A DNA stretch of 64,000 bases from assembly GCF_900233005.1 (NCBI RefSeq), contig NZ_LT960612.1:1364001-1428000 (forward strand). Reading direction: 5' to 3'. Each line of letters opens with the position of its first letter. Positions within the stretch are counted from its first letter, which is position 1. The position numbers and the translations under genes are program-made. This document shows positions 1 through 64,000 of this stretch, in pieces. The notes under the pieces are model-generated. The model searched no databases. It was not told the origin of the DNA and saw only the letters and a program-made list of their open reading frames with translations. Source of the DNA: Vibrio tapetis subsp. tapetis (GTDB lineage Bacteria > Pseudomonadota > Gammaproteobacteria > Enterobacterales > Vibrionaceae).

Positions 1-990
1 TGCTGCAAGCAGAGCCTGCATAAAATCGGTGAAGACCGCAGTGAAAAGCTGGAGTTCTCACCAGCGGTACTCAAAGTGCTGGAATATGTTCGTCCTAAGT
101 ATGCTTGCCGCCAGTGCGAGCAAACAGAGGACAATAACCGCATCGTTCAAAAGCCAGCGCCGCAAAGCATTATCTCTAAGAGCTTCGCGACAGAAAGCTT
201 GCTTGCCAATATCATCCTTGGCAAATACCAATACGCAATGCCGCTGTATCGGCAAGAGTCGCTGTTTACCCAATCGGGTATCGAACTATCACGAACCACC
301 ATGGCAAGGTGGATTATCCAAGTCAGTGAGAAGTTCGTACCGCTGTATGCTGCCCTGAAAAGGCACCTACTAGAACAAGTGGTGGTTCAGGCGGATGAAA
401 CGCCGCTCAATGTGCTCAAGGAAGATAAACAGTGTTACATGTGGCTCTACTGCTCGGGCGCAGACTCGCCAGATGCCGCACTCCCCAATATGAAAAACAT
501 CGCCTTGTACGACTATCAAAACAGTCGCGCGAGGGCGTGCCCTGCTGCCTTTTTAGGGGATTATAGTGGTTATCTGCAAACCGATGGCTATGGTGCCTAT
601 GACGGTCTTCACCACGTGACCAATGTCGGCTGCTTGGCGCATGCACGGCGTAAGTTCATGGATGCTAAGAAGCTTCAAGGAAAAGGCAAGTCAGGCAAAG
701 CGGATAAAGCACTGGCTAAAATCCAGAAGCTCTATGGAATAGAATCACGCTTGAAAGGCATCTCTGCCGAAAAACGAAAAGCAGAACGGCAGATATACGC
801 CAAACCAATACTGGATGAGTTTTACGAATGGATGACAACTCAGAAAGTGATAGGCTCTAGCCCGCTGGGTAAAGCAATAAAATATACGCTTGGCCAATGG
901 CCGAAGCTCATCCGCTATATCGATGACGGTCATTTATCTATCGACGGAATCTTAACGGGACACACGCGAAATATCTTGGTATTTAAGTAG
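1..990 (+). pseudogene. tnpC: IS66-family transposase (TnpC) fragment, truncated at both ends
   Basis: The reading frame is open from the first base, so the 5' part lies outside the window. The protein matches the IS66 TnpC core: a zinc-finger-like CRQC region, then the first catalytic Asp in VQADETPLNV and the second in LQTDGYGAYD. It stops at DDGHLSIDG, just before the point where IS66 proteins continue with the NNLAENAIRPF segment that carries the catalytic Glu. From base 953 the reading frame continues into a dispersed repeat (taacgggacacacgcgaaat), which supplies 11 foreign residues and a stop. With the last DDE residue missing, the enzyme should be inactive. The cut falls exactly at the repeat edge, so I infer that the repeat, or a deletion ending at it, broke the gene. 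Confidence 0.88.
953..980 (+). repeat. Left half of dispersed hairpin repeat, joined to IS66 remnant
   Basis: This segment begins taacgggacacacgcgaaat and ends at cttggt. It matches the left arm of the complete copies at 2053 and 4050. No right arm (ttggtgtgtgtcc) follows within the next 600 bases, so it is a half copy. It forms the 3' edge of the truncated IS66 gene. Confidence 0.75.
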
Positions 991-1092
991 ACACGGTAGT
1001 TATCTCTGGAAAGGTGTTCTAGACCTGAAAGGCTAAGTTTACGTTTAGTAGAAACCTGCGTTATAAAGACTGTTATGTGGTTGGAGAAAATT

Positions 1093-1158
1093 ATGATTCC
1101 ATCAGCGGTTCTTGTTCATGTCCCAGATGTAGAAAAAGGGCTTGAATTGAGCTACTAA
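1093..1158 (+). pseudogene. N-terminal stub of a glyoxalase/VOC-family protein
   Basis: The short frame reads MIPSAVLVHVPDVEKGLELSY then stop. Its first 18 residues match the usual start of VOC-superfamily glyoxalase/bleomycin-resistance-like proteins, where an 'EGL..YQ' segment opens the first beta-alpha-beta unit. The stop codon TAA is the first triplet of the dispersed repeat beginning at 1156. The rest of the domain is absent downstream. An upstream ggaga motif sits near the start. It was probably a real gene that lost its body when the repeat arrived. Being so short, the family call rests on recall of the N-terminal pattern only. Confidence 0.55.
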
Positions 1159-1183
1159 CGGGACACACACCAAATATTTTGGT
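1156..1183 (+). repeat. Left half of dispersed hairpin repeat
   Basis: It reads taacgggacacacaccaaat and then attttggt. This is the same left arm as at 953 and 4050, with ccaaat instead of cgaaat. There is no matching right arm nearby. It supplies the stop codon of the VOC stub. Confidence 0.75.
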
Positions 1184-1543
1184 GAGAGTGTCGAAAGGAG
1201 TCATGATTGCAGGGCTTGAAATCATCACGCGAACATTTCAGTGGCGATTGGAATCAACTCCCCTTTATGCTTGTTAACTTGGAGCTCTGTGAATAAGTGT
1301 ACGCTTAAGCAACTAAGAGTTAGCACATTGTTTAAGGCAAGTAATTGTTAAATAGGCTTTAGGTTAGTGGAGTAATTAGGCTAGTGCCATTTGGAAATAA
1401 TACTTCAAGTCGTTATAAACTCATTTAGCGGGAACCAAAGCTTTTCTCTAAATATAAATTATAAATTAATAATTTTAGGCCATTCGATAAAGGCTGTAGG
1501 TTGGACGCTCTTTATTTAACATCATAGGGCAGGAAGCTAATCA

Positions 1544-2013
1544 ATGGAAAAGAGTAAAGGATTGACGAGAGAGCAAATCAAGCGTTTTCACCGAGATGGC
1601 TATTTAGGGCGATTACCGAGGTTCGTAAATGTCGAATTAATTCAAGATGTTTTAATGGAGGTTAGGGAGATAGCTCAAAGCCCAGAGCCTCATCCCCTGT
1701 ATGGTCGTTATTCTGTCCGGGATTGGCATTTAGTATCGACGGAAATTAAAGAGTTGATCACAGATTCAGCTTTGATCCCACAGCTACAGTCTTTAATTGG
1801 AGGCGATTTAGCTCTTTGGCGCTCAAAAATTTTTCACAAGAAATCTGGAGAAAACGGTACAGGTTGGCACCAAGAGTGGGGGGGATTTTGATGGTGAAGA
1901 AATTGGCAATAATAAGCCTAGTTTAAGGCCCAAACAAGAAAGGCGGGATCGTTGGTGGAATTTAACTGTTTGGGTCGCTCTTACTGATGTTGAGCTTGAT
2001 TGCGCCCTACTAC
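1544..2013 (+). pseudogene. Phytanoyl-CoA dioxygenase (PhyH) family remnant, frameshifted and 3'-truncated
   Basis: The first 113 residues resemble the N-terminal half of PhyH-type Fe(II)/2-oxoglutarate dioxygenases, with a helix ending in RFHRDGYLG, then FHKKSGENGTGWHQEWG with the metal-binding HxD/E region. A run of seven G at 1878-1884 shifts the frame and stops the protein at WGGF. With six G the frame would continue as DFDGEEIGNNKPSLRP and on to WWNLTVWVALTDVELDCAP, which fits the family's core strand. The restored frame then runs into the dispersed repeat at 2014, so the C-terminal half, with the second His and the Arg that binds 2-oxoglutarate, is missing. It is therefore broken twice. 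The homopolymer shift could be slippage or a sequencing error; the 3' truncation is structural. Confidence 0.72.
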
Positions 2014-2040
2014 TAACGGGACACACTCGAAATATTTTGG
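2014..2040 (+). repeat. Left half of dispersed hairpin repeat
   Basis: It reads taacgggacacactcgaaat and then attttgg, directly after the truncated dioxygenase frame. A complete copy follows about 12 bases later, so two left arms stand in tandem here. Confidence 0.75.
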
Positions 2041-2052
2041 CTAAGCAGTATC

Positions 2053-2121
2053 AACAGGACACACACGAAATATATTGGTTAAGTGCACGTAGACTTCCGA
2101 TTTTTGGTGTGTGTCCTCGTT
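2053..2121 (+). repeat. Complete copy of dispersed hairpin repeat
   Basis: The left arm aacaggacacacacgaaat and right arm ttttggtgtgtgtcctcgtt can pair over about 15 bases. They flank a spacer of about 33 bases containing gtgcacgtagacttccga. The spacer is shared with the copies at 3495 and 4050 (gtagacttccgat / gtagatttccaac). The length of about 70 bases and the strong stem suggest a REP-like or single-strand-recombination element. Confidence 0.8.
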
Positions 2122-2173
2122 GATTCTAGTTATTGTGTACTTTTTGAAGCCCCATCATGTTTTGGCAAGTTAC

Positions 2174-2280
2174 TAACGGGACACTCACGAAATAACACTC
2201 CTAAAAGAAAGTTACTATTAGAGATAGGAATCAGTAGTTCATCAGCTTTAGTTCTGCTATTTGGTGTGTGTCCGTGTTAG
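2174..2280 (+). repeat. Variant hairpin repeat with a longer, unrelated interior
   Basis: The left arm is taacgggacactcacgaaat and the right arm tatttggtgtgtgtccgtgt, ending gttag. About 65 bases of different sequence separate them in place of the usual 33-base spacer. The right end gttaggc also matches the GTTRRRY pattern of integron core sites, but the other copies do not. The right arm resembles those beside the REP transposase (tatttggtgtgt). Confidence 0.7.
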
Positions 2281-2485
2281 GCCCTCAATTTGCTAGCTGT
2301 AGTGAGGGGGAATTAGAATGGTCAGACCCTGTATATGCTTTTTATATCAGTTAACTAAAACTGGTGTAAAAAACAGAATAATCAATTTCATTTAAGTTAG
2401 CGATGCCTCTATTAACAATGAAGCGAATCTGCTGTAATAGCACTGTTCTGTTAACTTCATTGATTTGATGGCAAGGACAAGAGCA

Positions 2486-2926
2486 ATGAAAAAACTAGAT
2501 GAAGTTAAATTAAATCTAAACCGTACAAAACAAATGGGAGAGACGACGTTAGGCAAGTTGACTATTGAAGGAGTAAGTAAAAGTTGGTTTGTACTGGAAC
2601 CCGCAGGACCAGACTCTATAACCGAGAATTCTGACAAAAGAATCAAAGCAGGCTCATATCGTTTATTACCTTATAGCTCACCGAAGTATCCCAACGTATA
2701 TGAATTACAAAATGTGCCAGGTAGGACATTCATTCTTATCCATGCTGGAAATTATCACAAAGACACTCTTGGCTGTCTAATGCCTGGTAAAATATGGGGG
2801 AGTGTTGCCAAATCTCAATATTATGTTGGTAATAGTAAGTCTGCTTTGAAAGAAATATTTTCTGAAATTGTAAACTATAAAAAAATCACCATAGTTATAT
2901 CCAATCAACTGGAGGAGCAACAATGA
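2486..2926 (+). CDS. DUF5675 family protein
   Basis: This protein of 146 residues matches the DUF5675 pattern: a short N-terminal strand (LNLNRTKQ), then TTLGKLTIEG, then IKAGSYRLLPYSSPK, then VPGRTFILIHAGNYHKDTLGCLMPG. The last segment carries the conserved His, Asn, Asp and Cys. The family is found in phages and polymorphic accessory loci; its biochemical role is not established. I chose ATG 2486 because aagga lies 8 bases upstream; an in-frame start 21 bases earlier has no such site. Its stop overlaps the ATG of the next gene by 4 bases, so the two are translated together. The pair lies between two hairpin repeats. Confidence 0.75.
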   Translation: MKKLDEVKLNLNRTKQMGETTLGKLTIEGVSKSWFVLEPAGPDSITENSDKRIKAGSYRLLPYSSPKYPNVYELQNVPGRTFILIHAGNYHKDTLGCLMPGKIWGSVAKSQYYVGNSKSALKEIFSEIVNYKKITIVISNQLEEQQ

Positions 2927-3417
2927 TAAGGATTCTAATAATTCTTACGATGTCTGTTTTTTGTTCGCTGCAAGTGTATGCTAAAACCCCAGAAACCAAT
3001 ATTTTGCATAATTGGATGATAGAAAATTATCAGTCTATAGAATCAAATCTTGAAAAAAAAGAAGCTTCGGAAATAGTTCCTACACTTTTTTCTTTGGTGG
3101 AGATTTGGAAGCGTAGAGACGGAGCTATTTCTGGAGACGTTTCGCCCTTGTTGTTGGTTGCGTTAAAAGCTGAGCCTCACAATACTTTACTTTTGCTCTC
3201 TCAAACTCCAGAGTCTTTTAACAAATGGTTGAATGAGTTGGAAGGCATGGTGTTCACAGATCATACCGGCGATGAGAGAGGGCAATTAGAAAAGCTAAGA
3301 CGTGATGTATTAGCAACACTGAAAACTTATTCTAGACAACAGCCAGATAAATTGACATTGATGGCTGACGCACTGATTGAAAGGTTAGAAGTGATAAGAG
3401 TGAGAGTGATAGATTAA
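2923..3417 (+). CDS. Small secreted protein of unknown function, partner of DUF5675 gene
   Basis: The protein has 164 residues. Residues 1-21 form a signal peptide (hydrophobic IRILIILTMSVFCSLQ, cleavage likely after VYA). The mature part is largely helical and charged, with no cysteine and no domain I recognise. A ggagg site lies directly upstream, and ATGA overlaps the stop of the DUF5675 gene. Such tight coupling to a family found in polymorphic loci would fit a periplasmic partner or immunity protein, but that is only inference. Confidence 0.7.
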   Translation: MIRILIILTMSVFCSLQVYAKTPETNILHNWMIENYQSIESNLEKKEASEIVPTLFSLVEIWKRRDGAISGDVSPLLLVALKAEPHNTLLLLSQTPESFNKWLNELEGMVFTDHTGDERGQLEKLRRDVLATLKTYSRQQPDKLTLMADALIERLEVIRVRVID

Positions 3418-3494
3418 GAAAATGCTAAATAGCGAATTGGTCTTTCGACCTTCGCAGTCAATTCTGAACAATTAAGAGTATAAAAATAAAACAA

Positions 3495-3562
3495 TAACAG
3501 AGCCCACATGAATATTTTGGCTAAGTGGACGTAGACTTCCGATTTCTGGTGTGTCCAAATTG
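3495..3562 (+). repeat. Degenerate complete copy of dispersed hairpin repeat
   Basis: The left arm is worn (aacagagcccacatgaatat), the interior is well kept (ttggctaagtggacgtagac, then ttccgat), and the right arm is ttctggtgtgtccaaattga. The interior is almost identical to the copy at 2053, so the arms have decayed faster than the centre. Confidence 0.7.
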
Positions 3563-3580
3563 AGTAGTGGTGAGTGTTTC

Positions 3581-3616
3581 AATGTGCCTCACTAATTCTG
3601 TGGGGCACATTTTATT
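3581..3616 (+). terminator. Rho-independent terminator-like hairpin
   Basis: The stem aatgtgcctcac / gtggggcacatt has 12 base pairs with one G-T wobble and a 7-base loop. It is followed by ttattg. No intact gene ends just upstream, so it may be the surviving tail of a gene removed when the adjacent repeat arrived. Alternatively it ends read-through from the DUF5675 pair. Confidence 0.6.
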
Positions 3617-3664
3617 GCAGGTGCTATGCGTTAGTAGCGAAGTAAAATTATGGAGGAAATTAAT

Positions 3665-3994
3665 ATGGATATTGAAAATCTACCTTTCGGAATTACAGAC
3701 TGGAGTGAAGTTGAGGTTACCGAGCATACTGGTGAAACGGGTATGGCATATTGGCGAACTAAGAAATTTGGCCAGATTCGAGTCCGTATGGTTGAGTATT
3801 CGGAAAACTATCTCGCAGATCATTGGTGTTCGAAAGGGCATATATTGCTTTGTCTGTCGGGGGAATTAACTACCGAGTTAGAGGATGGTCGAGAATTCGT
3901 TCTAAAACCCGGCATGAGTTATCAAGTTGCTGACAACGCAGAGGCTCATCGTTCGTCTACGATAATCGGCGCTAAGTTGTTTGTTGTAGACTAA
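3665..3994 (+). CDS. DHCW-motif cupin-fold protein
   Basis: This 109-residue single cupin domain contains DHWCSKGHILLCLSGEL. This is the DHCW-type motif that names a small family of cupin-fold proteins of unknown substrate. The second half has the cupin-like GREFVLKPGMSYQVADN and a His in NAEAHRSS. ATG 3665 is preferred because ggagg lies 8 bases upstream; the longer in-frame start at 3650 has none. Such proteins are frequent in accessory regions of marine bacteria. It may bind a metal, but the usual second HxH motif is not obvious. The enzymatic role is unknown. Confidence 0.75.
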   Translation: MDIENLPFGITDWSEVEVTEHTGETGMAYWRTKKFGQIRVRMVEYSENYLADHWCSKGHILLCLSGELTTELEDGREFVLKPGMSYQVADNAEAHRSSTIIGAKLFVVD

Positions 3995-4049
3995 GTTTCG
4001 GATTATGACATCTAAGTCTGCTATTTCGAATAATTAACGTAAACGTAAT

Positions 4050-4120
4050 TAACGGGACACACACGAAATATTGTGGTCAGGAGGACGTAGATTTCCAACT
4101 TTTGGTGTGTGTCCGTGTTG
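4050..4120 (+). repeat. Best-preserved copy of dispersed hairpin repeat
   Basis: The left arm is taacgggacacacacgaaat and the right arm ttttggtgtgtgtccgtgtt. The arms pair over about 18 positions, including the outer AAC/GTT. The interior holds ggacgtagatttccaa. This copy is the best model for the whole family. Confidence 0.82.
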
Positions 4121-4209
4121 GAAGTGAAAGGCGGATAGTCGATGATCAAACATTGTCATCTACTTTGGACTAATATCTAGCTATCAACACATTGAATGGA
4201 TGCGGAATT

Positions 4210-5061
4210 ATGTTAAGGAATTTGTTGGGGCTAGCTCCAAAGCTTGAGTTGGATGGTTCATATTCTCCGTCAAAGGTAGCTTTGAAGCTAGCGACAGCTG
4301 AAAAGACAGATTACCAAGAAATTGTATACAGCCCTGTCGGTGGCTCAAAGCGAAAAATCTTAGTCTTAGCGACTGAGCAAAAGAATATGGAAATGAAAAA
4401 TGGAAAGCTGTTTTCAACAGGCAATCATCCTGTGGAAACGTTAGTACCCATGTTACATCTCAAAAATGCTGGCTATGAGTTTGAGGTATCGACGCCTAGC
4501 GGTAAGCCTGCCATCCTCGAGATGTGGGCATTTCCCAAGAAAGATGAGTCTGTAAACTCTATTTATACAGAATATAAAGAACAGTTTGAAAATCCAATAA
4601 ATCTGAATGATTTGGTTACCAATGGGCTGAACACGGAAGATTATGCAGCGGTGTTTGTTCCCGGCGGGCATGGTGCAATGTTAGGTCTACCTGATGATCA
4701 ACTTGTAGGTACTGTTCTAAATTGGGCGCATAACAACGGTGTTTTTACCATTTCCATTTGTCATGGTCCTGCTGCTTTGTTATCTACCCACACGAGTGGC
4801 TCTGAGTTTTTATATCGGGGTTATAAGATGGCGGTTTTTCCAGATTCAGTAGATGCTCAAACCCCTATAATTGGCTACTTGCCGGGTAAGATGCCTTGGG
4901 GGCTAAGTGAGAGGCTAAAAGGGCTTGGCGTTGTGTTGGCGAATAGTAAAGCTGATAAGACTGTGTGTCGCGACCGTTTGTTAATTACCGGTGCAAGTCC
5001 TTTAGCAGCGAATGCTTTAGGAAAGTTAGCTGTAGAAACATTAACGTCAGCACGTACATAA
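4210..5061 (+). CDS. hchA: Hsp31-like deglycase / glyoxalase III (DJ-1/PfpI superfamily)
   Basis: The protein of 283 residues matches HchA (Hsp31). Diagnostic segments are GKLFSTGNHPVETLVPMLHL, MWAFPKKDE, YAAVFVPGGHGAM and the nucleophile elbow SICHGPAAL, with catalytic Cys at about residue 184. The length is normal for Hsp31. HchA proteins repair early glycation adducts, convert methylglyoxal to lactate and hold unfolded proteins; they act in the cytosol. ATG 4210 was chosen over the upstream TTG because it gives the usual N-terminus and has a purine-rich ggatgcgga before it. The gene sits between the best-preserved repeat and the REP transposase, so it is part of the acquired island. Confidence 0.88.
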   Translation: MLRNLLGLAPKLELDGSYSPSKVALKLATAEKTDYQEIVYSPVGGSKRKILVLATEQKNMEMKNGKLFSTGNHPVETLVPMLHLKNAGYEFEVSTPSGKPAILEMWAFPKKDESVNSIYTEYKEQFENPINLNDLVTNGLNTEDYAAVFVPGGHGAMLGLPDDQLVGTVLNWAHNNGVFTISICHGPAALLSTHTSGSEFLYRGYKMAVFPDSVDAQTPIIGYLPGKMPWGLSERLKGLGVVLANSKADKTVCRDRLLITGASPLAANALGKLAVETLTSART

Positions 5062-5084
5062 CGGCGAAACAATGAGTTCATGTG

Positions 5085-5106
5085 CTATTTGGTGTGTTCC
5101 GTTTTA
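5085..5106 (+). repeat. Right half of dispersed hairpin repeat, 3' side of transposase
   Basis: It reads ctatttggtgtgttccgttt, the right arm of the family with one missing gt. It lies 44 bases beyond the stop of the REP transposase gene, in the same orientation as the half copy at 6217. Confidence 0.65.
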
Positions 5107-5149
5107 GTGGGTTCTAGCGGCGGGTTTTTAGCTGAAGCAGAGATGCCAT

Positions 5150-6109
5150 CTATTCGAGTTGATAACAATGAATCCGTGATTTATTGAGGGCAACTTTGGC
5201 GTTTTGAATGTTGCAAGGTGCGCCTATAGCCGTAGAGCGTTTTCTCTCGAGTGTGGTACATACCTCTAACCAACTTTTTTGGTTGAAGTTAAGTCTTTCA
5301 ATAATGGGGGGTAAGCTATCAGAGATGGATGTTTTACCTTCTCTAAATTGTCTTGCAGTCCAGTCTACTAATTCAATGTAATCCATTAGCCTAAAGGGGA
5401 TCCCGTCTAACCGTTTGTTGGTTGGGTTGCCAATGAATGGGTGCAAACAAGGCGCGGTTTCCTGATTGTCATTTAGCGCCTTCAGTCTTGCGTTTATTGA
5501 GGTGAAATCTGATTTCTCAGGGGACTTAGCGATGCCAGCACGAATGGGATTAAGGTCTACATATGCCATCGCAGCGGCTAGGGCTTTTTCATCAAGTAGC
5601 GCCTGGCTTTTGAAGCGACTTTCCCAAAAATGGCCAGAGCACTGGTCTTCCTGATTTGCTTTACAGGCGATATCGTAATTGAGTTCTTTCATGAACCAAC
5701 TTAATGACCAAAGCCTCTCTCGCCATACTTCAATGATTTCTAAACATTTATCTTCTTCGGCTTGGCTCTTTAACTCTTTTTGTAGCCAACGCTGAATCAG
5801 TACCGGCAGCTTATGTTCATGGCTCCAGCGCTCAATGACTTGATCAACGGATAACCTAAGAGCCTTGTCACGGTTGATGTGTAATACAAGGTGGTAGTGA
5901 TTGCTCATCACAGCGTACGCGCACACATCAATACAATAAGTGTGTGTAAGTGATTGAATTTTGTGTTCAATCCATTCCCTGCGGTGCTCGTAGCTCTTTT
6001 TAGTCGTGATATCTTTGCCACATAGAAAGCTTTGTCTCACGCACCTTGAAACACAGTGATAGTAGGGTGTTGCGTCAACGCAGATGAGCTGTTTTCTTGC
6101 CGTCGTCAT
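5150..6109 (-). CDS. REP-associated tyrosine transposase (RAYT, Y1/HUH family)
   Basis: This 319-residue protein belongs to the Y1_Tnp/TnpA-REP family. It has the metal-binding HUH motif in SNHYHLVLH (residues 69-77) and the typical downstream block GHFWESRFKSQALL followed by AYVDLNPIRAGI. Tyr145 in KELNYDIACK is the best candidate nucleophile. Members act as single-strand endonucleases on REP hairpins. The C-terminal 110 residues extend beyond the catalytic core, as in the longer gammaproteobacterial versions. It looks intact. Half copies of the local repeat flank it at 5085 and 6217, which makes it the natural candidate for having spread that repeat. ATG 6109 has ggaat upstream. Confidence 0.88.
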   Translation of the reverse strand: MTTARKQLICVDATPYYHCVSRCVRQSFLCGKDITTKKSYEHRREWIEHKIQSLTHTYCIDVCAYAVMSNHYHLVLHINRDKALRLSVDQVIERWSHEHKLPVLIQRWLQKELKSQAEEDKCLEIIEVWRERLWSLSWFMKELNYDIACKANQEDQCSGHFWESRFKSQALLDEKALAAAMAYVDLNPIRAGIAKSPEKSDFTSINARLKALNDNQETAPCLHPFIGNPTNKRLDGIPFRLMDYIELVDWTARQFREGKTSISDSLPPIIERLNFNQKSWLEVCTTLERKRSTAIGAPCNIQNAKVALNKSRIHCYQLE

Positions 6110-6216
6110 GAGTTATTCCAACTAGTTTTTTAATAAGATAGCAATTGTGCTAGTTAGAGAAAGTTGGGTGTAAAAAATTGGAGTACTGCCGACGTAAAGT
6201 AAGCCATATGGTCATA

Positions 6217-6239
6217 CTATTTGGTGTGTGTCCCTGTAA
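6217..6239 (+). repeat. Right half of dispersed hairpin repeat, 5' side of transposase
   Basis: It reads ctatttggtgtgtgtccctg and lies about 110 bases upstream of the transposase start. It closely resembles the half copy beyond the gene's other end and the right arm of the 2174 variant. Confidence 0.7.
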
Positions 6240-6346
6240 TGAAGGGCTCAATGATTACGGGGAAGTATGGACAATTTATACCTCTAAGGGCTAAAATACT
6301 TGCACGCGGCTGCACATGAATTTCAGTCAACTTTAGAGAAAATACA

Positions 6347-6778
6347 ATGATTGTAGAAAATGTGCTTCCTGAAAATTATGCCGAAATGCTTATTGTTTGG
6401 GAAAATTCAGTCCGAGCAACTCATGACTTCATTACAGAAGAAGATATTGCGTTTTTTAAACCAATTATCATCGAACAGGCTTTTCCTGCTGTTACGTTGA
6501 GGTGCATAAAAAATGATAGCGGCTCAATTGTAGGTTTCGTAGGGATCCATGATTCAAAAGTTGAAATGCTCTTCATCTTAAACGAAGCAAGAGGACAAGG
6601 CATTGGTAAACACTTACTGCAGTACGCAATAGAGCAGCTAGGTGTAACCAAAGTAGACGTCAATGAACAAAACCCACAGGCTGTTGGTTTCTACCAGAAT
6701 ATGGGTTTTACAGTCGCTTCGCGTTCGCCCCTAGATGATATGGGTAAACCCTTTCCAATTCTGCACATGACATTATAA
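6347..6778 (+). CDS. GNAT-family N-acetyltransferase, YjaB-like
   Basis: This 143-residue protein has a complete GNAT fold. The acetyl-CoA loop lies in LNEARGQGIGKHLLQYAI, and the C-terminal NPQAVGFYQNMGF is the classic GNAT motif B. The N-terminus (VWENSVRATHDFI) and length resemble E. coli YjaB, so a peptide or amino-acid N-acetyltransferase is likely, though the substrate cannot be read. It is the first gene of a long one-direction run and is followed by a hairpin. Confidence 0.82.
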   Translation: MIVENVLPENYAEMLIVWENSVRATHDFITEEDIAFFKPIIIEQAFPAVTLRCIKNDSGSIVGFVGIHDSKVEMLFILNEARGQGIGKHLLQYAIEQLGVTKVDVNEQNPQAVGFYQNMGFTVASRSPLDDMGKPFPILHMTL

Positions 6779-6810
6779 AGCTCGGTTTGTCGTAACCCCG
6801 TTTGCTAGAA

Positions 6811-6843
6811 GAAACGCCCAAGGCTAATAACTTTGGGCGTTTC
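6811..6843 (+). terminator. Terminator-like hairpin after the YjaB-like gene
   Basis: The arms gaaacgcccaa and ttgggcgtttc pair perfectly over 11 bases with an 11-base loop. Only a short T run is present inside the right arm, so termination strength is uncertain. Confidence 0.6.
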
Positions 6844-7002
6844 CGTATCCGAAGAAGCAGATTACATAACAAACAACAACTTAAATAGATGTACATTGAC
6901 TTAAGGCGAGGTAACATTCAGAGCCACGGGCGGTGTTTATTGTTCACACGCCAGCGACTTTTGGATTTAGAAATTAACTCATGATGGATCAAGGAGGATT
7001 CA

Positions 7003-7479
7003 ATGAAAGTAAGACACGCTGCAATTCAAGACTCAAAAACGCTGTTAAGTTTTATTGAACTCAAGGCAGAGTTTGATCGCAACATGAAAGGGTTTCAGGG
7101 CGAAATCACCACCAATATTGAAAAGATCGAACGTACTTTGTTTGGTCAATCCCCATTTGCCCACGCGTTACTTTTAGAGTCCGACAATAAAGCGATTGGC
7201 TTTGCACTCTATCATTTTCGATACTCTTCGTTTTCTGGAGAAGCGTCGATTTGGCTCGATGATCTTTTGGTTCTTGGGCAAGAAAGATCAAAAGGTTGTG
7301 GCGCTGTGTTAATGAAGGCACTCATGGCGCAGGCCCAACACACTTCAGCTTCTCATATCTCTTGGACGGCGAGCCCACTGAACGTTCGAGTTCATGATTT
7401 TTACAAAACAATCGGTGCAAAAATTGATCGTATGGATGGCGAACGTCCGTATTTTCGATGGGAAACGCAAACGGTTTAG
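7003..7479 (+). CDS. GNAT-family N-acetyltransferase
   Basis: The protein of 158 residues matches the diamine/aminoglycoside-like GNAT group. It has AIGFALYHFRYSSFSGEASIWLDDLLVL, then QERSKGCGAVLMKALMAQA as the acetyl-CoA loop, and a C-terminal VHDFYKTIGAKID. The central WLDDLLV block is typical of spermidine/diamine acetyltransferase relatives, but the substrate is not proven. It has a strong aggagg ribosome site 6 bases before the ATG. A small gene follows 26 bases downstream, so they may be co-transcribed. Confidence 0.82.
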   Translation: MKVRHAAIQDSKTLLSFIELKAEFDRNMKGFQGEITTNIEKIERTLFGQSPFAHALLLESDNKAIGFALYHFRYSSFSGEASIWLDDLLVLGQERSKGCGAVLMKALMAQAQHTSASHISWTASPLNVRVHDFYKTIGAKIDRMDGERPYFRWETQTV

Positions 7480-7504
7480 CGGCTTCAACAGAGGGACATT
7501 GATT

Positions 7505-7828
7505 ATGATTAAACGTTATGGATTTATTGTAAAGGCCGAGCACTACCAGCATCCCAGAGACAACACCGAAATGAATACGTTGGGCTTTTCAACACAAGTG
7601 GTGGGTGTTTGCAGTGATGAGCAAGCCATCGTAGCGGCGAAAAGCTTGATTGAACAAGAGGTTCAAGTGATTGAATTGTGTGGCGGGTTTGGTGTTGAAA
7701 GCGCTGAAAAGATCATTGCGGAATTAAACAGCCCAATCCCGATCGGTTATGTTACTTTCAATCAACAAGAACAAAGAAAACTGACCGAAGTGGTTAGCGA
7801 AATAGGCGACAACATTAATAAAGCTTAA
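7505..7828 (+). CDS. Small DUF6506-like protein
   Basis: The protein has 107 residues and no signal peptide or membrane segment. The pattern KRYGFIVKAEHYQHPRD, then VQVIELCGGFG and IPIGYVTF, resembles the DUF6506 group of small cytosolic proteins without known function; this assignment is from memory of the pattern. Its ATG is preceded by gaggga. It lies between a GNAT and an OsmC gene, with short gaps on both sides. Confidence 0.6.
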   Translation: MIKRYGFIVKAEHYQHPRDNTEMNTLGFSTQVVGVCSDEQAIVAAKSLIEQEVQVIELCGGFGVESAEKIIAELNSPIPIGYVTFNQQEQRKLTEVVSEIGDNINKA

Positions 7829-7869
7829 CGTGCATAGTTGTCATTACACCATAGAATAAGGAGAAAAGG

Positions 7870-8337
7870 ATGTCTGAATATACGGCCACTATTCGTTGGT
7901 CTCGAGGTAACGATGAGATCTTTAGTGACAATCAATACAGTCGCGGCCATACGTGGGAGTTTGATGGAGGGGTGACCGTACCGGCTTCCTCTTCCCCTAG
8001 TGTTGTTCCATTGCCTTATTCAGTCGAGGCGAATGTTGATCCTGAAGAAGCCTTTATTGCATCGTTATCAAGTTGTCATATGTTGGTGTTTTTGTCGATT
8101 GCAGCAAAACGCCGATACATCATCGATAGCTACACAGACGATGCCGTGGGGATCATGGAAGAAGACAGCCGAGGCAAAACGTCGGTAACAAAGGTGACCT
8201 TGAGGCCGAATGTTGTATTTTCTGGCGAGCATATTCCCACCACCAAACAACTTGAAAAAATGCATCATCTGTCTCACGAAAACTGTTTTATCGCGAATTC
8301 AGTGAAAACAGAGGTAGTCACTGAAATTATTGCCTAA
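7870..8337 (+). CDS. OsmC-family peroxiredoxin
   Basis: The 155-residue protein carries the two conserved cysteines of OsmC/Ohr proteins, in ASLSSCHMLVFL and in LSHENCFIANSVKTEV. The first acts as the peroxidatic Cys and the second resolves it; the substrates are organic hydroperoxides. It belongs to the YhfA-/OsmC-like subgroup rather than classic Ohr. A perfect aagg-type ribosome site (aaggagaaaagg) precedes the ATG. It probably adds oxidative-stress defence to the run of small genes. Confidence 0.85.
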   Translation: MSEYTATIRWSRGNDEIFSDNQYSRGHTWEFDGGVTVPASSSPSVVPLPYSVEANVDPEEAFIASLSSCHMLVFLSIAAKRRYIIDSYTDDAVGIMEEDSRGKTSVTKVTLRPNVVFSGEHIPTTKQLEKMHHLSHENCFIANSVKTEVVTEIIA

Positions 8338-8419
8338 TTAAGTTGGCAGTTTTGAGTGTTCTCTGAAGGTACGATTGATAATATCATGTTGTTTTAATAG
8401 GGTTTTTTAGAGGTATCGC

Positions 8420-8881
8420 GTGAGTAATAAGGTAAGAGTAGGTGTGGCAACGGTCATCGTTCGAGACGGTCACATATTGTTAGGTGAGCGTATGGGATCT
8501 CACGGGGCAAACACGTGGGCGACACCGGGCGGGCACCTAGAATTGGGTGAGAGCATTGAACAATGCGCTCGTCGTGAAGCTTTTGAAGAGACCGGGCTCG
8601 TTGTGGAAAAGGTGACGAAGATCGGCTTTACCAATGACATCTTTGAAAACGAACAAAAACATTACGTGACGCTATTTGTATTAGGGGAATGTGACGATGG
8701 AGAGCCGAAAGTCACGGAACCCGATAAATGCAAACAATGGAAATGGTGTGCGTTGGACGCACTGCCTAGTCCGTTATTCTTGCCTTTGGTTAACTTAATT
8801 AAAGAAAACCCTTCGCTGGGTATTAACTTCAATGGTGGGGCATTCGCCGATCATAAAGTGAACCATAAAAACGGGTCATAA
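8420..8881 (+). CDS. NUDIX hydrolase
   Basis: The 153-residue protein has a complete Nudix box, GGHLELGESIEQCARREAFEETGL, fitting GX5EX7REUXEEXGU with all acidic metal ligands. The N-terminal VGVATVIVRDGHILLGER is the usual first strand. These cytosolic enzymes hydrolyse nucleoside diphosphates linked to another group. The plant/bacterial cytosolic MutT-like subgroup with WATPGGHLE is closest. Translation probably starts at GTG 8420, with agaggt upstream. The next gene begins 8 bases after the stop, so the two form an operon. Confidence 0.87.
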   Translation: MSNKVRVGVATVIVRDGHILLGERMGSHGANTWATPGGHLELGESIEQCARREAFEETGLVVEKVTKIGFTNDIFENEQKHYVTLFVLGECDDGEPKVTEPDKCKQWKWCALDALPSPLFLPLVNLIKENPSLGINFNGGAFADHKVNHKNGS

Positions 8882-8889
8882 GGATAATT

Positions 8890-9471
8890 GTGAAAGGAAC
8901 TGACTACAGCGCTGCGATCATGACTTGGTTAAACCAAGAGTTTGTCGCAAACGGATATGAGTTAACCACGCCTGTCGGACTTGATCTTGTTCCCGAGAGC
9001 GCAAAGTATCACGCGGTGAATTTTTCTCTCAACCATCAGAGAATTTCGTATCGTAGAGGCAAGGTCACGGAGGATAGGCCGGGTGCGTTTTTAGCCATAT
9101 GGCAACGCCCGTCATTACCGTCTCTAGAGACAAAGCCCATTCCTCTTGAGCAATCGGATCTCGATTTTCTGGTTGTTGAGGTTCAAAGCCACGTGAGCCT
9201 TTCGCCTCAAAGCGATATTGAACCAACACAGGGCTTGTTCGTTTTTCCTGTTGATGTGCTGGTGGCAAAAGGCATTGTCTCTTCCAGTAAGCGCAAAGGG
9301 AAAACGGGCATTCGAGTGTTCCCGCCTTGGAGCGCAGATAGAGGCCTAGATGGGACGAAGGTGTTTTCTGAATCAGGTAAACGAACCCAACGTTGGCAGT
9401 TGCCTTATTTTGTGGCGAGAGACAAAGCGGGAAAGCTTGATCAAAGTAAGTTACGCCAACTTTTAAGCTAA
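8890..9471 (+). CDS. MepB-family protein
   Basis: The protein of 193 residues matches MepB. The features are ISYRRGKVTEDRPGAFLAIWQRP in the middle, GLFVFPVDVLVAKGIVSS, then GIRVFPPWS, and a final TQRWQLPYFV. MepB was named from the Staphylococcus mepRAB locus, but its activity is unknown; a nuclease-like fold has been suggested for related domains. It starts with GTG, with aagga 6 bases upstream, and follows the NUDIX gene by 8 bases. Confidence 0.8.
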   Translation: MKGTDYSAAIMTWLNQEFVANGYELTTPVGLDLVPESAKYHAVNFSLNHQRISYRRGKVTEDRPGAFLAIWQRPSLPSLETKPIPLEQSDLDFLVVEVQSHVSLSPQSDIEPTQGLFVFPVDVLVAKGIVSSSKRKGKTGIRVFPPWSADRGLDGTKVFSESGKRTQRWQLPYFVARDKAGKLDQSKLRQLLS

Positions 9472-9541
9472 GTTCGATTTAGCATTATCATCAGTGGCTC
9501 TCGAAAATAGGTAATTCGTTTGTGGGTGAGGAAATACAAGA

Positions 9542-10072
9542 ATGCAAAGAAATATAGCGATTCGCGAAGCAAAATCTAACGAACTCGATGCGATTTACCG
9601 CTTGGTGACGAGCAATGACGAATGGACTCAATTTAACGGGCCTTACTTTCCCTACACCACGCCATCGCTAGAGATATTTTCTAATACGACATTTCCACGT
9701 TTACGCGATGGTACTGATATTCAGCTGATTACCGTTAATGATAAACCAGTGGGAACGGTGAGTTTTTATTGGGAGTGTGAGTCTACCCGATGGCTCGAAA
9801 TGGGCGTCATTATCTACGATGCTGATTTTTGGGGACAAGGACTGGCATCTGAAGCCTTGCCGTTATGGATTGATCACTTGTTTTCTCGATTGGAAATTGA
9901 ACGAGTGGGGGTAACCACTTGGTCTGGAAACCCGCGCATGATGGCGTGCGCAGAAAAACTCGGGTTTAAGCAAGAAGCTCGGTTGCGTAAGGTGCGTTAC
10001 CATCAAGGCAAATATTACGATTCGGTGAAATACGGAATGCTACGCTGTGAATGGCAAAACAGGCAAGGTTAA
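9542..10072 (+). CDS. GNAT-family N-acetyltransferase, RimJ/RimL-like
   Basis: The 176-residue protein follows the RimJ/RimL/SpeG layout. It opens with IAIREAKSNELDAIYRLV, has an acetyl-CoA loop at YDADFWGQGLASEALPLWIDHLF, and ends with GNPRMMACAEKLGFKQEARLRKVRYHQGKYYDSVKYGML. That ending is the signature of the acetyltransf_3 type, which modifies protein N-termini, polyamines or small amines. No membrane segment is present. The specific acceptor is unknown. Confidence 0.83.
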   Translation: MQRNIAIREAKSNELDAIYRLVTSNDEWTQFNGPYFPYTTPSLEIFSNTTFPRLRDGTDIQLITVNDKPVGTVSFYWECESTRWLEMGVIIYDADFWGQGLASEALPLWIDHLFSRLEIERVGVTTWSGNPRMMACAEKLGFKQEARLRKVRYHQGKYYDSVKYGMLRCEWQNRQG

Positions 10073-10133
10073 ATTGGACGTCAGTCATTCGTTTAGATGA
10101 ACTCATTAAAACGCAGAAAGGAGAACGGCAGAT

Positions 10134-10751
10134 ATGGGTACCAAGAGTGTGAAAAACGTCGTCTTTGATATAGGAAACGTGATGGTGCGCTGGGCGCCGA
10201 TGGAAATCACCAAGCTCACTTTTGGTGAAGAACGGTATTCCGACGAGTTAGCTGCGTCGATATTTCAAAGTGACATTTGGCTCGATCTAAACAAAGGATT
10301 GCTAACCGAGTCGGAAGCGAAACAACAATATCAGCAACACCTAGCGTTAACTGAACTTGAGTGCGAAAAGCTGTTCTATTACGTCAAGCAAAGCCAAATA
10401 TTGATTTACGGCTCTGTAGAATTGCTTAAGCGAGTAAAACGAGCGGGTTATCAAGTCTTTGCTTTAACTGATAACGTGACTGAAATTGTCGCCTATTTGC
10501 AATCAACGTACTCATTCTGGCCATTGTTTGATGGCTCTACTGTGTCTGCTGATTTGGGCTTGTTGAAACCCCAACCGGAGATCTATCAAGCTTTGGTAGA
10601 GCAACAGCAAATAAAGGCCGACGAAACCGTATTTATCGATGATATGCCGAATAACGTTGCCGGTGCCCAAGCGCAAGGCATGTTCGCAATACAGTTTGAA
10701 AGTTCAGCTCAGTGTGAACAAGCGCTGTTTGCGCTCGGATTAACATTTTGA
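10134..10751 (+). CDS. HAD-superfamily hydrolase, YihX-like
   Basis: The 205-residue protein has HAD motif I in VVFDIGNVMVRW, motif II in VFALTDNV, motif III Lys in DLGLLKPQPEIYQALV and motif IV in ETVFIDDMPNNVAGA. The FDIGNV variant and the length are typical of the YihX / HAD-IA variant 3 group, which are small-molecule phosphatases such as the glucose-1-phosphate phosphatase YihX. The start ATG has aaggag upstream. The cap is the short alpha-helical type. Confidence 0.87.
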   Translation: MGTKSVKNVVFDIGNVMVRWAPMEITKLTFGEERYSDELAASIFQSDIWLDLNKGLLTESEAKQQYQQHLALTELECEKLFYYVKQSQILIYGSVELLKRVKRAGYQVFALTDNVTEIVAYLQSTYSFWPLFDGSTVSADLGLLKPQPEIYQALVEQQQIKADETVFIDDMPNNVAGAQAQGMFAIQFESSAQCEQALFALGLTF

Positions 10752-10889
10752 TGGCTCACTAGCGTATTCATCTGATAACACTAAAGGCCCGTGTTCGGGA
10801 GAAGTCGGCGAGAGATAACTTGCTAATCATCATGGATTCAATCTTAGAAATCGAACAATAAACATCGATTTTTGCAACGGATAGCAAAT

Positions 10890-11297
10890 ATGGACGTTTT
10901 AGTACAAATCAGCAAAGAAATAGACGAAGTAGAAGTGATTCGCTTATACCGAGCCAACGAGTGGTCATCTGCGGAAATTCCAGAGAAATTGATACCTGCG
11001 CTATTAAACTCAGACACGTTAGTCACCGCGCGAAAAGGAGGCAAACTTATCGGAATAGGTAATGCAATCTCTGATGGTTGTTTAGTTGTTTACTACCCGC
11101 ACCTACTTGTGGACCCTAATTTCCAAGGTTTAGGGGTTGGCCGCAAGATGATGGAGCTGATGCAAAGTAAGTATAAAAACTTTCATCAACAAATGCTTAC
11201 TGCCGACGGTGAATCCGTCGAGTTTTACAGAGCATTAGGCTTTGAACGAGCAGGGAAAACAGAACCCATGTGGGTCTACGCAGGCAACGATCACTAG
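10890..11297 (+). CDS. GNAT-family N-acetyltransferase
   Basis: The protein has 135 residues. The GNAT core is clear: LVTARKGGKLIGIGNAISD, then LLVDPNFQGLGVGRKMMELMQ for acetyl-CoA binding, and VEFYRALGFERAGKTEPMWVY at the end. ATG 10890 was preferred to an upstream TTG because it follows ggatag at a workable distance and gives a normal N-terminus. The substrate is unknown. Confidence 0.78.
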   Translation: MDVLVQISKEIDEVEVIRLYRANEWSSAEIPEKLIPALLNSDTLVTARKGGKLIGIGNAISDGCLVVYYPHLLVDPNFQGLGVGRKMMELMQSKYKNFHQQMLTADGESVEFYRALGFERAGKTEPMWVYAGNDH

Positions 11298-11332
11298 TGG
11301 TCAACATACACATAACAGAGGATATAAGGTAC

Positions 11333-11728
11333 ATGAAACGATTTATAGCTTTATTGGTGGCTGTATTCAGCATTATTTCTTTTAGTGCACAGGCGAGTGA
11401 TCACCAGCTTAAGCAAGCATTTGAAAATCAACAAAGCGACCTTCAGGTTCAAGGGCAGGGGAAAGTGGTTCGTATTTTACCTGACGACAACAAAGGCTCG
11501 AGACATCAGAAATTTCTACTAAAGCTCAATAATCAGCAAACACTACTGGTTGCCCATAATATTGATTTAGCGCCAAGAGTATCGAATTTAAATGTTGGCG
11601 ATACGGTTCAATTTTATGGTGAGTATGAATGGAATAAGAAAGGCGGCGTGATCCACTGGACTCATAGGGATCCAGGAAACAGATATGCTCATGGTTGGTT
11701 AAAACATCAGGGCCGTTTGTACGAATAA
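11333..11728 (+). CDS. DUF3465 periplasmic protein
   Basis: The 131-residue protein starts with a clear signal peptide (KRFIALLVAVFSIISFSAQA, cleavage before SDHQ). The mature part fits DUF3465, a small OB-like domain. It shows GKVVRILPDDNKGSRHQKF, VGDTVQFYGEYEWNKKGG and the conserved end HWTHRDPGNRYAHGWLKH. It should be periplasmic, and its role is unknown. I chose ATG 11333 since the upstream in-frame part overlaps the previous gene's coding region and would bury the signal peptide. Confidence 0.8.
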   Translation: MKRFIALLVAVFSIISFSAQASDHQLKQAFENQQSDLQVQGQGKVVRILPDDNKGSRHQKFLLKLNNQQTLLVAHNIDLAPRVSNLNVGDTVQFYGEYEWNKKGGVIHWTHRDPGNRYAHGWLKHQGRLYE

Positions 11729-11810
11729 ATGTGACTTAGCGTTGATCTTATTCGTTACCTTTTTCGTTTATATAGGGACAAGCACTGTATTTAATGTGAA
11801 AGGAACCAAG

Positions 11811-12026
11811 ATGAATAGAATTAACCCAGCGAAGTTGCTCAATAGCAAATGGACGGCGATTACACCGACGAATCGTGAAAAACACTTTTTGATATCAAAA
11901 ATGACGTTTGATGAAGACGGCTTGGTCACATCCTGTTTGTTAGAAGCCGTCCTGTCGAAAAACACTTATTCGATAGACTGGCGCGATCTGAAAAATGAAA
12001 GGCAGTGGTCACAGGGCTGGAAATAG
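11811..12026 (+). CDS. TIGR02450-type small tryptophan-rich protein
   Basis: The protein of 71 residues has the family pattern: NPAKLLNSKWTAITPTNREKHFLISKM, then LEAVLSKNTYSIDWRDLKN and a final WSQGWK. The family is small, cytosolic, and found mainly in marine gammaproteobacteria and cyanobacteria, without known function. ATG 11811 follows aaagga at a normal distance; the upstream extension looks like a hydrophobic leader that is absent from the family. Confidence 0.8.
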   Translation: MNRINPAKLLNSKWTAITPTNREKHFLISKMTFDEDGLVTSCLLEAVLSKNTYSIDWRDLKNERQWSQGWK

Positions 12027-12098
12027 TGGCTTTGTTCGGAAGTCGTTCTACGACTATTGCTAGACACGTGTTTCTGTTGCTCTTTATTGGAGACTGAG

Positions 12099-12614
12099 AT
12101 GAAAACCGTATTTGAAAGCACGCGATTGAAGGTAAAGCAGGCATTAGCCGATGGCTCTGTGTATGAAAACGAACCCTTATTAGAGCGAATTTGCGAAATT
12201 TTGACGCCTTCAGTGGTCGAAAATTTACCGCCTTATTTTCACAACATCCATTCCAAGGCGCAAGCACAGCAGTGGTTAAAGCAAATGTTGACGGAAAGCC
12301 GTTTGTTTGTTGTTGAGTTGAGGTCTAGCGAGGTAATTGGTTTCGTTTTTGCGTATGTAGAGAGCAACGATGATGTTCATATTGGGTATTTACTGGCCGA
12401 AGAATGCTGGGGTCAGGGGTTCGCTAGTGAATTGTTGAGTGCTTTTATCGAGCACAGCACGCAAAACGAATCTTGGAACAAACTCATTGGTGGCGTTGAC
12501 CCTCAGAATGTTGCCTCTGCTCGCCTACTCAAAAAGCTCGGTTTTGTTGAACGGTTGGAAGAGGGGAACGAAGCGATCTTTTTTGAATATCACTTCGCTA
12601 ACACGTCAGCTTAA
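12099..12614 (+). CDS. GNAT-family N-acetyltransferase
   Basis: The protein has 171 residues. The acetyltransf_3-type core shows IGYLLAEECWGQGFASELLSAFIEH for acetyl-CoA and GGVDPQNVASARLLKKLGFVE at the end. The N-terminal half is more divergent. ATG 12099 is preceded by ggaga. It is the fifth GNAT in 6 kb, each quite different from the others, so this is not tandem duplication. The substrate is unknown. Confidence 0.8.
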   Translation: MKTVFESTRLKVKQALADGSVYENEPLLERICEILTPSVVENLPPYFHNIHSKAQAQQWLKQMLTESRLFVVELRSSEVIGFVFAYVESNDDVHIGYLLAEECWGQGFASELLSAFIEHSTQNESWNKLIGGVDPQNVASARLLKKLGFVERLEEGNEAIFFEYHFANTSA

Positions 12615-12821
12615 AGCTCTAATGGCATAGCCAGTTCTGTTTACTGCTGTCTTAAATCGTTAATGGTTCAAAGTGAGCCTGTTATCGAAACCGGTAATAG
12701 CAATGATTTACCATTCGGAAGTACCGTGGATAGAATGACGTTGGGTTTAATGTAATAATCAGGCTGCCGATTTTTGCTCAATGTAAGGCAGAAACGATTC
12801 GGTTTAATGATTGGAGTCAAC

Positions 12822-13154
12822 GTGTTAGAACTGAAAACGATAGGGTTGTTTTTTATAACGGCCATAGCTGAGATTGTAGGATGTTACTTGCCTTATCTCT
12901 GGTTAAAACAAGGCCACTCTGCGTGGTTACTTGTGCCTGCGGCTTTTGCATTAGGGTTATTTGCTTGGCTGCTTTCTCTTCATCCTGCTGCTGCAGGTCG
13001 AGTGTATGCCGCGTATGGCGGAGTATATATCTTTGTCGCGATTTTATGGTTATGGCTGGTGGATGGCATCAAACCAACTCATTGGGATCTTCTTGGTGTG
13101 TCGGTCGCTATGCTCGGTATGGCCATCATTATGTTCGCACCTCGCGCGGGTTAG
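12822..13154 (+). CDS. YnfA-family (UPF0060) small membrane protein
   Basis: The protein of 110 residues has four predicted membrane helices. It contains the family blocks [41 protein letters not shown] and [27 protein letters not shown]. YnfA proteins are small drug-efflux-like inner-membrane proteins, sometimes called KrkA-type, related to the SMR fold. GTG 12822 is the likely start because it has ggag 5 bases upstream and gives the usual length of about 108 residues; an in-frame ATG lies 15 bases earlier. Confidence 0.85.
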
Positions 13155-13216
13155 TAATTCGCATGAGGTTTATGTAACGTGTTAATTAACAATACTTATT
13201 TTTAGAACGGTATAAT

Positions 13217-13513
13217 ATGATCAGACACATTTTATTCATCACCTTTAAAGCTTCAGCAACCCAAGATGAAATCGAACAGCTTAAAGCGAGTTTTGAATCT
13301 ATGCCAAGCAAGATTAACGGTGTCGATTCGGTAGAGTGGGGAGAGAACGACAGCCCTGAAGGAAAAAACAAGGGCTATACCCATGCTGTTGTGATGACCT
13401 TCGCCGACGAAGCGGGAAGAACTCGCTACCTACCGCACCCGGAGCACGATAAGTTAAAATCGCTGTTCAGGCCGATACTTGAAGATATCGTTGTGTTTGA
13501 TTACTCACTTTGA
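13217..13513 (+). CDS. Dabb-family (stress-responsive A/B barrel) protein
   Basis: The 98-residue protein fits the Dabb domain. It begins MIRHILFITFKASATQDEIEQLK, has MPSKINGVDSVEWGENDSPEG, and ends YLPHPEHDKLKSLFRPILEDIVVFDYS. These small ferredoxin-like barrels dimerise; known relatives include plant stress proteins and cyclases, but bacterial members are mostly unassigned. It closes the one-direction run of small genes and is followed by a hairpin before the opposite-strand phosphatase. Confidence 0.85.
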   Translation: MIRHILFITFKASATQDEIEQLKASFESMPSKINGVDSVEWGENDSPEGKNKGYTHAVVMTFADEAGRTRYLPHPEHDKLKSLFRPILEDIVVFDYSL

Positions 13514-13545
13514 TCATCGGCTCGATAGTAAACGTTAAAGAATAG

Positions 13546-13576
13546 CGGTACTCGCCTGATCCTGAGGCAAGTACCG
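13546..13576. terminator. Hairpin between convergent genes
   Basis: The arms cggtactcgcct and aggcaagtaccg pair over 12 positions with one mismatch and a 7-base loop. It lies between the Dabb gene and the convergent phosphatase, where a bidirectional terminator is expected. A T tract is lacking on both sides. Confidence 0.5.
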
Positions 13577-13616
13577 ACTCGCTGCTGTGGTATAGCATGC
13601 CAGCTATAATCAGCGC

Positions 13617-15311
13617 TTATTTGTCCTTCATTGTAACTTCTGTAAGTACTTCGCCAATCGCGCCGCTAGGTTGGGTGATCCCTAGAATATTGGATAACGT
13701 TGGTGCGATGTCATAGGGCGTGATTTGTCGATCTATTTTCTGATTTTCTATGCCATAACCTGCAAAAATCACCGGTACATGGGTATCGTAACGCCATGGT
13801 GAACCATGAGTTGACGCGATAGTTAATCCATCCATATCGTTAATGTAGCTTCGTGGATTAAAGACCACATACACGTCGCCGGAACGGGCAGGGTGATAGT
13901 TATTCTTGATCAAGGTCGATAGGTGAGAATCAGGCAGTTGGTTGTTGGCCACGTCACTGCTGGTTACTGTTTGATAAACACCATCAATTTTAGCCACTTC
14001 GTCAGCTACGGCTTTCTGTACGTTTGCAAGAGACACCCCTTTGTCTTTGATGACTTGGTGATTAAGGTAAATGTACGGCTGCGCGAACAAGCGAATGGCG
14101 TTTTCACCAAGGCCGAATTCACTTTCTAGACGCTGTAATACCCCTTTTGATAGCAATGTATCTTTATTAAAGTACTGCGCATTTTTGAATCCGAGCGTGT
14201 TAGCAACAGCGGCAGACTCAGGGACACCATGATCGGCAGACAAAACAATCAGTGTGTTTTCAAGCCCAACCTGTTCATCAACGTTGTGCAATAATTTGGC
14301 GATACTTTGATCCAAACGAATTAAGTTATCTTCGGTTTCCAAACTGTTCGACCCGAACATATGCACGACGTAATCGTTAGACGAAAAGCTGACTGCCAAA
14401 AAGTCAGTGGTTCCGTTTTTCCCCAATTGTTCTTGTTCTAACAGATGGGAAGCAAAATCCTCTGTGATTTCGTCTCCCGCAGGGCTTAAGGTCAGCATCG
14501 TTCCGTAATAGGGGTACGATTTAGGGCCATAAGGGTGGGGGAAGGTACGTTTGAATCCCGCTAAATCGACTTTGTGTCCGTCCCCTTTTTCTTCCAGTGT
14601 GTATTTATCGCATGGTAGAGATAAGTGCCAACCCTTTCCTGAATACTGGTCGACGAAGTCACTTTGATTCCATTGAGTTACCCATTCTGGATACGATGAA
14701 TAGTAGTAGTCGCTGGTGATAAATTGCGATTGCGACTTAGAGAACCAAAATGCTTTGCCAGTTTGTCCTGCAAGAGAGATAGCGCCTCTGTCTTTAATCG
14801 ATACTGAAAAGACTTTGGCCGCCCCATTGGTTGCTGCGGTGAGCTCGTCTGAGAACGTTGAACTTAAAATAGGTAATGGTGAGCGGCCATCTTTTTGTGC
14901 CGCTTTTTGGGTTGGGTCAATTTCGGTTGATTTGTCCACACCCGCCCCAACGGTCAAACTGTGATAATTGGGGTCTTCAACGTTATAGACCAAACGTTCT
15001 TGAACTCGGTCGTACCATACGTTACCCACCATTCCGTGCACGCTAGGCGGCGCGCCAGTCGCGAGAGAAACATGACCCACTATGGTTTCGGTATTGCCAT
15101 GCTGGTAGTGGGCGTTGGAATACACCGTACCTTGTTCCATTAAGTATCGAAAACCGTTATCGGAGAAGTTGTGTTGGTATCGATTGAGTAAATCTCCGCG
15201 CAGCCCATCAACCGTAATTTGTAACACCAAGTCGGGTTGCTTTAGGTTTGCTGAAACGGGTAAGGCGCAGGTAACGGCCAAAAAAAGCGTTGCGAGTTTC
15301 AATGTGGTCAT
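13617..15311 (-). CDS. PafA-like alkaline phosphatase (alkaline phosphatase superfamily)
   Basis: This 564-residue exported protein has a signal peptide at residues 1-21 (cleavage after PVSA). It matches PafA-type phosphate-irrepressible alkaline phosphatases. It has a first metal Asp in VDGLRGD, the nucleophile region NTETIVGHVSLATGAPPSVHG (likely Thr76), the KDRG motif (Lys173, Arg175) that marks phosphate monoesterases, SADHG and STHGSPWRYDTHVPVIFAGYG. It has no CxPSR or SxPxR motif, so it is not a formylglycine sulfatase despite the sulfatase-maturation homologues beside it. It should release phosphate from esters in the periplasm. The SUMF1-like lipoprotein gene lies 9 bases upstream on the same strand. 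Confidence 0.85.
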   Translation of the reverse strand: MTTLKLATLFLAVTCALPVSANLKQPDLVLQITVDGLRGDLLNRYQHNFSDNGFRYLMEQGTVYSNAHYQHGNTETIVGHVSLATGAPPSVHGMVGNVWYDRVQERLVYNVEDPNYHSLTVGAGVDKSTEIDPTQKAAQKDGRSPLPILSSTFSDELTAATNGAAKVFSVSIKDRGAISLAGQTGKAFWFSKSQSQFITSDYYYSSYPEWVTQWNQSDFVDQYSGKGWHLSLPCDKYTLEEKGDGHKVDLAGFKRTFPHPYGPKSYPYYGTMLTLSPAGDEITEDFASHLLEQEQLGKNGTTDFLAVSFSSNDYVVHMFGSNSLETEDNLIRLDQSIAKLLHNVDEQVGLENTLIVLSADHGVPESAAVANTLGFKNAQYFNKDTLLSKGVLQRLESEFGLGENAIRLFAQPYIYLNHQVIKDKGVSLANVQKAVADEVAKIDGVYQTVTSSDVANNQLPDSHLSTLIKNNYHPARSGDVYVVFNPRSYINDMDGLTIASTHGSPWRYDTHVPVIFAGYGIENQKIDRQITPYDIAPTLSNILGITQPSGAIGEVLTEVTMKDK

Positions 15312-15320
15312 GATAATTCC

Positions 15321-16154
15321 TTATTTGATGTCGCGTACTAATCGAAGACCCATATCGGACATGATGATGGACTGGCTCGCAAAATCTCGGCGATAGTTCT
15401 CTGACTCGTCTGCATCGTAAGCAAAACTACCGCCTCGTACTGACTTATGGGATAGGTTGATATCACTGTCTTTGGCATTGTTGGGATTATCCGTTGGTCC
15501 AAATCGATAATAAGTATCTTCAAAAGCATCGATGACAAACTCGCCTACGTTCCCCGTCATATCGAACAGCCCTAGCTCGTTAGGTTGTTTTTGGCCGACA
15601 GGGTGCGCTTGGTTACTGGCGTTGTTACTGTACCAAGCAACGTCTTCAATGTTGTTTGATCCACTGTAGAGGTAGCCTTGACTTAGATTCCCGCCTTTAG
15701 CCGCAAATTCCCACTCTGCTTCGGTTGGCAGGCGGTAGGATTGCCCCGTTAGTTGGTTAAGCTGTTCAATGAAGTAGTTAGCTTGTTGCCAGCTCAAGTT
15801 ATTCACTGGAATATCATCACCTTGAAAATAGCTCAGAGAGTGCCCCATGACTTGGTTGAAAATATCCTGAGTGACTTCAAATTTGGATACGTAAAAACCA
15901 TCAACCGTAACGGTGCGTGCTGGTTGCTCAGCTTTTGTCGCGGAGGTGGAGTCAGATCCCATGACGAATACGCCACCTTCAACCAATACCATGTCTTTCT
16001 CGATCTGGTTTGTTAGTGGGTGAGATGGAGTCGTCGCACAGCCGTTGAGGAGCAACGCGATTGTCATAGAGCTGATGGCAACAAAACGTCGTTTGGTAAA
16101 CGTTCTTGTTCTCGCTGGATTGATATGAGGTGTAGAGACATCGGAATTGTGCAT
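15321..16154 (-). CDS. SUMF1/FGE-fold lipoprotein lacking the active-site cysteines
   Basis: The protein has 277 residues. After a basic N-terminus a hydrophobic stretch ends in a lipobox, ALLLNGC (Cys39), so it should be a lipoprotein. The rest is a formylglycine-generating-enzyme fold: VEGGVFVMGSDS, YRLPTEAEWEFAAKGG, LFDMTGNVGEFVIDAF, SVRGGSFAYDADESENYRRDF and GLRLVRD. Functional FGEs carry a copper-binding Cys pair soon after the GGSF segment; here that place reads AYDADESEN, with no Cys. It therefore probably does not make formylglycine and may act as a binding or assembly partner. It is co-oriented with, and 9 bases from, the PafA-like gene. Confidence 0.85.
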   Translation of the reverse strand: MHNSDVSTPHINPARTRTFTKRRFVAISSMTIALLLNGCATTPSHPLTNQIEKDMVLVEGGVFVMGSDSTSATKAEQPARTVTVDGFYVSKFEVTQDIFNQVMGHSLSYFQGDDIPVNNLSWQQANYFIEQLNQLTGQSYRLPTEAEWEFAAKGGNLSQGYLYSGSNNIEDVAWYSNNASNQAHPVGQKQPNELGLFDMTGNVGEFVIDAFEDTYYRFGPTDNPNNAKDSDINLSHKSVRGGSFAYDADESENYRRDFASQSIIMSDMGLRLVRDIK

Positions 16155-16214
16155 AACTGGCCTTGAGGTCTATTTCAATTGCGTCCAGTGTACCGAGTAA
16201 GGCTATTCCTATTG

Positions 16215-16231
16215 GTTATAATGGGTATAAC
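16215..16231. promoter_or_regulatory. Palindrome and -10-like box in the divergent promoter
   Basis: The region between the lipoprotein gene and the radical-SAM gene contains gttata-atggg-tataac, a 6-bp inverted repeat with a 5-base spacer. A consensus -10 (tataat) overlaps it at 16218. It may be an operator for both directions; no regulator can be named. Confidence 0.35.
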
Positions 16232-16293
16232 AAGCCTATTCAGGCAAGGCCGATTATTATGGCCTTCTCGAAACGAAATAGGTTGATTACGTC

Positions 16294-17616
16294 ATGCATA
16301 TTACTCAAGGTCCTCAATACAATGGCAAAGCGTCCAAACGCCTTCACGTGATGGCGAAACCCATTGGCGCGGCATGTAATATTGATTGTACTTACTGCTA
16401 TTACCTGAGTAAGCAAGATCTTCTGGAGTACAAAAAAGGCTGCTCCCCACGCATGGATGACGAAACGCTAGAAACCTACATTCGCCAGTATATTGAAGGG
16501 CAAAAGACCCCTGAGATCATCTTTTCTTGGCAAGGTGGCGAGCCGACTATGCTGGGCTTGGATTATTTCGAAAAAATTGTCGAACTACAAAAGAAGTATC
16601 AGCCCGATGGCATTGTGATTTCTAACGATTTACAAACCAATGGCACGTTACTAAACGACAAATGGTGTGAGTTTTTAGCGCACAATGGTTTCTTGGTTGG
16701 ATTGAGTATTGATGGGCCGGAATTGCTCCACAACACCTACCGAACCAACAAAGCGGGTAAAGGCACGTTTAAGCAGGTGATGGGGGCGGTTGATCTGCTG
16801 CACAAACATCAAGTGAAATTTGCCACGTTAACTTGTGTTAATAACCTCACCAGCCAGAACCCTCTTGAGGTCTATCGATTTTTAAGAGATGTGGTTAAGT
16901 CTCCGCAAATGCAGTTCATTCCGATTGTTGAGCAGAAAACCTTTCGCACCACTGCGCCACAAAAATGGCATGTGAATGACCAACCGAAACAAGGTGATAA
17001 AAGATTGATTCCGGGGCACAAAGACTCGGTGGTTGAATCTTGGTGTGTGTCTGATCAAGCGTGGGGTAATTTCTTGATTGCCGTTTTTGATGAGTGGGCA
17101 AAAAATGACATTGGTAACGTGTTCGTGCAGTACTTTGAAGCCAGCTTGGAAACATGGCTAGGACGAGAAAACCCGTTGTGCACGTTAAATAAGATGTGTG
17201 GTAAAGGTCTTGCCATGGAGCCGAATGGTGATGTATACACCTGCGATCATTACGTTTACCCAGAATACAAAGTTGGCAATATCAATGTAACCAACATTGA
17301 TGAAATGGCCTACAGCAAAACACAACAAAGCTTTGGTTTTGCCAAATCAAGAACGTTAACAACCCAATGTCAGCAGTGTGAATATCAATTTGCTTGTCAT
17401 GGTGAGTGTCCAAAAAACAGGTTTATTCGTACCTCTTCTGGTGAGCCAGGTTTGAACTACTTATGTGCAGGGTGGAAGAAGTTTTTCACTCATGTAGATA
17501 AATCGTTAGCTTACATATTAAGAGCGACAGGGCACCCAGTGCAGCATGGGAAATTCAGTGATGAAGCCATGCGTAAAATCCAAAATAAGCGACCTATTTT
17601 CGAAACCAAATTTTAA
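16294..17616 (+). CDS. Radical-SAM anaerobic sulfatase-maturase homologue (anSME/SPASM)
   Basis: The protein has 440 residues. The radical-SAM cluster motif is AACNIDCTYCYYL (Cys28, 32, 35). A C-terminal SPASM region with further cysteines follows: CTLNKMCGKGLAMEPNGDVYTC, then CQQCEYQFACHGECPKNRF. Layout and length match anSME enzymes, which oxidise Cys or Ser of a sulfatase to formylglycine without oxygen. No sulfatase is visible in the window, and the neighbouring phosphatase lacks the target motif. The target may lie elsewhere, or this copy may modify a different residue. The gene diverges from the SUMF1-like gene. ATG 16294 has only a weak ribosome site. Confidence 0.85.
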   Translation: MHITQGPQYNGKASKRLHVMAKPIGAACNIDCTYCYYLSKQDLLEYKKGCSPRMDDETLETYIRQYIEGQKTPEIIFSWQGGEPTMLGLDYFEKIVELQKKYQPDGIVISNDLQTNGTLLNDKWCEFLAHNGFLVGLSIDGPELLHNTYRTNKAGKGTFKQVMGAVDLLHKHQVKFATLTCVNNLTSQNPLEVYRFLRDVVKSPQMQFIPIVEQKTFRTTAPQKWHVNDQPKQGDKRLIPGHKDSVVESWCVSDQAWGNFLIAVFDEWAKNDIGNVFVQYFEASLETWLGRENPLCTLNKMCGKGLAMEPNGDVYTCDHYVYPEYKVGNINVTNIDEMAYSKTQQSFGFAKSRTLTTQCQQCEYQFACHGECPKNRFIRTSSGEPGLNYLCAGWKKFFTHVDKSLAYILRATGHPVQHGKFSDEAMRKIQNKRPIFETKF

Positions 17617-17712
17617 CACGCACATAGGCCTGACATTTTCGTTTCTGGTATTTTTGCTGAGAATTGATGAGCTGATAATCGACAATTCTCATTCCTGATT
17701 TTGGAGTTAACC

Positions 17713-18756
17713 ATGAAAACATCTACCGCTTCAGTCGTTGCGGCTGTCGTTATTGCAGCATCGGCTTCGTCGCCGCTTTATGCCAATGAGGTCAGCAATA
17801 CTGGCTCTGCCGGACAAAGCACAAGTAATGTTGCCATTAACAGCCCACAGGCGGCGCCTAAGTCGTCGGCAGAATGGTCTTACATTGCTCAAGATATGAA
17901 TAAACCAGAACATGAGCGAGTTGTAGCGCTAGAGGCGCTGTCTAGTTCGCCAAGTCAAAATGCGTTAGTGGCGGTCGCTCGTGGTTTAAAAGACCCGTCG
18001 GCTCGAATACGTGAAGCGGCAATTGTTGCTGCTAAACCCTACCAATTGGAGCATCGCTGGCGCTTAGTTGCTCCCTTATTGGCCGATGAAGATCATACCG
18101 TGCGTATTACCGCTGCCGCGAATTTAGTGAGAGACTATTCTTCATTAGATCAGGCAAAGCAAAGTGATAGTAAAAGTGCGTTGCTTGAATTGGAATCGTA
18201 CTTAAAGGCTCAACCTGACCAATCATCCCATCTGTTTTTAGCGGATGTCTACCGTTGGCAAAAACAGTGGGATAAGGCGAGTGAGTTGTACCATCAAGTG
18301 CTATCTGAAGATCAAAAAAATGTTCAGGCTTGGTTAAATCTTGCTGATAATTACCGTGGGCAAGGGAAGGATAAACAAGCAATTAACGTGTTAAATCAAG
18401 CCATGATGGTTGCGCCTTCTAACGCGACTTTGCATTATTCTAAGTCATTGGCGTTGGTTAGGCTTGAAGACAAAGAACAGGCAGCCAAAGAGATTCAAAT
18501 TGCCGCCGATATGGCGGTAGATAACAGCTATTACTGGTATTTAAATGGCGTTTTACAAGAAAATGTTGATGTCGATATATCCACGGCTTCGTTTGAAAAA
18601 GCGTATAAAATATCCGGTGATCCGGTTCAACTCTATGCCGTCTGTGATATGTATATTCGATATGACAACGGTAAAGCGGCCCAGTGTTTAGAAGAGCTGA
18701 CTAAAATCGCGCCGCCAACGGTTATCAAGCAATTGGAAGCTAAACGTCCAAGTTAA
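17713..18756 (+). CDS. Periplasmic HEAT-repeat/TPR protein
   Basis: The protein of 347 residues has a signal peptide (cleavage after LYA at about residue 25). A HEAT-like segment follows at about 65-145 (NALVAVARGLKDPSARIREAAIVAAKP, then VRITAAANLVRDY). A TPR array at about 165-300 contains AWLNLADNYRGQGKDKQAINVLNQAMMVAP. It should be a periplasmic scaffold. It lies about 100 bases after the radical-SAM gene on the same strand; a perfect 8-bp inverted repeat (gagaattg / caattctc, 17659-17690) separates them. ATG 17713 follows ggag. Its stop overlaps the stop of the convergent lipoprotein gene. I infer a role with the phosphatase-lipoprotein group. Confidence 0.75.
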   Translation: MKTSTASVVAAVVIAASASSPLYANEVSNTGSAGQSTSNVAINSPQAAPKSSAEWSYIAQDMNKPEHERVVALEALSSSPSQNALVAVARGLKDPSARIREAAIVAAKPYQLEHRWRLVAPLLADEDHTVRITAAANLVRDYSSLDQAKQSDSKSALLELESYLKAQPDQSSHLFLADVYRWQKQWDKASELYHQVLSEDQKNVQAWLNLADNYRGQGKDKQAINVLNQAMMVAPSNATLHYSKSLALVRLEDKEQAAKEIQIAADMAVDNSYYWYLNGVLQENVDVDISTASFEKAYKISGDPVQLYAVCDMYIRYDNGKAAQCLEELTKIAPPTVIKQLEAKRPS

Positions 18757-19310
18757 TGACGTTTAGGAACGCGATTGAGCAACATAGTCATGAGCTTGGT
18801 TGAGCGGCTTTCAATGTCGGCATGATTGCTATCAGGATCATAGCCTCCTTGGGCTAGAACCTTCCATTGAGGTGTATTCGATTGCCCTCGGAAAAATGCT
18901 ATGTAAATTGTTCCTTTTTCGTCGGCTTTTTTGTTGTCTACACCGTAACTGTTTATGCCCGTATCGAGTTGGGTACGAGAAAAAAGAGTCTGATCGCTGA
19001 GTTCGGACTCTCTTGCAATACCAAACGCCACTTTCATTCCCGAAGATTGATCATCGACAAAGTGATAGCCTTTACTGGTAAGCTCAGCTTCGATAGCTTT
19101 TTGATAAGTAGATAGAATCTTTCGTTCAAGCTCGTCATCTCCGATAAAAGCTTTGCCTGATTTCTTGTGCCAAGAAAAGGTTTGGCCTCCATTAAAAAAT
19201 GAGTCTTGCCCGACGACAATGATCCCAAAAGAAGGAAGTGTGGGTTCGATCGTTGTTTGTGTGCAGCCTGAAAGAAATATTGAAGATAAAGCTAGAGCTA
19301 AAAATTTCAT
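18753..19310 (-). CDS. DUF4136-like lipoprotein
   Basis: The protein has 185 residues and starts MKFLALALSSIFLSGC, a standard lipobox with Cys at residue 16. The mature part resembles DUF4136. It has an N-terminal strand after a Thr-rich linker, LERKILSTYQKAIEAELTSKGYHFVDD, then GMKVAFGIA and an ending in STKLMTMLLNRVP. DUF4136 lipoproteins are usually small outer-membrane-facing proteins without known function. I chose ATG 19310 over an upstream in-frame ATG because it gives a normal signal peptide. Confidence 0.7.
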   Translation of the reverse strand: MKFLALALSSIFLSGCTQTTIEPTLPSFGIIVVGQDSFFNGGQTFSWHKKSGKAFIGDDELERKILSTYQKAIEAELTSKGYHFVDDQSSGMKVAFGIARESELSDQTLFSRTQLDTGINSYGVDNKKADEKGTIYIAFFRGQSNTPQWKVLAQGGYDPDSNHADIESRSTKLMTMLLNRVPKRH

Positions 19311-19357
19311 TGTACCGCCCAGTTCCACAAGAATCGAATTGAAGGAGAACTATTAGA

Positions 19358-19822
19358 TTAGTTCCTATCCAACAGAATTAACACCGCCTTACCCAATAAT
19401 TGTTCAAGAAGTTTTTCATGAACTTCTGGAAAGTGCTGGCTTAATGTTTGTTCAAACCTTTCAATGCCTTGAATAGCGATGGGGGATGCTGAGTCCTTTT
19501 GTGCTTCAATTAACATTAACTGAACGGCATGACGAAATGGGAAATTGGTTTGAATACCAGAAACCCAACTGCTCAGTAGTGCTTCTTCACAGCTAAAGTC
19601 TAGCTGTTTAGCTATGATCGGAAGAATTTTCCCTTTAACGCCCACAGAAAAATGCTTATTACTTGGAAAGTAGCCTTGCAGAGTGCTTTTGGTGAGGTTG
19701 AGATCTTTTGCTAGGCGAGTATACGTGACACTTGTCCAGCCTTCAGTTAGGAACAAATGTAAGATGTGGTCGCAATATAGTTGGAACCGACGATCGCGTT
19801 CTTGGTGTGTTAAGCGTGCCAT
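19358..19822 (-). CDS. TetR/AcrR-family regulator
   Basis: The 154-residue protein has an N-terminal TetR helix-turn-helix: ILHLFLTEGWTSVTYTRLAKDLNLTKSTLQGYFPSNKHFSVGVKGKI. The TKSTLQGYFPSK-like helix is the recognition helix. The C-terminal ligand domain is short. It is the gene upstream of the DUF4136 lipoprotein on the same strand, with a gap of 47 bases. Its target cannot be read from the sequence. Confidence 0.82.
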   Translation of the reverse strand: MARLTHQERDRRFQLYCDHILHLFLTEGWTSVTYTRLAKDLNLTKSTLQGYFPSNKHFSVGVKGKILPIIAKQLDFSCEEALLSSWVSGIQTNFPFRHAVQLMLIEAQKDSASPIAIQGIERFEQTLSQHFPEVHEKLLEQLLGKAVLILLDRN

Positions 19823-20048
19823 AAAATGTTCATTATAAATAATCCATACTAGGTACTATACATGCTCTAGTCTCATATCTAGTAATGAAATTCTTCTGCT
19901 CTTGAGCATGTTCAAAAAACGATGATGATTTCTTCGTTAAAGCCCAATATTCCGAACTCACGTGAGTAAAGTGGTGAAATAGCGTCATACTGAGATAGAC
20001 ACCCTGTCAAAAATGCTTGTTAACGGAGGCATTATAAGTGATATCCGC

Positions 20049-20831
20049 TTAACTCTCTTTTATCCCTAAACCATTACGTAGAGCAAATTGCACTAACTCT
20101 GTGTGGTTGTCTAAATTCAAGAGGTCAATCATGCGATACTTGTGTGATTCGATGGTTCGAGGGCTCAAGAATAGTGCTTCTGCACACTGCTTCGCGGTGT
20201 ATCCCTGTGCAAGTAAAGCTAAAACACTACTTTGCTTTTTAGATAATAATAAAAGCTTTTCACTTTCGTCGGCATGGGTGGTTTCATCGTCTCGCAAACT
20301 GCGAGTCATGGTGGAATGTTGCCAATAGACTAACCACATATCGCAGAGCAATTTTATGCGGCGAATTTCTTTTTCGGTGATCTCCGGTTCTTCCGTACTG
20401 AAGCGAGAAAACGCCATCGCTCCCCATACCTGCCCAAATAACTCTAGCCGAATAATGCCATGCCAATACGCCCCTTCTTTGTGTAGTGCTTGTAGCGGAG
20501 AAATAGGGCTGGATTTTAGTGCGTGCTCATCAAACGTTTGCCATGTTTTCAAAGACCTTAGTAATTTCATGTAGTCTTGGTAATTCCCTACAACAAAGCG
20601 CTTCATCTCGAGATGAGGGGTTTGGCCTCTTGCCGCTGAGACAGTTTTGCCTTCATTTAGCAATATCATCGAGTTGGGAAACAGAGTGAGCCTATCAATC
20701 TTAAACCACTCCAAAGCCTGTTTCGCTAGCAATAGAAAGGTTTCGTTGAAGTCTTTTGGATGAGAAGTGGTCAACGTTTGATTTTGGCTGATTAAAAGCG
20801 ATTCGAAATCAGGTGGAAGTGGCACAGTCAT
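20049..20831 (-). CDS. LuxR-type response regulator with N-terminal sensor domain
   Basis: The protein of 260 residues ends in a LuxR/FixJ-type DNA-binding domain: SSVLALLAQGYTAKQCAEALFLSPRTIESHKYRMIDLLNLDNHTELVQFALRNGL. The N-terminal 190 residues look like a GAF/autoinducer-like sensor fold without the receiver Asp of two-component regulators. A regulator of this layout usually responds to a small ligand. It is transcribed away from the porin, which starts 277 bases away on the other strand, so porin control is plausible but unproven. Confidence 0.82.
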   Translation of the reverse strand: MTVPLPPDFESLLISQNQTLTTSHPKDFNETFLLLAKQALEWFKIDRLTLFPNSMILLNEGKTVSAARGQTPHLEMKRFVVGNYQDYMKLLRSLKTWQTFDEHALKSSPISPLQALHKEGAYWHGIIRLELFGQVWGAMAFSRFSTEEPEITEKEIRRIKLLCDMWLVYWQHSTMTRSLRDDETTHADESEKLLLLSKKQSSVLALLAQGYTAKQCAEALFLSPRTIESHKYRMIDLLNLDNHTELVQFALRNGLGIKES

Positions 20832-21108
20832 AGGGAGGTGTTACTCAAATTCTATGTCGTTCAGCACACGGTATCGCTTGTGGCATGATGATGTCAACGA
20901 ACAAGCCATATTCTGGGTGAATTATTCAAAAAGCGTTCTGATAAGGAAACCACGAGTAACAATACCAAAAGCAGTAATAATACCGCATATAGAAAACACT
21001 GTTTTATTTGCAGTATTTTTACTGTATTTCAATGCCCCAGTTTCGGACAGAATAGCCTCACGTTAAGCGCATCGCTTACTGAGTCCTAAACTTAGAAAGG
21101 TAGTTGAA

Positions 21109-22101
21109 ATGAAAAAGACAGTTTTAGCAGCATTGATTGCAGCCACCACAACGTCAGTTTTTGCTGGTGAAATTTATTCAAACGAAACATCAAACGAAAC
21201 ATCAAGCGTCGCATTAAGCGGTGGTGTTGATGCCTTCATGGCAACGATAGATAAGGATGGCAAATCGTCAGATTTAGAAGTAAACGCAAAAGGTTACATC
21301 AAATTAGATGCGGAACAAAAAATCTCTGAAACCCTAACTGGCTTCGCGTCTTTTGAAATTGAAAGCGGCACCGATTACACAGGTACAAACTCTGAAGCGT
21401 CATTTGATGATGTGTACGTGGGTGTTAAAACCGATCTTTGGGGGTTGGCCGCTGGTGAAGTGGGTGATTTAGCCAATTCTGCGGATGCGATTGAAAAAGA
21501 CGACATTAGTAATGAAGGCAATTACATGGGTTCAGCGGGCGGCAACAGCCGTGAATCAGATGGTAATGGTTTTGTTGGTAAAGCGAACTTTGGTGCTATC
21601 ACCTTTGTTGCCGATGCTTACACAGTAAAAGAACAAGACATCGACCACGCTTATGGCCTTTCTGCTGATTACCAGCACGAGATGTTCAGTGTGGGTGCCT
21701 CATTCATTACAGGTGAGAATAACTTAGGTGAAAAAGAAGAGAAATATGGCATTTCGGCTTCTGCTAGCGTTAAAGGGCTCTATTTAGCGGCAACTTACGT
21801 TGAGTTTGAAGGAAATACCCAATACGGTAGTTTCCAAACCACTGAAAGTACAAAAGGTAATACTCTTGGTTTAGCCGCTGCATATCAAATTCAGCAAGCG
21901 CGTCTTTATACTACCTACGCTGTCGCATCAATAGATAACTCCAACAGTAATAATTACGGTGATACAACAAACTGGGTTGCGGGTGCAGACTACGCAGTAA
22001 CCACTAATATCACGACGTTCGTTGAATACCAAATAGCAAAAGCGGATTGGGAAGCTCACGATGCGTCAAATGTTGTAGCGGGCGTGTATTTTAGCTTTTA
22101 G
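21109..22101 (+). CDS. Gram-negative porin
   Basis: The protein of 330 residues has a signal peptide MKKTVLAALIAATTTSVFA and then a 16-strand porin pattern of alternating aromatic and charged residues. It contains FEIESGTDYTG, FDDVYVGVKTDLWGLAAGEVGD (the constriction-loop region) and ends in VVAGVYFSF. The final Phe is the outer-membrane insertion signal. Length and spacing fit the OmpU-like Vibrio porins, but loop 3 is not close enough for me to name it. It has its own promoter region and is followed by a hairpin. Confidence 0.87.
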   Translation: MKKTVLAALIAATTTSVFAGEIYSNETSNETSSVALSGGVDAFMATIDKDGKSSDLEVNAKGYIKLDAEQKISETLTGFASFEIESGTDYTGTNSEASFDDVYVGVKTDLWGLAAGEVGDLANSADAIEKDDISNEGNYMGSAGGNSRESDGNGFVGKANFGAITFVADAYTVKEQDIDHAYGLSADYQHEMFSVGASFITGENNLGEKEEKYGISASASVKGLYLAATYVEFEGNTQYGSFQTTESTKGNTLGLAAAYQIQQARLYTTYAVASIDNSNSNNYGDTTNWVAGADYAVTTNITTFVEYQIAKADWEAHDASNVVAGVYFSF

Positions 22102-22126
22102 TTAACGCTCTGTATTTTAGGCAGAG

Positions 22127-22157
22127 AGCAAGGTCAGTTGCCTATCCTGACTTTGCT
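22127..22157 (+). terminator. Terminator hairpin after porin
   Basis: The arms agcaaggtcag and ctgactttgct pair over 11 positions with one G-T. The loop is 9 bases, and atctgtctatttt follows. Confidence 0.65.
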
Positions 22158-22237
22158 ATCTGTCTATTTTCAAGTTGAATGTCAACAAACTCTTTTAACG
22201 ACATCTACCCTTAAACGTTTATCAAAGAGAATGAAAA

Positions 22238-22675
22238 ATGAATTTAAAACCGCTACTTAACACATTTATGTTTAGTGCTTGCATGTTGCTGCCTTATCAC
22301 AGCGTTGCGTCAGAAGTGAATCAAACTGCTCCGACACAAGTGGTAAATGAATTTGGTCAGTTAACCGTTACCCTGGGGTTAACTGATGAGCAGGAAGCTC
22401 ATATCCGAACAATGATTGCAAAGCACCAGCAGAGCCAAACACCTATCGATATGAGTGAATTGCTTAGGGCAAGAAAGAAACAACTCGATTTGATGGTACA
22501 ACCGGACTTCAAAGAGCAGCAATTATCTGAATTGATTGATACCTTTCAAGAAAAAGAAAAACGCTATCTGATAGAAGAAATGCGCCTAAAAAACCAAATC
22601 TACAATGTTTTAGATGACGATCAGAAAGCCGACTTCAAGCTGCTTATCGATCAGAAATTCAGTCAGTTTAATTAG
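22238..22675 (+). CDS. Spy/CpxP-like periplasmic protein
   Basis: The protein of 145 residues has a signal peptide (cleavage near SVASEV). Its mature, mostly helical, charged part carries two LTxxQ-like motifs, LTDEQEAHIRTM and LDDDQKADFKLL. These mark the Spy/CpxP family of periplasmic chaperone-like stress proteins, which bind unfolded outer-membrane proteins. A position directly after a porin fits that role. The sequence is divergent, so the family assignment is probable only. Confidence 0.7.
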   Translation: MNLKPLLNTFMFSACMLLPYHSVASEVNQTAPTQVVNEFGQLTVTLGLTDEQEAHIRTMIAKHQQSQTPIDMSELLRARKKQLDLMVQPDFKEQQLSELIDTFQEKEKRYLIEEMRLKNQIYNVLDDDQKADFKLLIDQKFSQFN

Positions 22676-22968
22676 ACCATTAATGAGTGACTTTCTAATA
22701 ACTCGACAATGTTACCGCGGATTATTTTCGATTCTTAGGTATAGAAATTAGGCTCTAACCATCAGATTGGATCTTCGGAAGTGTGAACGAGCAACCGTCT
22801 TTTTAACGCGAAACCAACCTTGCTGTATCTATACTTACTAATGCACAAGTTAGTTGATTACATAGTCACTCTGGGAATTAGGCCAATATAAAAAAGAGCC
22901 AGATCGGGTGGAAGATATTGTTTAGCTTTGGCATCCAGTCTATGGAAGTCTAGCTGGGGTATGCGTTG
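22676..22968. other. Non-coding stretch upstream of the GGDEF-EAL gene
   Basis: No gene or clear repeat is seen here. It should contain the promoter of the downstream signalling gene, but no strong -35/-10 pair stands out. Confidence 0.5.
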
Positions 22969-24921
22969 ATGGCGTTAGGACAAAAAGACAAATTGAACCT
23001 TAGTGAAACTGATAATGAACGCTTAGAAGCAACGCGTCTATTATATGGCAATACAGTTGCTGGCTTAACGATATCAGCAATAGCAAGCACGGCGCTAGTG
23101 TTTGGCTTTGGCAACGATGTTAGCTCTGAAAAAAGTATATGGTGGGTAATAATGCTATTGGTATTAACACTTAGAGCCATTGACACCGTTCGTTATCGCC
23201 AAAAAAGTGATCAAGAATGTGTAAAAAATATTAAATTAGATCGCTACAGATTTTCGTCAGGGGTCGTGCTCACTTCGTTTATGTGGAGTGGTTACATACT
23301 GTATTTTTATCCGTTTTCTGATGCCTTAGAGTTAACATCAACAATGGTTTTGATTTCAGCAATGGCAGGTGGTGCTGCCAATATATTGTCTGGTAGCCGT
23401 GTGACTGCCATTTTCTACAGCGTTGTTTTGCTCGCTCCTTTTTCTATTTTCCTTTCTTTTTCGACTATCGCAAGCTACCAAACTCTTGGAGTATTGGGCT
23501 TGCTGTTTTGCATAGTGATGGTGCTGTCTTCCAATAAATCCGCCACATTTACATTCGAAGCAATTCGCCTCAAGTATCAGAATGTTCAGTTGTTAGAGCA
23601 GATGGAGAAAAAAGTAGAAGAACGAACCGAAGAGATCTACCGTCTATCTAATTTAGATCCTATGACCTCTTTTTTAAATCGAAAAGCCTTTATCCGAACC
23701 ATAGAAAACGAATTGGCACAGCAACCCGATGACTCTTTCGCTCTCTATTTTATTGACCTCGATGGCTTTAAGCAGGTGAATGACAGTATGGGGCATGAAG
23801 TTGGAGACGGTGTTATTCGGGGAACGGCAGCAAGAATCACGAAACTCTGCCCAAACCCACTCAATAAATGCCGTTGGGGTGGGGACGAGTTTCTCGTATT
23901 CAAGAAATTAAGCAGCGTTAACCAGCCTTTGGCATTTGCGTTAGAGGTCATTGAAGAAGTCAGCAAACCTCATGTAACCTCTCAATACCGAGCAAGTGTT
24001 GGTGCAACAATCGGTATATCGATATATCCGAAACATGGCAAAGATCTCGACAGCTTAATTCAAAGTGCTGATATGGCCATGTACCAGCAGAAAAGGCACG
24101 GCAAGGGCAAGGTTAACTATTTTGATGAGTCACTTAGAATGCGTCTATTGAGAGAGCATTACTTAAGTGACCGTTTATCTGATGCCATTAGCCGTGATGA
24201 GTTACGAGTTGTATTCCAGCCCATTGTCAGATCTCATAGTGGCGAAATCACTTCGTTGGAAGCTCTGTTGCGCTGGCAGGTAGATGGGGAAGACATTTCC
24301 CCGTCCGAGCTTATTCCTATCGCTGAGCAATATGGGCTGATTTCAATTATTGGACTTTGGGTGTTAGAAACGGCATGTCGGCAGAGCTTAGAGTATCTTG
24401 AAATCAATAACCAATTGACGTTAAGCATTAATGTGTCGGTTACTCAATTGTTGGATAAGCATTTTATCGAAAAAGTAGAAGGCGTACTGTCGGGCATTGG
24501 CTTTCCTGCGAGTCAATTGAATATAGAAATTACTGAGTCGGTATTTGCCAAGGATAAAGACACCTTTTTGAAAGGAGTCAAAGCCTTACAATTGTTAGGC
24601 GCTCGAATTTCAATTGATGATTTTGGTACGGGGTATTCATCCTTGTCTAGCATGTTGGATATAGGCGTAGATATTGTAAAAATCGACAAAAGCTTTATTC
24701 ACAATATGGACGATAGAGGGGTTAATATTATTCAAGCGGTTGCCCAGTTAGGGTCAACGCTGAATTTTCAAGTCATCGCTGAGGGAGTTGAAACCGCACA
24801 ACAAGCGAAAAAGCTCAATGACATTGGTATCAATTTCTTACAAGGTGATTATTTTTCTATGCCAGTTGAAGCAAATGAAGTGGCGGGGCTTTTGTTTCGC
24901 GATGATATTGTTTCACGATGA
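22969..24921 (+). CDS. Membrane GGDEF-EAL c-di-GMP enzyme
   Basis: The 650-residue protein has about five to six membrane helices in residues 30-195 and a coiled-coil link near 205-230. A GGDEF domain follows, with the intact active-site motif WGGDEF (304-308) and an upstream DLDGFKQVNDSMGHEVGD. The EAL domain has EALLRW (431), NIEITES, DDFGTGYSS, KIDKSF and AEGVET. Both catalytic sites look complete, so it could make and break c-di-GMP. The N-terminus resembles an uncharacterised 7TM-type sensor module. The gene lies 220 bases upstream of the exporter for the giant adhesin, so it may control that locus. ATG 22969 is used. Confidence 0.9.
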   Translation: MALGQKDKLNLSETDNERLEATRLLYGNTVAGLTISAIASTALVFGFGNDVSSEKSIWWVIMLLVLTLRAIDTVRYRQKSDQECVKNIKLDRYRFSSGVVLTSFMWSGYILYFYPFSDALELTSTMVLISAMAGGAANILSGSRVTAIFYSVVLLAPFSIFLSFSTIASYQTLGVLGLLFCIVMVLSSNKSATFTFEAIRLKYQNVQLLEQMEKKVEERTEEIYRLSNLDPMTSFLNRKAFIRTIENELAQQPDDSFALYFIDLDGFKQVNDSMGHEVGDGVIRGTAARITKLCPNPLNKCRWGGDEFLVFKKLSSVNQPLAFALEVIEEVSKPHVTSQYRASVGATIGISIYPKHGKDLDSLIQSADMAMYQQKRHGKGKVNYFDESLRMRLLREHYLSDRLSDAISRDELRVVFQPIVRSHSGEITSLEALLRWQVDGEDISPSELIPIAEQYGLISIIGLWVLETACRQSLEYLEINNQLTLSINVSVTQLLDKHFIEKVEGVLSGIGFPASQLNIEITESVFAKDKDTFLKGVKALQLLGARISIDDFGTGYSSLSSMLDIGVDIVKIDKSFIHNMDDRGVNIIQAVAQLGSTLNFQVIAEGVETAQQAKKLNDIGINFLQGDYFSMPVEANEVAGLLFRDDIVSR

Positions 24922-25114
24922 TGGAAAAGCCTTCAAATAGTTGAATGAAGCCTTGTGTTTAAAGAGGTCAACCTAGTGCGTTCATGCTGACTAATATCTA
25001 TTAGTTTACTGCATAGAGCTGGTAGGCCTTACAAAGCGGTGAAAGTATGATATCTCGTTCAAGCAAATATATTAAAAACAGCTGCTTACTTGAAATATGT
25101 CTAACTGTATACCA

Positions 25115-25141
25115 CCCTTAATGCATCAGAATGTATAAGGG
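25115..25141 (+). promoter_or_regulatory. Possible ribosome-site hairpin ahead of the exporter operon
   Basis: The arms cccTTA (25115) and taaggg (25136) pair over six bases. The right arm contains the aagggg ribosome site of the next ATG (25148). Folding would mask the site. It is weak and only suggestive. Confidence 0.25.
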
Positions 25142-25147
25142 GTAGAT

Positions 25148-26761
25148 ATGCCTGCAAATTCCTCGCTCTCGAAAGATGTGATAGCACAATCTCTGTTGCC
25201 ATCATTACTCATTAACTTGCTTACTTTAGCCGTGCCTCTAACAGTATTACAAATTTACGATCGGATTCTTCCAAATCAAAGCTATGGGACGGCGTCTTTG
25301 CTCATTACAGGCGCAGTATTAGCTGTCTTGATGGAAGGTTTGTTACGATTTGTTCGAAGTTGGATATTAGCGGCAGCGGCAAGTAATACTGAGAAAACCA
25401 CATTTCGTTCTGTTGTAGAGCGTATCTCATATGCGTCCTCTCAGGATATTCAAAAGTTGGGGTTGGGCGGTGTCCATGAAGGGATTGATGCAGTAACTCG
25501 AGCTAAAGAGTGGAACTCTGGAGGGGTACTTGCTGGATTTATTGACTTGCCGTTTGCATTGATCTTTTTAGGCCTAGTTGGGTATATCGGTGGTGAACTG
25601 GTTCTTGTTCCAGTGGTTGTTTGGCTGCTCACGATTGGGGTCGTCTGGTTTGCATCAAGCAATGTCAGATTACTCGGCCAACGAGCGGCTGTAAATGAGA
25701 TGGAAAGGAAGACCTTTTTATCTCTATTGGTTGTTACGGTTCAAGGCGTAAAAAGGCAGGCGGTTGAATCCCGAGTTTATAGTCAATTTAAACGTTTGAA
25801 TCAGGCTAAATATCTCAGCAAGGCTGAAGAGGAAAAGCAAAATGCTTTCGCTCAAGAATGTATTCAGCTGGCGGCACTCGGTACGTCTGTCATTTTGGTC
25901 ATCACGGGTAGTGTGTGGGTCTTAAACGGTGAGCTTACCACTGGCGGCTTAGCTGCGTGCTCGATTTTGTCTGGTCGAGCCATTTCACCATTGAGCGCTT
26001 TGGTTGGAATTCAGGTGAAGCTTAATAGTATGCAGACAGCAAAATCTGCCATCAAGAACATCGAATTGATGGAGCCAATATTAAATGCTCCAGTATCCGA
26101 TGTCGAATTCGAGTCACTCAAAATAGAGTCTGCTTCGACTCGGTTTTTGAACGGCGTATATCAAACTAAAGGTGAAATAGAAAAAGGCGACATCGTGTTG
26201 CTGCAATCGAAAGAAAGGTACGTAGACAGCAAAATGCTATCGTCTTTGGCCGGTATTGATGCCGTAATTGAAGATCACGTCTATTTAAATGGTGAGCGTT
26301 CCAGTATTTCTTCCGCAATGGCAAACAGCCGTTATTGTGGCTCAAAGGGGCAACTGATCGCTGGATCAGTGTTGGATAACTTGTGCAATTTTGATCCAAA
26401 TGCGATCGACAAAGTCAGTCATTTTACTCATTCGTTAGGTCTGGATGCGGCAATCACTAAGCTTCCAGATGGGCTCGAAACACAAATAGGTCATTCCGGA
26501 TCTGCACCATTTAGTATGGGGTACATCAAGTTAGCAAACTTGGTGGCATCTTTTACTTCAAGCTCACAAGTAGTGCTTCTAGACAGGCCAGACTCGTCTC
26601 TTGATATGGACGCAATGGAAAAATTAGCTCAAACCATTTTAAATGAATCAGAAAAAGGTCGAACGATCTTATTGGTTTCTTATCACCCTAAGCTTACGGC
26701 GTTGGCGAATAAAACACTGTGTGTTGAGTCAATTGTCCAAGAAACAGGAGATGCAGTATGA
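25148..26761 (+). CDS. LapB-like type I secretion ABC protein with inactive NBD
   Basis: The protein of 537 residues has six membrane helices of an ABC exporter (SLLINLLTLAVPLTVLQIYDRILP at the start). Its nucleotide-binding domain begins near residue 325. The Walker A place (about 347-362, LLQSKERYVDSKM) has lost every Gly and the Lys in order. Walker B keeps Asp479 (VVLLDRPDSS) but has Arg480 where the catalytic Glu should be. The ABC signature is FSMGY (455-459) in place of LSGGQ. The D-loop and H-loop His513 remain. It cannot hydrolyse ATP by the usual chemistry. It overlaps the next exporter gene by 4 bases and probably forms a heterodimer with it. Confidence 0.85.
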   Translation: MPANSSLSKDVIAQSLLPSLLINLLTLAVPLTVLQIYDRILPNQSYGTASLLITGAVLAVLMEGLLRFVRSWILAAAASNTEKTTFRSVVERISYASSQDIQKLGLGGVHEGIDAVTRAKEWNSGGVLAGFIDLPFALIFLGLVGYIGGELVLVPVVVWLLTIGVVWFASSNVRLLGQRAAVNEMERKTFLSLLVVTVQGVKRQAVESRVYSQFKRLNQAKYLSKAEEEKQNAFAQECIQLAALGTSVILVITGSVWVLNGELTTGGLAACSILSGRAISPLSALVGIQVKLNSMQTAKSAIKNIELMEPILNAPVSDVEFESLKIESASTRFLNGVYQTKGEIEKGDIVLLQSKERYVDSKMLSSLAGIDAVIEDHVYLNGERSSISSAMANSRYCGSKGQLIAGSVLDNLCNFDPNAIDKVSHFTHSLGLDAAITKLPDGLETQIGHSGSAPFSMGYIKLANLVASFTSSSQVVLLDRPDSSLDMDAMEKLAQTILNESEKGRTILLVSYHPKLTALANKTLCVESIVQETGDAV

Positions 26762-28797
26762 AAAACATAGAGCAACTCGCGTTATCTGTACTGAAAAAGC
26801 TTGAGGTGAACACCAATGTCCAGCTTTTTGCTCAGCAGTGGATTGACGAAAATGGGATAGAAGACCTAGAGGCACTGTTTGGCTTATTCGACCGTTTAGA
26901 GTTGCCTTATGCGCTGGTTCCCGATGAAAAAGCGGCTCGTTCGGTCGAGCACAAACTTGTTTTATCGGTAATAGATGACCTGCACGTAAGGATCGGAAAA
27001 ATAGAGGGAAACCGTTTTTCAGCTTTGGATGATACACAGCCAGAGCGAGCAAAGTTCTTTATTCTCATCGAGGACGCCCCTAGAGAAAAAGCCAGCTCAG
27101 ATTGGGTTGGTGATCGCCTGCATGCGTTTCGGCCTCTTATTCCTAAACTCTTGTTAGTGAGCTTCATTACTAACTTGTTTGCGCTAGCAATCCCTTTTAT
27201 CACCATGTCTATATACGATCACGTGATCGGTGGTGACGCGCGGCATCAGCTACAGGGTATAGCCATTGGTGCAGCTCTATTATTTAGCATGATGGGCTTG
27301 TTAAGAACGTTAAGAAGCCGTGTGTTTGCGTCTGTATCTAATCGTTTGAGTCGTGAGATATCTCAGGCATTAGTGCAGAAATTATTGCGAAACCCTTATA
27401 CGGTTAATCAGCAAATGGCGACGGCAGGCCAGCAAAACCAAATATTATTGGCCGATCGCTTGTCTGGGGTTTTGTCTGGGCCTCTTGGTGGTGCACTGTT
27501 CGATATTCCATTTGTGCTGCTGTTTATTTTGGCTATCGGGTTACTTGGAGGCTGGTTGGTATTGGTTCCACTTGGCGCGTTGCTAGGCTATTTTTTGTTA
27601 GCTAAGCGTTCGATTAACGTTAGTTCAAAGCGGAACATGCAATCGACTGTCGCTGGCACCAATCGGCAAAACATGTTGAATGAATTTACATCGAAATTGG
27701 CTTTTATGCGCAGCACGAAACTGCTTCCCACGTGGCTTGTTCGGTTTGAGAAGGCGAGCTTTTTGGCTTCAAAAGTCAGTTTTTCACAGGCGGTGATTCA
27801 GAGCCGATATACCTCAATGTTCTATGTAATAAACGTGTGCGCTACCCTTTCTGTTATGGGGTTAGGCATTGGGCTGATATTCGAGCAAGTGCTTACGCCT
27901 GGTGGGTTGATTGCTTCTATGATGTTGATATCTAAAGTGACCGCCCCTGCTCAGCTATTAGCAAACAGTGCTATGAGGCTCCAGTCGTTTAATCAATCTA
28001 AGTTACAGGTTAATCGAGTGCTTCAGCAAAATTCTGAGAGAGGGTTTAGTTATCAACATCATCCGTTGTTATCTACCGCACCCGGGTTCAAGCTTGAGCA
28101 AGTGACCTTGCGTTATCCGAAGCAGAGTAAACCAGCGTTAAGTGGAGTCGGGTTTGATATTGAGCCAGGGGAAGTGGTTGCGATTACCGGGCCGTCTGGT
28201 TCGGGCAAGTCGACTTTAATTGAAATTTTGGCCGGCTTGCAACCGATTCAAAATGGGCTGGTTGAGATGAATGGCGTGCACTTGAATCAATATGATCCTC
28301 AGCTTTACCGTCATTGGTGTTTTGTACGGGCAAGCTATCCTGACTTACTTACTTTATCGGTACGTGAGTGGCTAGATGATGGTCATGGTATCGACGAAGG
28401 TAACATGATTACAGCAATTGAAAGGGTTGGAGGAGGAGCTTGGTTAAGCTCTTTGGAAAACGGATTGGATACAGAGATGAGTCAAGTAATGCCCGACAGT
28501 ATGTTCGAAGCATTGTCTGGGAGCACGGCACATATTCTTATTGATGCAAAAGCGATCGTTTACCCGTACCCACTTTATTTACTTGATAATCCAGTTCCAG
28601 ATTGTTTCCCTCTTGCGAAAGATGTGTTTGCAGGATTCATTACCCGTAAGCGAGGCAATACGACGGTGGTGTTCTCTTCACATGATCCAGATTTGTTAAA
28701 ACTGGCAGACAAGGTTGTGGTACTAAATGAAGGGACGGTTGCTTACGCAGGACCGATTGAAGCTGAACAAAGCAATGCAGAGGCGGCGAATGGATAA
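26758..28797 (+). CDS. LapB-like type I secretion ABC protein with partial NBD
   Basis: The protein of 679 residues begins with a peptidase-C39-like domain (about 1-125) that has no catalytic Cys. It is followed by six membrane helices and an NBD. Walker A is intact (GPSGSGKST, 478-486, Lys484). The signature reads LSGST (586-590). Walker B is LLDN, with Asn611 replacing the catalytic Glu, and the Q-loop Gln is lost (CFVRAS). His642 of the H-loop is kept. It can probably bind ATP, but no site in it or its partner looks fully catalytic. The stop overlaps the HlyD start by 8 bases. This layout is that of T1SS exporters of very large adhesins. Confidence 0.87.
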   Translation: MKNIEQLALSVLKKLEVNTNVQLFAQQWIDENGIEDLEALFGLFDRLELPYALVPDEKAARSVEHKLVLSVIDDLHVRIGKIEGNRFSALDDTQPERAKFFILIEDAPREKASSDWVGDRLHAFRPLIPKLLLVSFITNLFALAIPFITMSIYDHVIGGDARHQLQGIAIGAALLFSMMGLLRTLRSRVFASVSNRLSREISQALVQKLLRNPYTVNQQMATAGQQNQILLADRLSGVLSGPLGGALFDIPFVLLFILAIGLLGGWLVLVPLGALLGYFLLAKRSINVSSKRNMQSTVAGTNRQNMLNEFTSKLAFMRSTKLLPTWLVRFEKASFLASKVSFSQAVIQSRYTSMFYVINVCATLSVMGLGIGLIFEQVLTPGGLIASMMLISKVTAPAQLLANSAMRLQSFNQSKLQVNRVLQQNSERGFSYQHHPLLSTAPGFKLEQVTLRYPKQSKPALSGVGFDIEPGEVVAITGPSGSGKSTLIEILAGLQPIQNGLVEMNGVHLNQYDPQLYRHWCFVRASYPDLLTLSVREWLDDGHGIDEGNMITAIERVGGGAWLSSLENGLDTEMSQVMPDSMFEALSGSTAHILIDAKAIVYPYPLYLLDNPVPDCFPLAKDVFAGFITRKRGNTTVVFSSHDPDLLKLADKVVVLNEGTVAYAGPIEAEQSNAEAANG

Positions 28798-30085
28798 TAA
28801 CATGTATGGTGATGTGGTTGAGTCTAAGTTGATTCGGAAAACGCTTTCTGTCGCAACTTGGGCCGTCTGTTTCTGTGTGCTAGCGTTTATCGTTTGGTCG
28901 GTAACCACACAGCTCGACGAAATTGCTAAAGCGAAAGGTGCCGTGATCCCCGAGGGTGAAAAGCAGGTTATTCAAAGTGATATAGGGGGAAAGCTGCGCA
29001 GCATTTTGGTCAAAGAAGGGCAGCGAGTTGATAAGGGCCAACCTTTGGTGGAATTTGATGCGACTTTTCAACAAGCAGCGTTGGAAGAACTAAACTCTCA
29101 GCAAGTCTCTTTGCAAGTCAGTATTGAACGCATGAATTCGCTAATAGAAAGTCGAGAACCTGATTTCACTCAGTACGAAAGTAATTACCCGTTGATTGTT
29201 AGCCAACAAAGGGCTCAATTAAGTGCTCAGAAATCGGTGTACCTCAAAAAACGGATTGTCTTGGAAAAAGAAAATGAACAGTTCGCAGAGCAACTCAGTA
29301 GTGTCGAAAAAACACTGCCTTCTTATCGCAGGCAACTCGTTGCATCTCAGCAAGAGTTGTCGATACTACAAAAAGGGTTGAAGGCTGGGAATACCTCTAA
29401 ACTTAAAGTGTTGCAAATGAGAGAGAAGCTTGCCGGTATCGAGCAGGAAATTGAACAAGCAAGAGGTAAGAAAGCCCTTTTGTTGAAACAAGCAGATTCT
29501 ATTGAACAAAAGATCGAACAGTTATTGGCTGAAGAAAAGCTTGAAGTGAGCAATCAAGTTTCTAAAGCGGTATCTGAATTATCAGCATTAAAAGCGCGAG
29601 TGAAATCTGGCCAAGCTAAATTGACGAATACGCTGGTAAGCTCCCCTTTACAAGGCCTAGTTCAGAGTATTCCAAGCACTAGAATCGGCGCGGTGATACA
29701 ACCCGGTGGAACCGTTGTTGAAATTGTTCCTATAGGGGGCAAGGCAAGCTTTAAAGCCAAGCTTTCTCCGAGAGATATTGGTTTTGTTACTGAAGGACAA
29801 AATGCAAGAATTAAGGTTGATGCCTTTGATTACAGCCGTTTCGGGGCGTTGAAAGGTACGGTCGAGAGTATTTCACCGACAACCAGTCAAAATCAGAAAG
29901 GCGACATATATTATGAGGTGATCATTGCCGTAGATAAGCCTTATTTTCGTGATAACGCAGAGAAGTTTGCCATCTTACCAGGCATGACTGGGGAAGTAGA
30001 CATCACGACTGGCGAGAAATCCGTGTTCCAGTATTTGTGGAAGCCTATTTTTACAAATGTAAGCGTCGCATTTGGTGAACGCTAA
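28790..30085 (+). CDS. HlyD/LapC-like membrane fusion protein
   Basis: The protein of 431 residues has one N-terminal membrane helix (VATWAVCFCVLAFIVWSVTT). A lipoyl/biotin-like hairpin follows (DIGGKLRSILVKEGQRVDKGQPLVEFDAT), then a long coiled coil at about 95-290. It ends with the HlyD beta-barrel region (APFQ-like VSSPLQGLVQSIPSTRIGAVIQPGGTVVEIVP). It bridges the inner-membrane ABC pair and a TolC-type outer-membrane channel, which is not encoded here. ATG 28790 overlaps the previous stop and fits the family length; the longer reading frame starts inside the previous gene. Confidence 0.9.
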   Translation: MDNNMYGDVVESKLIRKTLSVATWAVCFCVLAFIVWSVTTQLDEIAKAKGAVIPEGEKQVIQSDIGGKLRSILVKEGQRVDKGQPLVEFDATFQQAALEELNSQQVSLQVSIERMNSLIESREPDFTQYESNYPLIVSQQRAQLSAQKSVYLKKRIVLEKENEQFAEQLSSVEKTLPSYRRQLVASQQELSILQKGLKAGNTSKLKVLQMREKLAGIEQEIEQARGKKALLLKQADSIEQKIEQLLAEEKLEVSNQVSKAVSELSALKARVKSGQAKLTNTLVSSPLQGLVQSIPSTRIGAVIQPGGTVVEIVPIGGKASFKAKLSPRDIGFVTEGQNARIKVDAFDYSRFGALKGTVESISPTTSQNQKGDIYYEVIIAVDKPYFRDNAEKFAILPGMTGEVDITTGEKSVFQYLWKPIFTNVSVAFGER

Positions 30086-30118
30086 GCAGAAAGCACTGTT
30101 TAAAATTTAGCTGAATTA

Positions 30119-30147
30119 AAAAAGGAACGCGTGATGCGTTCCTTTTT
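30119..30147. terminator. Bidirectional terminator between exporter and adhesin
   Basis: The arms aaaaaggaacgc and gcgttccttttt form a perfect 12-bp stem with a 5-base loop. An A run on one side and a T run on the other let it end transcription from both convergent genes. Confidence 0.88.
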
Positions 30148-30194
30148 ATTCCCCTGTAGTTAGTGTCAACCTAGGGGCCGTATATGATGGCTGA

Positions 30195-33100
30195 CTAGTT
30201 GTTGGGATCAAAGTCATTCATATTGTTTAGATCATCATGTTGAGGGTTATTCTGTTGGTCATGGTCATGGTCATGCTGTTGAGAGCCGTGTTCAAGAGCA
30301 TCTGATGCGTCGGCATCCTGAGCAGTATGGAATGCGCCGTGTGTTTCATCTGACTGAGCAAAAACCAAGTCCATATCTGCCGGAGCGGATTGCGGCTGTA
30401 CGTTTTCATCACCGAGTTTATCCGAATGAATCCCTAACGCTTGGAGGTAGGCAGATGCCCCCGTTGGTTGCAGATCAGTGCTTGCCCGACTAGCGACATT
30501 GTCAGTCATTAAAGACAAGTCTTCGATGGTCTGTGGGTCTGGCTCATCGGCCTGAGTTGGAACTGGCGGCGGAGGAGCTGCATTGACATGAGCGGTGATC
30601 TGTTGTGAAACTTCGGCGGTATCAGTTCCGTCATGGCTGATAGCTTTTACTTGAATGTCAAAGTTACCGGAGTAATTTGCGGGCGGTGAAAGCGTTAAGT
30701 TGGTTAGATCAGCTTGGGCAATGGTCCATATGCCAAGGTGTTCATGGCCGGCAGACAGAGTAGTGCCAGTTGGTAATCCAGACACTTCTACCGTTAAGGT
30801 TTCTGAGGTATCAGGGCTGCTGACGTTAATATTAAGAGCAAGATCGGTATTCTCTAGCCCCTGTATATCCATACTATCGAGTGGTGAAGTTAAATCGCCC
30901 ACGTGCTTGGTAAATACCATGGTAGGGGTGTCTGCATTTGCTGTGATATGGATAGCCATGCTGCTATCAACATTTACGTGACCATCTGTCACCGAATATG
31001 AAAGGCGAAGATTACCGCTGAAATTAATATCTGGATGAATGACCCAATGGTCGCCCTGCGGTGTGATTGTGCCGCCTCCAATAAGATGTAAGTTCGTCAC
31101 ATCGAGAGAATCTTTGCTGTCTGAATCTTGAAGGTTAGCGAGAAGATCCGCTTTGCTAATCGTGAGCAGACTGTCTTCACCAGTAGTTGCGGATATTGGG
31201 TGCCCGACGACGGGAACATCGTTTGTTCCAATGATCGCCAATTTCATGGTTTGTTCCACACTGTGTCCATTTGTATCGGTGGCAATCACAATGATACTTT
31301 CTTCTAACCGCTCTCCCTGTGCCAAAGACTGGACACTAGGATCTTGATTATGATCGGTGTATTCCCAACTACCGTCTGGGTGAAAAGTTAGGTCACCGTA
31401 GAGTGGCATGCTGCCAGGTTTTAGAGCCCAGGTGACGCCAGTCGCAACTTTAACATCATGGACTAACAAGTCTAACAATCCATGAGAGCTGAGTACTTTG
31501 TCTTCTGTGACAACGGATTCGGATGCGCCGAAAATTTGAGGGCCTGTTTTTCCATCGCCAATATGAACCGATAAAGTTTCTGTTCTGCTTGCTCCTGTTG
31601 AGTCGGTGACTCGTAGAATAACACTTTCCGTGTGAATTTTACCTGAGGCGATCTCTTGATTCATGTGCGTACGTTCGGGGCCACTATGACTCAGAGTGAA
31701 ATTCCACTTACCGGATGACTCAATATCGAAATATCCGATTCCTTGGACGTTGATTTTCTCATTATGAGTATCAGATATGTTCAGTTGATGAGCGACTCCG
31801 CCTTTATCGATGTACTCGACAAGCAAGGTATCGCCTTGATCGGCATCATTAATATCAATATAGCCATAAGAGTGAGTTTTAGTCTGAGAGCCAGTAGTCA
31901 CTGAACGAGATATTTCAAAAGTCCCGGTGAGCGTTGGAGCGTCATTGGTTCCGTGAATACCTATGTTGAGTACTGCATGTTTGATGTCGCCATGTGGGTT
32001 GGTGTACGTAACAAAGAAGTTATCAGTAAGGGTTGCTGATGCCCCCAGAGTTTGGATACCTGAATCTGTATTGTCCAGTTGATAGTGATAGCTACCGTCA
32101 GCGTTGATCTGAAGTGATCCGTAATTACCTTGAAGTAGCCCCGTGCTTGTAATCAAGTTAAAGCTATTAGGAGTGAATAGACTACCTGCAGCAGAAGTTT
32201 TCGTATCCTCCGCTATGTGTTCAGGTGCAATCAAGGTCGACAGGTCTGCCGACACAATAATGTGCCTTTGAACTTGTGCGTTGTCTCCGGTCGCCGTAGC
32301 AGAAACTTCCGCATGAACGCTATAGGCGTTGTCTCCGATTTGGCTAATTTCTGCCGAAGGTACTGTTAGCTGCCAATGATTCTGCTGAACTTGTGTCGTG
32401 TAATGATGACCTGCCAGAGTCACAGATACAATGTCACCGTCAGCGACATGAGTTGTTGAACCTTCAATGAGAACATCTTGGCTGTGTTCTTGGTGATCGA
32501 CCCAATCATCATGGGCAACAGGGGCAATCGTGATGGTTGGTTTAGCAGTATCAATGGTAACGAGATGGTTGATGATACCGAACGTGCCGTCTGCATGCTT
32601 GGTGTATACCATTAAATTGTAATGGCCATCGGCTCTGTCAATATTGCTCGCATCTAAGGCCCATTGCCCATTTTTATCCGCAATGGCGGTGAGCCCATGG
32701 AGCAAACTAGAACCAGAGACGAGAGCACCAGGCACCGCAGTGCCATGTACGATAAGGCGTCCGTCACTGGTGATAAAATCAGTACTGCTGGTGCCGGTAT
32801 CATGAGAAAGATGTGTGATTGCAAGCGGTGGATTGATATCCACAATGCCATGCACATCAACCCGATTGGTGCCATCAGTGACTTGATAATCAACTGCAAC
32901 ATCTTGTCCAACAAAACCAGCAGTCGGTATAAACTGATAGCTGCCATCTGGATTAGGCGAAAAGCTGCCATGTGCAGAATGCAGCGAGCCAACGACAACC
33001 GAAAGGCTTGATGCCATAGTATCTACATCAGTGACAGTTGATAACAAAGTCGATGCTTGAATGATTCTTGGTGTGCCTGCCTCTGCAGCACCGAAATCAG

Positions 33101-36100
33101 TCAGAACGGCAGTTGGTGCGGTATCGCTACCAATTAACGTGACGCTTAGCTGTTTCTCTGTTCCGTCTACTGATTTTACTGTAACAACGTCTGTTGCATT
33201 ATGACCTTGAGTGAGGGCTAAGGCGCTTCTATTGGGTGTGAATTCCCAGTGGCCGTTTTCCGCTATCGTAAATTCTCCGTGAGTACTTGGAAGAACCTGC
33301 GCCACAAAATGTGCGTCCCTACTGTCGGTATCGGTAATCGTTAGCTGCCCTATTACGGAGGTTACTTCGTCTGTCTGGACTTGGTTGATGCCTGTGATGA
33401 TGGCATTGGGTACTGGGCGTGTCGGGTCTAAGATTAAGCTTTGGAAATGACTGTCTGTTGCTGTAGTGCCGTCAGGTCCTTGCGTTGTAACAGTTAAACC
33501 AATATGCATGTTTTGTTTGTTACCGCCAGGCAGTTGAGCCGTCAGTGTTGTCATGGACCAGTCTTTGATATCCAACATTTCTGTTGGGCCAGTAACAGTA
33601 TGAGTATGGCCGTGTTTGTCTTCGAGTATCGTACCTTTAATTAAACCTGTTAGGGTAATGCGTGTGACAATATCATCGCTGTCTTGTGGTGGGGTAACAT
33701 TGGGGTTTAGATGGATCAGTGCATCGGTATTTGGAATTGCCACGCTGGCATCCACTAGAGTAGCGTGTGCTTGAACATCGGCCGTTGCTGTAATTTGGTG
33801 ATGCCCCGTGGTGTCTACGAACTGGCCTGCAGCGTTTGCCCTGACGTCGATAACCAAACCGGTATCTTTATCTACGACGGTAGAGAGTGGGGCTGACTTG
33901 AGTTGGGCTGCAGTAACAGGCACGTTTGCCAAAGACACACTGAAAATTTGACCATGAAACGCATCTGCGCGACTGAATCCATGATCAACATGCGAGCCGG
34001 TTTCTAGGTTGTAATGATCTTGGTCATTACCGACAGCGAGTATCCCATTACCTGTTAAATGGTAACCCTGAGCGACTGGCCCTGAGTGGCTCCATTTTGA
34101 GTTGCCGTCAACCAGGAGTTCCAAGTGCCCGGTACTAGACGACCAAAGAACAGAATAACGATGAGTTTGACCATCTGTGGCGCTGATGCCTGTTTTATAT
34201 TCGTGGCCGTCAATTCGGATTGTTAGGTCAGTGGGGTTCCAAACGTAGAATAAGTCTTGGCTAGTACCTGCAACGCCATAACTGACGAAAGTAGGGCCAT
34301 TAATCCCGGCAGGAGGAGCAGTAGGGCCACCAATGATATTGAACTCCACAGCAAGGTTATCAATATTACCACCTGTTTGAAGCTGTCCGTTATTGGTCAT
34401 TCCGCCACTGCTATTGGCCGAGAATTGCAGGACTTGTTGCTCGGTTGTAAAGCTTAATTGCGCATTCGCTTTGTCTGTAATCGGATCTACTGCTATAGCC
34501 ATTATGTTATTGATCGTTGATTGCCCATCGGTCAAGTTATAGTGGATGTCGGCAGTACCTTTGAAGTTGGATCCAGGGGTAAACGTCCATGTGCCGTCAT
34601 GGTTGTCAATAATATTACCTTGGCTTGGATCGACACTAAGTGAGTTGACGTGTAATGCATCTCCGTCAAGGTCACTTGCACCTGATAGTAATTGACTTTC
34701 TGTAATGATTAATCCGCCTGTAATATCCTCAGTCGTATGTGCGGAGGTTGGGCCAGTCACAACTGGTACATCGTTGACATTATCGACGGTTAACTGCGCT
34801 GACGCTTGTTGGGAGTCACTGATACCATCATTTACGGTGTACCCAAATTGCACTGTGTTTGTTCCGGTTGTATGGAAGTTAGCTGTTGGTCGGAATATCA
34901 GGTTCGCGATATCACCACGACTGATATCTTGATTGGCAGATATTACTTGCCCGTTAAGAAGCATTCTTCCCTCTAGTACATCGGGGAGAGAGGAAATGGT
35001 GATGTGGTCAAGCTTGTCTGAACTGTCTTTATCCGTAAAGCCAAAATCGGCAACGCTAAATTGGTAATCAGCATCTTCGGTTGCCGTAATGACTTGGGCT
35101 GTGATGCTCGGTTGATCGTTACTTCCGTACACTACTGCAGTAAGTAATTGAGTTGTACCATCGGCGCTATGTACGGTAATCGTGTCGATGATTTTTTCAC
35201 TGGCAGCGAGTTGATCGATAGTAGGACTATTAGTATTCGCTCTGAAATACCATTCGCCAGAGGCATGGAGAATAAATTCCCCTATATGTTTATCCCCGTC
35301 AACCCATACACCGTATGAGGTCGCATTACTATTACTGGTATTTTTCCCTGTCGGGATAAAGTAATTTTGGCCTGAGTCTAGATCATGAATTGACAAGTTC
35401 ATCTGATCAGAAGACACCATATGGCTGCGACTAACATGAATATCCTCGGTTATATGAGTTCTCCCATCAGTATTGGTTTGGCCGCTGATTTGAGCTGCAT
35501 CATTAGTGCCTGTGACCGTAATGGTTGCGCTTTGAGCAAGATGTCCACCGTGGCTATCCTCAACGTTGTAGGTAACTGTGATGGTTTCAGACTCTCCGTC
35601 GGAAAGATGTTGGAATTGAGTGGCGTTGCTATTGACGATTAATGTATGTCCATCGCGAGCTAAAGTGAGAAATGACGGTATTGCCGTGGAAACCGAGCCT
35701 GAGCCAATTTGATAGGCAAGGTTGCCAATAGAGAGAACATCGCCAGAGTCGGGATCGGTTGCACCATCCAGTAAGTTAATTGCACCCATTCCAGAGTCTT
35801 CAGCTTTTGTCCCTGAGACACTTGAGGCCACAGCGGGTGGAGCGTTCACAAATAGAGATACAGCTTGAGTGGTTGATTGGCTTTCACCTCCTGCGGAGGC
35901 GGTTGCGGTTACGCTAAAGTGCAAATCGCCATGGAAACTCGGATCTTTAAGATCTAATTCGAGTCCATTCAAATCTGATTTATGCAACACCCATAGTTTA
36001 GCTCGGGCATCGTGTGTTCCATGATTGAGAACAGCATTATCTGGCAGGCCGCTGATTTTTATCAGCATATCTTCTGTATCACCCCCAGTGTCAGCACTGT

Positions 36101-39100
36101 CAACATTGAGCGTCAGTGCCATTAGCGTGCCTTGCTGTGCATCGGGAGCTGTGGCTGTCAGTACTGGGCTGTCGACAGAGCCTTGAATGGTGATAGTTAT
36201 GTTTCGAGTGACTTGTGTACCATCTGTTGAGGTAGAAGTGACGGGGATCACTTCGGTTAATGTTTGGTGGATACCAAGAGCGTTTACTACAGGGTTGGTG
36301 TTATCCAAGGTGTAGTGATAATGCCCATTGCCATCGAGTGAGAAGTGTCCGTATTGGGTTCCGTGATCAGTTTGAGTGACAAAGTGAGCGGTATCCCCGC
36401 TGTCTATATCTGAAGTCCTTAGCTCACCATTGACCGTCGTTTGTCCGCTGTCTTCTTTCAATTCAGCATACATTCCCGCGGGAGTGACGTTATCTACGGT
36501 AGTGCCCTGAACGTTGACCACCATTTCGGAAGATTTCTGTCCAGCGCCATTTTCTATATGTAAGGTATGAGAACCGTCAGGTAAATGATCGCCTGCGACT
36601 TCCCAGTGGCCATTGTTATCGACAATAATTGAAGCGAGTTGGGTATGGCCATCCATGATATGGATCGTTTCACCGGGAGTACCTGAACCACTATACGCGG
36701 CATGGCCAATCCGTAAGTTCTCATAAGTGTGATAGTAAAGATAATCGACTTCACTACCGCCACCAGTACATACTCGGTTGACGATGCCGATGGTTTGATG
36801 ACCTGCGCTGTCTTCGAAAACAACGACACCACCAGACCATGCGTTACCGTGGCCGCTAGCGCCACCTGAACCGGTGTTTATTGTATCTGGAATGCCATTT
36901 TGAGCCCACCAGTCATGGCTGTTTACTCGGTTATAGCCTCCGGGGCCACTATGTGCGGTAGATGTCGTGGCAGGGTGCGTGACCCAGTTATGATCTGATC
37001 CAGGTTTATATAGACCAACTAACTTAATACCAGAGCTGGCTCCGGTTTTATCTGTTCCCCACCGTTGTGCATTTTCTGCATCAGTAGGCGCGATGTCGAT
37101 ATTGGCTCCAGTTGGGTCGGAGATGACGTTCACATCTTGAAGCTTTAGAGCTGGAGAGGTATTTGCAGGCGCAGCATGAGCCGATTCAATGATTGGCTTA
37201 TCGTTTGATCCTTTGATTGTTATACCAATGGTTTGAGTGTGGCCATCACTTGCGGTGAATGTGTAATGATCGAGAACTGATGGGTTGTCTGGGTCTAAAT
37301 GCTGAACCTTGCTTTCATCTAGAGTATAAGTCCACTTTCCATTGACCATTTGAATATCGCCGTAGGTGGTCGCTGTCGATGAAAGGTAGGGGAAACTTGG
37401 GTTGTCACCGGCATCAGGATCGGTAATAAAAAGCTGGCCACTTGTCGTAACGTTATCACTGAGGTTTCCTTCTACTATTGAGTCAGAGTTATCTCCGGTA
37501 ACAACAGAGGCATCGCCCACGGGAGCAATGTGTAGAGTGTTGGTCGCTTGTGCTGAATCAAGACGCCCATCGCTAACGGAATACTTGAACGATACGTCGC
37601 CATTAAAGTCTTGAGCGGGCACAAATTGCAGCTTGATAATATCTGCGGTTGTGATGCGCTGGCCTGACACTACATCATGCCCGTCGAAAACAAATTTACC
37701 TTGATTTGCTGGTGGTAAATCAGTTAATACAATAGAGTGCAATTGGTCACCGCTATCGACGTCAGTAAATCCAAATTGGCTAGCCTGCATTTGATACTGA
37801 GTATCTTCTATCCCATCGGTTAATGCGACTTTGATGGCGGCAGGAGCGTCATTAGTTCCTATTACGTCAATATGCAATTCGTAAGCAGTGCCGTCATAAC
37901 TGTGTACTCGGTAAACAACCGTTTCGACTTGCCCTTGAGCTAGCCGTTGAAGGTTGGCATTATCGACGCTATATCCCCAGCTTCCTGAATTGTCTATTCG
38001 CAGCATCCCGGCAAATGGATCATGCACGGCAGATTCGCCAAATTGACTGTATTGAAATTTATTTTGCCCACTATCCGGGTCAATAACGTTAAGTTGCCCG
38101 TTGGCAAGTTCTGTGGTTCTACCGTTGTTATGGCTGCTGTGTGATCCATCTTCGGTGACATTTTCTGTGGATGCGACCGAGACAATTGCAAGGTCGTTGC
38201 TCCCTTGAACGTTAATTTGTACGCGCTGTGTTGTTTGAGAACCGTCGGTAGACACTGCAGTAATATCAAACCCTTCAGCGTGGATCTGACCAGCACGAAG
38301 AGAGTCAGCTTTGTGTGGATCTAAGTTGTAATGCCAATGCCCATTTGTGTCGACATGCAATGTGCCATAGTGACCGATGGTGTCACCAGCTTTGAAAGAA
38401 ACGGTATCTTGATTATCCAGATCGTGGGCATTAAATGTCCCTGATACGGAAGTGGTTACATCTTCTATGGCTTTGCCCAACGGTGAGGAAAGGGCATTAG
38501 GCGTGTCAATGACAACATGGTCATCTGTGCCATTGATTGTTGCAGTTAGAGGAATGCGAGTCCCGTCAACAGTGATTAATGTGATGCTGTCGGTAAGGGA
38601 GTCTCCGTGACTTAAACCTTGTACTTCCGAATGGGTATTGTTGGCCGTATAGCTCCATTTATCGTGTCCATCTGTACCGTGAGTGAAGTTAAATGTGCCA
38701 TGAGCACCGGCTAGGTTCATTGCAAAGTTTACTGGCACTGCGTGTTGTACGCCATTGACCTCAATGTGAGTAACCTTGGCCTCTGTCGTTGCGTCTACGT
38801 CTTTAATATCGAGATTATTCCATCCTGACCATAAATCTGTATTGCTGCCCAATTTGAGTTGATCTTCGGTGACCGTATTGGATGAAAGTGAAGCCTCAAG
38901 CGTTGCTGAATCGTTACTAGCCGAGAGAGTAGTAGTGGCATCTGCGTGGGTCACCCCTCCATGCCGGTCAAGCACATCATAGCTAAACTTAACCTGGCCA
39001 TTGTAATCAGGATTTGGCCGGAAGGTGAATGATCCATCACGGTTGTGGGTTACAGTTCCGTTATCTGCGAGCACAGAATCTACATGAAGTAGGCCTTGAT

Positions 39101-41738
39101 CATTGGCGTCTATATCACTTGCACCTGTAAGCAATTGAGCTTGAGTAATACGGATAGAATTATCTTCGGATCCAGGCGGGATGGCTCGGCTACCAGTGAC
39201 CGTTGGTGTATCATTGGTTCCAGTAATGGTGATTTGTAATTCTTGAGCGGTTCCATCTAATGTGTGTATTGTCACTCTATCTAAACAAGATTGGCCTTGG
39301 CCTAGTGTTTGAACTTGTGTGATGTTGTTGTCCAGTTGATAGTGCCAATCACCATCAGAGGTAACGATTACTCTTGCTCCTAGAGATGATGTATAACCAA
39401 TACCTGCAATGTTATGGGCATGTAATATAGGGTCAAAATGCGCCTCTCCCATATCCGCGTCGGATACTTTCATATGGCCATTAAATAAAAGCCATTGCAT
39501 GCCATAAATTTGATCTTCAGTTAACGTTGCACTGGTGGTGCCCGTGATGACGGCTGCGTCATTCGTACCGTCAATTAAGATGGATATTTGGTGTGGAGTA
39601 CCGTCATTAGATTGTATGTTTATGAAGTCATTAACATGCTGATGTTGAGAGAGTTGCTGAAGTTTTTGGTCATTGTTATTGAGTTGGTAAGTCCATTCGC
39701 CAGTGTCTTTAAGGTGTAGCACGCCAAAAGCCCCTTGAATATCTGTATCAGAAAAATGGGCTTGGTTATGGTCGATATCGGTAATAGTGAGTTGACCAGT
39801 TGCAGATATCACTTTGTCTTCTGTTAAATGAGCGGAGCTCGTACCACCGATGGTGGCCGAGTCATTCGTCCCTACAATGGTGACTGATATTTCATGTGTG
39901 GCAGTCCCATCAAGAGATGTGACGGTGTGTTTCTCTATAAGAGTTTCGCCAGCGGCTAAGGCTTGAACTTTGGGATTATTCGGATCTATTTGGTAGTCCC
40001 AACTGTAACCTTTTACGGTAAAAATTCCACCAAGGGGTGTTTTTGCGGTTTCATCGGTCAAGAAAGTTTGTTGATGTAATTGACCTCGATCGTCAACATC
40101 CTGAACATCTACTCGACCTGATGCTCTTAATAAACCAAGTTGGTCGATGTTGCTTGCATTGTCTTCTGTAATCGTTAGATGCGATCTTCCCACATCAAGA
40201 ATGGCTGCATTATCGTTATCACCAATCAATGTGAGAGTAATGGTTTTAGAACTCCCATCAATAGCGTGAACGGAAAAGGATTCAGTTATATGTTCTCCTT
40301 GAGCAAGCTCATCAACCGTTTGCCCCTCGCTTGGTGCCAGTTGATACTGCCAATGCCCAGTTGAATCTAGTGATATTGAACCATAATGTCCCATTTGATT
40401 GTGAATAGGTTGGAATTGATTGGTTTGGCCATGATCCATATCTTGAGATGTCAGAGTCCCAGAAAGGGTTCTTGCATGTTGGAGTGTAGCGAGGTCGTGT
40501 TTGTTCGTGTCAAATAGAGCATTTTCATTAAACGTCTTGGTGACATCCCCTGAAATCACCGCCGCATCATTCGTCCCGTTCACGGTGATCGTGACTTGAT
40601 GTTGCGTGCCATCCACTGATTGAACGGTGATGGTGTCAGTTGCTGTTGCGCCTTTGGCAAGCGCTTGAACCGTTGGGTTACGGTTATCTAGATCGTAACG
40701 CCAAGCCCCGTTGTCTGTGAGGTGTAGGGTACCGAGTGAGCCTGCAATGTTAATGTCGGAGAAATGCGCTTCGCCCGTATCGGTATCGGTGATATTTAAT
40801 TGACCTGATGTGGTTAGCGCTGTTTCTTCAGTGACCGCCCCAGAATGAGTGCCAGAAATCACCGCTGAGTCATTTGTCCCGTTCACGGTGATCGTGACTT
40901 GATGTTGCGTGCCATCCACTGATTGAACGGTGATGGTGTCAGTTGCCGTTGCGCCTTTGGCAAGCGCTTGAACTGCAGGGTTGCTGCTATCCAGATCGTA
41001 AACCCAAGTTCCTTTACTGTTTAGGTGAAGTACCCCCAAATTTCCATGAACAACTCTACTTGCAAACAAGGCTTCGCCAACATCAGGGTCGATGATACTT
41101 AGTGTGCCAGATACTGTTAACTGGGTGTCCTCAGTGACTGTCCCTGAATCTATACCTCCAATATGAGCCTGATTACTGCTTAAGATAGAAGGAGAATTCT
41201 GAGTACTGGGATGGATAGTTGGTTGAGCGGTGGTTGGCGCAACAGTCGAAACTGGTGTCGTAGAATTGGTCGCTGGGCTACCAGTACCTATAGAGGGGAA
41301 ACTAGTAGCAAGGTGATGGGAAGATTGTACTTTGTTATTCGAACTAACGTTGTGTTGATCTTCTGAAGCCAGTGCCTGAGTTCTAGGGTGTTCTACTTGG
41401 GAGGCTTGTTGAGCAAGGGCGGCATGGCTTGATGGTTTAACCTCTTCAGAAAGGCTTGTAGCTATCGACTCGGAATGTTGAGAGTCCGCATTAGGATTTG
41501 GAGTTTGACTACTTTCATCGTGAATAGCGGAATCGGGCTCATTGATAAACGTAGCAGCTTGGAATGACGGTAAAACTAGCATCAAAGGTGATCTCAACGG
41601 GATGTTGAGGCGGCTAGGTCCAGTTTGGCGAATTTTGTGCAAACGTAACTTACGTTTTTCGCTTAATGAACTGTGCCTTTTGTCTTGATGTTTCTTACTG
41701 CGTGTTTTCTCTACGTTCTTTGACATACTGTTTTCCAT
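30195..41738 (-). CDS. Giant VCBS/cadherin-like surface adhesin (T1SS substrate type)
   Basis: At 3847 residues it is the largest gene here. After a very basic N-terminus (1-45), a short hydrophobic stretch and a Ser/Thr/Gln-rich linker (to about 200), it consists mostly of VCBS and Tandem-95/cadherin-like repeats of about 90-105 residues, each ending in GTND-type motifs. Two inserts stand out: an unfamiliar Trp/Gly/His-rich domain (about 1545-1680) and a LamG/pentraxin-like domain (about 2420-2655). The C-terminal 120 residues are acidic and His/Asn/Asp-rich. I see no RTX nonapeptide (GGxGxDx) repeats, unusual for a T1SS substrate. It faces the exporter operon convergently. It probably serves attachment or biofilm formation. 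ATG 41738 or 41726 is the start. Confidence 0.88.
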   Translation of the reverse strand: MENSMSKNVEKTRSKKHQDKRHSSLSEKRKLRLHKIRQTGPSRLNIPLRSPLMLVLPSFQAATFINEPDSAIHDESSQTPNPNADSQHSESIATSLSEEVKPSSHAALAQQASQVEHPRTQALASEDQHNVSSNNKVQSSHHLATSFPSIGTGSPATNSTTPVSTVAPTTAQPTIHPSTQNSPSILSSNQAHIGGIDSGTVTEDTQLTVSGTLSIIDPDVGEALFASRVVHGNLGVLHLNSKGTWVYDLDSSNPAVQALAKGATATDTITVQSVDGTQHQVTITVNGTNDSAVISGTHSGAVTEETALTTSGQLNITDTDTGEAHFSDINIAGSLGTLHLTDNGAWRYDLDNRNPTVQALAKGATATDTITVQSVDGTQHQVTITVNGTNDAAVISGDVTKTFNENALFDTNKHDLATLQHARTLSGTLTSQDMDHGQTNQFQPIHNQMGHYGSISLDSTGHWQYQLAPSEGQTVDELAQGEHITESFSVHAIDGSSKTITLTLIGDNDNAAILDVGRSHLTITEDNASNIDQLGLLRASGRVDVQDVDDRGQLHQQTFLTDETAKTPLGGIFTVKGYSWDYQIDPNNPKVQALAAGETLIEKHTVTSLDGTATHEISVTIVGTNDSATIGGTSSAHLTEDKVISATGQLTITDIDHNQAHFSDTDIQGAFGVLHLKDTGEWTYQLNNNDQKLQQLSQHQHVNDFINIQSNDGTPHQISILIDGTNDAAVITGTTSATLTEDQIYGMQWLLFNGHMKVSDADMGEAHFDPILHAHNIAGIGYTSSLGARVIVTSDGDWHYQLDNNITQVQTLGQGQSCLDRVTIHTLDGTAQELQITITGTNDTPTVTGSRAIPPGSEDNSIRITQAQLLTGASDIDANDQGLLHVDSVLADNGTVTHNRDGSFTFRPNPDYNGQVKFSYDVLDRHGGVTHADATTTLSASNDSATLEASLSSNTVTEDQLKLGSNTDLWSGWNNLDIKDVDATTEAKVTHIEVNGVQHAVPVNFAMNLAGAHGTFNFTHGTDGHDKWSYTANNTHSEVQGLSHGDSLTDSITLITVDGTRIPLTATINGTDDHVVIDTPNALSSPLGKAIEDVTTSVSGTFNAHDLDNQDTVSFKAGDTIGHYGTLHVDTNGHWHYNLDPHKADSLRAGQIHAEGFDITAVSTDGSQTTQRVQINVQGSNDLAIVSVASTENVTEDGSHSSHNNGRTTELANGQLNVIDPDSGQNKFQYSQFGESAVHDPFAGMLRIDNSGSWGYSVDNANLQRLAQGQVETVVYRVHSYDGTAYELHIDVIGTNDAPAAIKVALTDGIEDTQYQMQASQFGFTDVDSGDQLHSIVLTDLPPANQGKFVFDGHDVVSGQRITTADIIKLQFVPAQDFNGDVSFKYSVSDGRLDSAQATNTLHIAPVGDASVVTGDNSDSIVEGNLSDNVTTSGQLFITDPDAGDNPSFPYLSSTATTYGDIQMVNGKWTYTLDESKVQHLDPDNPSVLDHYTFTASDGHTQTIGITIKGSNDKPIIESAHAAPANTSPALKLQDVNVISDPTGANIDIAPTDAENAQRWGTDKTGASSGIKLVGLYKPGSDHNWVTHPATTSTAHSGPGGYNRVNSHDWWAQNGIPDTINTGSGGASGHGNAWSGGVVVFEDSAGHQTIGIVNRVCTGGGSEVDYLYYHTYENLRIGHAAYSGSGTPGETIHIMDGHTQLASIIVDNNGHWEVAGDHLPDGSHTLHIENGAGQKSSEMVVNVQGTTVDNVTPAGMYAELKEDSGQTTVNGELRTSDIDSGDTAHFVTQTDHGTQYGHFSLDGNGHYHYTLDNTNPVVNALGIHQTLTEVIPVTSTSTDGTQVTRNITITIQGSVDSPVLTATAPDAQQGTLMALTLNVDSADTGGDTEDMLIKISGLPDNAVLNHGTHDARAKLWVLHKSDLNGLELDLKDPSFHGDLHFSVTATASAGGESQSTTQAVSLFVNAPPAVASSVSGTKAEDSGMGAINLLDGATDPDSGDVLSIGNLAYQIGSGSVSTAIPSFLTLARDGHTLIVNSNATQFQHLSDGESETITVTYNVEDSHGGHLAQSATITVTGTNDAAQISGQTNTDGRTHITEDIHVSRSHMVSSDQMNLSIHDLDSGQNYFIPTGKNTSNSNATSYGVWVDGDKHIGEFILHASGEWYFRANTNSPTIDQLAASEKIIDTITVHSADGTTQLLTAVVYGSNDQPSITAQVITATEDADYQFSVADFGFTDKDSSDKLDHITISSLPDVLEGRMLLNGQVISANQDISRGDIANLIFRPTANFHTTGTNTVQFGYTVNDGISDSQQASAQLTVDNVNDVPVVTGPTSAHTTEDITGGLIITESQLLSGASDLDGDALHVNSLSVDPSQGNIIDNHDGTWTFTPGSNFKGTADIHYNLTDGQSTINNIMAIAVDPITDKANAQLSFTTEQQVLQFSANSSGGMTNNGQLQTGGNIDNLAVEFNIIGGPTAPPAGINGPTFVSYGVAGTSQDLFYVWNPTDLTIRIDGHEYKTGISATDGQTHRYSVLWSSSTGHLELLVDGNSKWSHSGPVAQGYHLTGNGILAVGNDQDHYNLETGSHVDHGFSRADAFHGQIFSVSLANVPVTAAQLKSAPLSTVVDKDTGLVIDVRANAAGQFVDTTGHHQITATADVQAHATLVDASVAIPNTDALIHLNPNVTPPQDSDDIVTRITLTGLIKGTILEDKHGHTHTVTGPTEMLDIKDWSMTTLTAQLPGGNKQNMHIGLTVTTQGPDGTTATDSHFQSLILDPTRPVPNAIITGINQVQTDEVTSVIGQLTITDTDSRDAHFVAQVLPSTHGEFTIAENGHWEFTPNRSALALTQGHNATDVVTVKSVDGTEKQLSVTLIGSDTAPTAVLTDFGAAEAGTPRIIQASTLLSTVTDVDTMASSLSVVVGSLHSAHGSFSPNPDGSYQFIPTAGFVGQDVAVDYQVTDGTNRVDVHGIVDINPPLAITHLSHDTGTSSTDFITSDGRLIVHGTAVPGALVSGSSLLHGLTAIADKNGQWALDASNIDRADGHYNLMVYTKHADGTFGIINHLVTIDTAKPTITIAPVAHDDWVDHQEHSQDVLIEGSTTHVADGDIVSVTLAGHHYTTQVQQNHWQLTVPSAEISQIGDNAYSVHAEVSATATGDNAQVQRHIIVSADLSTLIAPEHIAEDTKTSAAGSLFTPNSFNLITSTGLLQGNYGSLQINADGSYHYQLDNTDSGIQTLGASATLTDNFFVTYTNPHGDIKHAVLNIGIHGTNDAPTLTGTFEISRSVTTGSQTKTHSYGYIDINDADQGDTLLVEYIDKGGVAHQLNISDTHNEKINVQGIGYFDIESSGKWNFTLSHSGPERTHMNQEIASGKIHTESVILRVTDSTGASRTETLSVHIGDGKTGPQIFGASESVVTEDKVLSSHGLLDLLVHDVKVATGVTWALKPGSMPLYGDLTFHPDGSWEYTDHNQDPSVQSLAQGERLEESIIVIATDTNGHSVEQTMKLAIIGTNDVPVVGHPISATTGEDSLLTISKADLLANLQDSDSKDSLDVTNLHLIGGGTITPQGDHWVIHPDINFSGNLRLSYSVTDGHVNVDSSMAIHITANADTPTMVFTKHVGDLTSPLDSMDIQGLENTDLALNINVSSPDTSETLTVEVSGLPTGTTLSAGHEHLGIWTIAQADLTNLTLSPPANYSGNFDIQVKAISHDGTDTAEVSQQITAHVNAAPPPPVPTQADEPDPQTIEDLSLMTDNVASRASTDLQPTGASAYLQALGIHSDKLGDENVQPQSAPADMDLVFAQSDETHGAFHTAQDADASDALEHGSQQHDHDHDQQNNPQHDDLNNMNDFDPNN
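40573..40670 (-). repeat. Near-identical repeat unit inside adhesin, copy A
   Basis: This 98-base segment matches 40876-40973 with a single difference. The offset of 303 bases equals one 101-residue VCBS repeat. The low divergence points to a recent duplication or gene conversion. Confidence 0.85.
40876..40973 (-). repeat. Near-identical repeat unit inside adhesin, copy B
   Basis: This is the partner of the segment at 40573. It lies in the N-terminal VCBS repeats and encodes the same ATATDTITVQSVDGTQ-type strand in both copies. Confidence 0.85.
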
Positions 41739-41920
41739 CAACCAGTTTTATATCTTGCTAATAGTTAAGTACAGGAATCATAAAGACGCTAGCTAATTAG
41801 ATAATTAATAAGGATAAAAGTAGAATAAATACAGCGTCAGCAATACTTCTTTCAAAACTCCAAATTCGTTTTTCCTATTCAACAATAAGTGACTGGATGA
41901 AGCGATACATAATTGTCTAT

Positions 41921-41938
41921 AATGATTTTGTTATCATT
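41921..41938. promoter_or_regulatory. Fur-box-like sequence between adhesin and PAS-GGDEF gene
   Basis: The sequence aatgattttgttatcatt has the same half-sites as the Fur box at 52127 but one base less in the centre. It lies in the divergent region. The spacing defect makes Fur binding doubtful. Confidence 0.3.
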
Positions 41939-41969
41939 ACCGAAATTAGAAAAAAGAGCAGCAGTAAAA

Positions 41970-43204
41970 ATGCCTGAACTCAGTATCGATTCATCATATG
42001 GCGTTATCATCATCCAGGATCTGAAAGCCGTCAGTGTTGATGATAAATACGCCAATCTTTATGGTTACGACTCTTCGCAGGAATTGCTGAACAGGATTGA
42101 TTCGTTTCTCGAGTTACTACCCGAAAAGTACCACGATAAAGCGAAGGAAAATTATAGAGAAATCATCGCTGGACGTATGGTTCCTCACGGGCAGACATTC
42201 ACTAATGTTGATCGTTTTGGACGCGAATTTACCGTATTTTCTGTTGACCATCTCATCTCATGGAATAATAAACCCGCCCTTCAAGTAACGGTGATTGATT
42301 TGTCGGTTGTGGTCGAAGCGAATAATCGGCTTCGCCAGCATGATTTGATGTTCAAAAAAATGATCATGCAATCAGGCCAAGGCATCATGGTACACCGTGA
42401 TTTTACGCCATTAATGATCAATGACGCATGGGTTCGATTAATGCGGGCGGAGTCCAAAGAACAAGTGATGGGGATGGGTTCCATACTTGAGATTATCCCT
42501 GAAAGAAATCGAGAATCCGTTAAGCAGCATTATCACGACATCATATCGAAGAAAATCGTCGGTCGAAGTGTGACTTCTGAGAATATTTGCTTCGATGGCA
42601 GTCGCCGTTTCTTTAATGTTTATGACAATGTTATCGAATGGGATGGCGAACCTGCCGTGGAAGTGATCTTAGAAGACATTACAGATAAAGTACTACTGGA
42701 AAAAACACTTGCCTACAGAGCGTCTTATGACCAATTGACCGACTTGTTTAATCGCTCAGCGATATATGACTGGTTGAAAAGCCAATTGGAATGCAACGAA
42801 ACCATTGCTTGTATTTTGCTGGATGTCGATGACTTCAAGAAAATCAACGACACATACGCCATTTTACGGGAGACGAAGTGTTACGAGTATTAGCCGCGAT
42901 GGTGAAACGAATTGTCCACAAATCAGATGGTGTCGTTGGGCGTTGGGGTGGAGAAGAGTTTATCGCTCTCATTCCTTATATTTCGCTAGAAGAGGCCCAT
43001 CAAGTTGCCGAAGAAATTCGTAGCGTATTCTATGAGTACTTTTTCTCATTCAAAGAAGCGAAATTTAATAGTAGTGTGAGCTTAGGTGTCAGCTTCTGTG
43101 ATCAATGCTTTGACTTAAAAAGCGTCGAAAACCTGATTAAAGAAGCGGATCAACGGCTCTATATCGCAAAAGGGAGTGGTAAAAACCAAGTCTGTATAGA
43201 GTAA
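41970..43204 (+). pseudogene. PAS-PAS-GGDEF diguanylate cyclase, frameshifted
   Basis: The first frame encodes two PAS domains (SSYGVIIIQDLKAVSVDD, then SGQGIMVHRDFTPLMIN) and the start of a GGDEF domain, LLDVDDFKKINDTYA. It then leaves the family pattern and stops at 42893. Shifting the frame by one base at about 42858 gives TYGHFTGDEVLRVLAAMVKR. The domain then continues through GRWGGEEFIALIPY (GGEEF at 42947-42961) to KGSGKNQVCIE. A single G is missing: tacgccat instead of tacggccat. Without it the protein ends before the active site. It may be a real null mutation or a sequencing error. The start is uncertain; the MPELSID ATG (41970) suits the PAS fold. Confidence 0.85.
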
Positions 43205-43347
43205 ATCTATCTCTTATTCGAAACAGAGCAATGTAATTCTCCATTATCGGCTTTCCGAACTGTTAACTTAATATCGACTGTGGCACGATGATTTTTTGAC
43301 CATTAGCGACGGCTCACCAACGTATAGCCTGTTCAAGGATTGAATTG

Positions 43348-44607
43348 ATGGCGCAACTTAAACAAGAAATCACCCTTACCTCTGGTATTGGGCAACTGTC
43401 TACAACATTAATGGGGACGGGATTATTTATGATACCGGCGATTGCTGCTGGTATCGCAGGTGGCCTGTCTTTGTGGGCTTGGATTATTCTATTCGTCGCT
43501 ATCTGCCCAATCGCTTTAACATTTGCTCAGCTAGGCAAGCGATTTCCGAGCGCAGGCGGTACGGCTTATTTCGTGCGAAAAGCGTTTAATCCTAGGTTAG
43601 AAAAGAGCGTGGCATGGCTGTTTGTCAGCGTGATCCCGGTAGGTGTTCCGGCTGCCGTCACATTAGCTGCTGGATTTTTGCAACAACTATTACCTGACAG
43701 CTTCAATTCGCTTCTTTTCGCTCAAGCGATCACGGTGTTTTTGCTTGTGGTTGTCAACTTGATGGGGAGCAAGTCTTCGGGCAGGTTGCAGACTGTTATT
43801 GCTGTGAGCATTTTTACCTTGGTAGCTGCTTTTTGGTGGAAGGGAGAGGTTGGCTTACAAGACATTACAATGCCAGCACTAGAGTTGAACTCGATGTGGG
43901 CGATTGCCTCCGCGTTAGCCGTTATGTTTTGGTGTTTCGTTGGAATTGAAGCTTTTGCTCACATGGGAGAAGAGTTTAAAGATCCCGAACGCGATTTTCC
44001 CATTGCAATCATTGTTGGTTGCTTAGTCGCAGGTATTACCTATTGGGCATGTTCTGTGGTGATTCTGAAATTCGGAGCGTATGGAAGTTCTGAATTTGAT
44101 AGTGCTTCAATTCCTTGGTTAAGTGAGCAGCTATTTGGTGCAAGTTTTAAAGTCTTGATAAGTATCATTGGATTCGCTGCATGTTTTGCTAGTGTGAACT
44201 TATATACGCAAAGCTTAGCTCGAATGGTTTGGGCTCAATTTCGTGATAATAAACCAAATAGCGTTTTAGCTAAGGTTTCGGTAAATGGGGTGCCTGCTAA
44301 CGCAACCTTAGTGATCGGTGCCGTGATATTGTTATCTTGTATTTTGGGTGAGCTATCAGGGTTGGATCTTGAGTTTTTTCTTACGTTAGCTAATGGCGTT
44401 TTTGTCCTGATTTACCTGCTGGCGATGCTTGCCGCAACAAAGCTGCTTACGGGAGTTAGCCGTTATTTGGCAATGGGCTCTCTCTTGCTCTGTACCTTTG
44501 TGTTTATTTGCCTAGGTTGGTCTACTTTATATGCACTTAGCATTTTTATCTTATTGTCTCTGCCATGGCGCAAGTGGTTGAGAAAAACACGACCAATGAC
44601 TGATTGA
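43348..44607 (+). CDS. yjeH: YjeH-type L-methionine/branched-chain amino-acid exporter (APC family)
   Basis: The protein of 419 residues has about 12 membrane helices. The first helix motif is LTSGIGQLSTTLMGTGLFMIPAIAAG. The family signature FWCFVGIEAFAHMGEEFKDPERDFP is present, with the APC Glu. Length and motifs match E. coli YjeH, which exports methionine and branched-chain amino acids across the inner membrane. The ATG 43348 follows aaggat. The gene stands alone between the broken GGDEF gene and the binding-protein operon. A direct link to either is not visible. Confidence 0.88.
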   Translation: MAQLKQEITLTSGIGQLSTTLMGTGLFMIPAIAAGIAGGLSLWAWIILFVAICPIALTFAQLGKRFPSAGGTAYFVRKAFNPRLEKSVAWLFVSVIPVGVPAAVTLAAGFLQQLLPDSFNSLLFAQAITVFLLVVVNLMGSKSSGRLQTVIAVSIFTLVAAFWWKGEVGLQDITMPALELNSMWAIASALAVMFWCFVGIEAFAHMGEEFKDPERDFPIAIIVGCLVAGITYWACSVVILKFGAYGSSEFDSASIPWLSEQLFGASFKVLISIIGFAACFASVNLYTQSLARMVWAQFRDNKPNSVLAKVSVNGVPANATLVIGAVILLSCILGELSGLDLEFFLTLANGVFVLIYLLAMLAATKLLTGVSRYLAMGSLLLCTFVFICLGWSTLYALSIFILLSLPWRKWLRKTRPMTD

Positions 44608-44779
44608 CTCACTTCATCTATTGCGTTTCGTTGTAAAGAGTAAAAACAAGACAACCTAAAATAGGTCACTAATCGTACTTATTCACTAGAGTACCCGTTA
44701 GTGGCTTTTTGTCGTTTTGACCTCCATCATCCAGTGCCCATAAAAACTGAGCGGGATTGCGATTCGAATACTAATATAG

Positions 44780-45814
44780 ATGTATAAGATCAATAAAGTT
44801 GGCATGGTCATGGCGAGTAAAAGAAAAGTAGTTTCCACTTTAGGGATTGTCGTCGTTCTATTTATGATTCCTGTTTTTGTGTGGGTGTTCGATAATAAAG
44901 AGCAAGCAAGCTCTGATGACACGACGATCAAAATCGGTGTGTCACAAACCCCTTTGTCAGCTCCATTTATTATTGCGAAAGAGTTAGGGTTGTTGCAGGA
45001 AGGTCAGCTTAATATTGAACTCGTTCCTTGTTTTGGGGGGGTGAAATGCACAGCCATGTTGACGGCTGGTGAGGTTAAATACGCAACCTCTTCAGAATCA
45101 GTGGTCATGTTCGAGAGTTTTAACGGCAATAATATAGCGCTATTAGCCAGCTTTGTTAGCTCAGACGGTGACGTAAAGCTGTTGACGCCAAGTGTTTTAA
45201 ATATCAACCAAGTATCCGACTTAAAGGGTAAAAGAGTTGGTGTAGTAAAGGCAAGTTCCAGTGAGTTTTACCTAGATTCAGTATTAAGTGCTAACAATCA
45301 GAAGCAACTAGATTTCGAAAAGGTGTACCTTAACGCAACGGAGATGGTGAACGCGCTGCAAACCTCTCAAGTTGATGCTATTTCTGTATGGGAGCCATTT
45401 GGATATCAAACCAATATTGAATTTAACTCACAAATTAATAATCTTGGAATTAAAGGCGTCTATGAACTTTCCTTTAATTTGATTTCATTGAAGCAATATT
45501 TTGATAGCTCTGATGAAGAAGCTCTGAAAATCATTGAAGTGTTAGGTAAGGCTATAGAGTCGATCAATCATAATCCTGACCAAGCGATAAAAATAGTTTC
45601 CCGTTCATTAGATGTAAAATCAGGGCAGTTGCTATGGTCATGGAATTACTACGTTTTTAGGTTATCTCTAGGTAATTCCTTGCTTTATAGTTTGCAATTG
45701 CAATCTAGCTGGGCACTAAAAGAAGGGTTGGTCATGGGGCAGGAGCCAAACTTCAGGTACGTTTTTTATTCTACTCCTTTTGAGAAATATCAAAAAAGTG
45801 GGGGAGGGCGATGA
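44780..45814 (+). CDS. Membrane-anchored NMT1/SsuA-type periplasmic binding protein
   Basis: The protein has up to 344 residues. An N-terminal hydrophobic stretch (VVSTLGIVVVLFMIPVFVWVF) works as anchor or signal. Then comes the binding fold: IKIGVSQTPLSAPFIIAKELGLL, MLTAGEVKYATSSESVVMFE, LKGKRVGVVKASSSEFYLDSVL and VDAISVWEPFG, typical of the NMT1/TauA/SsuA group. No ABC permease or ATPase is near. Its stop overlaps the ATG of a membrane diguanylate cyclase, so it probably senses a ligand for that enzyme rather than feeding a transporter. Starts at 44804 or 44810 are also possible. Confidence 0.8.
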   Translation: MYKINKVGMVMASKRKVVSTLGIVVVLFMIPVFVWVFDNKEQASSDDTTIKIGVSQTPLSAPFIIAKELGLLQEGQLNIELVPCFGGVKCTAMLTAGEVKYATSSESVVMFESFNGNNIALLASFVSSDGDVKLLTPSVLNINQVSDLKGKRVGVVKASSSEFYLDSVLSANNQKQLDFEKVYLNATEMVNALQTSQVDAISVWEPFGYQTNIEFNSQINNLGIKGVYELSFNLISLKQYFDSSDEEALKIIEVLGKAIESINHNPDQAIKIVSRSLDVKSGQLLWSWNYYVFRLSLGNSLLYSLQLQSSWALKEGLVMGQEPNFRYVFYSTPFEKYQKSGGGR

Positions 45815-47160
45815 TCAACTCTCTATTTAAAAAATTGGTCTTACTGTTTTTCACCAGTTTTTTACTTACGTTTTTAATTATGGTGGCCTCGTACAATACG
45901 TTTAACGAGCAAAATAAAACGGATCGAGAATTAGAACAACTAATTCATTTGCAATTGAGTGTCGACCTGTTGCGAAGTCAGTTATGGCTTTTGTTACAAA
46001 ATGATGGGGACTTTCGTAATTTCGAACACGTGACAGACGCTCAATTACAGTTAACCAGTAAAATATCTGAATATCAATTTAGAGGCATTAAGCTCGAGAA
46101 CATCAAAAGGATGAACGGCAGTCTAAGTTCGTTGCTTGCTCAAGAAAAAAAATTATTGAAACAAGATCAACTCAGACGAGGCGGAGTAAATTCCAGCGGT
46201 GTTGTACTCATTCACTCGCGATACAACATGTTAGTGCAAAGCATGACAGAAGAGCTAGCTTACATGCATCAAGAAATTGTTTATCAAAGTTCCCAAAATA
46301 TTACGCAGTCTATGCTTTATGGCGCCATAGGGCTGGTGATATCGTCATTGTTTGTTAGTGCGATTGCATGGTTAATTATGTATCGGTTTAGGTTAGGCAT
46401 ATCTGCGTTGACCAGAGCAATTTATCAGCTTTCAAACGGCAAATTAGACTGCAAAGTCGACCACGCGAAATTAGACGTGGAATTTACTAACCTTGCCATG
46501 TTCTTTAATAAAATGACCTCTTCGTTAAGAGAGTCAGTCGTTACACGACGAGAGCTTGAACTAGAAGTGAAAAAGCAAACTCAGGCGTTAAAAGATCAGC
46601 AAGCTCAGCTGCTATTTTTCTCCGAATATGACCCATTGACTAATGTTCTTAATCGACGCGCATTTGATTCGGCATTAAGTAATGCGATTATTAAAGCGAA
46701 TCGAACTCATCTAAAGATGGCGATACTATTCATTGATTTAGATAAGTTTAAACAAGTCAACGACAATTACGGGCATGACGCCGGAGATACAATTTTAATG
46801 GTGATTGGCGAACGACTGCAGGCCATTGTAAGGCGTTCTGATTTTGTTGGCCGTTACGGTGGAGATGAGTTTATTGTGTGCTTTGATTTACTGGATAACT
46901 ACGAGATCATTCCACAGAAAGTAAATCAAATCATAGATGAAATTGAAAAACCTGTCCCACACCAAGGTGAACAATTGATTGTCGGTTGCAGTATCGGAGT
47001 GAGTTATTTTGGCGTAGACAGCATTGAAAAAGATGAGTTAACGCGAATTGCAGATGGCCGTATGTATCAGGCCAAGGAAATTGATAAGAGCGCAGGATAT
47101 GACAGCGACTACATAAAGAGGCCTTGGGAAAAGGTCAACGAGCAATCAAATAGTGCCTAG
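45811..47160 (+). CDS. Membrane diguanylate cyclase paired with binding protein
   Basis: The protein of 449 residues has TM1 at about 7-27, a helical periplasmic domain (about 28-168), TM2 at about 169-191, a HAMP-like segment (LSNGKLDCKVDHAKLDVEF), a coiled coil and a GGDEF domain. The active motif GGDEF is intact (350-354), with DLDKFKQVNDNYGHDAGD upstream. It lacks an EAL domain. ATG 45811 overlaps the binding protein stop (ATGA). Binding-protein plus c-di-GMP enzyme pairs are known, such as NspS-MbaA of Vibrio cholerae. By analogy the periplasmic domain would receive the ligand-bound partner. Confidence 0.88.
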   Translation: MINSLFKKLVLLFFTSFLLTFLIMVASYNTFNEQNKTDRELEQLIHLQLSVDLLRSQLWLLLQNDGDFRNFEHVTDAQLQLTSKISEYQFRGIKLENIKRMNGSLSSLLAQEKKLLKQDQLRRGGVNSSGVVLIHSRYNMLVQSMTEELAYMHQEIVYQSSQNITQSMLYGAIGLVISSLFVSAIAWLIMYRFRLGISALTRAIYQLSNGKLDCKVDHAKLDVEFTNLAMFFNKMTSSLRESVVTRRELELEVKKQTQALKDQQAQLLFFSEYDPLTNVLNRRAFDSALSNAIIKANRTHLKMAILFIDLDKFKQVNDNYGHDAGDTILMVIGERLQAIVRRSDFVGRYGGDEFIVCFDLLDNYEIIPQKVNQIIDEIEKPVPHQGEQLIVGCSIGVSYFGVDSIEKDELTRIADGRMYQAKEIDKSAGYDSDYIKRPWEKVNEQSNSA

Positions 47161-47171
47161 AGCGTTTTTGG

Positions 47172-48866
47172 CTACATATTAGAATAATTTGGTCCACCTC
47201 CGCCTTCGGGAGGCTGCCAAGTAATATTTTGTGAAGGGGCTTTAATATCACACGTTTTGCAATGGAGGCAATTGGCGGCATTGATTTGTAGCTTAGATTT
47301 ACCGCCCGTCTCAATCACTTCATAGACCCCTGCAGGGCAGTAACGCTGACTGGGTTCATCATACAATGCGAGTTGTTCATCCAACGAGACGTCTTGGCCG
47401 TTGACTAATAAATGGCAGGGCTGGTTTTCTTCATGGTGAGTGCCAGACAGATAAACCGAAGAAAGTTTGTCAAAACTTAACTCGCCATCGGGCGATGGAT
47501 AATGAATTCTCTTACTGTAATTGGTGGTTTTTAGGTTGCTGTGGTCGGCTTTATTGTCTTGAATATGCCAAGGCACAGGTGAGGGGGAGAGTTTAGGCCA
47601 AATGTTGTGTTCAAAGCTCGTCAGTATCCCCCCTAAGATAGATCCGTATTTATGGATAGCACCACAAAAATTCCGTGAGTCGGTTAGCTCTTTGTAGAGC
47701 CAAGATGCTTCAAAGTGGGTGTTGTAGTCTGGCTCGGTGTGGCTGTGTCCTTGCTCTAATTGTTCAATAACAGCGTGTGCTGCGATCATCCCAGATTTCA
47801 TTGCGCTGTGACAGCCTTTAATCTTCAAAGGGTTTAAGGTTCCTGCATCGCAGCCTATTAATAAGCCGCCTTGAAACTGTTGCTTAGGCAGAGAAGTGAA
47901 GCCTCCTTTACTTATTGCTCTAGCACCAAAGCTAATGCGTTCCGCTCCTGACAAGTGTTGCGCGATGACCGGATGGTGCTTGAACCTTTGGAACTCCTCA
48001 AATGGGTTCAAATAGGGATTGCTGTAGTTTAGGTCAACGATCAGGCCAACGGCGATTTGGTTGTTTTCAAGGTGGTACATAAAGCCACCACCAGAGCTGG
48101 AAGATTCAGATAACGGCCATCCGGTTGCGTGAATAACCTTTCCTGGTTTAGTGGCTTCAGCCGTCTCCCAGATTTCTTTGATACCCAGAGCATAATGTTG
48201 GGGTGCTTTTCCCTTGTCTAGCTGGTATTTATCGATGAGCTGTTTGCCCAAGTGGCCTCGAGAGCCTTCAGCAAAAATAGTGTACTTACTACGCAGTTCG
48301 ATACCGGCCTCAAAGTTTGCTTTGGGTTGTCCATTTTTGTCTAAGCCGAGATCGGAGGTGATGACTCCTGTGACAATGTCACTATTTTTATTGTTTGGGC
48401 AGTCAGAAGATTCAGAAGGCTTGAAAAGTATGCGAGATGCTGCAAAACCTGAGAACACATCAATACCGAGTTGCTCAGCTTGTTTTCCTAACCAGCGAGT
48501 TAAATTCGCTAGGCTAATAATGTAGGTATTTTCAGAATTATGCATAGGGTGGGGAGTGAAGTAATTGGGGATTGTTACATGATTCAGTTTGGTTGTGAGA
48601 TGGACAAATTGATCATGGTTTACCTTCGTTTGGATCGGGGCACCTAAGGCCTCCCAATCAGGAAATAATTCGTCTAATGCTGTGGTTTCAAACAGAGCGC
48701 CAGACAGGATATGAGAACCGACTTCAGCCCCTTTCTCAACCAGACAAATAGTCACCTCTTCGAGGCCATATTGATTTTTTAGTTGCGCGATTTTGCAAGC
48801 GCAAGCCAAACCTGCAGGCCCTCCGCCAACGATTACAACATCATACTCCATGCTTTCTCTGTCCAT
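47172..48866 (-). CDS. Electron transfer flavoprotein-ubiquinone oxidoreductase
   Basis: The protein of 564 residues is a complete ETF-QO. The FAD-binding N-terminus is YDVVIVGGGPAGLACACKIA. The ubiquinone-region pattern is LIGCDAGTLNPLKIKGCHSAMKSGMIAA. The C-terminal 4Fe-4S motif is INAANCLHCKTCDIKAPSQNITWQPPEGGGGPNYSNM. It moves electrons from reduced ETF to the quinone pool at the inner membrane during fatty- or amino-acid oxidation. ATG 48866 was chosen because agggg precedes it and the family usually begins MxRESMEYD; the longer frame has no such support. It is divergent from etfBA. Confidence 0.92.
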   Translation of the reverse strand: MDRESMEYDVVIVGGGPAGLACACKIAQLKNQYGLEEVTICLVEKGAEVGSHILSGALFETTALDELFPDWEALGAPIQTKVNHDQFVHLTTKLNHVTIPNYFTPHPMHNSENTYIISLANLTRWLGKQAEQLGIDVFSGFAASRILFKPSESSDCPNNKNSDIVTGVITSDLGLDKNGQPKANFEAGIELRSKYTIFAEGSRGHLGKQLIDKYQLDKGKAPQHYALGIKEIWETAEATKPGKVIHATGWPLSESSSSGGGFMYHLENNQIAVGLIVDLNYSNPYLNPFEEFQRFKHHPVIAQHLSGAERISFGARAISKGGFTSLPKQQFQGGLLIGCDAGTLNPLKIKGCHSAMKSGMIAAHAVIEQLEQGHSHTEPDYNTHFEASWLYKELTDSRNFCGAIHKYGSILGGILTSFEHNIWPKLSPSPVPWHIQDNKADHSNLKTTNYSKRIHYPSPDGELSFDKLSSVYLSGTHHEENQPCHLLVNGQDVSLDEQLALYDEPSQRYCPAGVYEVIETGGKSKLQINAANCLHCKTCDIKAPSQNITWQPPEGGGGPNYSNM

Positions 48867-48903
48867 GGTGGCCCCTGATTTTCTCTCACATAACCTTAAA
48901 TAT

Positions 48904-48933
48904 AGTCCAGTTGACGTAAACGTAAACTGGACT
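48904..48933. promoter_or_regulatory. Likely operator in the ETF divergent promoter
   Basis: An inverted repeat agtccagtt / aactggact flanks the core ttgacgtaaacgtaaa (48911-48926). The ACGTaaACGT core resembles the LiuR (MerR-family) site described for branched-chain amino-acid and fatty-acid oxidation genes in gammaproteobacteria, as I recall it. Its position between ETF-QO and etfBA fits that regulon. Confidence 0.55.
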
Positions 48934-48985
48934 AAGCTGAGATCAAAGGCTTGGACACACGGCATTCATCGAAAAGGAAGGCATT

Positions 48986-49735
48986 GTGAAGGTATTAGTA
49001 GCGATAAAACGAGTCATCGATCCTTACGTCAAAATTCGGGTGAGAAGTGACGGTACTGGAGTTGAAACCAACAATGTAAAAATGACGATTAATCCATTTT
49101 GCGAGATAGCAGTGGAAGAAGCAGTCAGGCTTAAAGAAGCCGATATCGCGAAGGAAGTCGTGGTGGTTTCCATTGGAGATGCATCCAGTCAAGAGCAATT
49201 ACGAACGGCACTCGCTTTAGGAGCGGATAGAGCCATTCACGTAGAAGCGCCGTTTACAGTTGAACCCCTAGCGGTTGCGAAGATACTGAAAGCCATCATG
49301 GAAAAAGAAGCGGCCGACATTGTGTTACTGGGTAAGCAGTCGATTGATACCGATAACAATCAAGTTGCTCAAATGCTTGGAGCGCTAAGCGGGCGTCCGC
49401 AAGGCACGTTTGCTTCGGAGTTGTCTATTGAGCCTAACCATGCCGTAGTAACCCGAGAAATAGACGGTGGTCTCGAGACCTTGAGGTTATCGTTACCCGC
49501 CATTATTAGTACGGATTTGCGATTGAATGACCCTCGTTATGCGTCGCTTCCGAACATCATGAAAGCGAAACGTAAACCTATGGAATGCACATCTGCTGAA
49601 GAGCTTGATGTTTGCATCACACAGCATCAACAAATTCTCGATGTTCTGCCTCCTGCAACTCGCAGTAAAGGGGTCATGGTTGCTGATGTTTCGGAGTTAG
49701 TCGATAAGTTAAAGAATCAAGAGAAAGTAGTGTAG
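48986..49735 (+). CDS. etfB: Electron transfer flavoprotein beta subunit
   Basis: The protein of 249 residues matches EtfB. It opens [51 protein letters not shown], contains [13 protein letters not shown], and has the AMP-binding [26 protein letters not shown] region. With EtfA it forms the soluble FAD/AMP heterodimer that collects electrons from acyl-CoA and related dehydrogenases. It starts with GTG after aaggaag. etfA follows after about 60 bases, and the pair diverges from its quinone oxidoreductase. Confidence 0.94.
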
Positions 49736-49793
49736 TCCGCTGTTTTTGGCATTATTTTTCGACCGATTACGGTTCTTGTTAAGGGGAAGGTAC

Positions 49794-50792
49794 ATGGGTA
49801 TGAATTTAACTACGTTAGTTATTGCGGAACATGATAACAAAGCCCTATCGATGGATACATTACGTACCATTCGCGCAGCAACAACAATACGAGATAACAG
49901 CGAAACATTAGTGCCCATTACGGTCGTTGTGATGGGGGACGGGTGTGACTTGGTGGCCAAGCAATTGCTTACCATTGATGCTGTAAGCGATGTTGTCTGT
50001 GTTGATTCCAAATCGTATAAGAGCCCGCTCGCTGAAAATTACGCTCAAACTGTGGTTAATTTATGCCACGACGAGGCGCATAAATCGTATTCCCATATTT
50101 TGGCGCCAGCTTCGAGTTTTGGTAAAAATCTATTGCCTAGAGTGGCGGCGTTACTTGATGTCGGGCTTGTATCTGATGTGATCAGTATTGAATCTGAGGA
50201 TGTAGCGGTACGGCCAATCTATGCGGGTAATGCTTTAGCGCGAGTGAAAGTGCTAGACCCAATTAAAGTCATGACGATTCGCGGTTCAGCTTATGATGCC
50301 ATTGACCTATGCGATAATAGTGACAGTCAAAATACTGAACATCACGCAGAAGTCATCCAATATCAAGACTTTCTCACTTCAGAGCTTTCGGAGTTAGTTT
50401 CTTTACAAAAAACCGTCACCGAGCGCCCTGAGTTGCCTGCCGCAAGGGTCGTCGTATCCGGTGGAAGGGGATTAGGCAGTAAAGATAACTTTAACTTGGT
50501 TGAACAGCTCGCTGACAGGCTAGGTGGCGCAATTGGCGCGTCACGGGCGGCGGTGGATGCCGGATATGTTTCTAACGATCTACAAGTTGGACAAACCGGT
50601 AAGATAGTTGCACCGGAACTCTACATTGCTGTTGGCATATCAGGTGCTATCCAGCATTTAGCAGGGATGAAAGATTCCAAAGTCATTGTGGCGATTAACT
50701 CTGATCCGGAAGCCCCAATTTTCGATATCGCAGATTATGGTTTAGTCGGCGATCTATTTGAAATCATGCCCGAGTTGATTGATAAGTGCTAA
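49794..50792 (+). CDS. etfA: Electron transfer flavoprotein alpha subunit
   Basis: The protein of 332 residues matches EtfA. It has the N-terminal domain [14 protein letters not shown] and the C-terminal FAD-binding signature [41 protein letters not shown]. This is followed by [64 protein letters not shown] 49794 follows aaggggaagg; the longer frame has no ribosome site and adds a non-family extension. A hairpin follows. Confidence 0.94.
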
Positions 50793-50808
50793 AGCGCGTT
50801 TAACAATC

Positions 50809-50837
50809 AAGGCCGTCATTCAATTGGGCGGCTTTAT
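50809..50837 (+). terminator. Terminator-like hairpin after etfA
   Basis: The segment aaggccgtcattcaattggg, then cggcttta, can pair gccg with cggc and aag with ctt around one bulge. It is followed by ttattg. It is imperfect, so strength is uncertain. Confidence 0.45.
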
Positions 50838-50857
50838 TGCTCGTTAACGATATTCCG

Positions 50858-51148
50858 TTACCTAAGAATTGCAGCGCATTGCTCAAAAGTGGGATGATCA
50901 CCAAGGCGGATGTTCCAGAGTTGTTTTGATGCAAAGAATGCGAAACTCGGATTCGAAGGAAACGAAGCTTGGCGAGTTTGCTTTTTGTCTAGATAGATCG
51001 CTTTCATTTCTTGGAATTCAACGGGTTTAGTGATCATTCTAGAGCTCATACAAATTTCTGAGAGACCTTCATATGCATAGGCGTTAATTTCGCTATTTGC
51101 CCAACTTAACGTTGGAATAAATGCAAGCAGTGTTAAAGCTAATCTCAT
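50858..51148 (-). CDS. Small exported protein of unknown function
   Basis: The protein has 96 residues from ATG 51148. A signal peptide (RLALTLLAFIPTLSWANS) precedes about 75 mature residues with two cysteines (ICMSSRM and FEQCAAILR), which may form a disulfide in the periplasm. I recognise no domain. It lies on the opposite strand from etfA, between the ETF and siderophore loci, and looks like a single-gene unit. Confidence 0.6.
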   Translation of the reverse strand: MRLALTLLAFIPTLSWANSEINAYAYEGLSEICMSSRMITKPVEFQEMKAIYLDKKQTRQASFPSNPSFAFFASKQLWNIRLGDHPTFEQCAAILR

Positions 51149-51300
51149 TACATTGGTCTCATTATTTGCTTTGTAAAAACTCAACCAAGATCATTTTTGT
51201 TTGAAAATTGGTCAGGGACGAACAGTTCGATTAATAATAATACAATCAATAGGTATTATGTCAAATATGTGTCATGACTTACCCGATTTTAAGTAACAAA

Positions 51301-52098
51301 TTATAAAGTAGCGCCTCCATCAACGCGAAGATCCTGCATGGTAATGTGCCCAGCCTTTTCGCTGAGTAAGAATAGGACGGCGTTAACAATGTCATCGGGC
51401 TCCGCAATTTTTCCTAATGGAATACCAAGCTTGTGCTGTTCTAAGTTACCTTGGATAGTGAGTTGTTCTCCATCTGCATTTTGCCACAATTGCTCTTGCA
51501 TACTCGTTCGGGTTGAGCCAGGGCTAACAATATTACAGCGTATTCCATATTGCGCTAACTCTAAACCCATGCATTTGATTGCAATATGAAGACTGGCTTT
51601 GGAGGCACAATATGCGGACATATTTACTCGTGGAGTATCTGCGGCGTTAGACCCAACAACGACCAATGATCCAGGGTAATGGTTCGTTACCCATGTTTTC
51701 GCTAAATGCTGCAGCAGGACAAACGTCCCAATGAAATTAGTATTGAGCGTATCAGTGAGTTGTTCTGCGGAGAGCTCAAGGATCGGGGAAAGGTGCAAAA
51801 TACCGGCGGCGCTGATGATATTGTTTGGTGTGAGACCTTTTTCGGAGATCGATTGACAAAAATTGGACACTGAAGTTAGGTCATTAAGATCGACTGAATA
51901 GAGGTGTGCCTTGTCTTGTTGTTTGGCGGTTAAGCTCTCATAAAAGGCCAAGAGTTGTTCATTGTCCTTATCCAAAAGAATGACTTCTTCATCTTGTGTT
52001 AGAACTGCTTTTGCACAGGCTTTGCCAATGCCACTTGCCGCACCGGTAATTAAAGTTAATGTCCTTGGTTTTTCAGCGTCCATCATTAAGTCATCCAT
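51301..52098 (-). CDS. entA: 2,3-dihydro-2,3-dihydroxybenzoate dehydrogenase (EntA type)
   Basis: The short-chain dehydrogenase protein has the nucleotide loop LITGAASGIGKACAKAVL, NNIISAAGI, the active-site block VVVGSNAADTPRVNMSAYCASKASLHIAIKC with Ser, Tyr and Lys, and VSPGSTRTSMQEQLW, which is typical of EntA/DhbA. It oxidises 2,3-dihydro-DHB to 2,3-dihydroxybenzoate with NAD. The start is uncertain: the longest frame begins inside the Fur box, so ATG 52098, 52086 or 52083 is more credible. It is divergent from the siderophore operon and shares its Fur-regulated promoter region. Confidence 0.9.
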   Translation of the reverse strand: MDDLMMDAEKPRTLTLITGAASGIGKACAKAVLTQDEEVILLDKDNEQLLAFYESLTAKQQDKAHLYSVDLNDLTSVSNFCQSISEKGLTPNNIISAAGILHLSPILELSAEQLTDTLNTNFIGTFVLLQHLAKTWVTNHYPGSLVVVGSNAADTPRVNMSAYCASKASLHIAIKCMGLELAQYGIRCNIVSPGSTRTSMQEQLWQNADGEQLTIQGNLEQHKLGIPLGKIAEPDDIVNAVLFLLSEKAGHITMQDLRVDGGATL

Positions 52099-52126
52099 TA
52101 TTGTGTGATAGGCTGAACTATACATT

Positions 52127-52150
52127 ATGATAATGATTTTTGTTATCATT
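52127..52150. promoter_or_regulatory. Fur box in divergent promoter of entA-type and TIKI-lipoprotein genes
   Basis: The sequence gataatgatttttgttatca, extended by one or two bases each side, contains the Fur half-sites gataatgat and atcatt facing each other. It lies between two divergent genes of the siderophore locus, so Fe-Fur should repress both. Confidence 0.82.
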
Positions 52151-52179
52151 TAGGTAATTGTTCGGCGAGGAAATGGATT

Positions 52180-53277
52180 TTGGCTTTATTTAGCAACAAG
52201 CAAACTATCAAATACACGTTATTACTTTTGAGTGCGACCCTTTTTGGATGTGAATATCTACCTCATTCAGCAAAGCTGGATTTGAGTAAAAAGGATATTC
52301 AAGAATTAGCGAACGAGGCTCCATTGGCGACAGCGGCTATTACTAAGGCTTTTGAGCAGTACGATGTGGTTGCCATTGGAGATTATCATTGGAACGAAGG
52401 CACGCTTCGTTATGCAATAGAATTAATCAAATCTGGCTCGTTACCTTTAACGGTTAAGAATATTGTTGTCGAGTTTGGTAATGCAAAATATCAACATACA
52501 CTCGATGATTATATTAATGGGGAAGACGTCTCCCAAAATTCTCTTCAGGAGGTTATGAGAGGTTCATTGTATTTCATGGCTTGGATGCCAGAAATCTACC
52601 GCGAATTTTTTACCGTAGTTCGGACACACAACATGGCATCGGCAAGACATAATAGGATTAAAGTCCACTTAGCCGAAGCCCCTTTTGATTGGGAAAAATT
52701 GACGGAAGTGAGTGAATGGGAGACGGCAGCGAAAACAAAAACAGCCCACTTTTATAAAGTCAGTTCGGAATTGTTAGACAAGGAACAAAAAGCGCTGCTC
52801 ATTTTCGGAGCGTTTCACTTGATAAACGCAACCTCCGAATATACATCGGCCACGATAGAAAAAAATTGGCCATTGGCAACAAGGCTTAAAAAACACTATC
52901 CAAACAAAATTTTTACTATTTGGCCGCTGACTGACCCGGTTGTTGTCAACGCGCTAGATCCACTCGATGAGAACTCTCTGGTTTTCACAAAAAAAACACC
53001 GTTCAAGGAACTTAGAATGATCGATATCTTGCCAAAATCTAGATATAAGCTGGCTGAAATGGGGGACATGAATGCAGAAGTTGGTTTGCTATTTGATGCT
53101 TTTTTGTACGTAGGGAAAACAGAAAGGATTACGTTGTTTCCCCGCTCGGTCATGAACGATGAAGTTTGGGTCGGTGAAATGCAACGCAGAGTCGATTTGA
53201 TTGGCGGGCGAGTTAAAGACAAATTTGATGATATTCGTAAACAGAGCGCCAAAGCTTATGAGTTAAATCATCTATAA
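52180..53277 (+). CDS. TIKI/EreA-ChaN-like lipoprotein of the siderophore locus
   Basis: The 365-residue protein starts at TTG 52180 with gagg 9 bases upstream; the nearby ATG at 52173 is in another frame and ends at once. The signal has a lipobox, LLLLSATLFGC, so it is a lipoprotein. The domain resembles the EreA/ChaN (TIKI) fold: VVAIGDYHWNEG, IVVEFGNAKYQHTLDDYI, HLAEAPFDWEKL, LIFGAFHLINAT, then TIWPL and DAFLYVG. ChaN proteins bind haem; EreA enzymes are esterases. Either, or a siderophore-handling role, is possible. It has a cytosolic paralogue at 61331. It sits just after a Fur box. Confidence 0.7.
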   Translation: MALFSNKQTIKYTLLLLSATLFGCEYLPHSAKLDLSKKDIQELANEAPLATAAITKAFEQYDVVAIGDYHWNEGTLRYAIELIKSGSLPLTVKNIVVEFGNAKYQHTLDDYINGEDVSQNSLQEVMRGSLYFMAWMPEIYREFFTVVRTHNMASARHNRIKVHLAEAPFDWEKLTEVSEWETAAKTKTAHFYKVSSELLDKEQKALLIFGAFHLINATSEYTSATIEKNWPLATRLKKHYPNKIFTIWPLTDPVVVNALDPLDENSLVFTKKTPFKELRMIDILPKSRYKLAEMGDMNAEVGLLFDAFLYVGKTERITLFPRSVMNDEVWVGEMQRRVDLIGGRVKDKFDDIRKQSAKAYELNHL

Positions 53278-53292
53278 TCAAAAAAATGACAA

Positions 53293-53315
53293 AGAGGGCG
53301 ATGTTTTTGCCCTCT
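53293..53315 (+). terminator. Hairpin after TIKI lipoprotein
   Basis: The arms agagggc and gccctct form a 7-bp stem with a loop of gatgttttt. No T run follows, so it may be a weak terminator or an RNA-end stabiliser. Confidence 0.45.
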
Positions 53316-53462
53316 ATGCGTGCCACTTTTACCTTCCTAACTATATAAATAGTCTCACTTTAATCCCTTCTCGCTAAAACCGAATCCTGAAGATTTAGAT
53401 AAATCACAATAATAGTCCTTCCCATATAAAAATAATCTGATATGCTCACTGCTACCTGTCAG

Positions 53463-53481
53463 TTGATAATGATTATCATTA
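53463..53481. promoter_or_regulatory. Fur box ahead of the entC-type gene
   Basis: The sequence tgataatgattatcatta is a near-perfect Fur palindrome (gataatgattatcat). It lies about 36 bases before the start of the isochorismate synthase gene. Confidence 0.85.
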
Positions 53482-53516
53482 CGGTTTATTATTTAATTAC
53501 ATAATAAGGATTGGTT

Positions 53517-54728
53517 ATGTTTCGAGATTCAGTAGGCAATAAGTTGCTACTAACCAAATTATTTGACGATGACTTAGATGGGGCACTCTTCTTTTTTAGC
53601 TCCCCTACAGTGACAATGTTGACCGAAGGCGTCGCCGCTGAATTGACTGAGACGCTGAAATTTTCAGAACTCGATGACCAAATAAATAATTTATTCTTAA
53701 AAGTAAAAAGTGACGATAATGACAACCCGATCGCGGTTGGTGTCATTCCGTTTTCTGAAGGTAATCCAGTCCATTTTATTGTCCCTAAGAGGATAGTGAC
53801 AACCTCTCCAATACGACCCAATTCCATTGAAGAATCGGAATGTTTAGGGGTCTGTAGACCTTCAACAGTTTGGTCAAACCCTACCGCTCAGGTTTACATG
53901 AAAAGCGTGTTGGAAGCCGAATCATGCTGCGGAAATTGTGATTCTTCCTTAGATAAAGTCGTTCTGTCACGAACCGTAGAGGTGGATACAGAAACTGAAA
54001 TCGACCGAATATCATTGTTGAAACGATTATTAAAACAAAACCCTGGGGGTTATACGTTTTCAACCAAATTAGGTTCCGGAGGGGAAGATTCATACTTGAT
54101 GGGATCGAGCCCAGAGCTGCTGGTTTCAAGAAAAGGCCAATACGTTTGCTCAAATCCCTTGGCAGGATCTCGTCGACGTAGTACTGACGAAGAGATTAAC
54201 CTGCAAAACTCAGAGTCGATGATCGACAGTGAAAAAGATCTTCATGAACACGCGGTGGTCGTCGATGCAGTCGAAAGAGCGTTGCAGCCATGGTGTTCGA
54301 ACCTATACGTGCCTTTGATTCCGTCGGTCATGGCGACCAAGTCGATGCTTCATTTGTCCACCAAAATAGAAGGCACTATTTTGGACGTTAGTACCAGTGC
54401 GTTAAAGCTAGCGAGTCATTTACACCCAACACCTGCTGTCTGTGGTTACCCAACGGATAACGCGCATCAATTTATCAATAATACAGAACCCTTTGATAGG
54501 GGCTATTTCACGGGGCTTGTGGGTTGGGTGGACTCTAGAGGCAATGGTGAATGGGTGGTGGTCATCCGGTGCGCACAAGTTGAAAAGAAGCGGTTAAAAG
54601 TCTATGCGGGCGCGGGCATTGTAAGTGGCTCGGAGCCCTTAAGTGAATTAAACGAAACCGGAAATAAAATGAGAACGGTGTTGAATGCGCTTGGTATTGA
54701 TTTAAAAGAAGAAATGGAAACGACATAA
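53517..54728 (+). CDS. entC: Isochorismate synthase (EntC/DhbC type)
   Basis: The protein of 403 residues matches the chorismate-binding isochorismate synthases. It has DKVVLSRTVEV, LMGSSPELLVSRKGQYVCSNPLAGSRRR, DLHEHAVVVDAVERAL, SHLHPTPAVCGYP, EPFDRGYFTGLVGW and KVYAGAGIVSGSEPLSELNETGNK. It turns chorismate into isochorismate in the cytosol, the first step to DHB. ATG 53517 is taken because aagga lies 6 bases upstream; the TTG six bases earlier does not. The entE-type gene starts 2 bases after its stop, so they are one operon. Confidence 0.94.
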   Translation: MFRDSVGNKLLLTKLFDDDLDGALFFFSSPTVTMLTEGVAAELTETLKFSELDDQINNLFLKVKSDDNDNPIAVGVIPFSEGNPVHFIVPKRIVTTSPIRPNSIEESECLGVCRPSTVWSNPTAQVYMKSVLEAESCCGNCDSSLDKVVLSRTVEVDTETEIDRISLLKRLLKQNPGGYTFSTKLGSGGEDSYLMGSSPELLVSRKGQYVCSNPLAGSRRRSTDEEINLQNSESMIDSEKDLHEHAVVVDAVERALQPWCSNLYVPLIPSVMATKSMLHLSTKIEGTILDVSTSALKLASHLHPTPAVCGYPTDNAHQFINNTEPFDRGYFTGLVGWVDSRGNGEWVVVIRCAQVEKKRLKVYAGAGIVSGSEPLSELNETGNKMRTVLNALGIDLKEEMETT

Positions 54729-54730
54729 GT

Positions 54731-56368
54731 ATGATGACTAGTAAATCAAACTCTGGTTTTACCCCGTGGCCGGAAGAATACAAAACGCGTTACCGAGCCG
54801 CTGGATATTGGACCGACTTAACCATACCGAAAATGTTAGAAATATCATCAAGAAATTATCCGGATCAAAAAGCGCTGATCTGCGGGGAACGAGAGTTTAC
54901 CTACCAGGAGGTAAATGAAAAAGTAATTTCATTATCGACCGGTTTCTATTCAAAATTGAAATTACGAAGCGGTGATAAAGTTGTCCTTCATTTACCCAAT
55001 ACCGCTGAGTTCTATTTTTGTCTATTTGCATTATTACGAATTGGCGTACAACCATTATTAGCCTTACCTGCGCATCGATATGCCGAATTATCGTATTTTT
55101 GTGATTTTATTCAAGCGAAGGCATTAATAACAGGTTCTCAGTTAAATGTTGATATTGAATCATTGTCTGAAAAAATTGTAGAAAATAGCACGGTCAAACC
55201 CCAGATCGTGTGGTGTGGTTCTGGCAAGCCAAAATACGGCGTAAAGGTAGGTGAATTATATTCAGCAAACGCTGACGTTAACTCTAATTCAAATGAAGAA
55301 TTTGCTCTATTTCAATTGTCCGGAGGCACGACGGGAACCCCCAAACTTATTCCTCGTACCCATTATGACTATTTGTATAGTGTTGAAAAAAGCAATCAGG
55401 TTTGTGATTTTTCCTCAAGGACTCGTTACTTATGTGTACTTCCTGCCGCCCATAACTTTTCGTTGAGTTCACCTGGAGCATTAGGATGCTTTATGGCCGG
55501 AGGCACCGTGATACTTGGCCAAGACTCTAGCCCTCAAACTGTCTTTTCTTTAATTGAAAAACATAAAGTTACCGTGACTGCTGCGGTTCCACCTTTGGCG
55601 CGGCTTTGGTTAGCCTATGCTAAGGAGCGTATTTATGACATTAGCTCTCTTGGTGTATTGCAAGTTGGCGGTGCGAGATTTGACGAAGAGACGGCAAGGC
55701 AAGTACGCCCAATTATGGGGTGCCAACTGCAACAAGTATTTGGTATGGCTGAAGGGCTTGTCAACTATACGCGTTTGGATGACCCCGAGGACGTGATCGT
55801 AACGACACAAGGCAGACCAATGTGTGATGACGACGAAATCCGAGTCGAGGATAAGTCGGGCAACTTGGTGCCAACGGGAACACCCGGCCTTTTACGAGTG
55901 AGGGGAGCTTATACGATCAGGGGCTATTTTAATGCACCTGAACATAATCGGAGTTCTTTTGATTCTGAGGGTTTCTATCACACAGGAGACATCGTTTCAG
56001 TAACAAAAGAAGGCAACTTGCAAGTTGTCGGCCGTGTTAAAGATCAAATCAACAGAGGAGGGGAAAAAATCGCCGCTCCAGAGGTTGAAAACCATTTACT
56101 CGCTCACAGCGATATCCATGATGCTGCGGTCGTCGGCGTTCCGGATGCTTATTTGGGAGAGCAGAGCTGTGCGGTCATTGTATGTATCGAAAAACAATTG
56201 AAACCGATCGAAATTAAACGCTTCCTGAGATCGAAAGGTTTGGCCGATTACAAGGTGCCAGATAGGATCATTTTCGTGGATGTTTTGCCTAAAACAGCCG
56301 TTGGAAAGGTGGATAAAAACAAATTAATTGGCGATTTCAATTCGCACGAAAATCGCATCCCCTATTAG
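54731..56368 (+). CDS. entE: 2,3-dihydroxybenzoate-AMP ligase (EntE/DhbE type)
   Basis: The 545-residue stand-alone adenylation enzyme has FQLSGGTTGTPKLIPRTHYDYLYSVEKS as the ATP loop, QVFGMAEGLVNYTRLDDPED with the DHB-pocket NYT, the YHTGDIV and VVGRVKDQINRGGEKIAAPEVEN core, and the catalytic Lys in PKTAVGKVDK. It activates DHB as the adenylate and loads it onto the aryl carrier protein encoded next. The match to EntE is close over the full length. It is the second gene of the operon. Confidence 0.94.
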   Translation: MMTSKSNSGFTPWPEEYKTRYRAAGYWTDLTIPKMLEISSRNYPDQKALICGEREFTYQEVNEKVISLSTGFYSKLKLRSGDKVVLHLPNTAEFYFCLFALLRIGVQPLLALPAHRYAELSYFCDFIQAKALITGSQLNVDIESLSEKIVENSTVKPQIVWCGSGKPKYGVKVGELYSANADVNSNSNEEFALFQLSGGTTGTPKLIPRTHYDYLYSVEKSNQVCDFSSRTRYLCVLPAAHNFSLSSPGALGCFMAGGTVILGQDSSPQTVFSLIEKHKVTVTAAVPPLARLWLAYAKERIYDISSLGVLQVGGARFDEETARQVRPIMGCQLQQVFGMAEGLVNYTRLDDPEDVIVTTQGRPMCDDDEIRVEDKSGNLVPTGTPGLLRVRGAYTIRGYFNAPEHNRSSFDSEGFYHTGDIVSVTKEGNLQVVGRVKDQINRGGEKIAAPEVENHLLAHSDIHDAAVVGVPDAYLGEQSCAVIVCIEKQLKPIEIKRFLRSKGLADYKVPDRIIFVDVLPKTAVGKVDKNKLIGDFNSHENRIPY

Positions 56369-56417
56369 TTAACTCATTATTAAAATCAATCGTTTACTAT
56401 ACATAAAAGAGGTTTTT

Positions 56418-57332
56418 ATGGCTATCCCGTCTATTGCTGCTTATCCATTAAATTCATTAGAAGCTCAAAATCGAGTCGATTGGAATATAGACCCTGATCG
56501 TGCGGTATTGTTGGTTCATGACATGCAGCAGTATTTTCTTAACTTTTATGCGCAAGACAGTGAGCTAGTGAAATCATTACTCAGTAATATACAAGAGGTG
56601 AAACGCGCATGTAAGGCGGCAAATATCCCAGTCGTTTATACCGCTCAACCGGGCGGCCAGTCAGCTAAAGATCGCGCGTTATTGACCGATTTTTGGGGCC
56701 CTGGTCTTATTGATGATGAAAGTATCACCAAGATTCATCCTAGCTTAACCCCTGAAGATGAAGACATTGTCTATACCAAATGGCGATATAGTGCTTTTCA
56801 GCGTACACCGCTTGAAAACATGATGAAAGAAAGTGGCCGAGACCAACTCATTATCGTTGGAATTTATGCTCATATCGGCTGCCTACAAACCACTTGTGAA
56901 GCATTTATGATGGATATACAGGCATTTATGATTTCAGATGCCACGGCAGATTTTTCTCAAACCGATCATCAAATGGCCCTAGATTATGTTGCAGGGCGGT
57001 GTGGTTATGTGCTGGATAAAGAACAGCTTATTGCGCAACTACCCAATCAAAACTCAAACGAGAAAGGCAGCGAATATCCATCCGCTCCTTCAGTTTATTC
57101 CATCCCTAAAAGTGAAGCTGACCTTAAGGCTCAAATAGCGAACTTGCTGTCGATTTCGGTTGATGAACTAACCATGGACGACAGTTTGTTAGATTTTGGG
57201 TTGGATTCCATAAGGATGATGTCCTTAGTGAGTTCATGGCAGCAAAGTGGCCTTTCAGTCACCTTTATGGATCTCGCGACGAGCCCGAAGGTCAACGAAT
57301 GGTGGGAGCTAATTCAGCACAAAACTGAGTAA
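56418..57332 (+). CDS. entB: Isochorismatase with aryl carrier domain (EntB/VibB type)
   Basis: The protein of 304 residues has an N-terminal isochorismatase domain (RAVLLVHDMQQYFLNFY, YTKWRYSAF, IVGIYAHIGCLQTTCEAFM with Cys155). A C-terminal aryl carrier domain follows, in which LDFGLDSIRMMSLVSSW carries the phosphopantetheine Ser264. It hydrolyses isochorismate to dihydro-DHB, and as ArCP it holds DHB for peptide bond formation. A phosphopantetheinyl transferase is needed but not in the window. Confidence 0.94.
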   Translation: MAIPSIAAYPLNSLEAQNRVDWNIDPDRAVLLVHDMQQYFLNFYAQDSELVKSLLSNIQEVKRACKAANIPVVYTAQPGGQSAKDRALLTDFWGPGLIDDESITKIHPSLTPEDEDIVYTKWRYSAFQRTPLENMMKESGRDQLIIVGIYAHIGCLQTTCEAFMMDIQAFMISDATADFSQTDHQMALDYVAGRCGYVLDKEQLIAQLPNQNSNEKGSEYPSAPSVYSIPKSEADLKAQIANLLSISVDELTMDDSLLDFGLDSIRMMSLVSSWQQSGLSVTFMDLATSPKVNEWWELIQHKTE

Positions 57333-57372
57333 TCGAATGTTGAATTAGTGAGAGACGATCAAAGGAATGAAT

Positions 57373-60300
57373 ATGAACGATACGGACCAATTGAAGAAAA
57401 CACCCAATTCATCGCAAGACCTTTTACCGCTGACCGATGCGCAAGCAGGTATTTGGTATGCACAGCAACGAGATCCGGATAATCCCATTTATAAAACTGG
57501 AGAATATATCGTTATTGATGGAATGGTTGACGAATCTTGTTTTGTTGAAGCTGTGACCATTGCGGTTAATGAAGTGGATTCTTTGCATGCAAGATTCATG
57601 ACCACCATTGAAGGTCCAAGAATGCTCATCACCCGAAGAGATTGGGAAGTCGATCGTTTGGATTTTTCGAAACAAAATCAGCCTCTTGAGTGTGCAATTG
57701 ACTGGATGAAAATGGAACTAAGTGTTGCGGTTGATCTAGCGAAAGATAGATTATTTTCCATGGCATTTATTACATTGTCGCCGAAGCGGTGTATTTGGTT
57801 TTTATCGCTTCATCATATTGCTATTGATGGTTATAGCATGTCATTAATCGCATCCAGAGTCGCCCATATTTATACCAACCTTACGACGGGTACTCCAGTA
57901 GACAGCATTCATTTTGCAAGCCAGCAGACGATCCTCGACGAAGACAATGCATATAAGTTATCGGATCGGTATGTAAAAGACCGCAACTTCTATTTAGAAC
58001 GCTATAAAGATCATAGCGATACTGTAAATTTAGCGGGTAAACCGACGGTGACGTCAGACCGATTTTTACGTTTGAAAGGGGTTATGGAACGGTCGCATTT
58101 TACCCATATGGAGCACCTAGCAAAACAATGCCGGACGCATTGGTATAGCGTACTTATGGCGTCAATTGCGTCTTATGTACACCGAATGACGGGCTCAAAG
58201 GAAGTGGTGCTTGGCATGCCGTTAATGGGGCGATTAGGTTCTGTTGCTATTCAAACCCCCTCGATGCGTGTGAATATTTTGCCTGTTCGGGTGAGTTTTG
58301 AACAAGGGACCAGTGTTGTTGAGCTAGTCAAACAGGTTAATCATGAATTTTCTCGTGTGAGACGCCATCAAGGTTTTCGTTATGAAGAGTTACATCGAGA
58401 ATTAAATTTAGTCAAAGATAATCGCAATTTGTTCGGTCCCCTTGTTAATATCATGCCGTTTGATTACCAACATAAGTTCGGTGATCTAAGTTCGAACGCG
58501 TTCAATTTGTCGGCAGGTCCGGTGGATGACATTTCATTCTATTGCTATGAATTAGATGAGCAGTTACACATCGATATGGATGCAAACCCGGCGCTGTATT
58601 CGATTGACGACCTGAACAATCACCAACAAAGGTTGTTTCATTTTATGGGGGGCTTTTTCGATTCCTATCAAAATTCCGATTCGCTAATTAGCCAACTCGA
58701 AATTTTGTTGCCTGGTGAAAAAAACCGAATAATAAATGACTGGAATGATACCCATCAAGCCATTCCTAAGACGACATTAACAGAGCTACTTGCTCTGCAG
58801 CGAGTTCGTACGCCGACGGCACCTGCGATTATTTTTGACGAAACCGTATTGACGTATGAACAAGTAGCACAAAAAGTTGAAGGATTAGCTAATTGGTTGC
58901 GTATACAAGGGGTAGTCAAAGGGAAACGTGTGGCGGTTTGTGTTCCTCGTAGTATTGAGCTCATTGTCGTACAGCAGGCTGTCTTGGCAGTCGGTGCGGT
59001 TTACGTGCCGATAGACCCAGATTACCCTGATGAACGAATTCGTTACTTATTGGAGTCGTCTCAGCCCGATTGGGTATTCACTCATTCAGCCCAACAAGAT
59101 AAATTGTCGACGTTTCCTCATGTTCAACTTGTCGATAATGGGGCGTTGGAAGCGCTCTATGATACCCGTATCGATCTCAACGAAGATGAGATAGCGGCCG
59201 TTGAACTCGATCCCGATGATCCTGCCTATATCATTTACACATCAGGTTCGACAGGTAAACCTAAAGGTGTTGTTATTAGCCATGGCGCCATCGTTAATCG
59301 CTTACTTTGGATGCAAGATTCTTATCCGATTGATGAAAACGACAGAGTTTTACAAAAAACACCCGCCGGTTTTGATGTATCAGTTTGGGAGTTTTTCTGG
59401 CCTATGATCCAAGGAGCTTGCCTTGTTGTGGCTATGCCTGAAGGACATAAAGACCCTCTGTATTTGCAAGACCTTATCCATAGTCAAGAGATCACCACCT
59501 TGCATTTTGTCCCTTCGATGCTTCAAGTGTTTGTGCATCAAGTGAATCCAGAAAAATGCAGAAGTATCAAACAGGTATTTTGTAGTGGAGAGGCGCTATC
59601 TTCGGAATTAGTTCATCGTTATCTACAGAGTTTTTCAGGATGTCTACATAACCTTTATGGGCCAACGGAAGCTGCGATTGACGTGACTTACTGGCCGTGT
59701 ACCAAAACCAATTGCGAGCATAGTGTTCCTATCGGGTTTCCTGTGTGGAATACCAAGATGTACATTTTGGATGATGAGTTGCAACCCGTTCCGCCAGGGG
59801 TTGTTGGTCACCTTTATATTGCGGGATCTCAATTGGCTACAGGTTATTTTGGGCAGAAAACGCTGACCGACGAGCGCTTTATCCAAAATCCTTTTGAGGC
59901 GAGAGATAGTAAAATGTACCGATCTGGGGATCTGGCATTTTGGCGTAAGGACGGAGCAATCGAATACAGCGGCCGCAGTGATTTTCAAGTAAAAATACGC
60001 GGTTTCAGGATTGAATTGGAAGAAATAGAACGGGCACTAATACAACACCCAAGTGTTGGGCAAGTTGCCGTTCTGGCTCCTGAGTTTATGGATGGGGATA
60101 AACGGCTAGTGGCATACGTTGTATGCGTTGGACAAGAAAGCTTTGAATTGGCTCATATGCAGAGCCACTTAGCGAAGACGCTCCCCGAGTATATGTTACC
60201 GAACTATCTTGTTGTGCTAGATGCATTCCCACTGACAGATAACGGCAAGTTTGATCGAAGTGCATTGCCAAAGCCTGATCTCGCTGAACAAATAGGGACG

Positions 60301-61338
60301 AAAGGACCAAGCACGTTAGTTGAAGAAAGGCTCTGTAAGCTATTTTGTAAGTTATTGGATTTACCGGAGGTCGGCGTTGACGATAATTTCTTCGAGTTGG
60401 GAGGGCATTCACTATTGGCCGCTCAACTGATTGCTTACATTCGGGAAATTATGGGCGTTGATCTCTCCTTGGCCGCTGTGTTTGAAGCGCCAACGGTGGC
60501 GAGTATTGCAGCAAAGCTTGATGGCAGTACAAGTGACGAGGCGTTAGATGTGCTGTTGCCCCTGCGAACAAGAGAAGGGCAACCTGCCATATTTTGTGTC
60601 CACCCAGCTGGTGGGTTGAGTTGGTGCTATGCAGCCTTGACCCCAATCATTCCCTCTCATATTCCGCTATATGGAGTTCAATCGAAAAATCTTGGGAACC
60701 CAGATAACCCATTACCCAAAACAATGGTAGAGATGGCTGAAGACTATGTCGCCGCGATCCGAAAAGAACAACCATTCGGGCCTTATCATTTATTGGGCTG
60801 GTCTATTGGAGGAATGATAGCGCATGTAATGGCCGCTATTTTACAACAGCAAGGGCAAAAGGTTGGTTTACTTACCTTATTAGATTCATACCCCTCGGAA
60901 CAATGGCAAACAATGAACCCCCCAGGGGAAGAGCAGGCATTGGGCGCACTTATCCGTATGGCAGGTGTTGAATTTGATGAAACGATTCATACCAGTTTAA
61001 CGAAGCAAGAGGTCATCGATATTTTACAAGATGCAGGTTCGTCAATGGCTCACCTTAGCGCTGAGACGATTGCCTCTATGATAGAAGTTGTCATCAATAA
61101 TAATCACCGCGTACGAGACAAACTTGATTACGTCTATAAAGGCGATATGTTGTTTTTCAATGCAGAAAAATCTGATGACGAAGGCTTTCTAGAGAAAGCT
61201 GGATGGAACAGTTATATGGATGGAGATATCAAGGTCGTGGATGTTAACTGTATCCATCGAGATATGATGCGCCCAGACATGTTACGACTTATTGGTACAA
61301 AAATGGTCGAAGAACTGCAAGACCAAAATTATGGGTAG
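57373..61338 (+). CDS. entF: Single-module NRPS C-A-T-TE, serine-type (EntF/AebF-like)
   Basis: The protein of 1321 residues has four domains. The condensation domain (about 15-440) has LSLHHIAIDG with the HHxxxDG motif. The adenylation domain (about 470-960) has YTSGSTGKPKG at about 621. The carrier has FFELGGHSLLAAQL (Ser1013), and the thioesterase has LLGWSIGGM (Ser1144) with a later Asp and His. The A-domain pocket (FDVSVWEFF, TTLHFVPSM, QVFCSGEAL, YGPTEAAIDV) reads D-V-W-H-F-S-x-I-D, close to the serine code of EntF. It should join DHB to Ser and cyclise the trimer, giving enterobactin or a related acylated form. ATG 57373 has aagga at 6 bases; an in-frame ATG lies 6 bases earlier. Confidence 0.93.
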   Translation: MNDTDQLKKTPNSSQDLLPLTDAQAGIWYAQQRDPDNPIYKTGEYIVIDGMVDESCFVEAVTIAVNEVDSLHARFMTTIEGPRMLITRRDWEVDRLDFSKQNQPLECAIDWMKMELSVAVDLAKDRLFSMAFITLSPKRCIWFLSLHHIAIDGYSMSLIASRVAHIYTNLTTGTPVDSIHFASQQTILDEDNAYKLSDRYVKDRNFYLERYKDHSDTVNLAGKPTVTSDRFLRLKGVMERSHFTHMEHLAKQCRTHWYSVLMASIASYVHRMTGSKEVVLGMPLMGRLGSVAIQTPSMRVNILPVRVSFEQGTSVVELVKQVNHEFSRVRRHQGFRYEELHRELNLVKDNRNLFGPLVNIMPFDYQHKFGDLSSNAFNLSAGPVDDISFYCYELDEQLHIDMDANPALYSIDDLNNHQQRLFHFMGGFFDSYQNSDSLISQLEILLPGEKNRIINDWNDTHQAIPKTTLTELLALQRVRTPTAPAIIFDETVLTYEQVAQKVEGLANWLRIQGVVKGKRVAVCVPRSIELIVVQQAVLAVGAVYVPIDPDYPDERIRYLLESSQPDWVFTHSAQQDKLSTFPHVQLVDNGALEALYDTRIDLNEDEIAAVELDPDDPAYIIYTSGSTGKPKGVVISHGAIVNRLLWMQDSYPIDENDRVLQKTPAGFDVSVWEFFWPMIQGACLVVAMPEGHKDPLYLQDLIHSQEITTLHFVPSMLQVFVHQVNPEKCRSIKQVFCSGEALSSELVHRYLQSFSGCLHNLYGPTEAAIDVTYWPCTKTNCEHSVPIGFPVWNTKMYILDDELQPVPPGVVGHLYIAGSQLATGYFGQKTLTDERFIQNPFEARDSKMYRSGDLAFWRKDGAIEYSGRSDFQVKIRGFRIELEEIERALIQHPSVGQVAVLAPEFMDGDKRLVAYVVCVGQESFELAHMQSHLAKTLPEYMLPNYLVVLDAFPLTDNGKFDRSALPKPDLAEQIGTKGPSTLVEERLCKLFCKLLDLPEVGVDDNFFELGGHSLLAAQLIAYIREIMGVDLSLAAVFEAPTVASIAAKLDGSTSDEALDVLLPLRTREGQPAIFCVHPAGGLSWCYAALTPIIPSHIPLYGVQSKNLGNPDNPLPKTMVEMAEDYVAAIRKEQPFGPYHLLGWSIGGMIAHVMAAILQQQGQKVGLLTLLDSYPSEQWQTMNPPGEEQALGALIRMAGVEFDETIHTSLTKQEVIDILQDAGSSMAHLSAETIASMIEVVINNNHRVRDKLDYVYKGDMLFFNAEKSDDEGFLEKAGWNSYMDGDIKVVDVNCIHRDMMRPDMLRLIGTKMVEELQDQNYG

Positions 61339-62311
61339 TGTTATTGGCACAATACAAAATGGAGTAATCCAAGACGGCGTTTTATCCCCAGTCTCATATT
61401 TTGGCAATGTACTTAGCCGCGGTTCAATACTGGGAGTTGGAGAGGCGCACTGGTATGCGGGCTTGTTTGAGGAGATAACCAAAATTATGTTGTCTCCGCA
61501 ATTAGACGGATTGTTTCAGAAGTTGTTTGTAGAGTTCGGTAATTCGGCATATCAGGAGTTACTGGATTCGTATATTAATGGCGGGAACGTTGCGTTCGAC
61601 GATCTTTCCTGTATTTGGTTGGATTCGGTCTCTTTTCCTGCATGGTTACATCCTTGCTACGGTATGTTTTTTAAGCAGGTTAGAGATGCCAATAAGTGTC
61701 GCTCTTATCCCGTCCAAATTATTTTGTCAGAACCCCCAATTGAGTGGAGTAAAGTAAAGACAGATAAACATCTGAAGCAATTAAATGGGCTTAGAGATCA
61801 GGCGCTATTCCATAAAGTGAACGAAGAAACCAAAGGGGGAAAAGAGCCGGCCATTGTTTTTTTTGGGGCGAAACACATACTGAATAAGACGCCACAATTC
61901 GGTCGTTTCAAGTGTTTTGGTGAGCAAGCAAAACACGCGTTCGGGGAAACATATCATAGTGTTTGGCCGCATATGCTGTCGGGTGACGGCTATGAAAAAG
62001 ATCATCAAATGTTTGATAAGCCTACGTCTGGCGGAGTCATAAAGACGACGGATGTTAATATTCGCGAACTATGCCTATGTGATGTTTTACCAAACCGATC
62101 TGCTGCGGGATCGTCCTTGTCCATGAAACTTCCACAAGTGATGGACGCTTACCTGTATTTAGGCCCACAAAGTCGACAATTTGAAGTGAACACATTATCT
62201 AGTGACTGGAATGAAATTTTGAGACAACGATTAGGTTTTCTCAACCCTCGACAAAAGGAGGTCGTCAGTAGGGTATTGAACAAAAGTTCTGCTGTTGTCA
62301 TTAGAGAGTGA
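61331..62311 (+). CDS. Cytosolic TIKI/EreA-ChaN-like paralogue of the siderophore operon
   Basis: The protein has 326 residues from ATG 61331, which overlaps the NRPS stop by 8 bases (atgggtag), so it is translationally coupled. It shares block after block with the lipoprotein at 52180: ILGVGEAHWYAG, LFVEFGNSAYQELLDSYI, ILSEPPIEWSKV, IVFFGAKHILNKT, SVWPH, DAYLYLG. It has no signal peptide or lipobox, so it should stay in the cytosol. The fold is that of EreA-type esterases or ChaN. Being the last gene of the biosynthetic operon, it may hydrolyse or handle the siderophore or its intermediates; this is inference. Confidence 0.7.
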   Translation: MGSVIGTIQNGVIQDGVLSPVSYFGNVLSRGSILGVGEAHWYAGLFEEITKIMLSPQLDGLFQKLFVEFGNSAYQELLDSYINGGNVAFDDLSCIWLDSVSFPAWLHPCYGMFFKQVRDANKCRSYPVQIILSEPPIEWSKVKTDKHLKQLNGLRDQALFHKVNEETKGGKEPAIVFFGAKHILNKTPQFGRFKCFGEQAKHAFGETYHSVWPHMLSGDGYEKDHQMFDKPTSGGVIKTTDVNIRELCLCDVLPNRSAAGSSLSMKLPQVMDAYLYLGPQSRQFEVNTLSSDWNEILRQRLGFLNPRQKEVVSRVLNKSSAVVIRE

Positions 62312-62406
62312 GGTCATTGTCACCAACGTATACGTCATGGTTTTCATGATATTTCTCGATAAACTTAATGCATGTCCAAATTCTGAATCGATTGGTAAAC
62401 CCTCAT

Positions 62407-62430
62407 ATGATAATGATTGTTATTATCATT
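62407..62430. promoter_or_regulatory. Fur box ahead of the TonB-dependent receptor
   Basis: The sequence gataatgattgttattatca has opposing half-sites gataatgat and attatcat. It lies about 60 bases before the receptor start. Confidence 0.85.
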
Positions 62431-62487
62431 TAAGTTGTTGTAAAATGCACTCGTTGTACATTTTATGAACTTAAATAAGGATATGTA

Positions 62488-64000
62488 GTGAAAGATGTAA
62501 CGTTAAAAGATCGCTTTCCACTTTCGTTGGTAGGCATTGCTATGCTGTCTGCGTTTAGCCACCCCGTATTGGCGAGTGACGTTGGTTATGACGAAAATGA
62601 AACCATGGTGGTTACCGCAAGTCTTACTAAACATTCAGAGTTAACTGCTCCCGCATCGATCTCGGTAATTACCGCTGAAGATATTGAGAAAATGCCAGTT
62701 AAGGATTTATCTGAAATCGTAAGGGGAGCTGCTGGTGTCAATGCTCTTAGCTCGACGGCTTATGGCCGAAGCTCAGTTCGGATCCGTGGTTTAGATTCAA
62801 AACACACGTTAATTTTAATTAATGGACGTCGTATCAACTCTCAAGATGCACTTATCCGAGGCAATGACTTTGATCTTGCTACTGTGCCGATCTCAGCGAT
62901 TGAGCGAGTGGAAGTGGTTCGCGGGCCCGTTTCATCACTCTATGGCTCCGAGGCAATGGGTGGGGTGATCAACGTTATTTTGAAGCCAACGACCGACGAG
63001 TTTTCTGGTTCGGTTGGCCTAGAATATGAAAGTGTTCTGGAAGGAGACGGCGGTGATGGAACGAAGGGGCATGCATACGTTAGCGGACAAATGGCAGATT
63101 CCGTGTCTGGAAGCCTCATTGTAGAGTCATCAAAACGAGATCCTTGGAGAACAGAAAAAAATCCAACCGTTGACGCAATTGAACAGCGTCAAAGCACAAA
63201 TTTAATGAGTGAGGTTAACTGGCAATTGAGCGACTCTCAAACTCTGGTTGCTGATGTTATCTACACCAAAGATGAACGAGAGGCCGATTGGGTTCATCCA
63301 CGTAGTGGTATGCACACCAATTCGCAGAACTCGACGAGATGGAATTACGGTTTAGCCCATCAAGGCGTTTGGGATTCCTTTGATTCAAATGCGCGTATTT
63401 ATGGTGAAACGATGAAGCTAGACGATTCGAGTACAGCGTACTCGAATGGATCCGCTCAGGTCGAATTACAACAAAATGCGCTTGATTTCAATTTGAGTGG
63501 GTTGATAAATGATACCCATGCGTGGGTCGCAGGTGGTGAGTATAGAACGTCTAAGCTAAAGAATGATCGAGATCTGAAGTCAGGAGACGTGACTAATTAT
63601 CAAGGCGCGGTATTCCTACAAGGTGAATTCGAATTAAATGATTTGGCGTTAACATTAGGTGGGCGTCAGGATTACCATGAGGTGTATGGTAGTCACTTTA
63701 GTCCTCGCGCATACGCAGTTTATAGTTTTACAGATCAGTTTGTGGCAAAAGCGGGAGCGGGGGGCGGTTTTAGAGCTCCGGGTATGATGGAAAGTAGCGA
63801 TCAGGTACGTGTTATCAGTTGCGGAAATCGTTGTTGGTTAACCGGCAACGATGACTTAAAACCGGAAGAGTCTGAAAGTTATGAAGTCGGGTTTGGTTAT
63901 GAGTCAGCAGATCTAGGGCTTGGCATTGTTTATTACCATAACAACCTTAAAAACAAAATTGAAAGGGATTTGACAAAACAGGTCGGTGTTGAAGGGAGCG
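62488..64000 (+). CDS. TonB-dependent catecholate siderophore receptor (IrgA/VctA-like), 3' end beyond window
   Basis: This frame runs for 504 codons off the right edge. It starts with GTG 62488 after aagg, has a signal peptide (SLVGIAMLSAFSHPVLAS), then the TonB box ENETMVVTASL. The plug domain has ITAEDIEKMPVKDLSEIVRGAAGVN, SSVRIRGLDSKHTLILINGRR and IERVEVVRGPVSSLYGSEAMGGVINVI. The beta-barrel begins near residue 165 and continues; GGGFRAPGMMESS and LKPEESESYEVGFGY are typical barrel motifs. The plug and early barrel resemble the IrgA/VctA/FepA group of catecholate receptors. It should import the ferric form of the siderophore made next door. A strong Fur box precedes it. Confidence 0.9.
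   Translation, partial: MKDVTLKDRFPLSLVGIAMLSAFSHPVLASDVGYDENETMVVTASLTKHSELTAPASISVITAEDIEKMPVKDLSEIVRGAAGVNALSSTAYGRSSVRIRGLDSKHTLILINGRRINSQDALIRGNDFDLATVPISAIERVEVVRGPVSSLYGSEAMGGVINVILKPTTDEFSGSVGLEYESVLEGDGGDGTKGHAYVSGQMADSVSGSLIVESSKRDPWRTEKNPTVDAIEQRQSTNLMSEVNWQLSDSQTLVADVIYTKDEREADWVHPRSGMHTNSQNSTRWNYGLAHQGVWDSFDSNARIYGETMKLDDSSTAYSNGSAQVELQQNALDFNLSGLINDTHAWVAGGEYRTSKLKNDRDLKSGDVTNYQGAVFLQGEFELNDLALTLGGRQDYHEVYGSHFSPRAYAVYSFTDQFVAKAGAGGGFRAPGMMESSDQVRVISCGNRCWLTGNDDLKPEESESYEVGFGYESADLGLGIVYYHNNLKNKIERDLTKQVGVEGS

Follow-up and report, generated by a model that had tools for sequence, protein, structure and literature searches.

How does a bacterium open the serine lactone of its own catechol siderophore when the siderophore locus encodes neither Fes nor IroE? 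The question is raised by the window, a stretch of 64,000 nucleotides in which an amphi-enterobactin-type gene set (entA, C, E and B, a single-module C-A-T-TE nonribosomal peptide synthetase (NRPS) and a catechol receptor) is accompanied by two further genes. These encode LIP (52180..53277, forward strand, TTG start, 365 aa), a predicted lipoprotein, and CYT (61331..62311, forward strand, ATG start, 326 aa), its predicted cytosolic paralogue. The first-pass annotation had described the two as bracketing the siderophore operon, and this is what the gene order shows, with a divergent entA followed by LIP, entC-E-B-F, CYT and, downstream, a CirA-like receptor. The entA-type 2,3-dihydro-2,3-dihydroxybenzoate dehydrogenase is on the reverse strand (51301..52149; TIGR04316 306.7 bits, cut-off 300), and its real start probably lies within this reading frame. 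The forward strand carries an entC-type isochorismate synthase (53511..54728; TIGR00543 271.5 bits, cut-off 224.75), an entE-type (2,3-dihydroxybenzoyl)adenylate synthase (54731..56368; TIGR02275 728.3 bits, cut-off 723.55), an entB-type isochorismatase with a carrier domain assigned by domain search (56418..57332), and an entF/aebF-type NRPS assigned by domain search and motifs (57367..61338). The forward-strand reading frame of the CirA-like TonB-dependent receptor (62488..64000; 652 aa in the genome) continues beyond the window, and the part inside it has CirA as its best NCBIfam match (308.8 bits, cut-off 745). The locus is related to the amphi-enterobactin (aeb) cluster published for the V. 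harveyi clade, and the cluster is thus known. The aeb cluster of V. campbellii/harveyi, described in V. campbellii BAA-1116, has the same entA/C/E/B/F set, and on a contig of the V. harveyi type strain (L021) LIP and CYT occupy the same places in an unchanged gene order; the window cluster diverges from the aeb clusters, the NRPS being 70-72% identical. The letters of the adenylation domain, taken by eye as D-V-W-H-F-S-L-I-D, match the EntF serine code at every position except one.

Judged by their sequences, LIP and CYT are true paralogues. They are 25% identical over 306 aa (BLASTP, E 2e-28), and the family profiles align over 293 columns with a probability of 99.95 and an E value of 7.9e-38. 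The motifs quoted in the first-pass annotation are common to both, namely EFGNAKYQHTLDDYI / EFGNSAYQELLDSYI and DYHWNEG / EAHWYAG. LIP has a lipobox-like ...LFGC, whose Cys24 is found in 25 of the 27 aligned rows (the remaining two have a gap there), and is predicted from this lipobox to be anchored in the envelope. For CYT a cytosolic location is predicted from an alignment showing no signal-like start and a rough hydropathy figure, so that the earlier assignment to two compartments agrees with the predictions. The longest CYT reading frame opens at TTG 61292 within the NRPS gene; the conserved start is ATG 61331, which gives an 8-nt overlap with the NRPS stop (ATGGGTAG). As this overlap is kept in all eight intact clusters examined, the translational coupling to the NRPS that had been claimed for CYT can soundly be inferred. 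Transcription of LIP was considered with a 19-bp Fur consensus. Its three top matches in the window lie between entA and LIP (52129..52147, 16/19), upstream of entC (53465..53483, 17/19) and upstream of the receptor gene (62409..62427, 17/19), and a Fur-box-like site (14-15/19) also occurs upstream of LIP in 8/8 fetched relatives (L029-L036). With such sites before LIP, entC and the receptor, LIP is probably a separate Fur-controlled unit, in line with its earlier description as a Fur-controlled lipoprotein.

The predicted folds of both proteins match erythromycin esterase and its relatives, and that of CYT also matches ChaN (2g5g), which is absent among the fold matches listed for LIP. Matches to solved members of the TIKI/EreA/ChaN superfamily are well above background, and the models thus support the membership that had been proposed for LIP and CYT. 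Fold comparison alone found these relatives: searches of PDB sequences with LIP or CYT, singly or as profiles, returned no relevant chain, and the sole row of one PDB profile search was discarded as a chance match. Foldseek alone gave no LIP match at E<=0.001. The CYT model, built on an alignment of 14, is only of moderate quality (pLDDT 69.6) and is poor at residues 184-191, 218-236, 253-260 and 270-286. Among domain families, PF04187 reaches 27.1 bits with the LIP protein against a cut-off of 27.7, and 29 bits in the genome search with in-frame neighbours included; it has no CYT match in the domain search. Neither protein matches PF05139 at E<=0.01, nor PF00756 (E<=0.01) or PF11806 in the domain search.

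Conserved residues were read from three alignments: A1 consists of the window CYT and 13 of 14 hits, leaving out P0001, which is identical to it; A2 of the window LIP and 26 of 71 hits, the excluded ones being P0015 (97%), a fragment (P0040) and everything from P0043 onwards; and A3 of LIP, CYT and 55 of 85 hits. CYT has Glu38-x-His40 as first motif (61442..61450), Glu68 28 residues after His40 (61532..61534), Arg155 (61793..61795) and a second histidine, His182, in GAKH (61874..61876), all on the forward strand. The corresponding forward-strand positions of LIP are Asp68-x-His70 (52381..52389), with Asp in place of the Glu of most wider relatives, Glu98 28 residues after His70 (52471..52473), Lys187 in the alignment column that is Arg in most wider relatives (52738..52740), and His213 in GAFH (52816..52818). 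These sets are invariant, E, H, E, R and H in 14/14 CYT rows and D, H, E, K and H in 27/27 LIP rows. The rough chance of five preset residues being invariant is (72/326)^5 and (43/365)^5, respectively, calculated as if residues were drawn randomly, which they are not. In the wide set of 57 proteins the first acid is Glu in 40 and Asp in 17, the first histidine is found in 56, the second acid is Glu in all 57, the basic residue is Arg in 44 and Lys in 13, and the second histidine occurs in all 57. By alignment LIP and CYT keep the residues on which EreC and RRSP rely, and LIP fits the superfamily set only if Asp and Lys count as equivalents. These two substitutions in LIP, Asp in place of the first Glu and Lys in place of Arg, count against an esterase, as does the position of CYT His182 at the border of the poorly modelled stretch 184-191. 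The ChaN of C. jejuni is described in PMC7979712 as binding haem; it has E, H, E and H at the corresponding positions, so that these residues do not separate an enzyme from a binder, and motif conservation was rejected as proof of catalysis.

In the genus, 227 genomes were searched, and in every one with LIP or CYT these genes are tied to the catechol cluster. Intact CYT occurs in eight of them, always beside LIP within the entC-E-B-F cluster; occurrence of the pair away from siderophore loci, which would have spoken against a siderophore function, was not what was found. Contigs L021, L022, L024 and L023 overlap genomes G067, G108, G079 and G414 and were counted once. LIP relatives were found in three of 369 genomes of the class (the window's own, G272 and G733). 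In two other genera LIP adjoins a receptor with neither CYT nor an adjacent biosynthesis cluster. LIP and CYT are thus better described as an LIP on the uptake side and a CYT that accompanies biosynthesis than as the 'pair' of the first-pass annotation. The two receptor-plus-LIP genomes encode three and four PF00756 proteins, which could substitute and so tell against an esterase function. Three Oceanobacter loci and one Edaphobacter metagenome-assembled genome contain distant LIP relatives with no other cluster protein within 10 kb; distant relatives outside the cluster, like a second, weak PF00756 protein in three other CYT genomes, are further points against it. In a tree of 57 proteins CYT forms one clade (100/100) and LIP falls within a clade of 13 (100/99). 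The tree is midpoint-rooted and carries a warning of long branches being drawn together, and the order of LIP and CYT origin was therefore not read from it.

The absence of Fes and IroE from the locus had been noted correctly. The NRPS itself contains a thioesterase (TE) domain, which is of alpha/beta-hydrolase fold. In the whole window genome (L002) the one PF00756 match is an S-formylglutathione hydrolase, and no Fes-type enzyme was found. The Fes domain PF11806 is absent from all eight genomes with intact CYT, the window genome included. The sole genome with a broken CYT, G183, keeps the NRPS and LIP, has lost the receptor and encodes elsewhere a Fes with PF11806 plus PF00756; among the 52 genomes with PF11806, which include many with an open frame of 500-570 aa, the G183 protein is the one checked as Fes. 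The exclusion between Fes and CYT is statistically weak, which weighs against an esterase function: one-sided Fisher tests, uncorrected for kinship, gave p 0.12 for the 227 genomes and 0.035 for the 13 in which EntF is strongly matched, and the exclusion was rejected as proof. As G183 lost the receptor and retains LIP along with Fes, other causes of its CYT loss are possible.

The genomic context favours ring-opening. The explanation we put forward, tentatively and with a probability that falls somewhat short of even, is that LIP and CYT are TIKI/EreA/ChaN-fold esterases which open the serine lactone of the (amphi-)enterobactin-type siderophore that the cell itself makes, and replace enzymes of the Fes/IroE/PfeE type. 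Its computed basis consists of paralogy, predicted fold, conserved residues, gene order, co-occurrence and the absence of Fes. The receptor at 62488 would, as its family suggests, import the ferric siderophore to the periplasm, where LIP, predicted to be envelope-anchored, would cleave at least one ester bond. As in the mechanism proposed for EreC, water activated by His/Glu would attack the carbonyl of the ester. This cleavage would weaken iron binding and yield linear fragments. CYT, presumably made together with the NRPS, would act in the cytosol and cleave lactone that has either been taken up or just been synthesised; the last step of iron release would fall to a SIP-type reductase whose gene lies elsewhere in the genome.

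Part of the evidence suits a division of labour, rather unlikely in our estimate, in which LIP would be an uptake-side lactone esterase and CYT a biosynthesis-side editing or linearising hydrolase. Such a CYT would clear stalled or wrong products, whether still on the NRPS or already released by it, as EntH does in E. coli, and take no part in iron release. The overlap with the NRPS stop in every intact cluster would suit it, as would the lack of a stand-alone thioesterase among the eight cluster proteins scanned; CYT is missing at both receptor-plus-LIP loci, and a biosynthesis-side role therefore fits it better than a Fes-like one. Against this, a TE domain is already part of the NRPS, and G183, which retained the NRPS, lost CYT and has Fes elsewhere, is better explained by iron release. 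Non-catalytic, ChaN-like binding of haem or ferric catechols by both proteins, with LIP receiving its cargo at the receptor and passing it to a periplasmic binding protein, is unlikely in view of a hydrolase residue set invariant in all CYT and LIP rows and of a CYT profile that barely resembles that of the ChaN family (probability 3, E 0.014). Among the eight cluster proteins scanned, no match to a haem-transport protein exceeds its cut-off (the receptor reaches 145 bits with the TonB-hemin model TIGR01785, cut-off 317), and it is hard to see what a cytosolic NRPS-linked copy would do in haem uptake.

All 13 genomes tested encode a SIP-type reductase, so that iron release is possible without ring-opening. 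Reduction alone (SIP/ViuB-type) might then free the iron and the lactone decay non-enzymatically, a hydrolysis left open in PMC9470620, with the pair acting in another step such as export or as a receptor peptidase; some TIKI proteins are peptidases according to PMC6254334. A related NRPS (59-60%) and receptor (60%) occur in genomes G137 and G021, in which neither the LIP/CYT pair nor PF11806 was found; that these genomes manage without both agrees with reduction alone and counts against the esterase reading. However, a stand-alone condensation-like protein lies beside the G137 cluster and an ORF of equal length at that place in G021, and the two genomes may therefore make a product other than this lactone. 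As two genera moreover retain LIP beside the receptor, reduction alone seems quite improbable. That LIP and CYT are mere passengers, functionally unrelated to the cluster, would be suggested by distant relatives apart from cluster genes (L025-L028), and is hardly credible given a gene order kept in 8/8 clusters although CYT identity among them falls to about 40%, and given the Fur-box-like site upstream of LIP in all eight relatives.

No published function for the LIP/CYT pair was found in the open-licence literature among the matches listed. By predicted fold and active-site residues, the pair may be the missing enzymes which open the carrier for iron release. If lactone opening by LIP and CYT is true, a second, unrelated fold would serve the opening of enterobactin-type lactones, divided between envelope and cytosol, a macrolide-esterase fold would be linked to siderophore use, and a function would be suggested for 'hypothetical' or ChaN-like iron-regulated genes. 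A wider reading, which we hold to be distinctly doubtful, is that there is a two-compartment siderophore-lactone esterase system of TIKI/EreA fold, independent of the alpha/beta-hydrolase esterases, and that iron-regulated ChaN-family lipoproteins beside TonB receptors in other bacteria may be siderophore hydrolases and not haem carriers; it is raised because ChaN keeps the full 2His/2Glu set.

Among known systems, Fes, IroE, Cee and PfeE do the lactone opening proposed here for LIP and CYT, Fes in the cytosol and IroE and Cee in the periplasm. IroE, Cee and PfeE are alpha/beta hydrolases; LIP and CYT differ from Fes, IroE and PfeE in predicted fold and give no PF00756 match. PfeE of P. aeruginosa releases iron from enterobactin in the periplasm, according to PMC8001512. 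With EreC and BcR135 (PF05139) LIP and CYT share the predicted fold, the spacing of 28 residues from His to Glu, two histidines and the partner residues, acidic and basic. The substrate that Ere opens is a macrolactone, and residues for a mechanism of this kind are present in LIP and CYT. The first motif of these esterases is GExxH, in contrast to GExH in CYT and GDxH in LIP, and profile similarity to erythromycin esterase is weak (probability 82 for the wide family, 0.4 for CYT alone). C. jejuni ChaN (PF04187, 2g5g) has the fold predicted for CYT, the GExH motif and the second histidine, the profile of its family has the Glu 28 residues later as in LIP and CYT, and ChaN is a lipoprotein, as is predicted for LIP.

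The cluster lies in a genome of 5.73 Mb in three contigs and is of the amphi-enterobactin type. From left to right the window contains entA (minus strand), LIP (the predicted lipoprotein, 52180-53277, plus strand), entC, entE, entB, an EntF-type NRPS with the domains C-A-T-TE, CYT (the predicted cytosolic protein, 61331-62311, plus strand), and at the right end of the cluster a CirA-like, TonB-dependent receptor. The pairing of LIP and CYT described in the first-pass annotation proved to be real and well above chance, and sequence and profile comparison identified the two as paralogues. The order of entA followed by LIP-entC-entE-entB-entF-CYT-receptor was found in the window and in all seven relatives with intact CYT (8/8). 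In the published amphi-enterobactin cluster further genes were drawn as hypothetical; some fragments seen in tandem MS arise by hydrolysis of the finished macrolactone, and whether an enzyme hydrolyses it was left open (PMC9470620). As LIP and CYT occupy the same places in the V. harveyi locus as in the window, they are very likely among these hypothetical genes. Among the literature matches listed, judged by title and opening of the abstract, no function was found assigned to either protein.

Elsewhere in the window a 3848-amino-acid protein with repeated cadherin-like and bacterial Ig domains (30195-41741, minus strand) is encoded on the strand opposite to ABC and HlyD-type genes of type I secretion (25148-30085, plus strand); these are likely a giant secreted adhesin and its exporter. 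At 13617-17616 a type I phosphodiesterase/sulfatase-like gene adjoins FGE-sulfatase-type and radical SAM/SPASM genes, possibly a sulfatase-like enzyme with its maturation partners.

A profile search with CYT matched 9 of 227 genomes of the genus, all of which also carry LIP; in eight of them CYT is intact, about 9 kb from LIP. Within the family LIP was found in 11 of 329 genomes, the additional two (G414 and G471) belonging to other genera. These yielded a single match each, hence LIP without CYT, and in both a receptor (64-67% identical) is located directly downstream of LIP. No match to entE, entB or entF was found in the 20 kb fetched around LIP in these two genomes; weak matches to entA (24%) and entC (32%) in the G471 region are taken as probably other enzymes of those large families. 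The position of LIP directly upstream of a receptor, with no entE, entB or entF in the 20-kb region, points to an uptake-side protein. LIP-like genes were also seen in Oceanobacter (three loci) and in an Edaphobacter MAG; two lie close together in Oceanobacter kriegii (L027, 8833-10912), as do those of the MAG (L028, 9845-11074 and 12780-13898). No other protein of the siderophore cluster was found within 10 kb in any of these loci, including near the paired genes.

The start of LIP resembles a signal sequence and runs up to Cys24; of the 27 aligned rows, 25 have this cysteine and two have a gap there. For CYT, read from its conserved ATG at 61331, alignment and rough hydropathy revealed no signal-like start. 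The three best Fur-box-like sites of the window, scored with a 19-bp Fur consensus, lie upstream of LIP, of entC and of the receptor, and such a site (14-15 of 19) precedes LIP in all eight fetched relatives (L029-L036).

The only protein of the alpha/beta-hydrolase esterase family PF00756 in the window's genome is S-formylglutathione hydrolase. Of the 227 genomes of the genus, 52 have PF11806, the N-terminal domain of Fes, and none of these is among the eight with intact CYT. Among 13 genomes with a strong EntF match, a one-sided Fisher's test of intact CYT against PF11806 gave p = 0.035 (0/8 vs 3/5), and over the 227 genomes p = 0.12, kinship being ignored in both. In the ninth LIP genome, G183, a CYT remnant has kept the 5' end and the 3' tail and lost most of the middle, and the receptor of the cluster was not found at the threshold used. 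Fes is present in this genome (401.6 bits, cut-off 222), where its gene belongs to a different uptake cluster that also encodes a receptor, a binding protein, permeases and a SIP reductase. A penicillin-amidase-family gene adjoins Fes there (L131, 11267-13660), perhaps encoding an amidase acting on a siderophore. The catechol NRPS locus of another genome, G011, contains a Fes 38% identical to that of G183.

In the reading judged best, which is tentative and to which we give slightly less than an even chance, both proteins are lactone esterases built on the TIKI/EreA fold, with LIP acting in uptake and CYT intracellularly; the context supports the role of LIP better than that of CYT. In each of the eight intact clusters the CYT reading frame and the end of the NRPS gene share exactly 8 nt, and editing for the NRPS is a serious rival explanation of this protein. 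Several observations speak against the esterase reading. In two genomes, G137 and G021, the NRPS and receptor genes have relatives, but LIP, CYT and PF11806 are all missing. Beyond entA, G137 encodes a stand-alone condensation-like protein of 449 amino acids (Pfam; L074), and G021 has an ORF of equal length in the same place (L075), so these clusters may make something other than the serine macrolactone. In three CYT-bearing genomes (G067, G079 and G108) PF00756 also weakly matches a second protein, which is lipoprotein-like, about 270 amino acids long (L108-L110) and without an NCBIfam match at 1e-8, and is a possible extra envelope esterase; the window's genome has no such second protein. 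The LIP-only genomes G414 and G471 have three and four PF00756 proteins, and a SIP reductase was present in 13 of 13 genomes tested. The LIP-like genes of Oceanobacter and of the Edaphobacter MAG, which stand apart from other genes of the cluster, count against the reading as well.

The esterase reading can be compared with known members of the fold. The active-site residues are E47, H50, E78, H289 and R261 in EreC (excerpt of PMC7979712) and E3900, H3902, E3930, H4030 and R4001, every one essential, in RRSP (excerpt of PMC6254334). In both, a glutamate follows the first histidine by 28 residues, a spacing shared by CYT and LIP. By alignment the counterparts are E38, H40, E68, R155 and H182 in CYT, invariant in 14 of 14 rows, and D68, H70, E98, K187 and H213 in LIP, invariant in 27 of 27. 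In a wider alignment of 57 sequences including further relatives, the second glutamate and the second histidine were conserved in all and the first histidine in 56. Two histidines and two glutamates are likewise kept in C. jejuni ChaN, so that this conservation indicates an intact site and does not prove the reaction. In its proposed uptake-side role LIP would resemble P. aeruginosa PfeE, which serves enterobactin use (excerpt of PMC8001512). Opening of siderophore lactones is already known, and the novelty would lie in the different fold.
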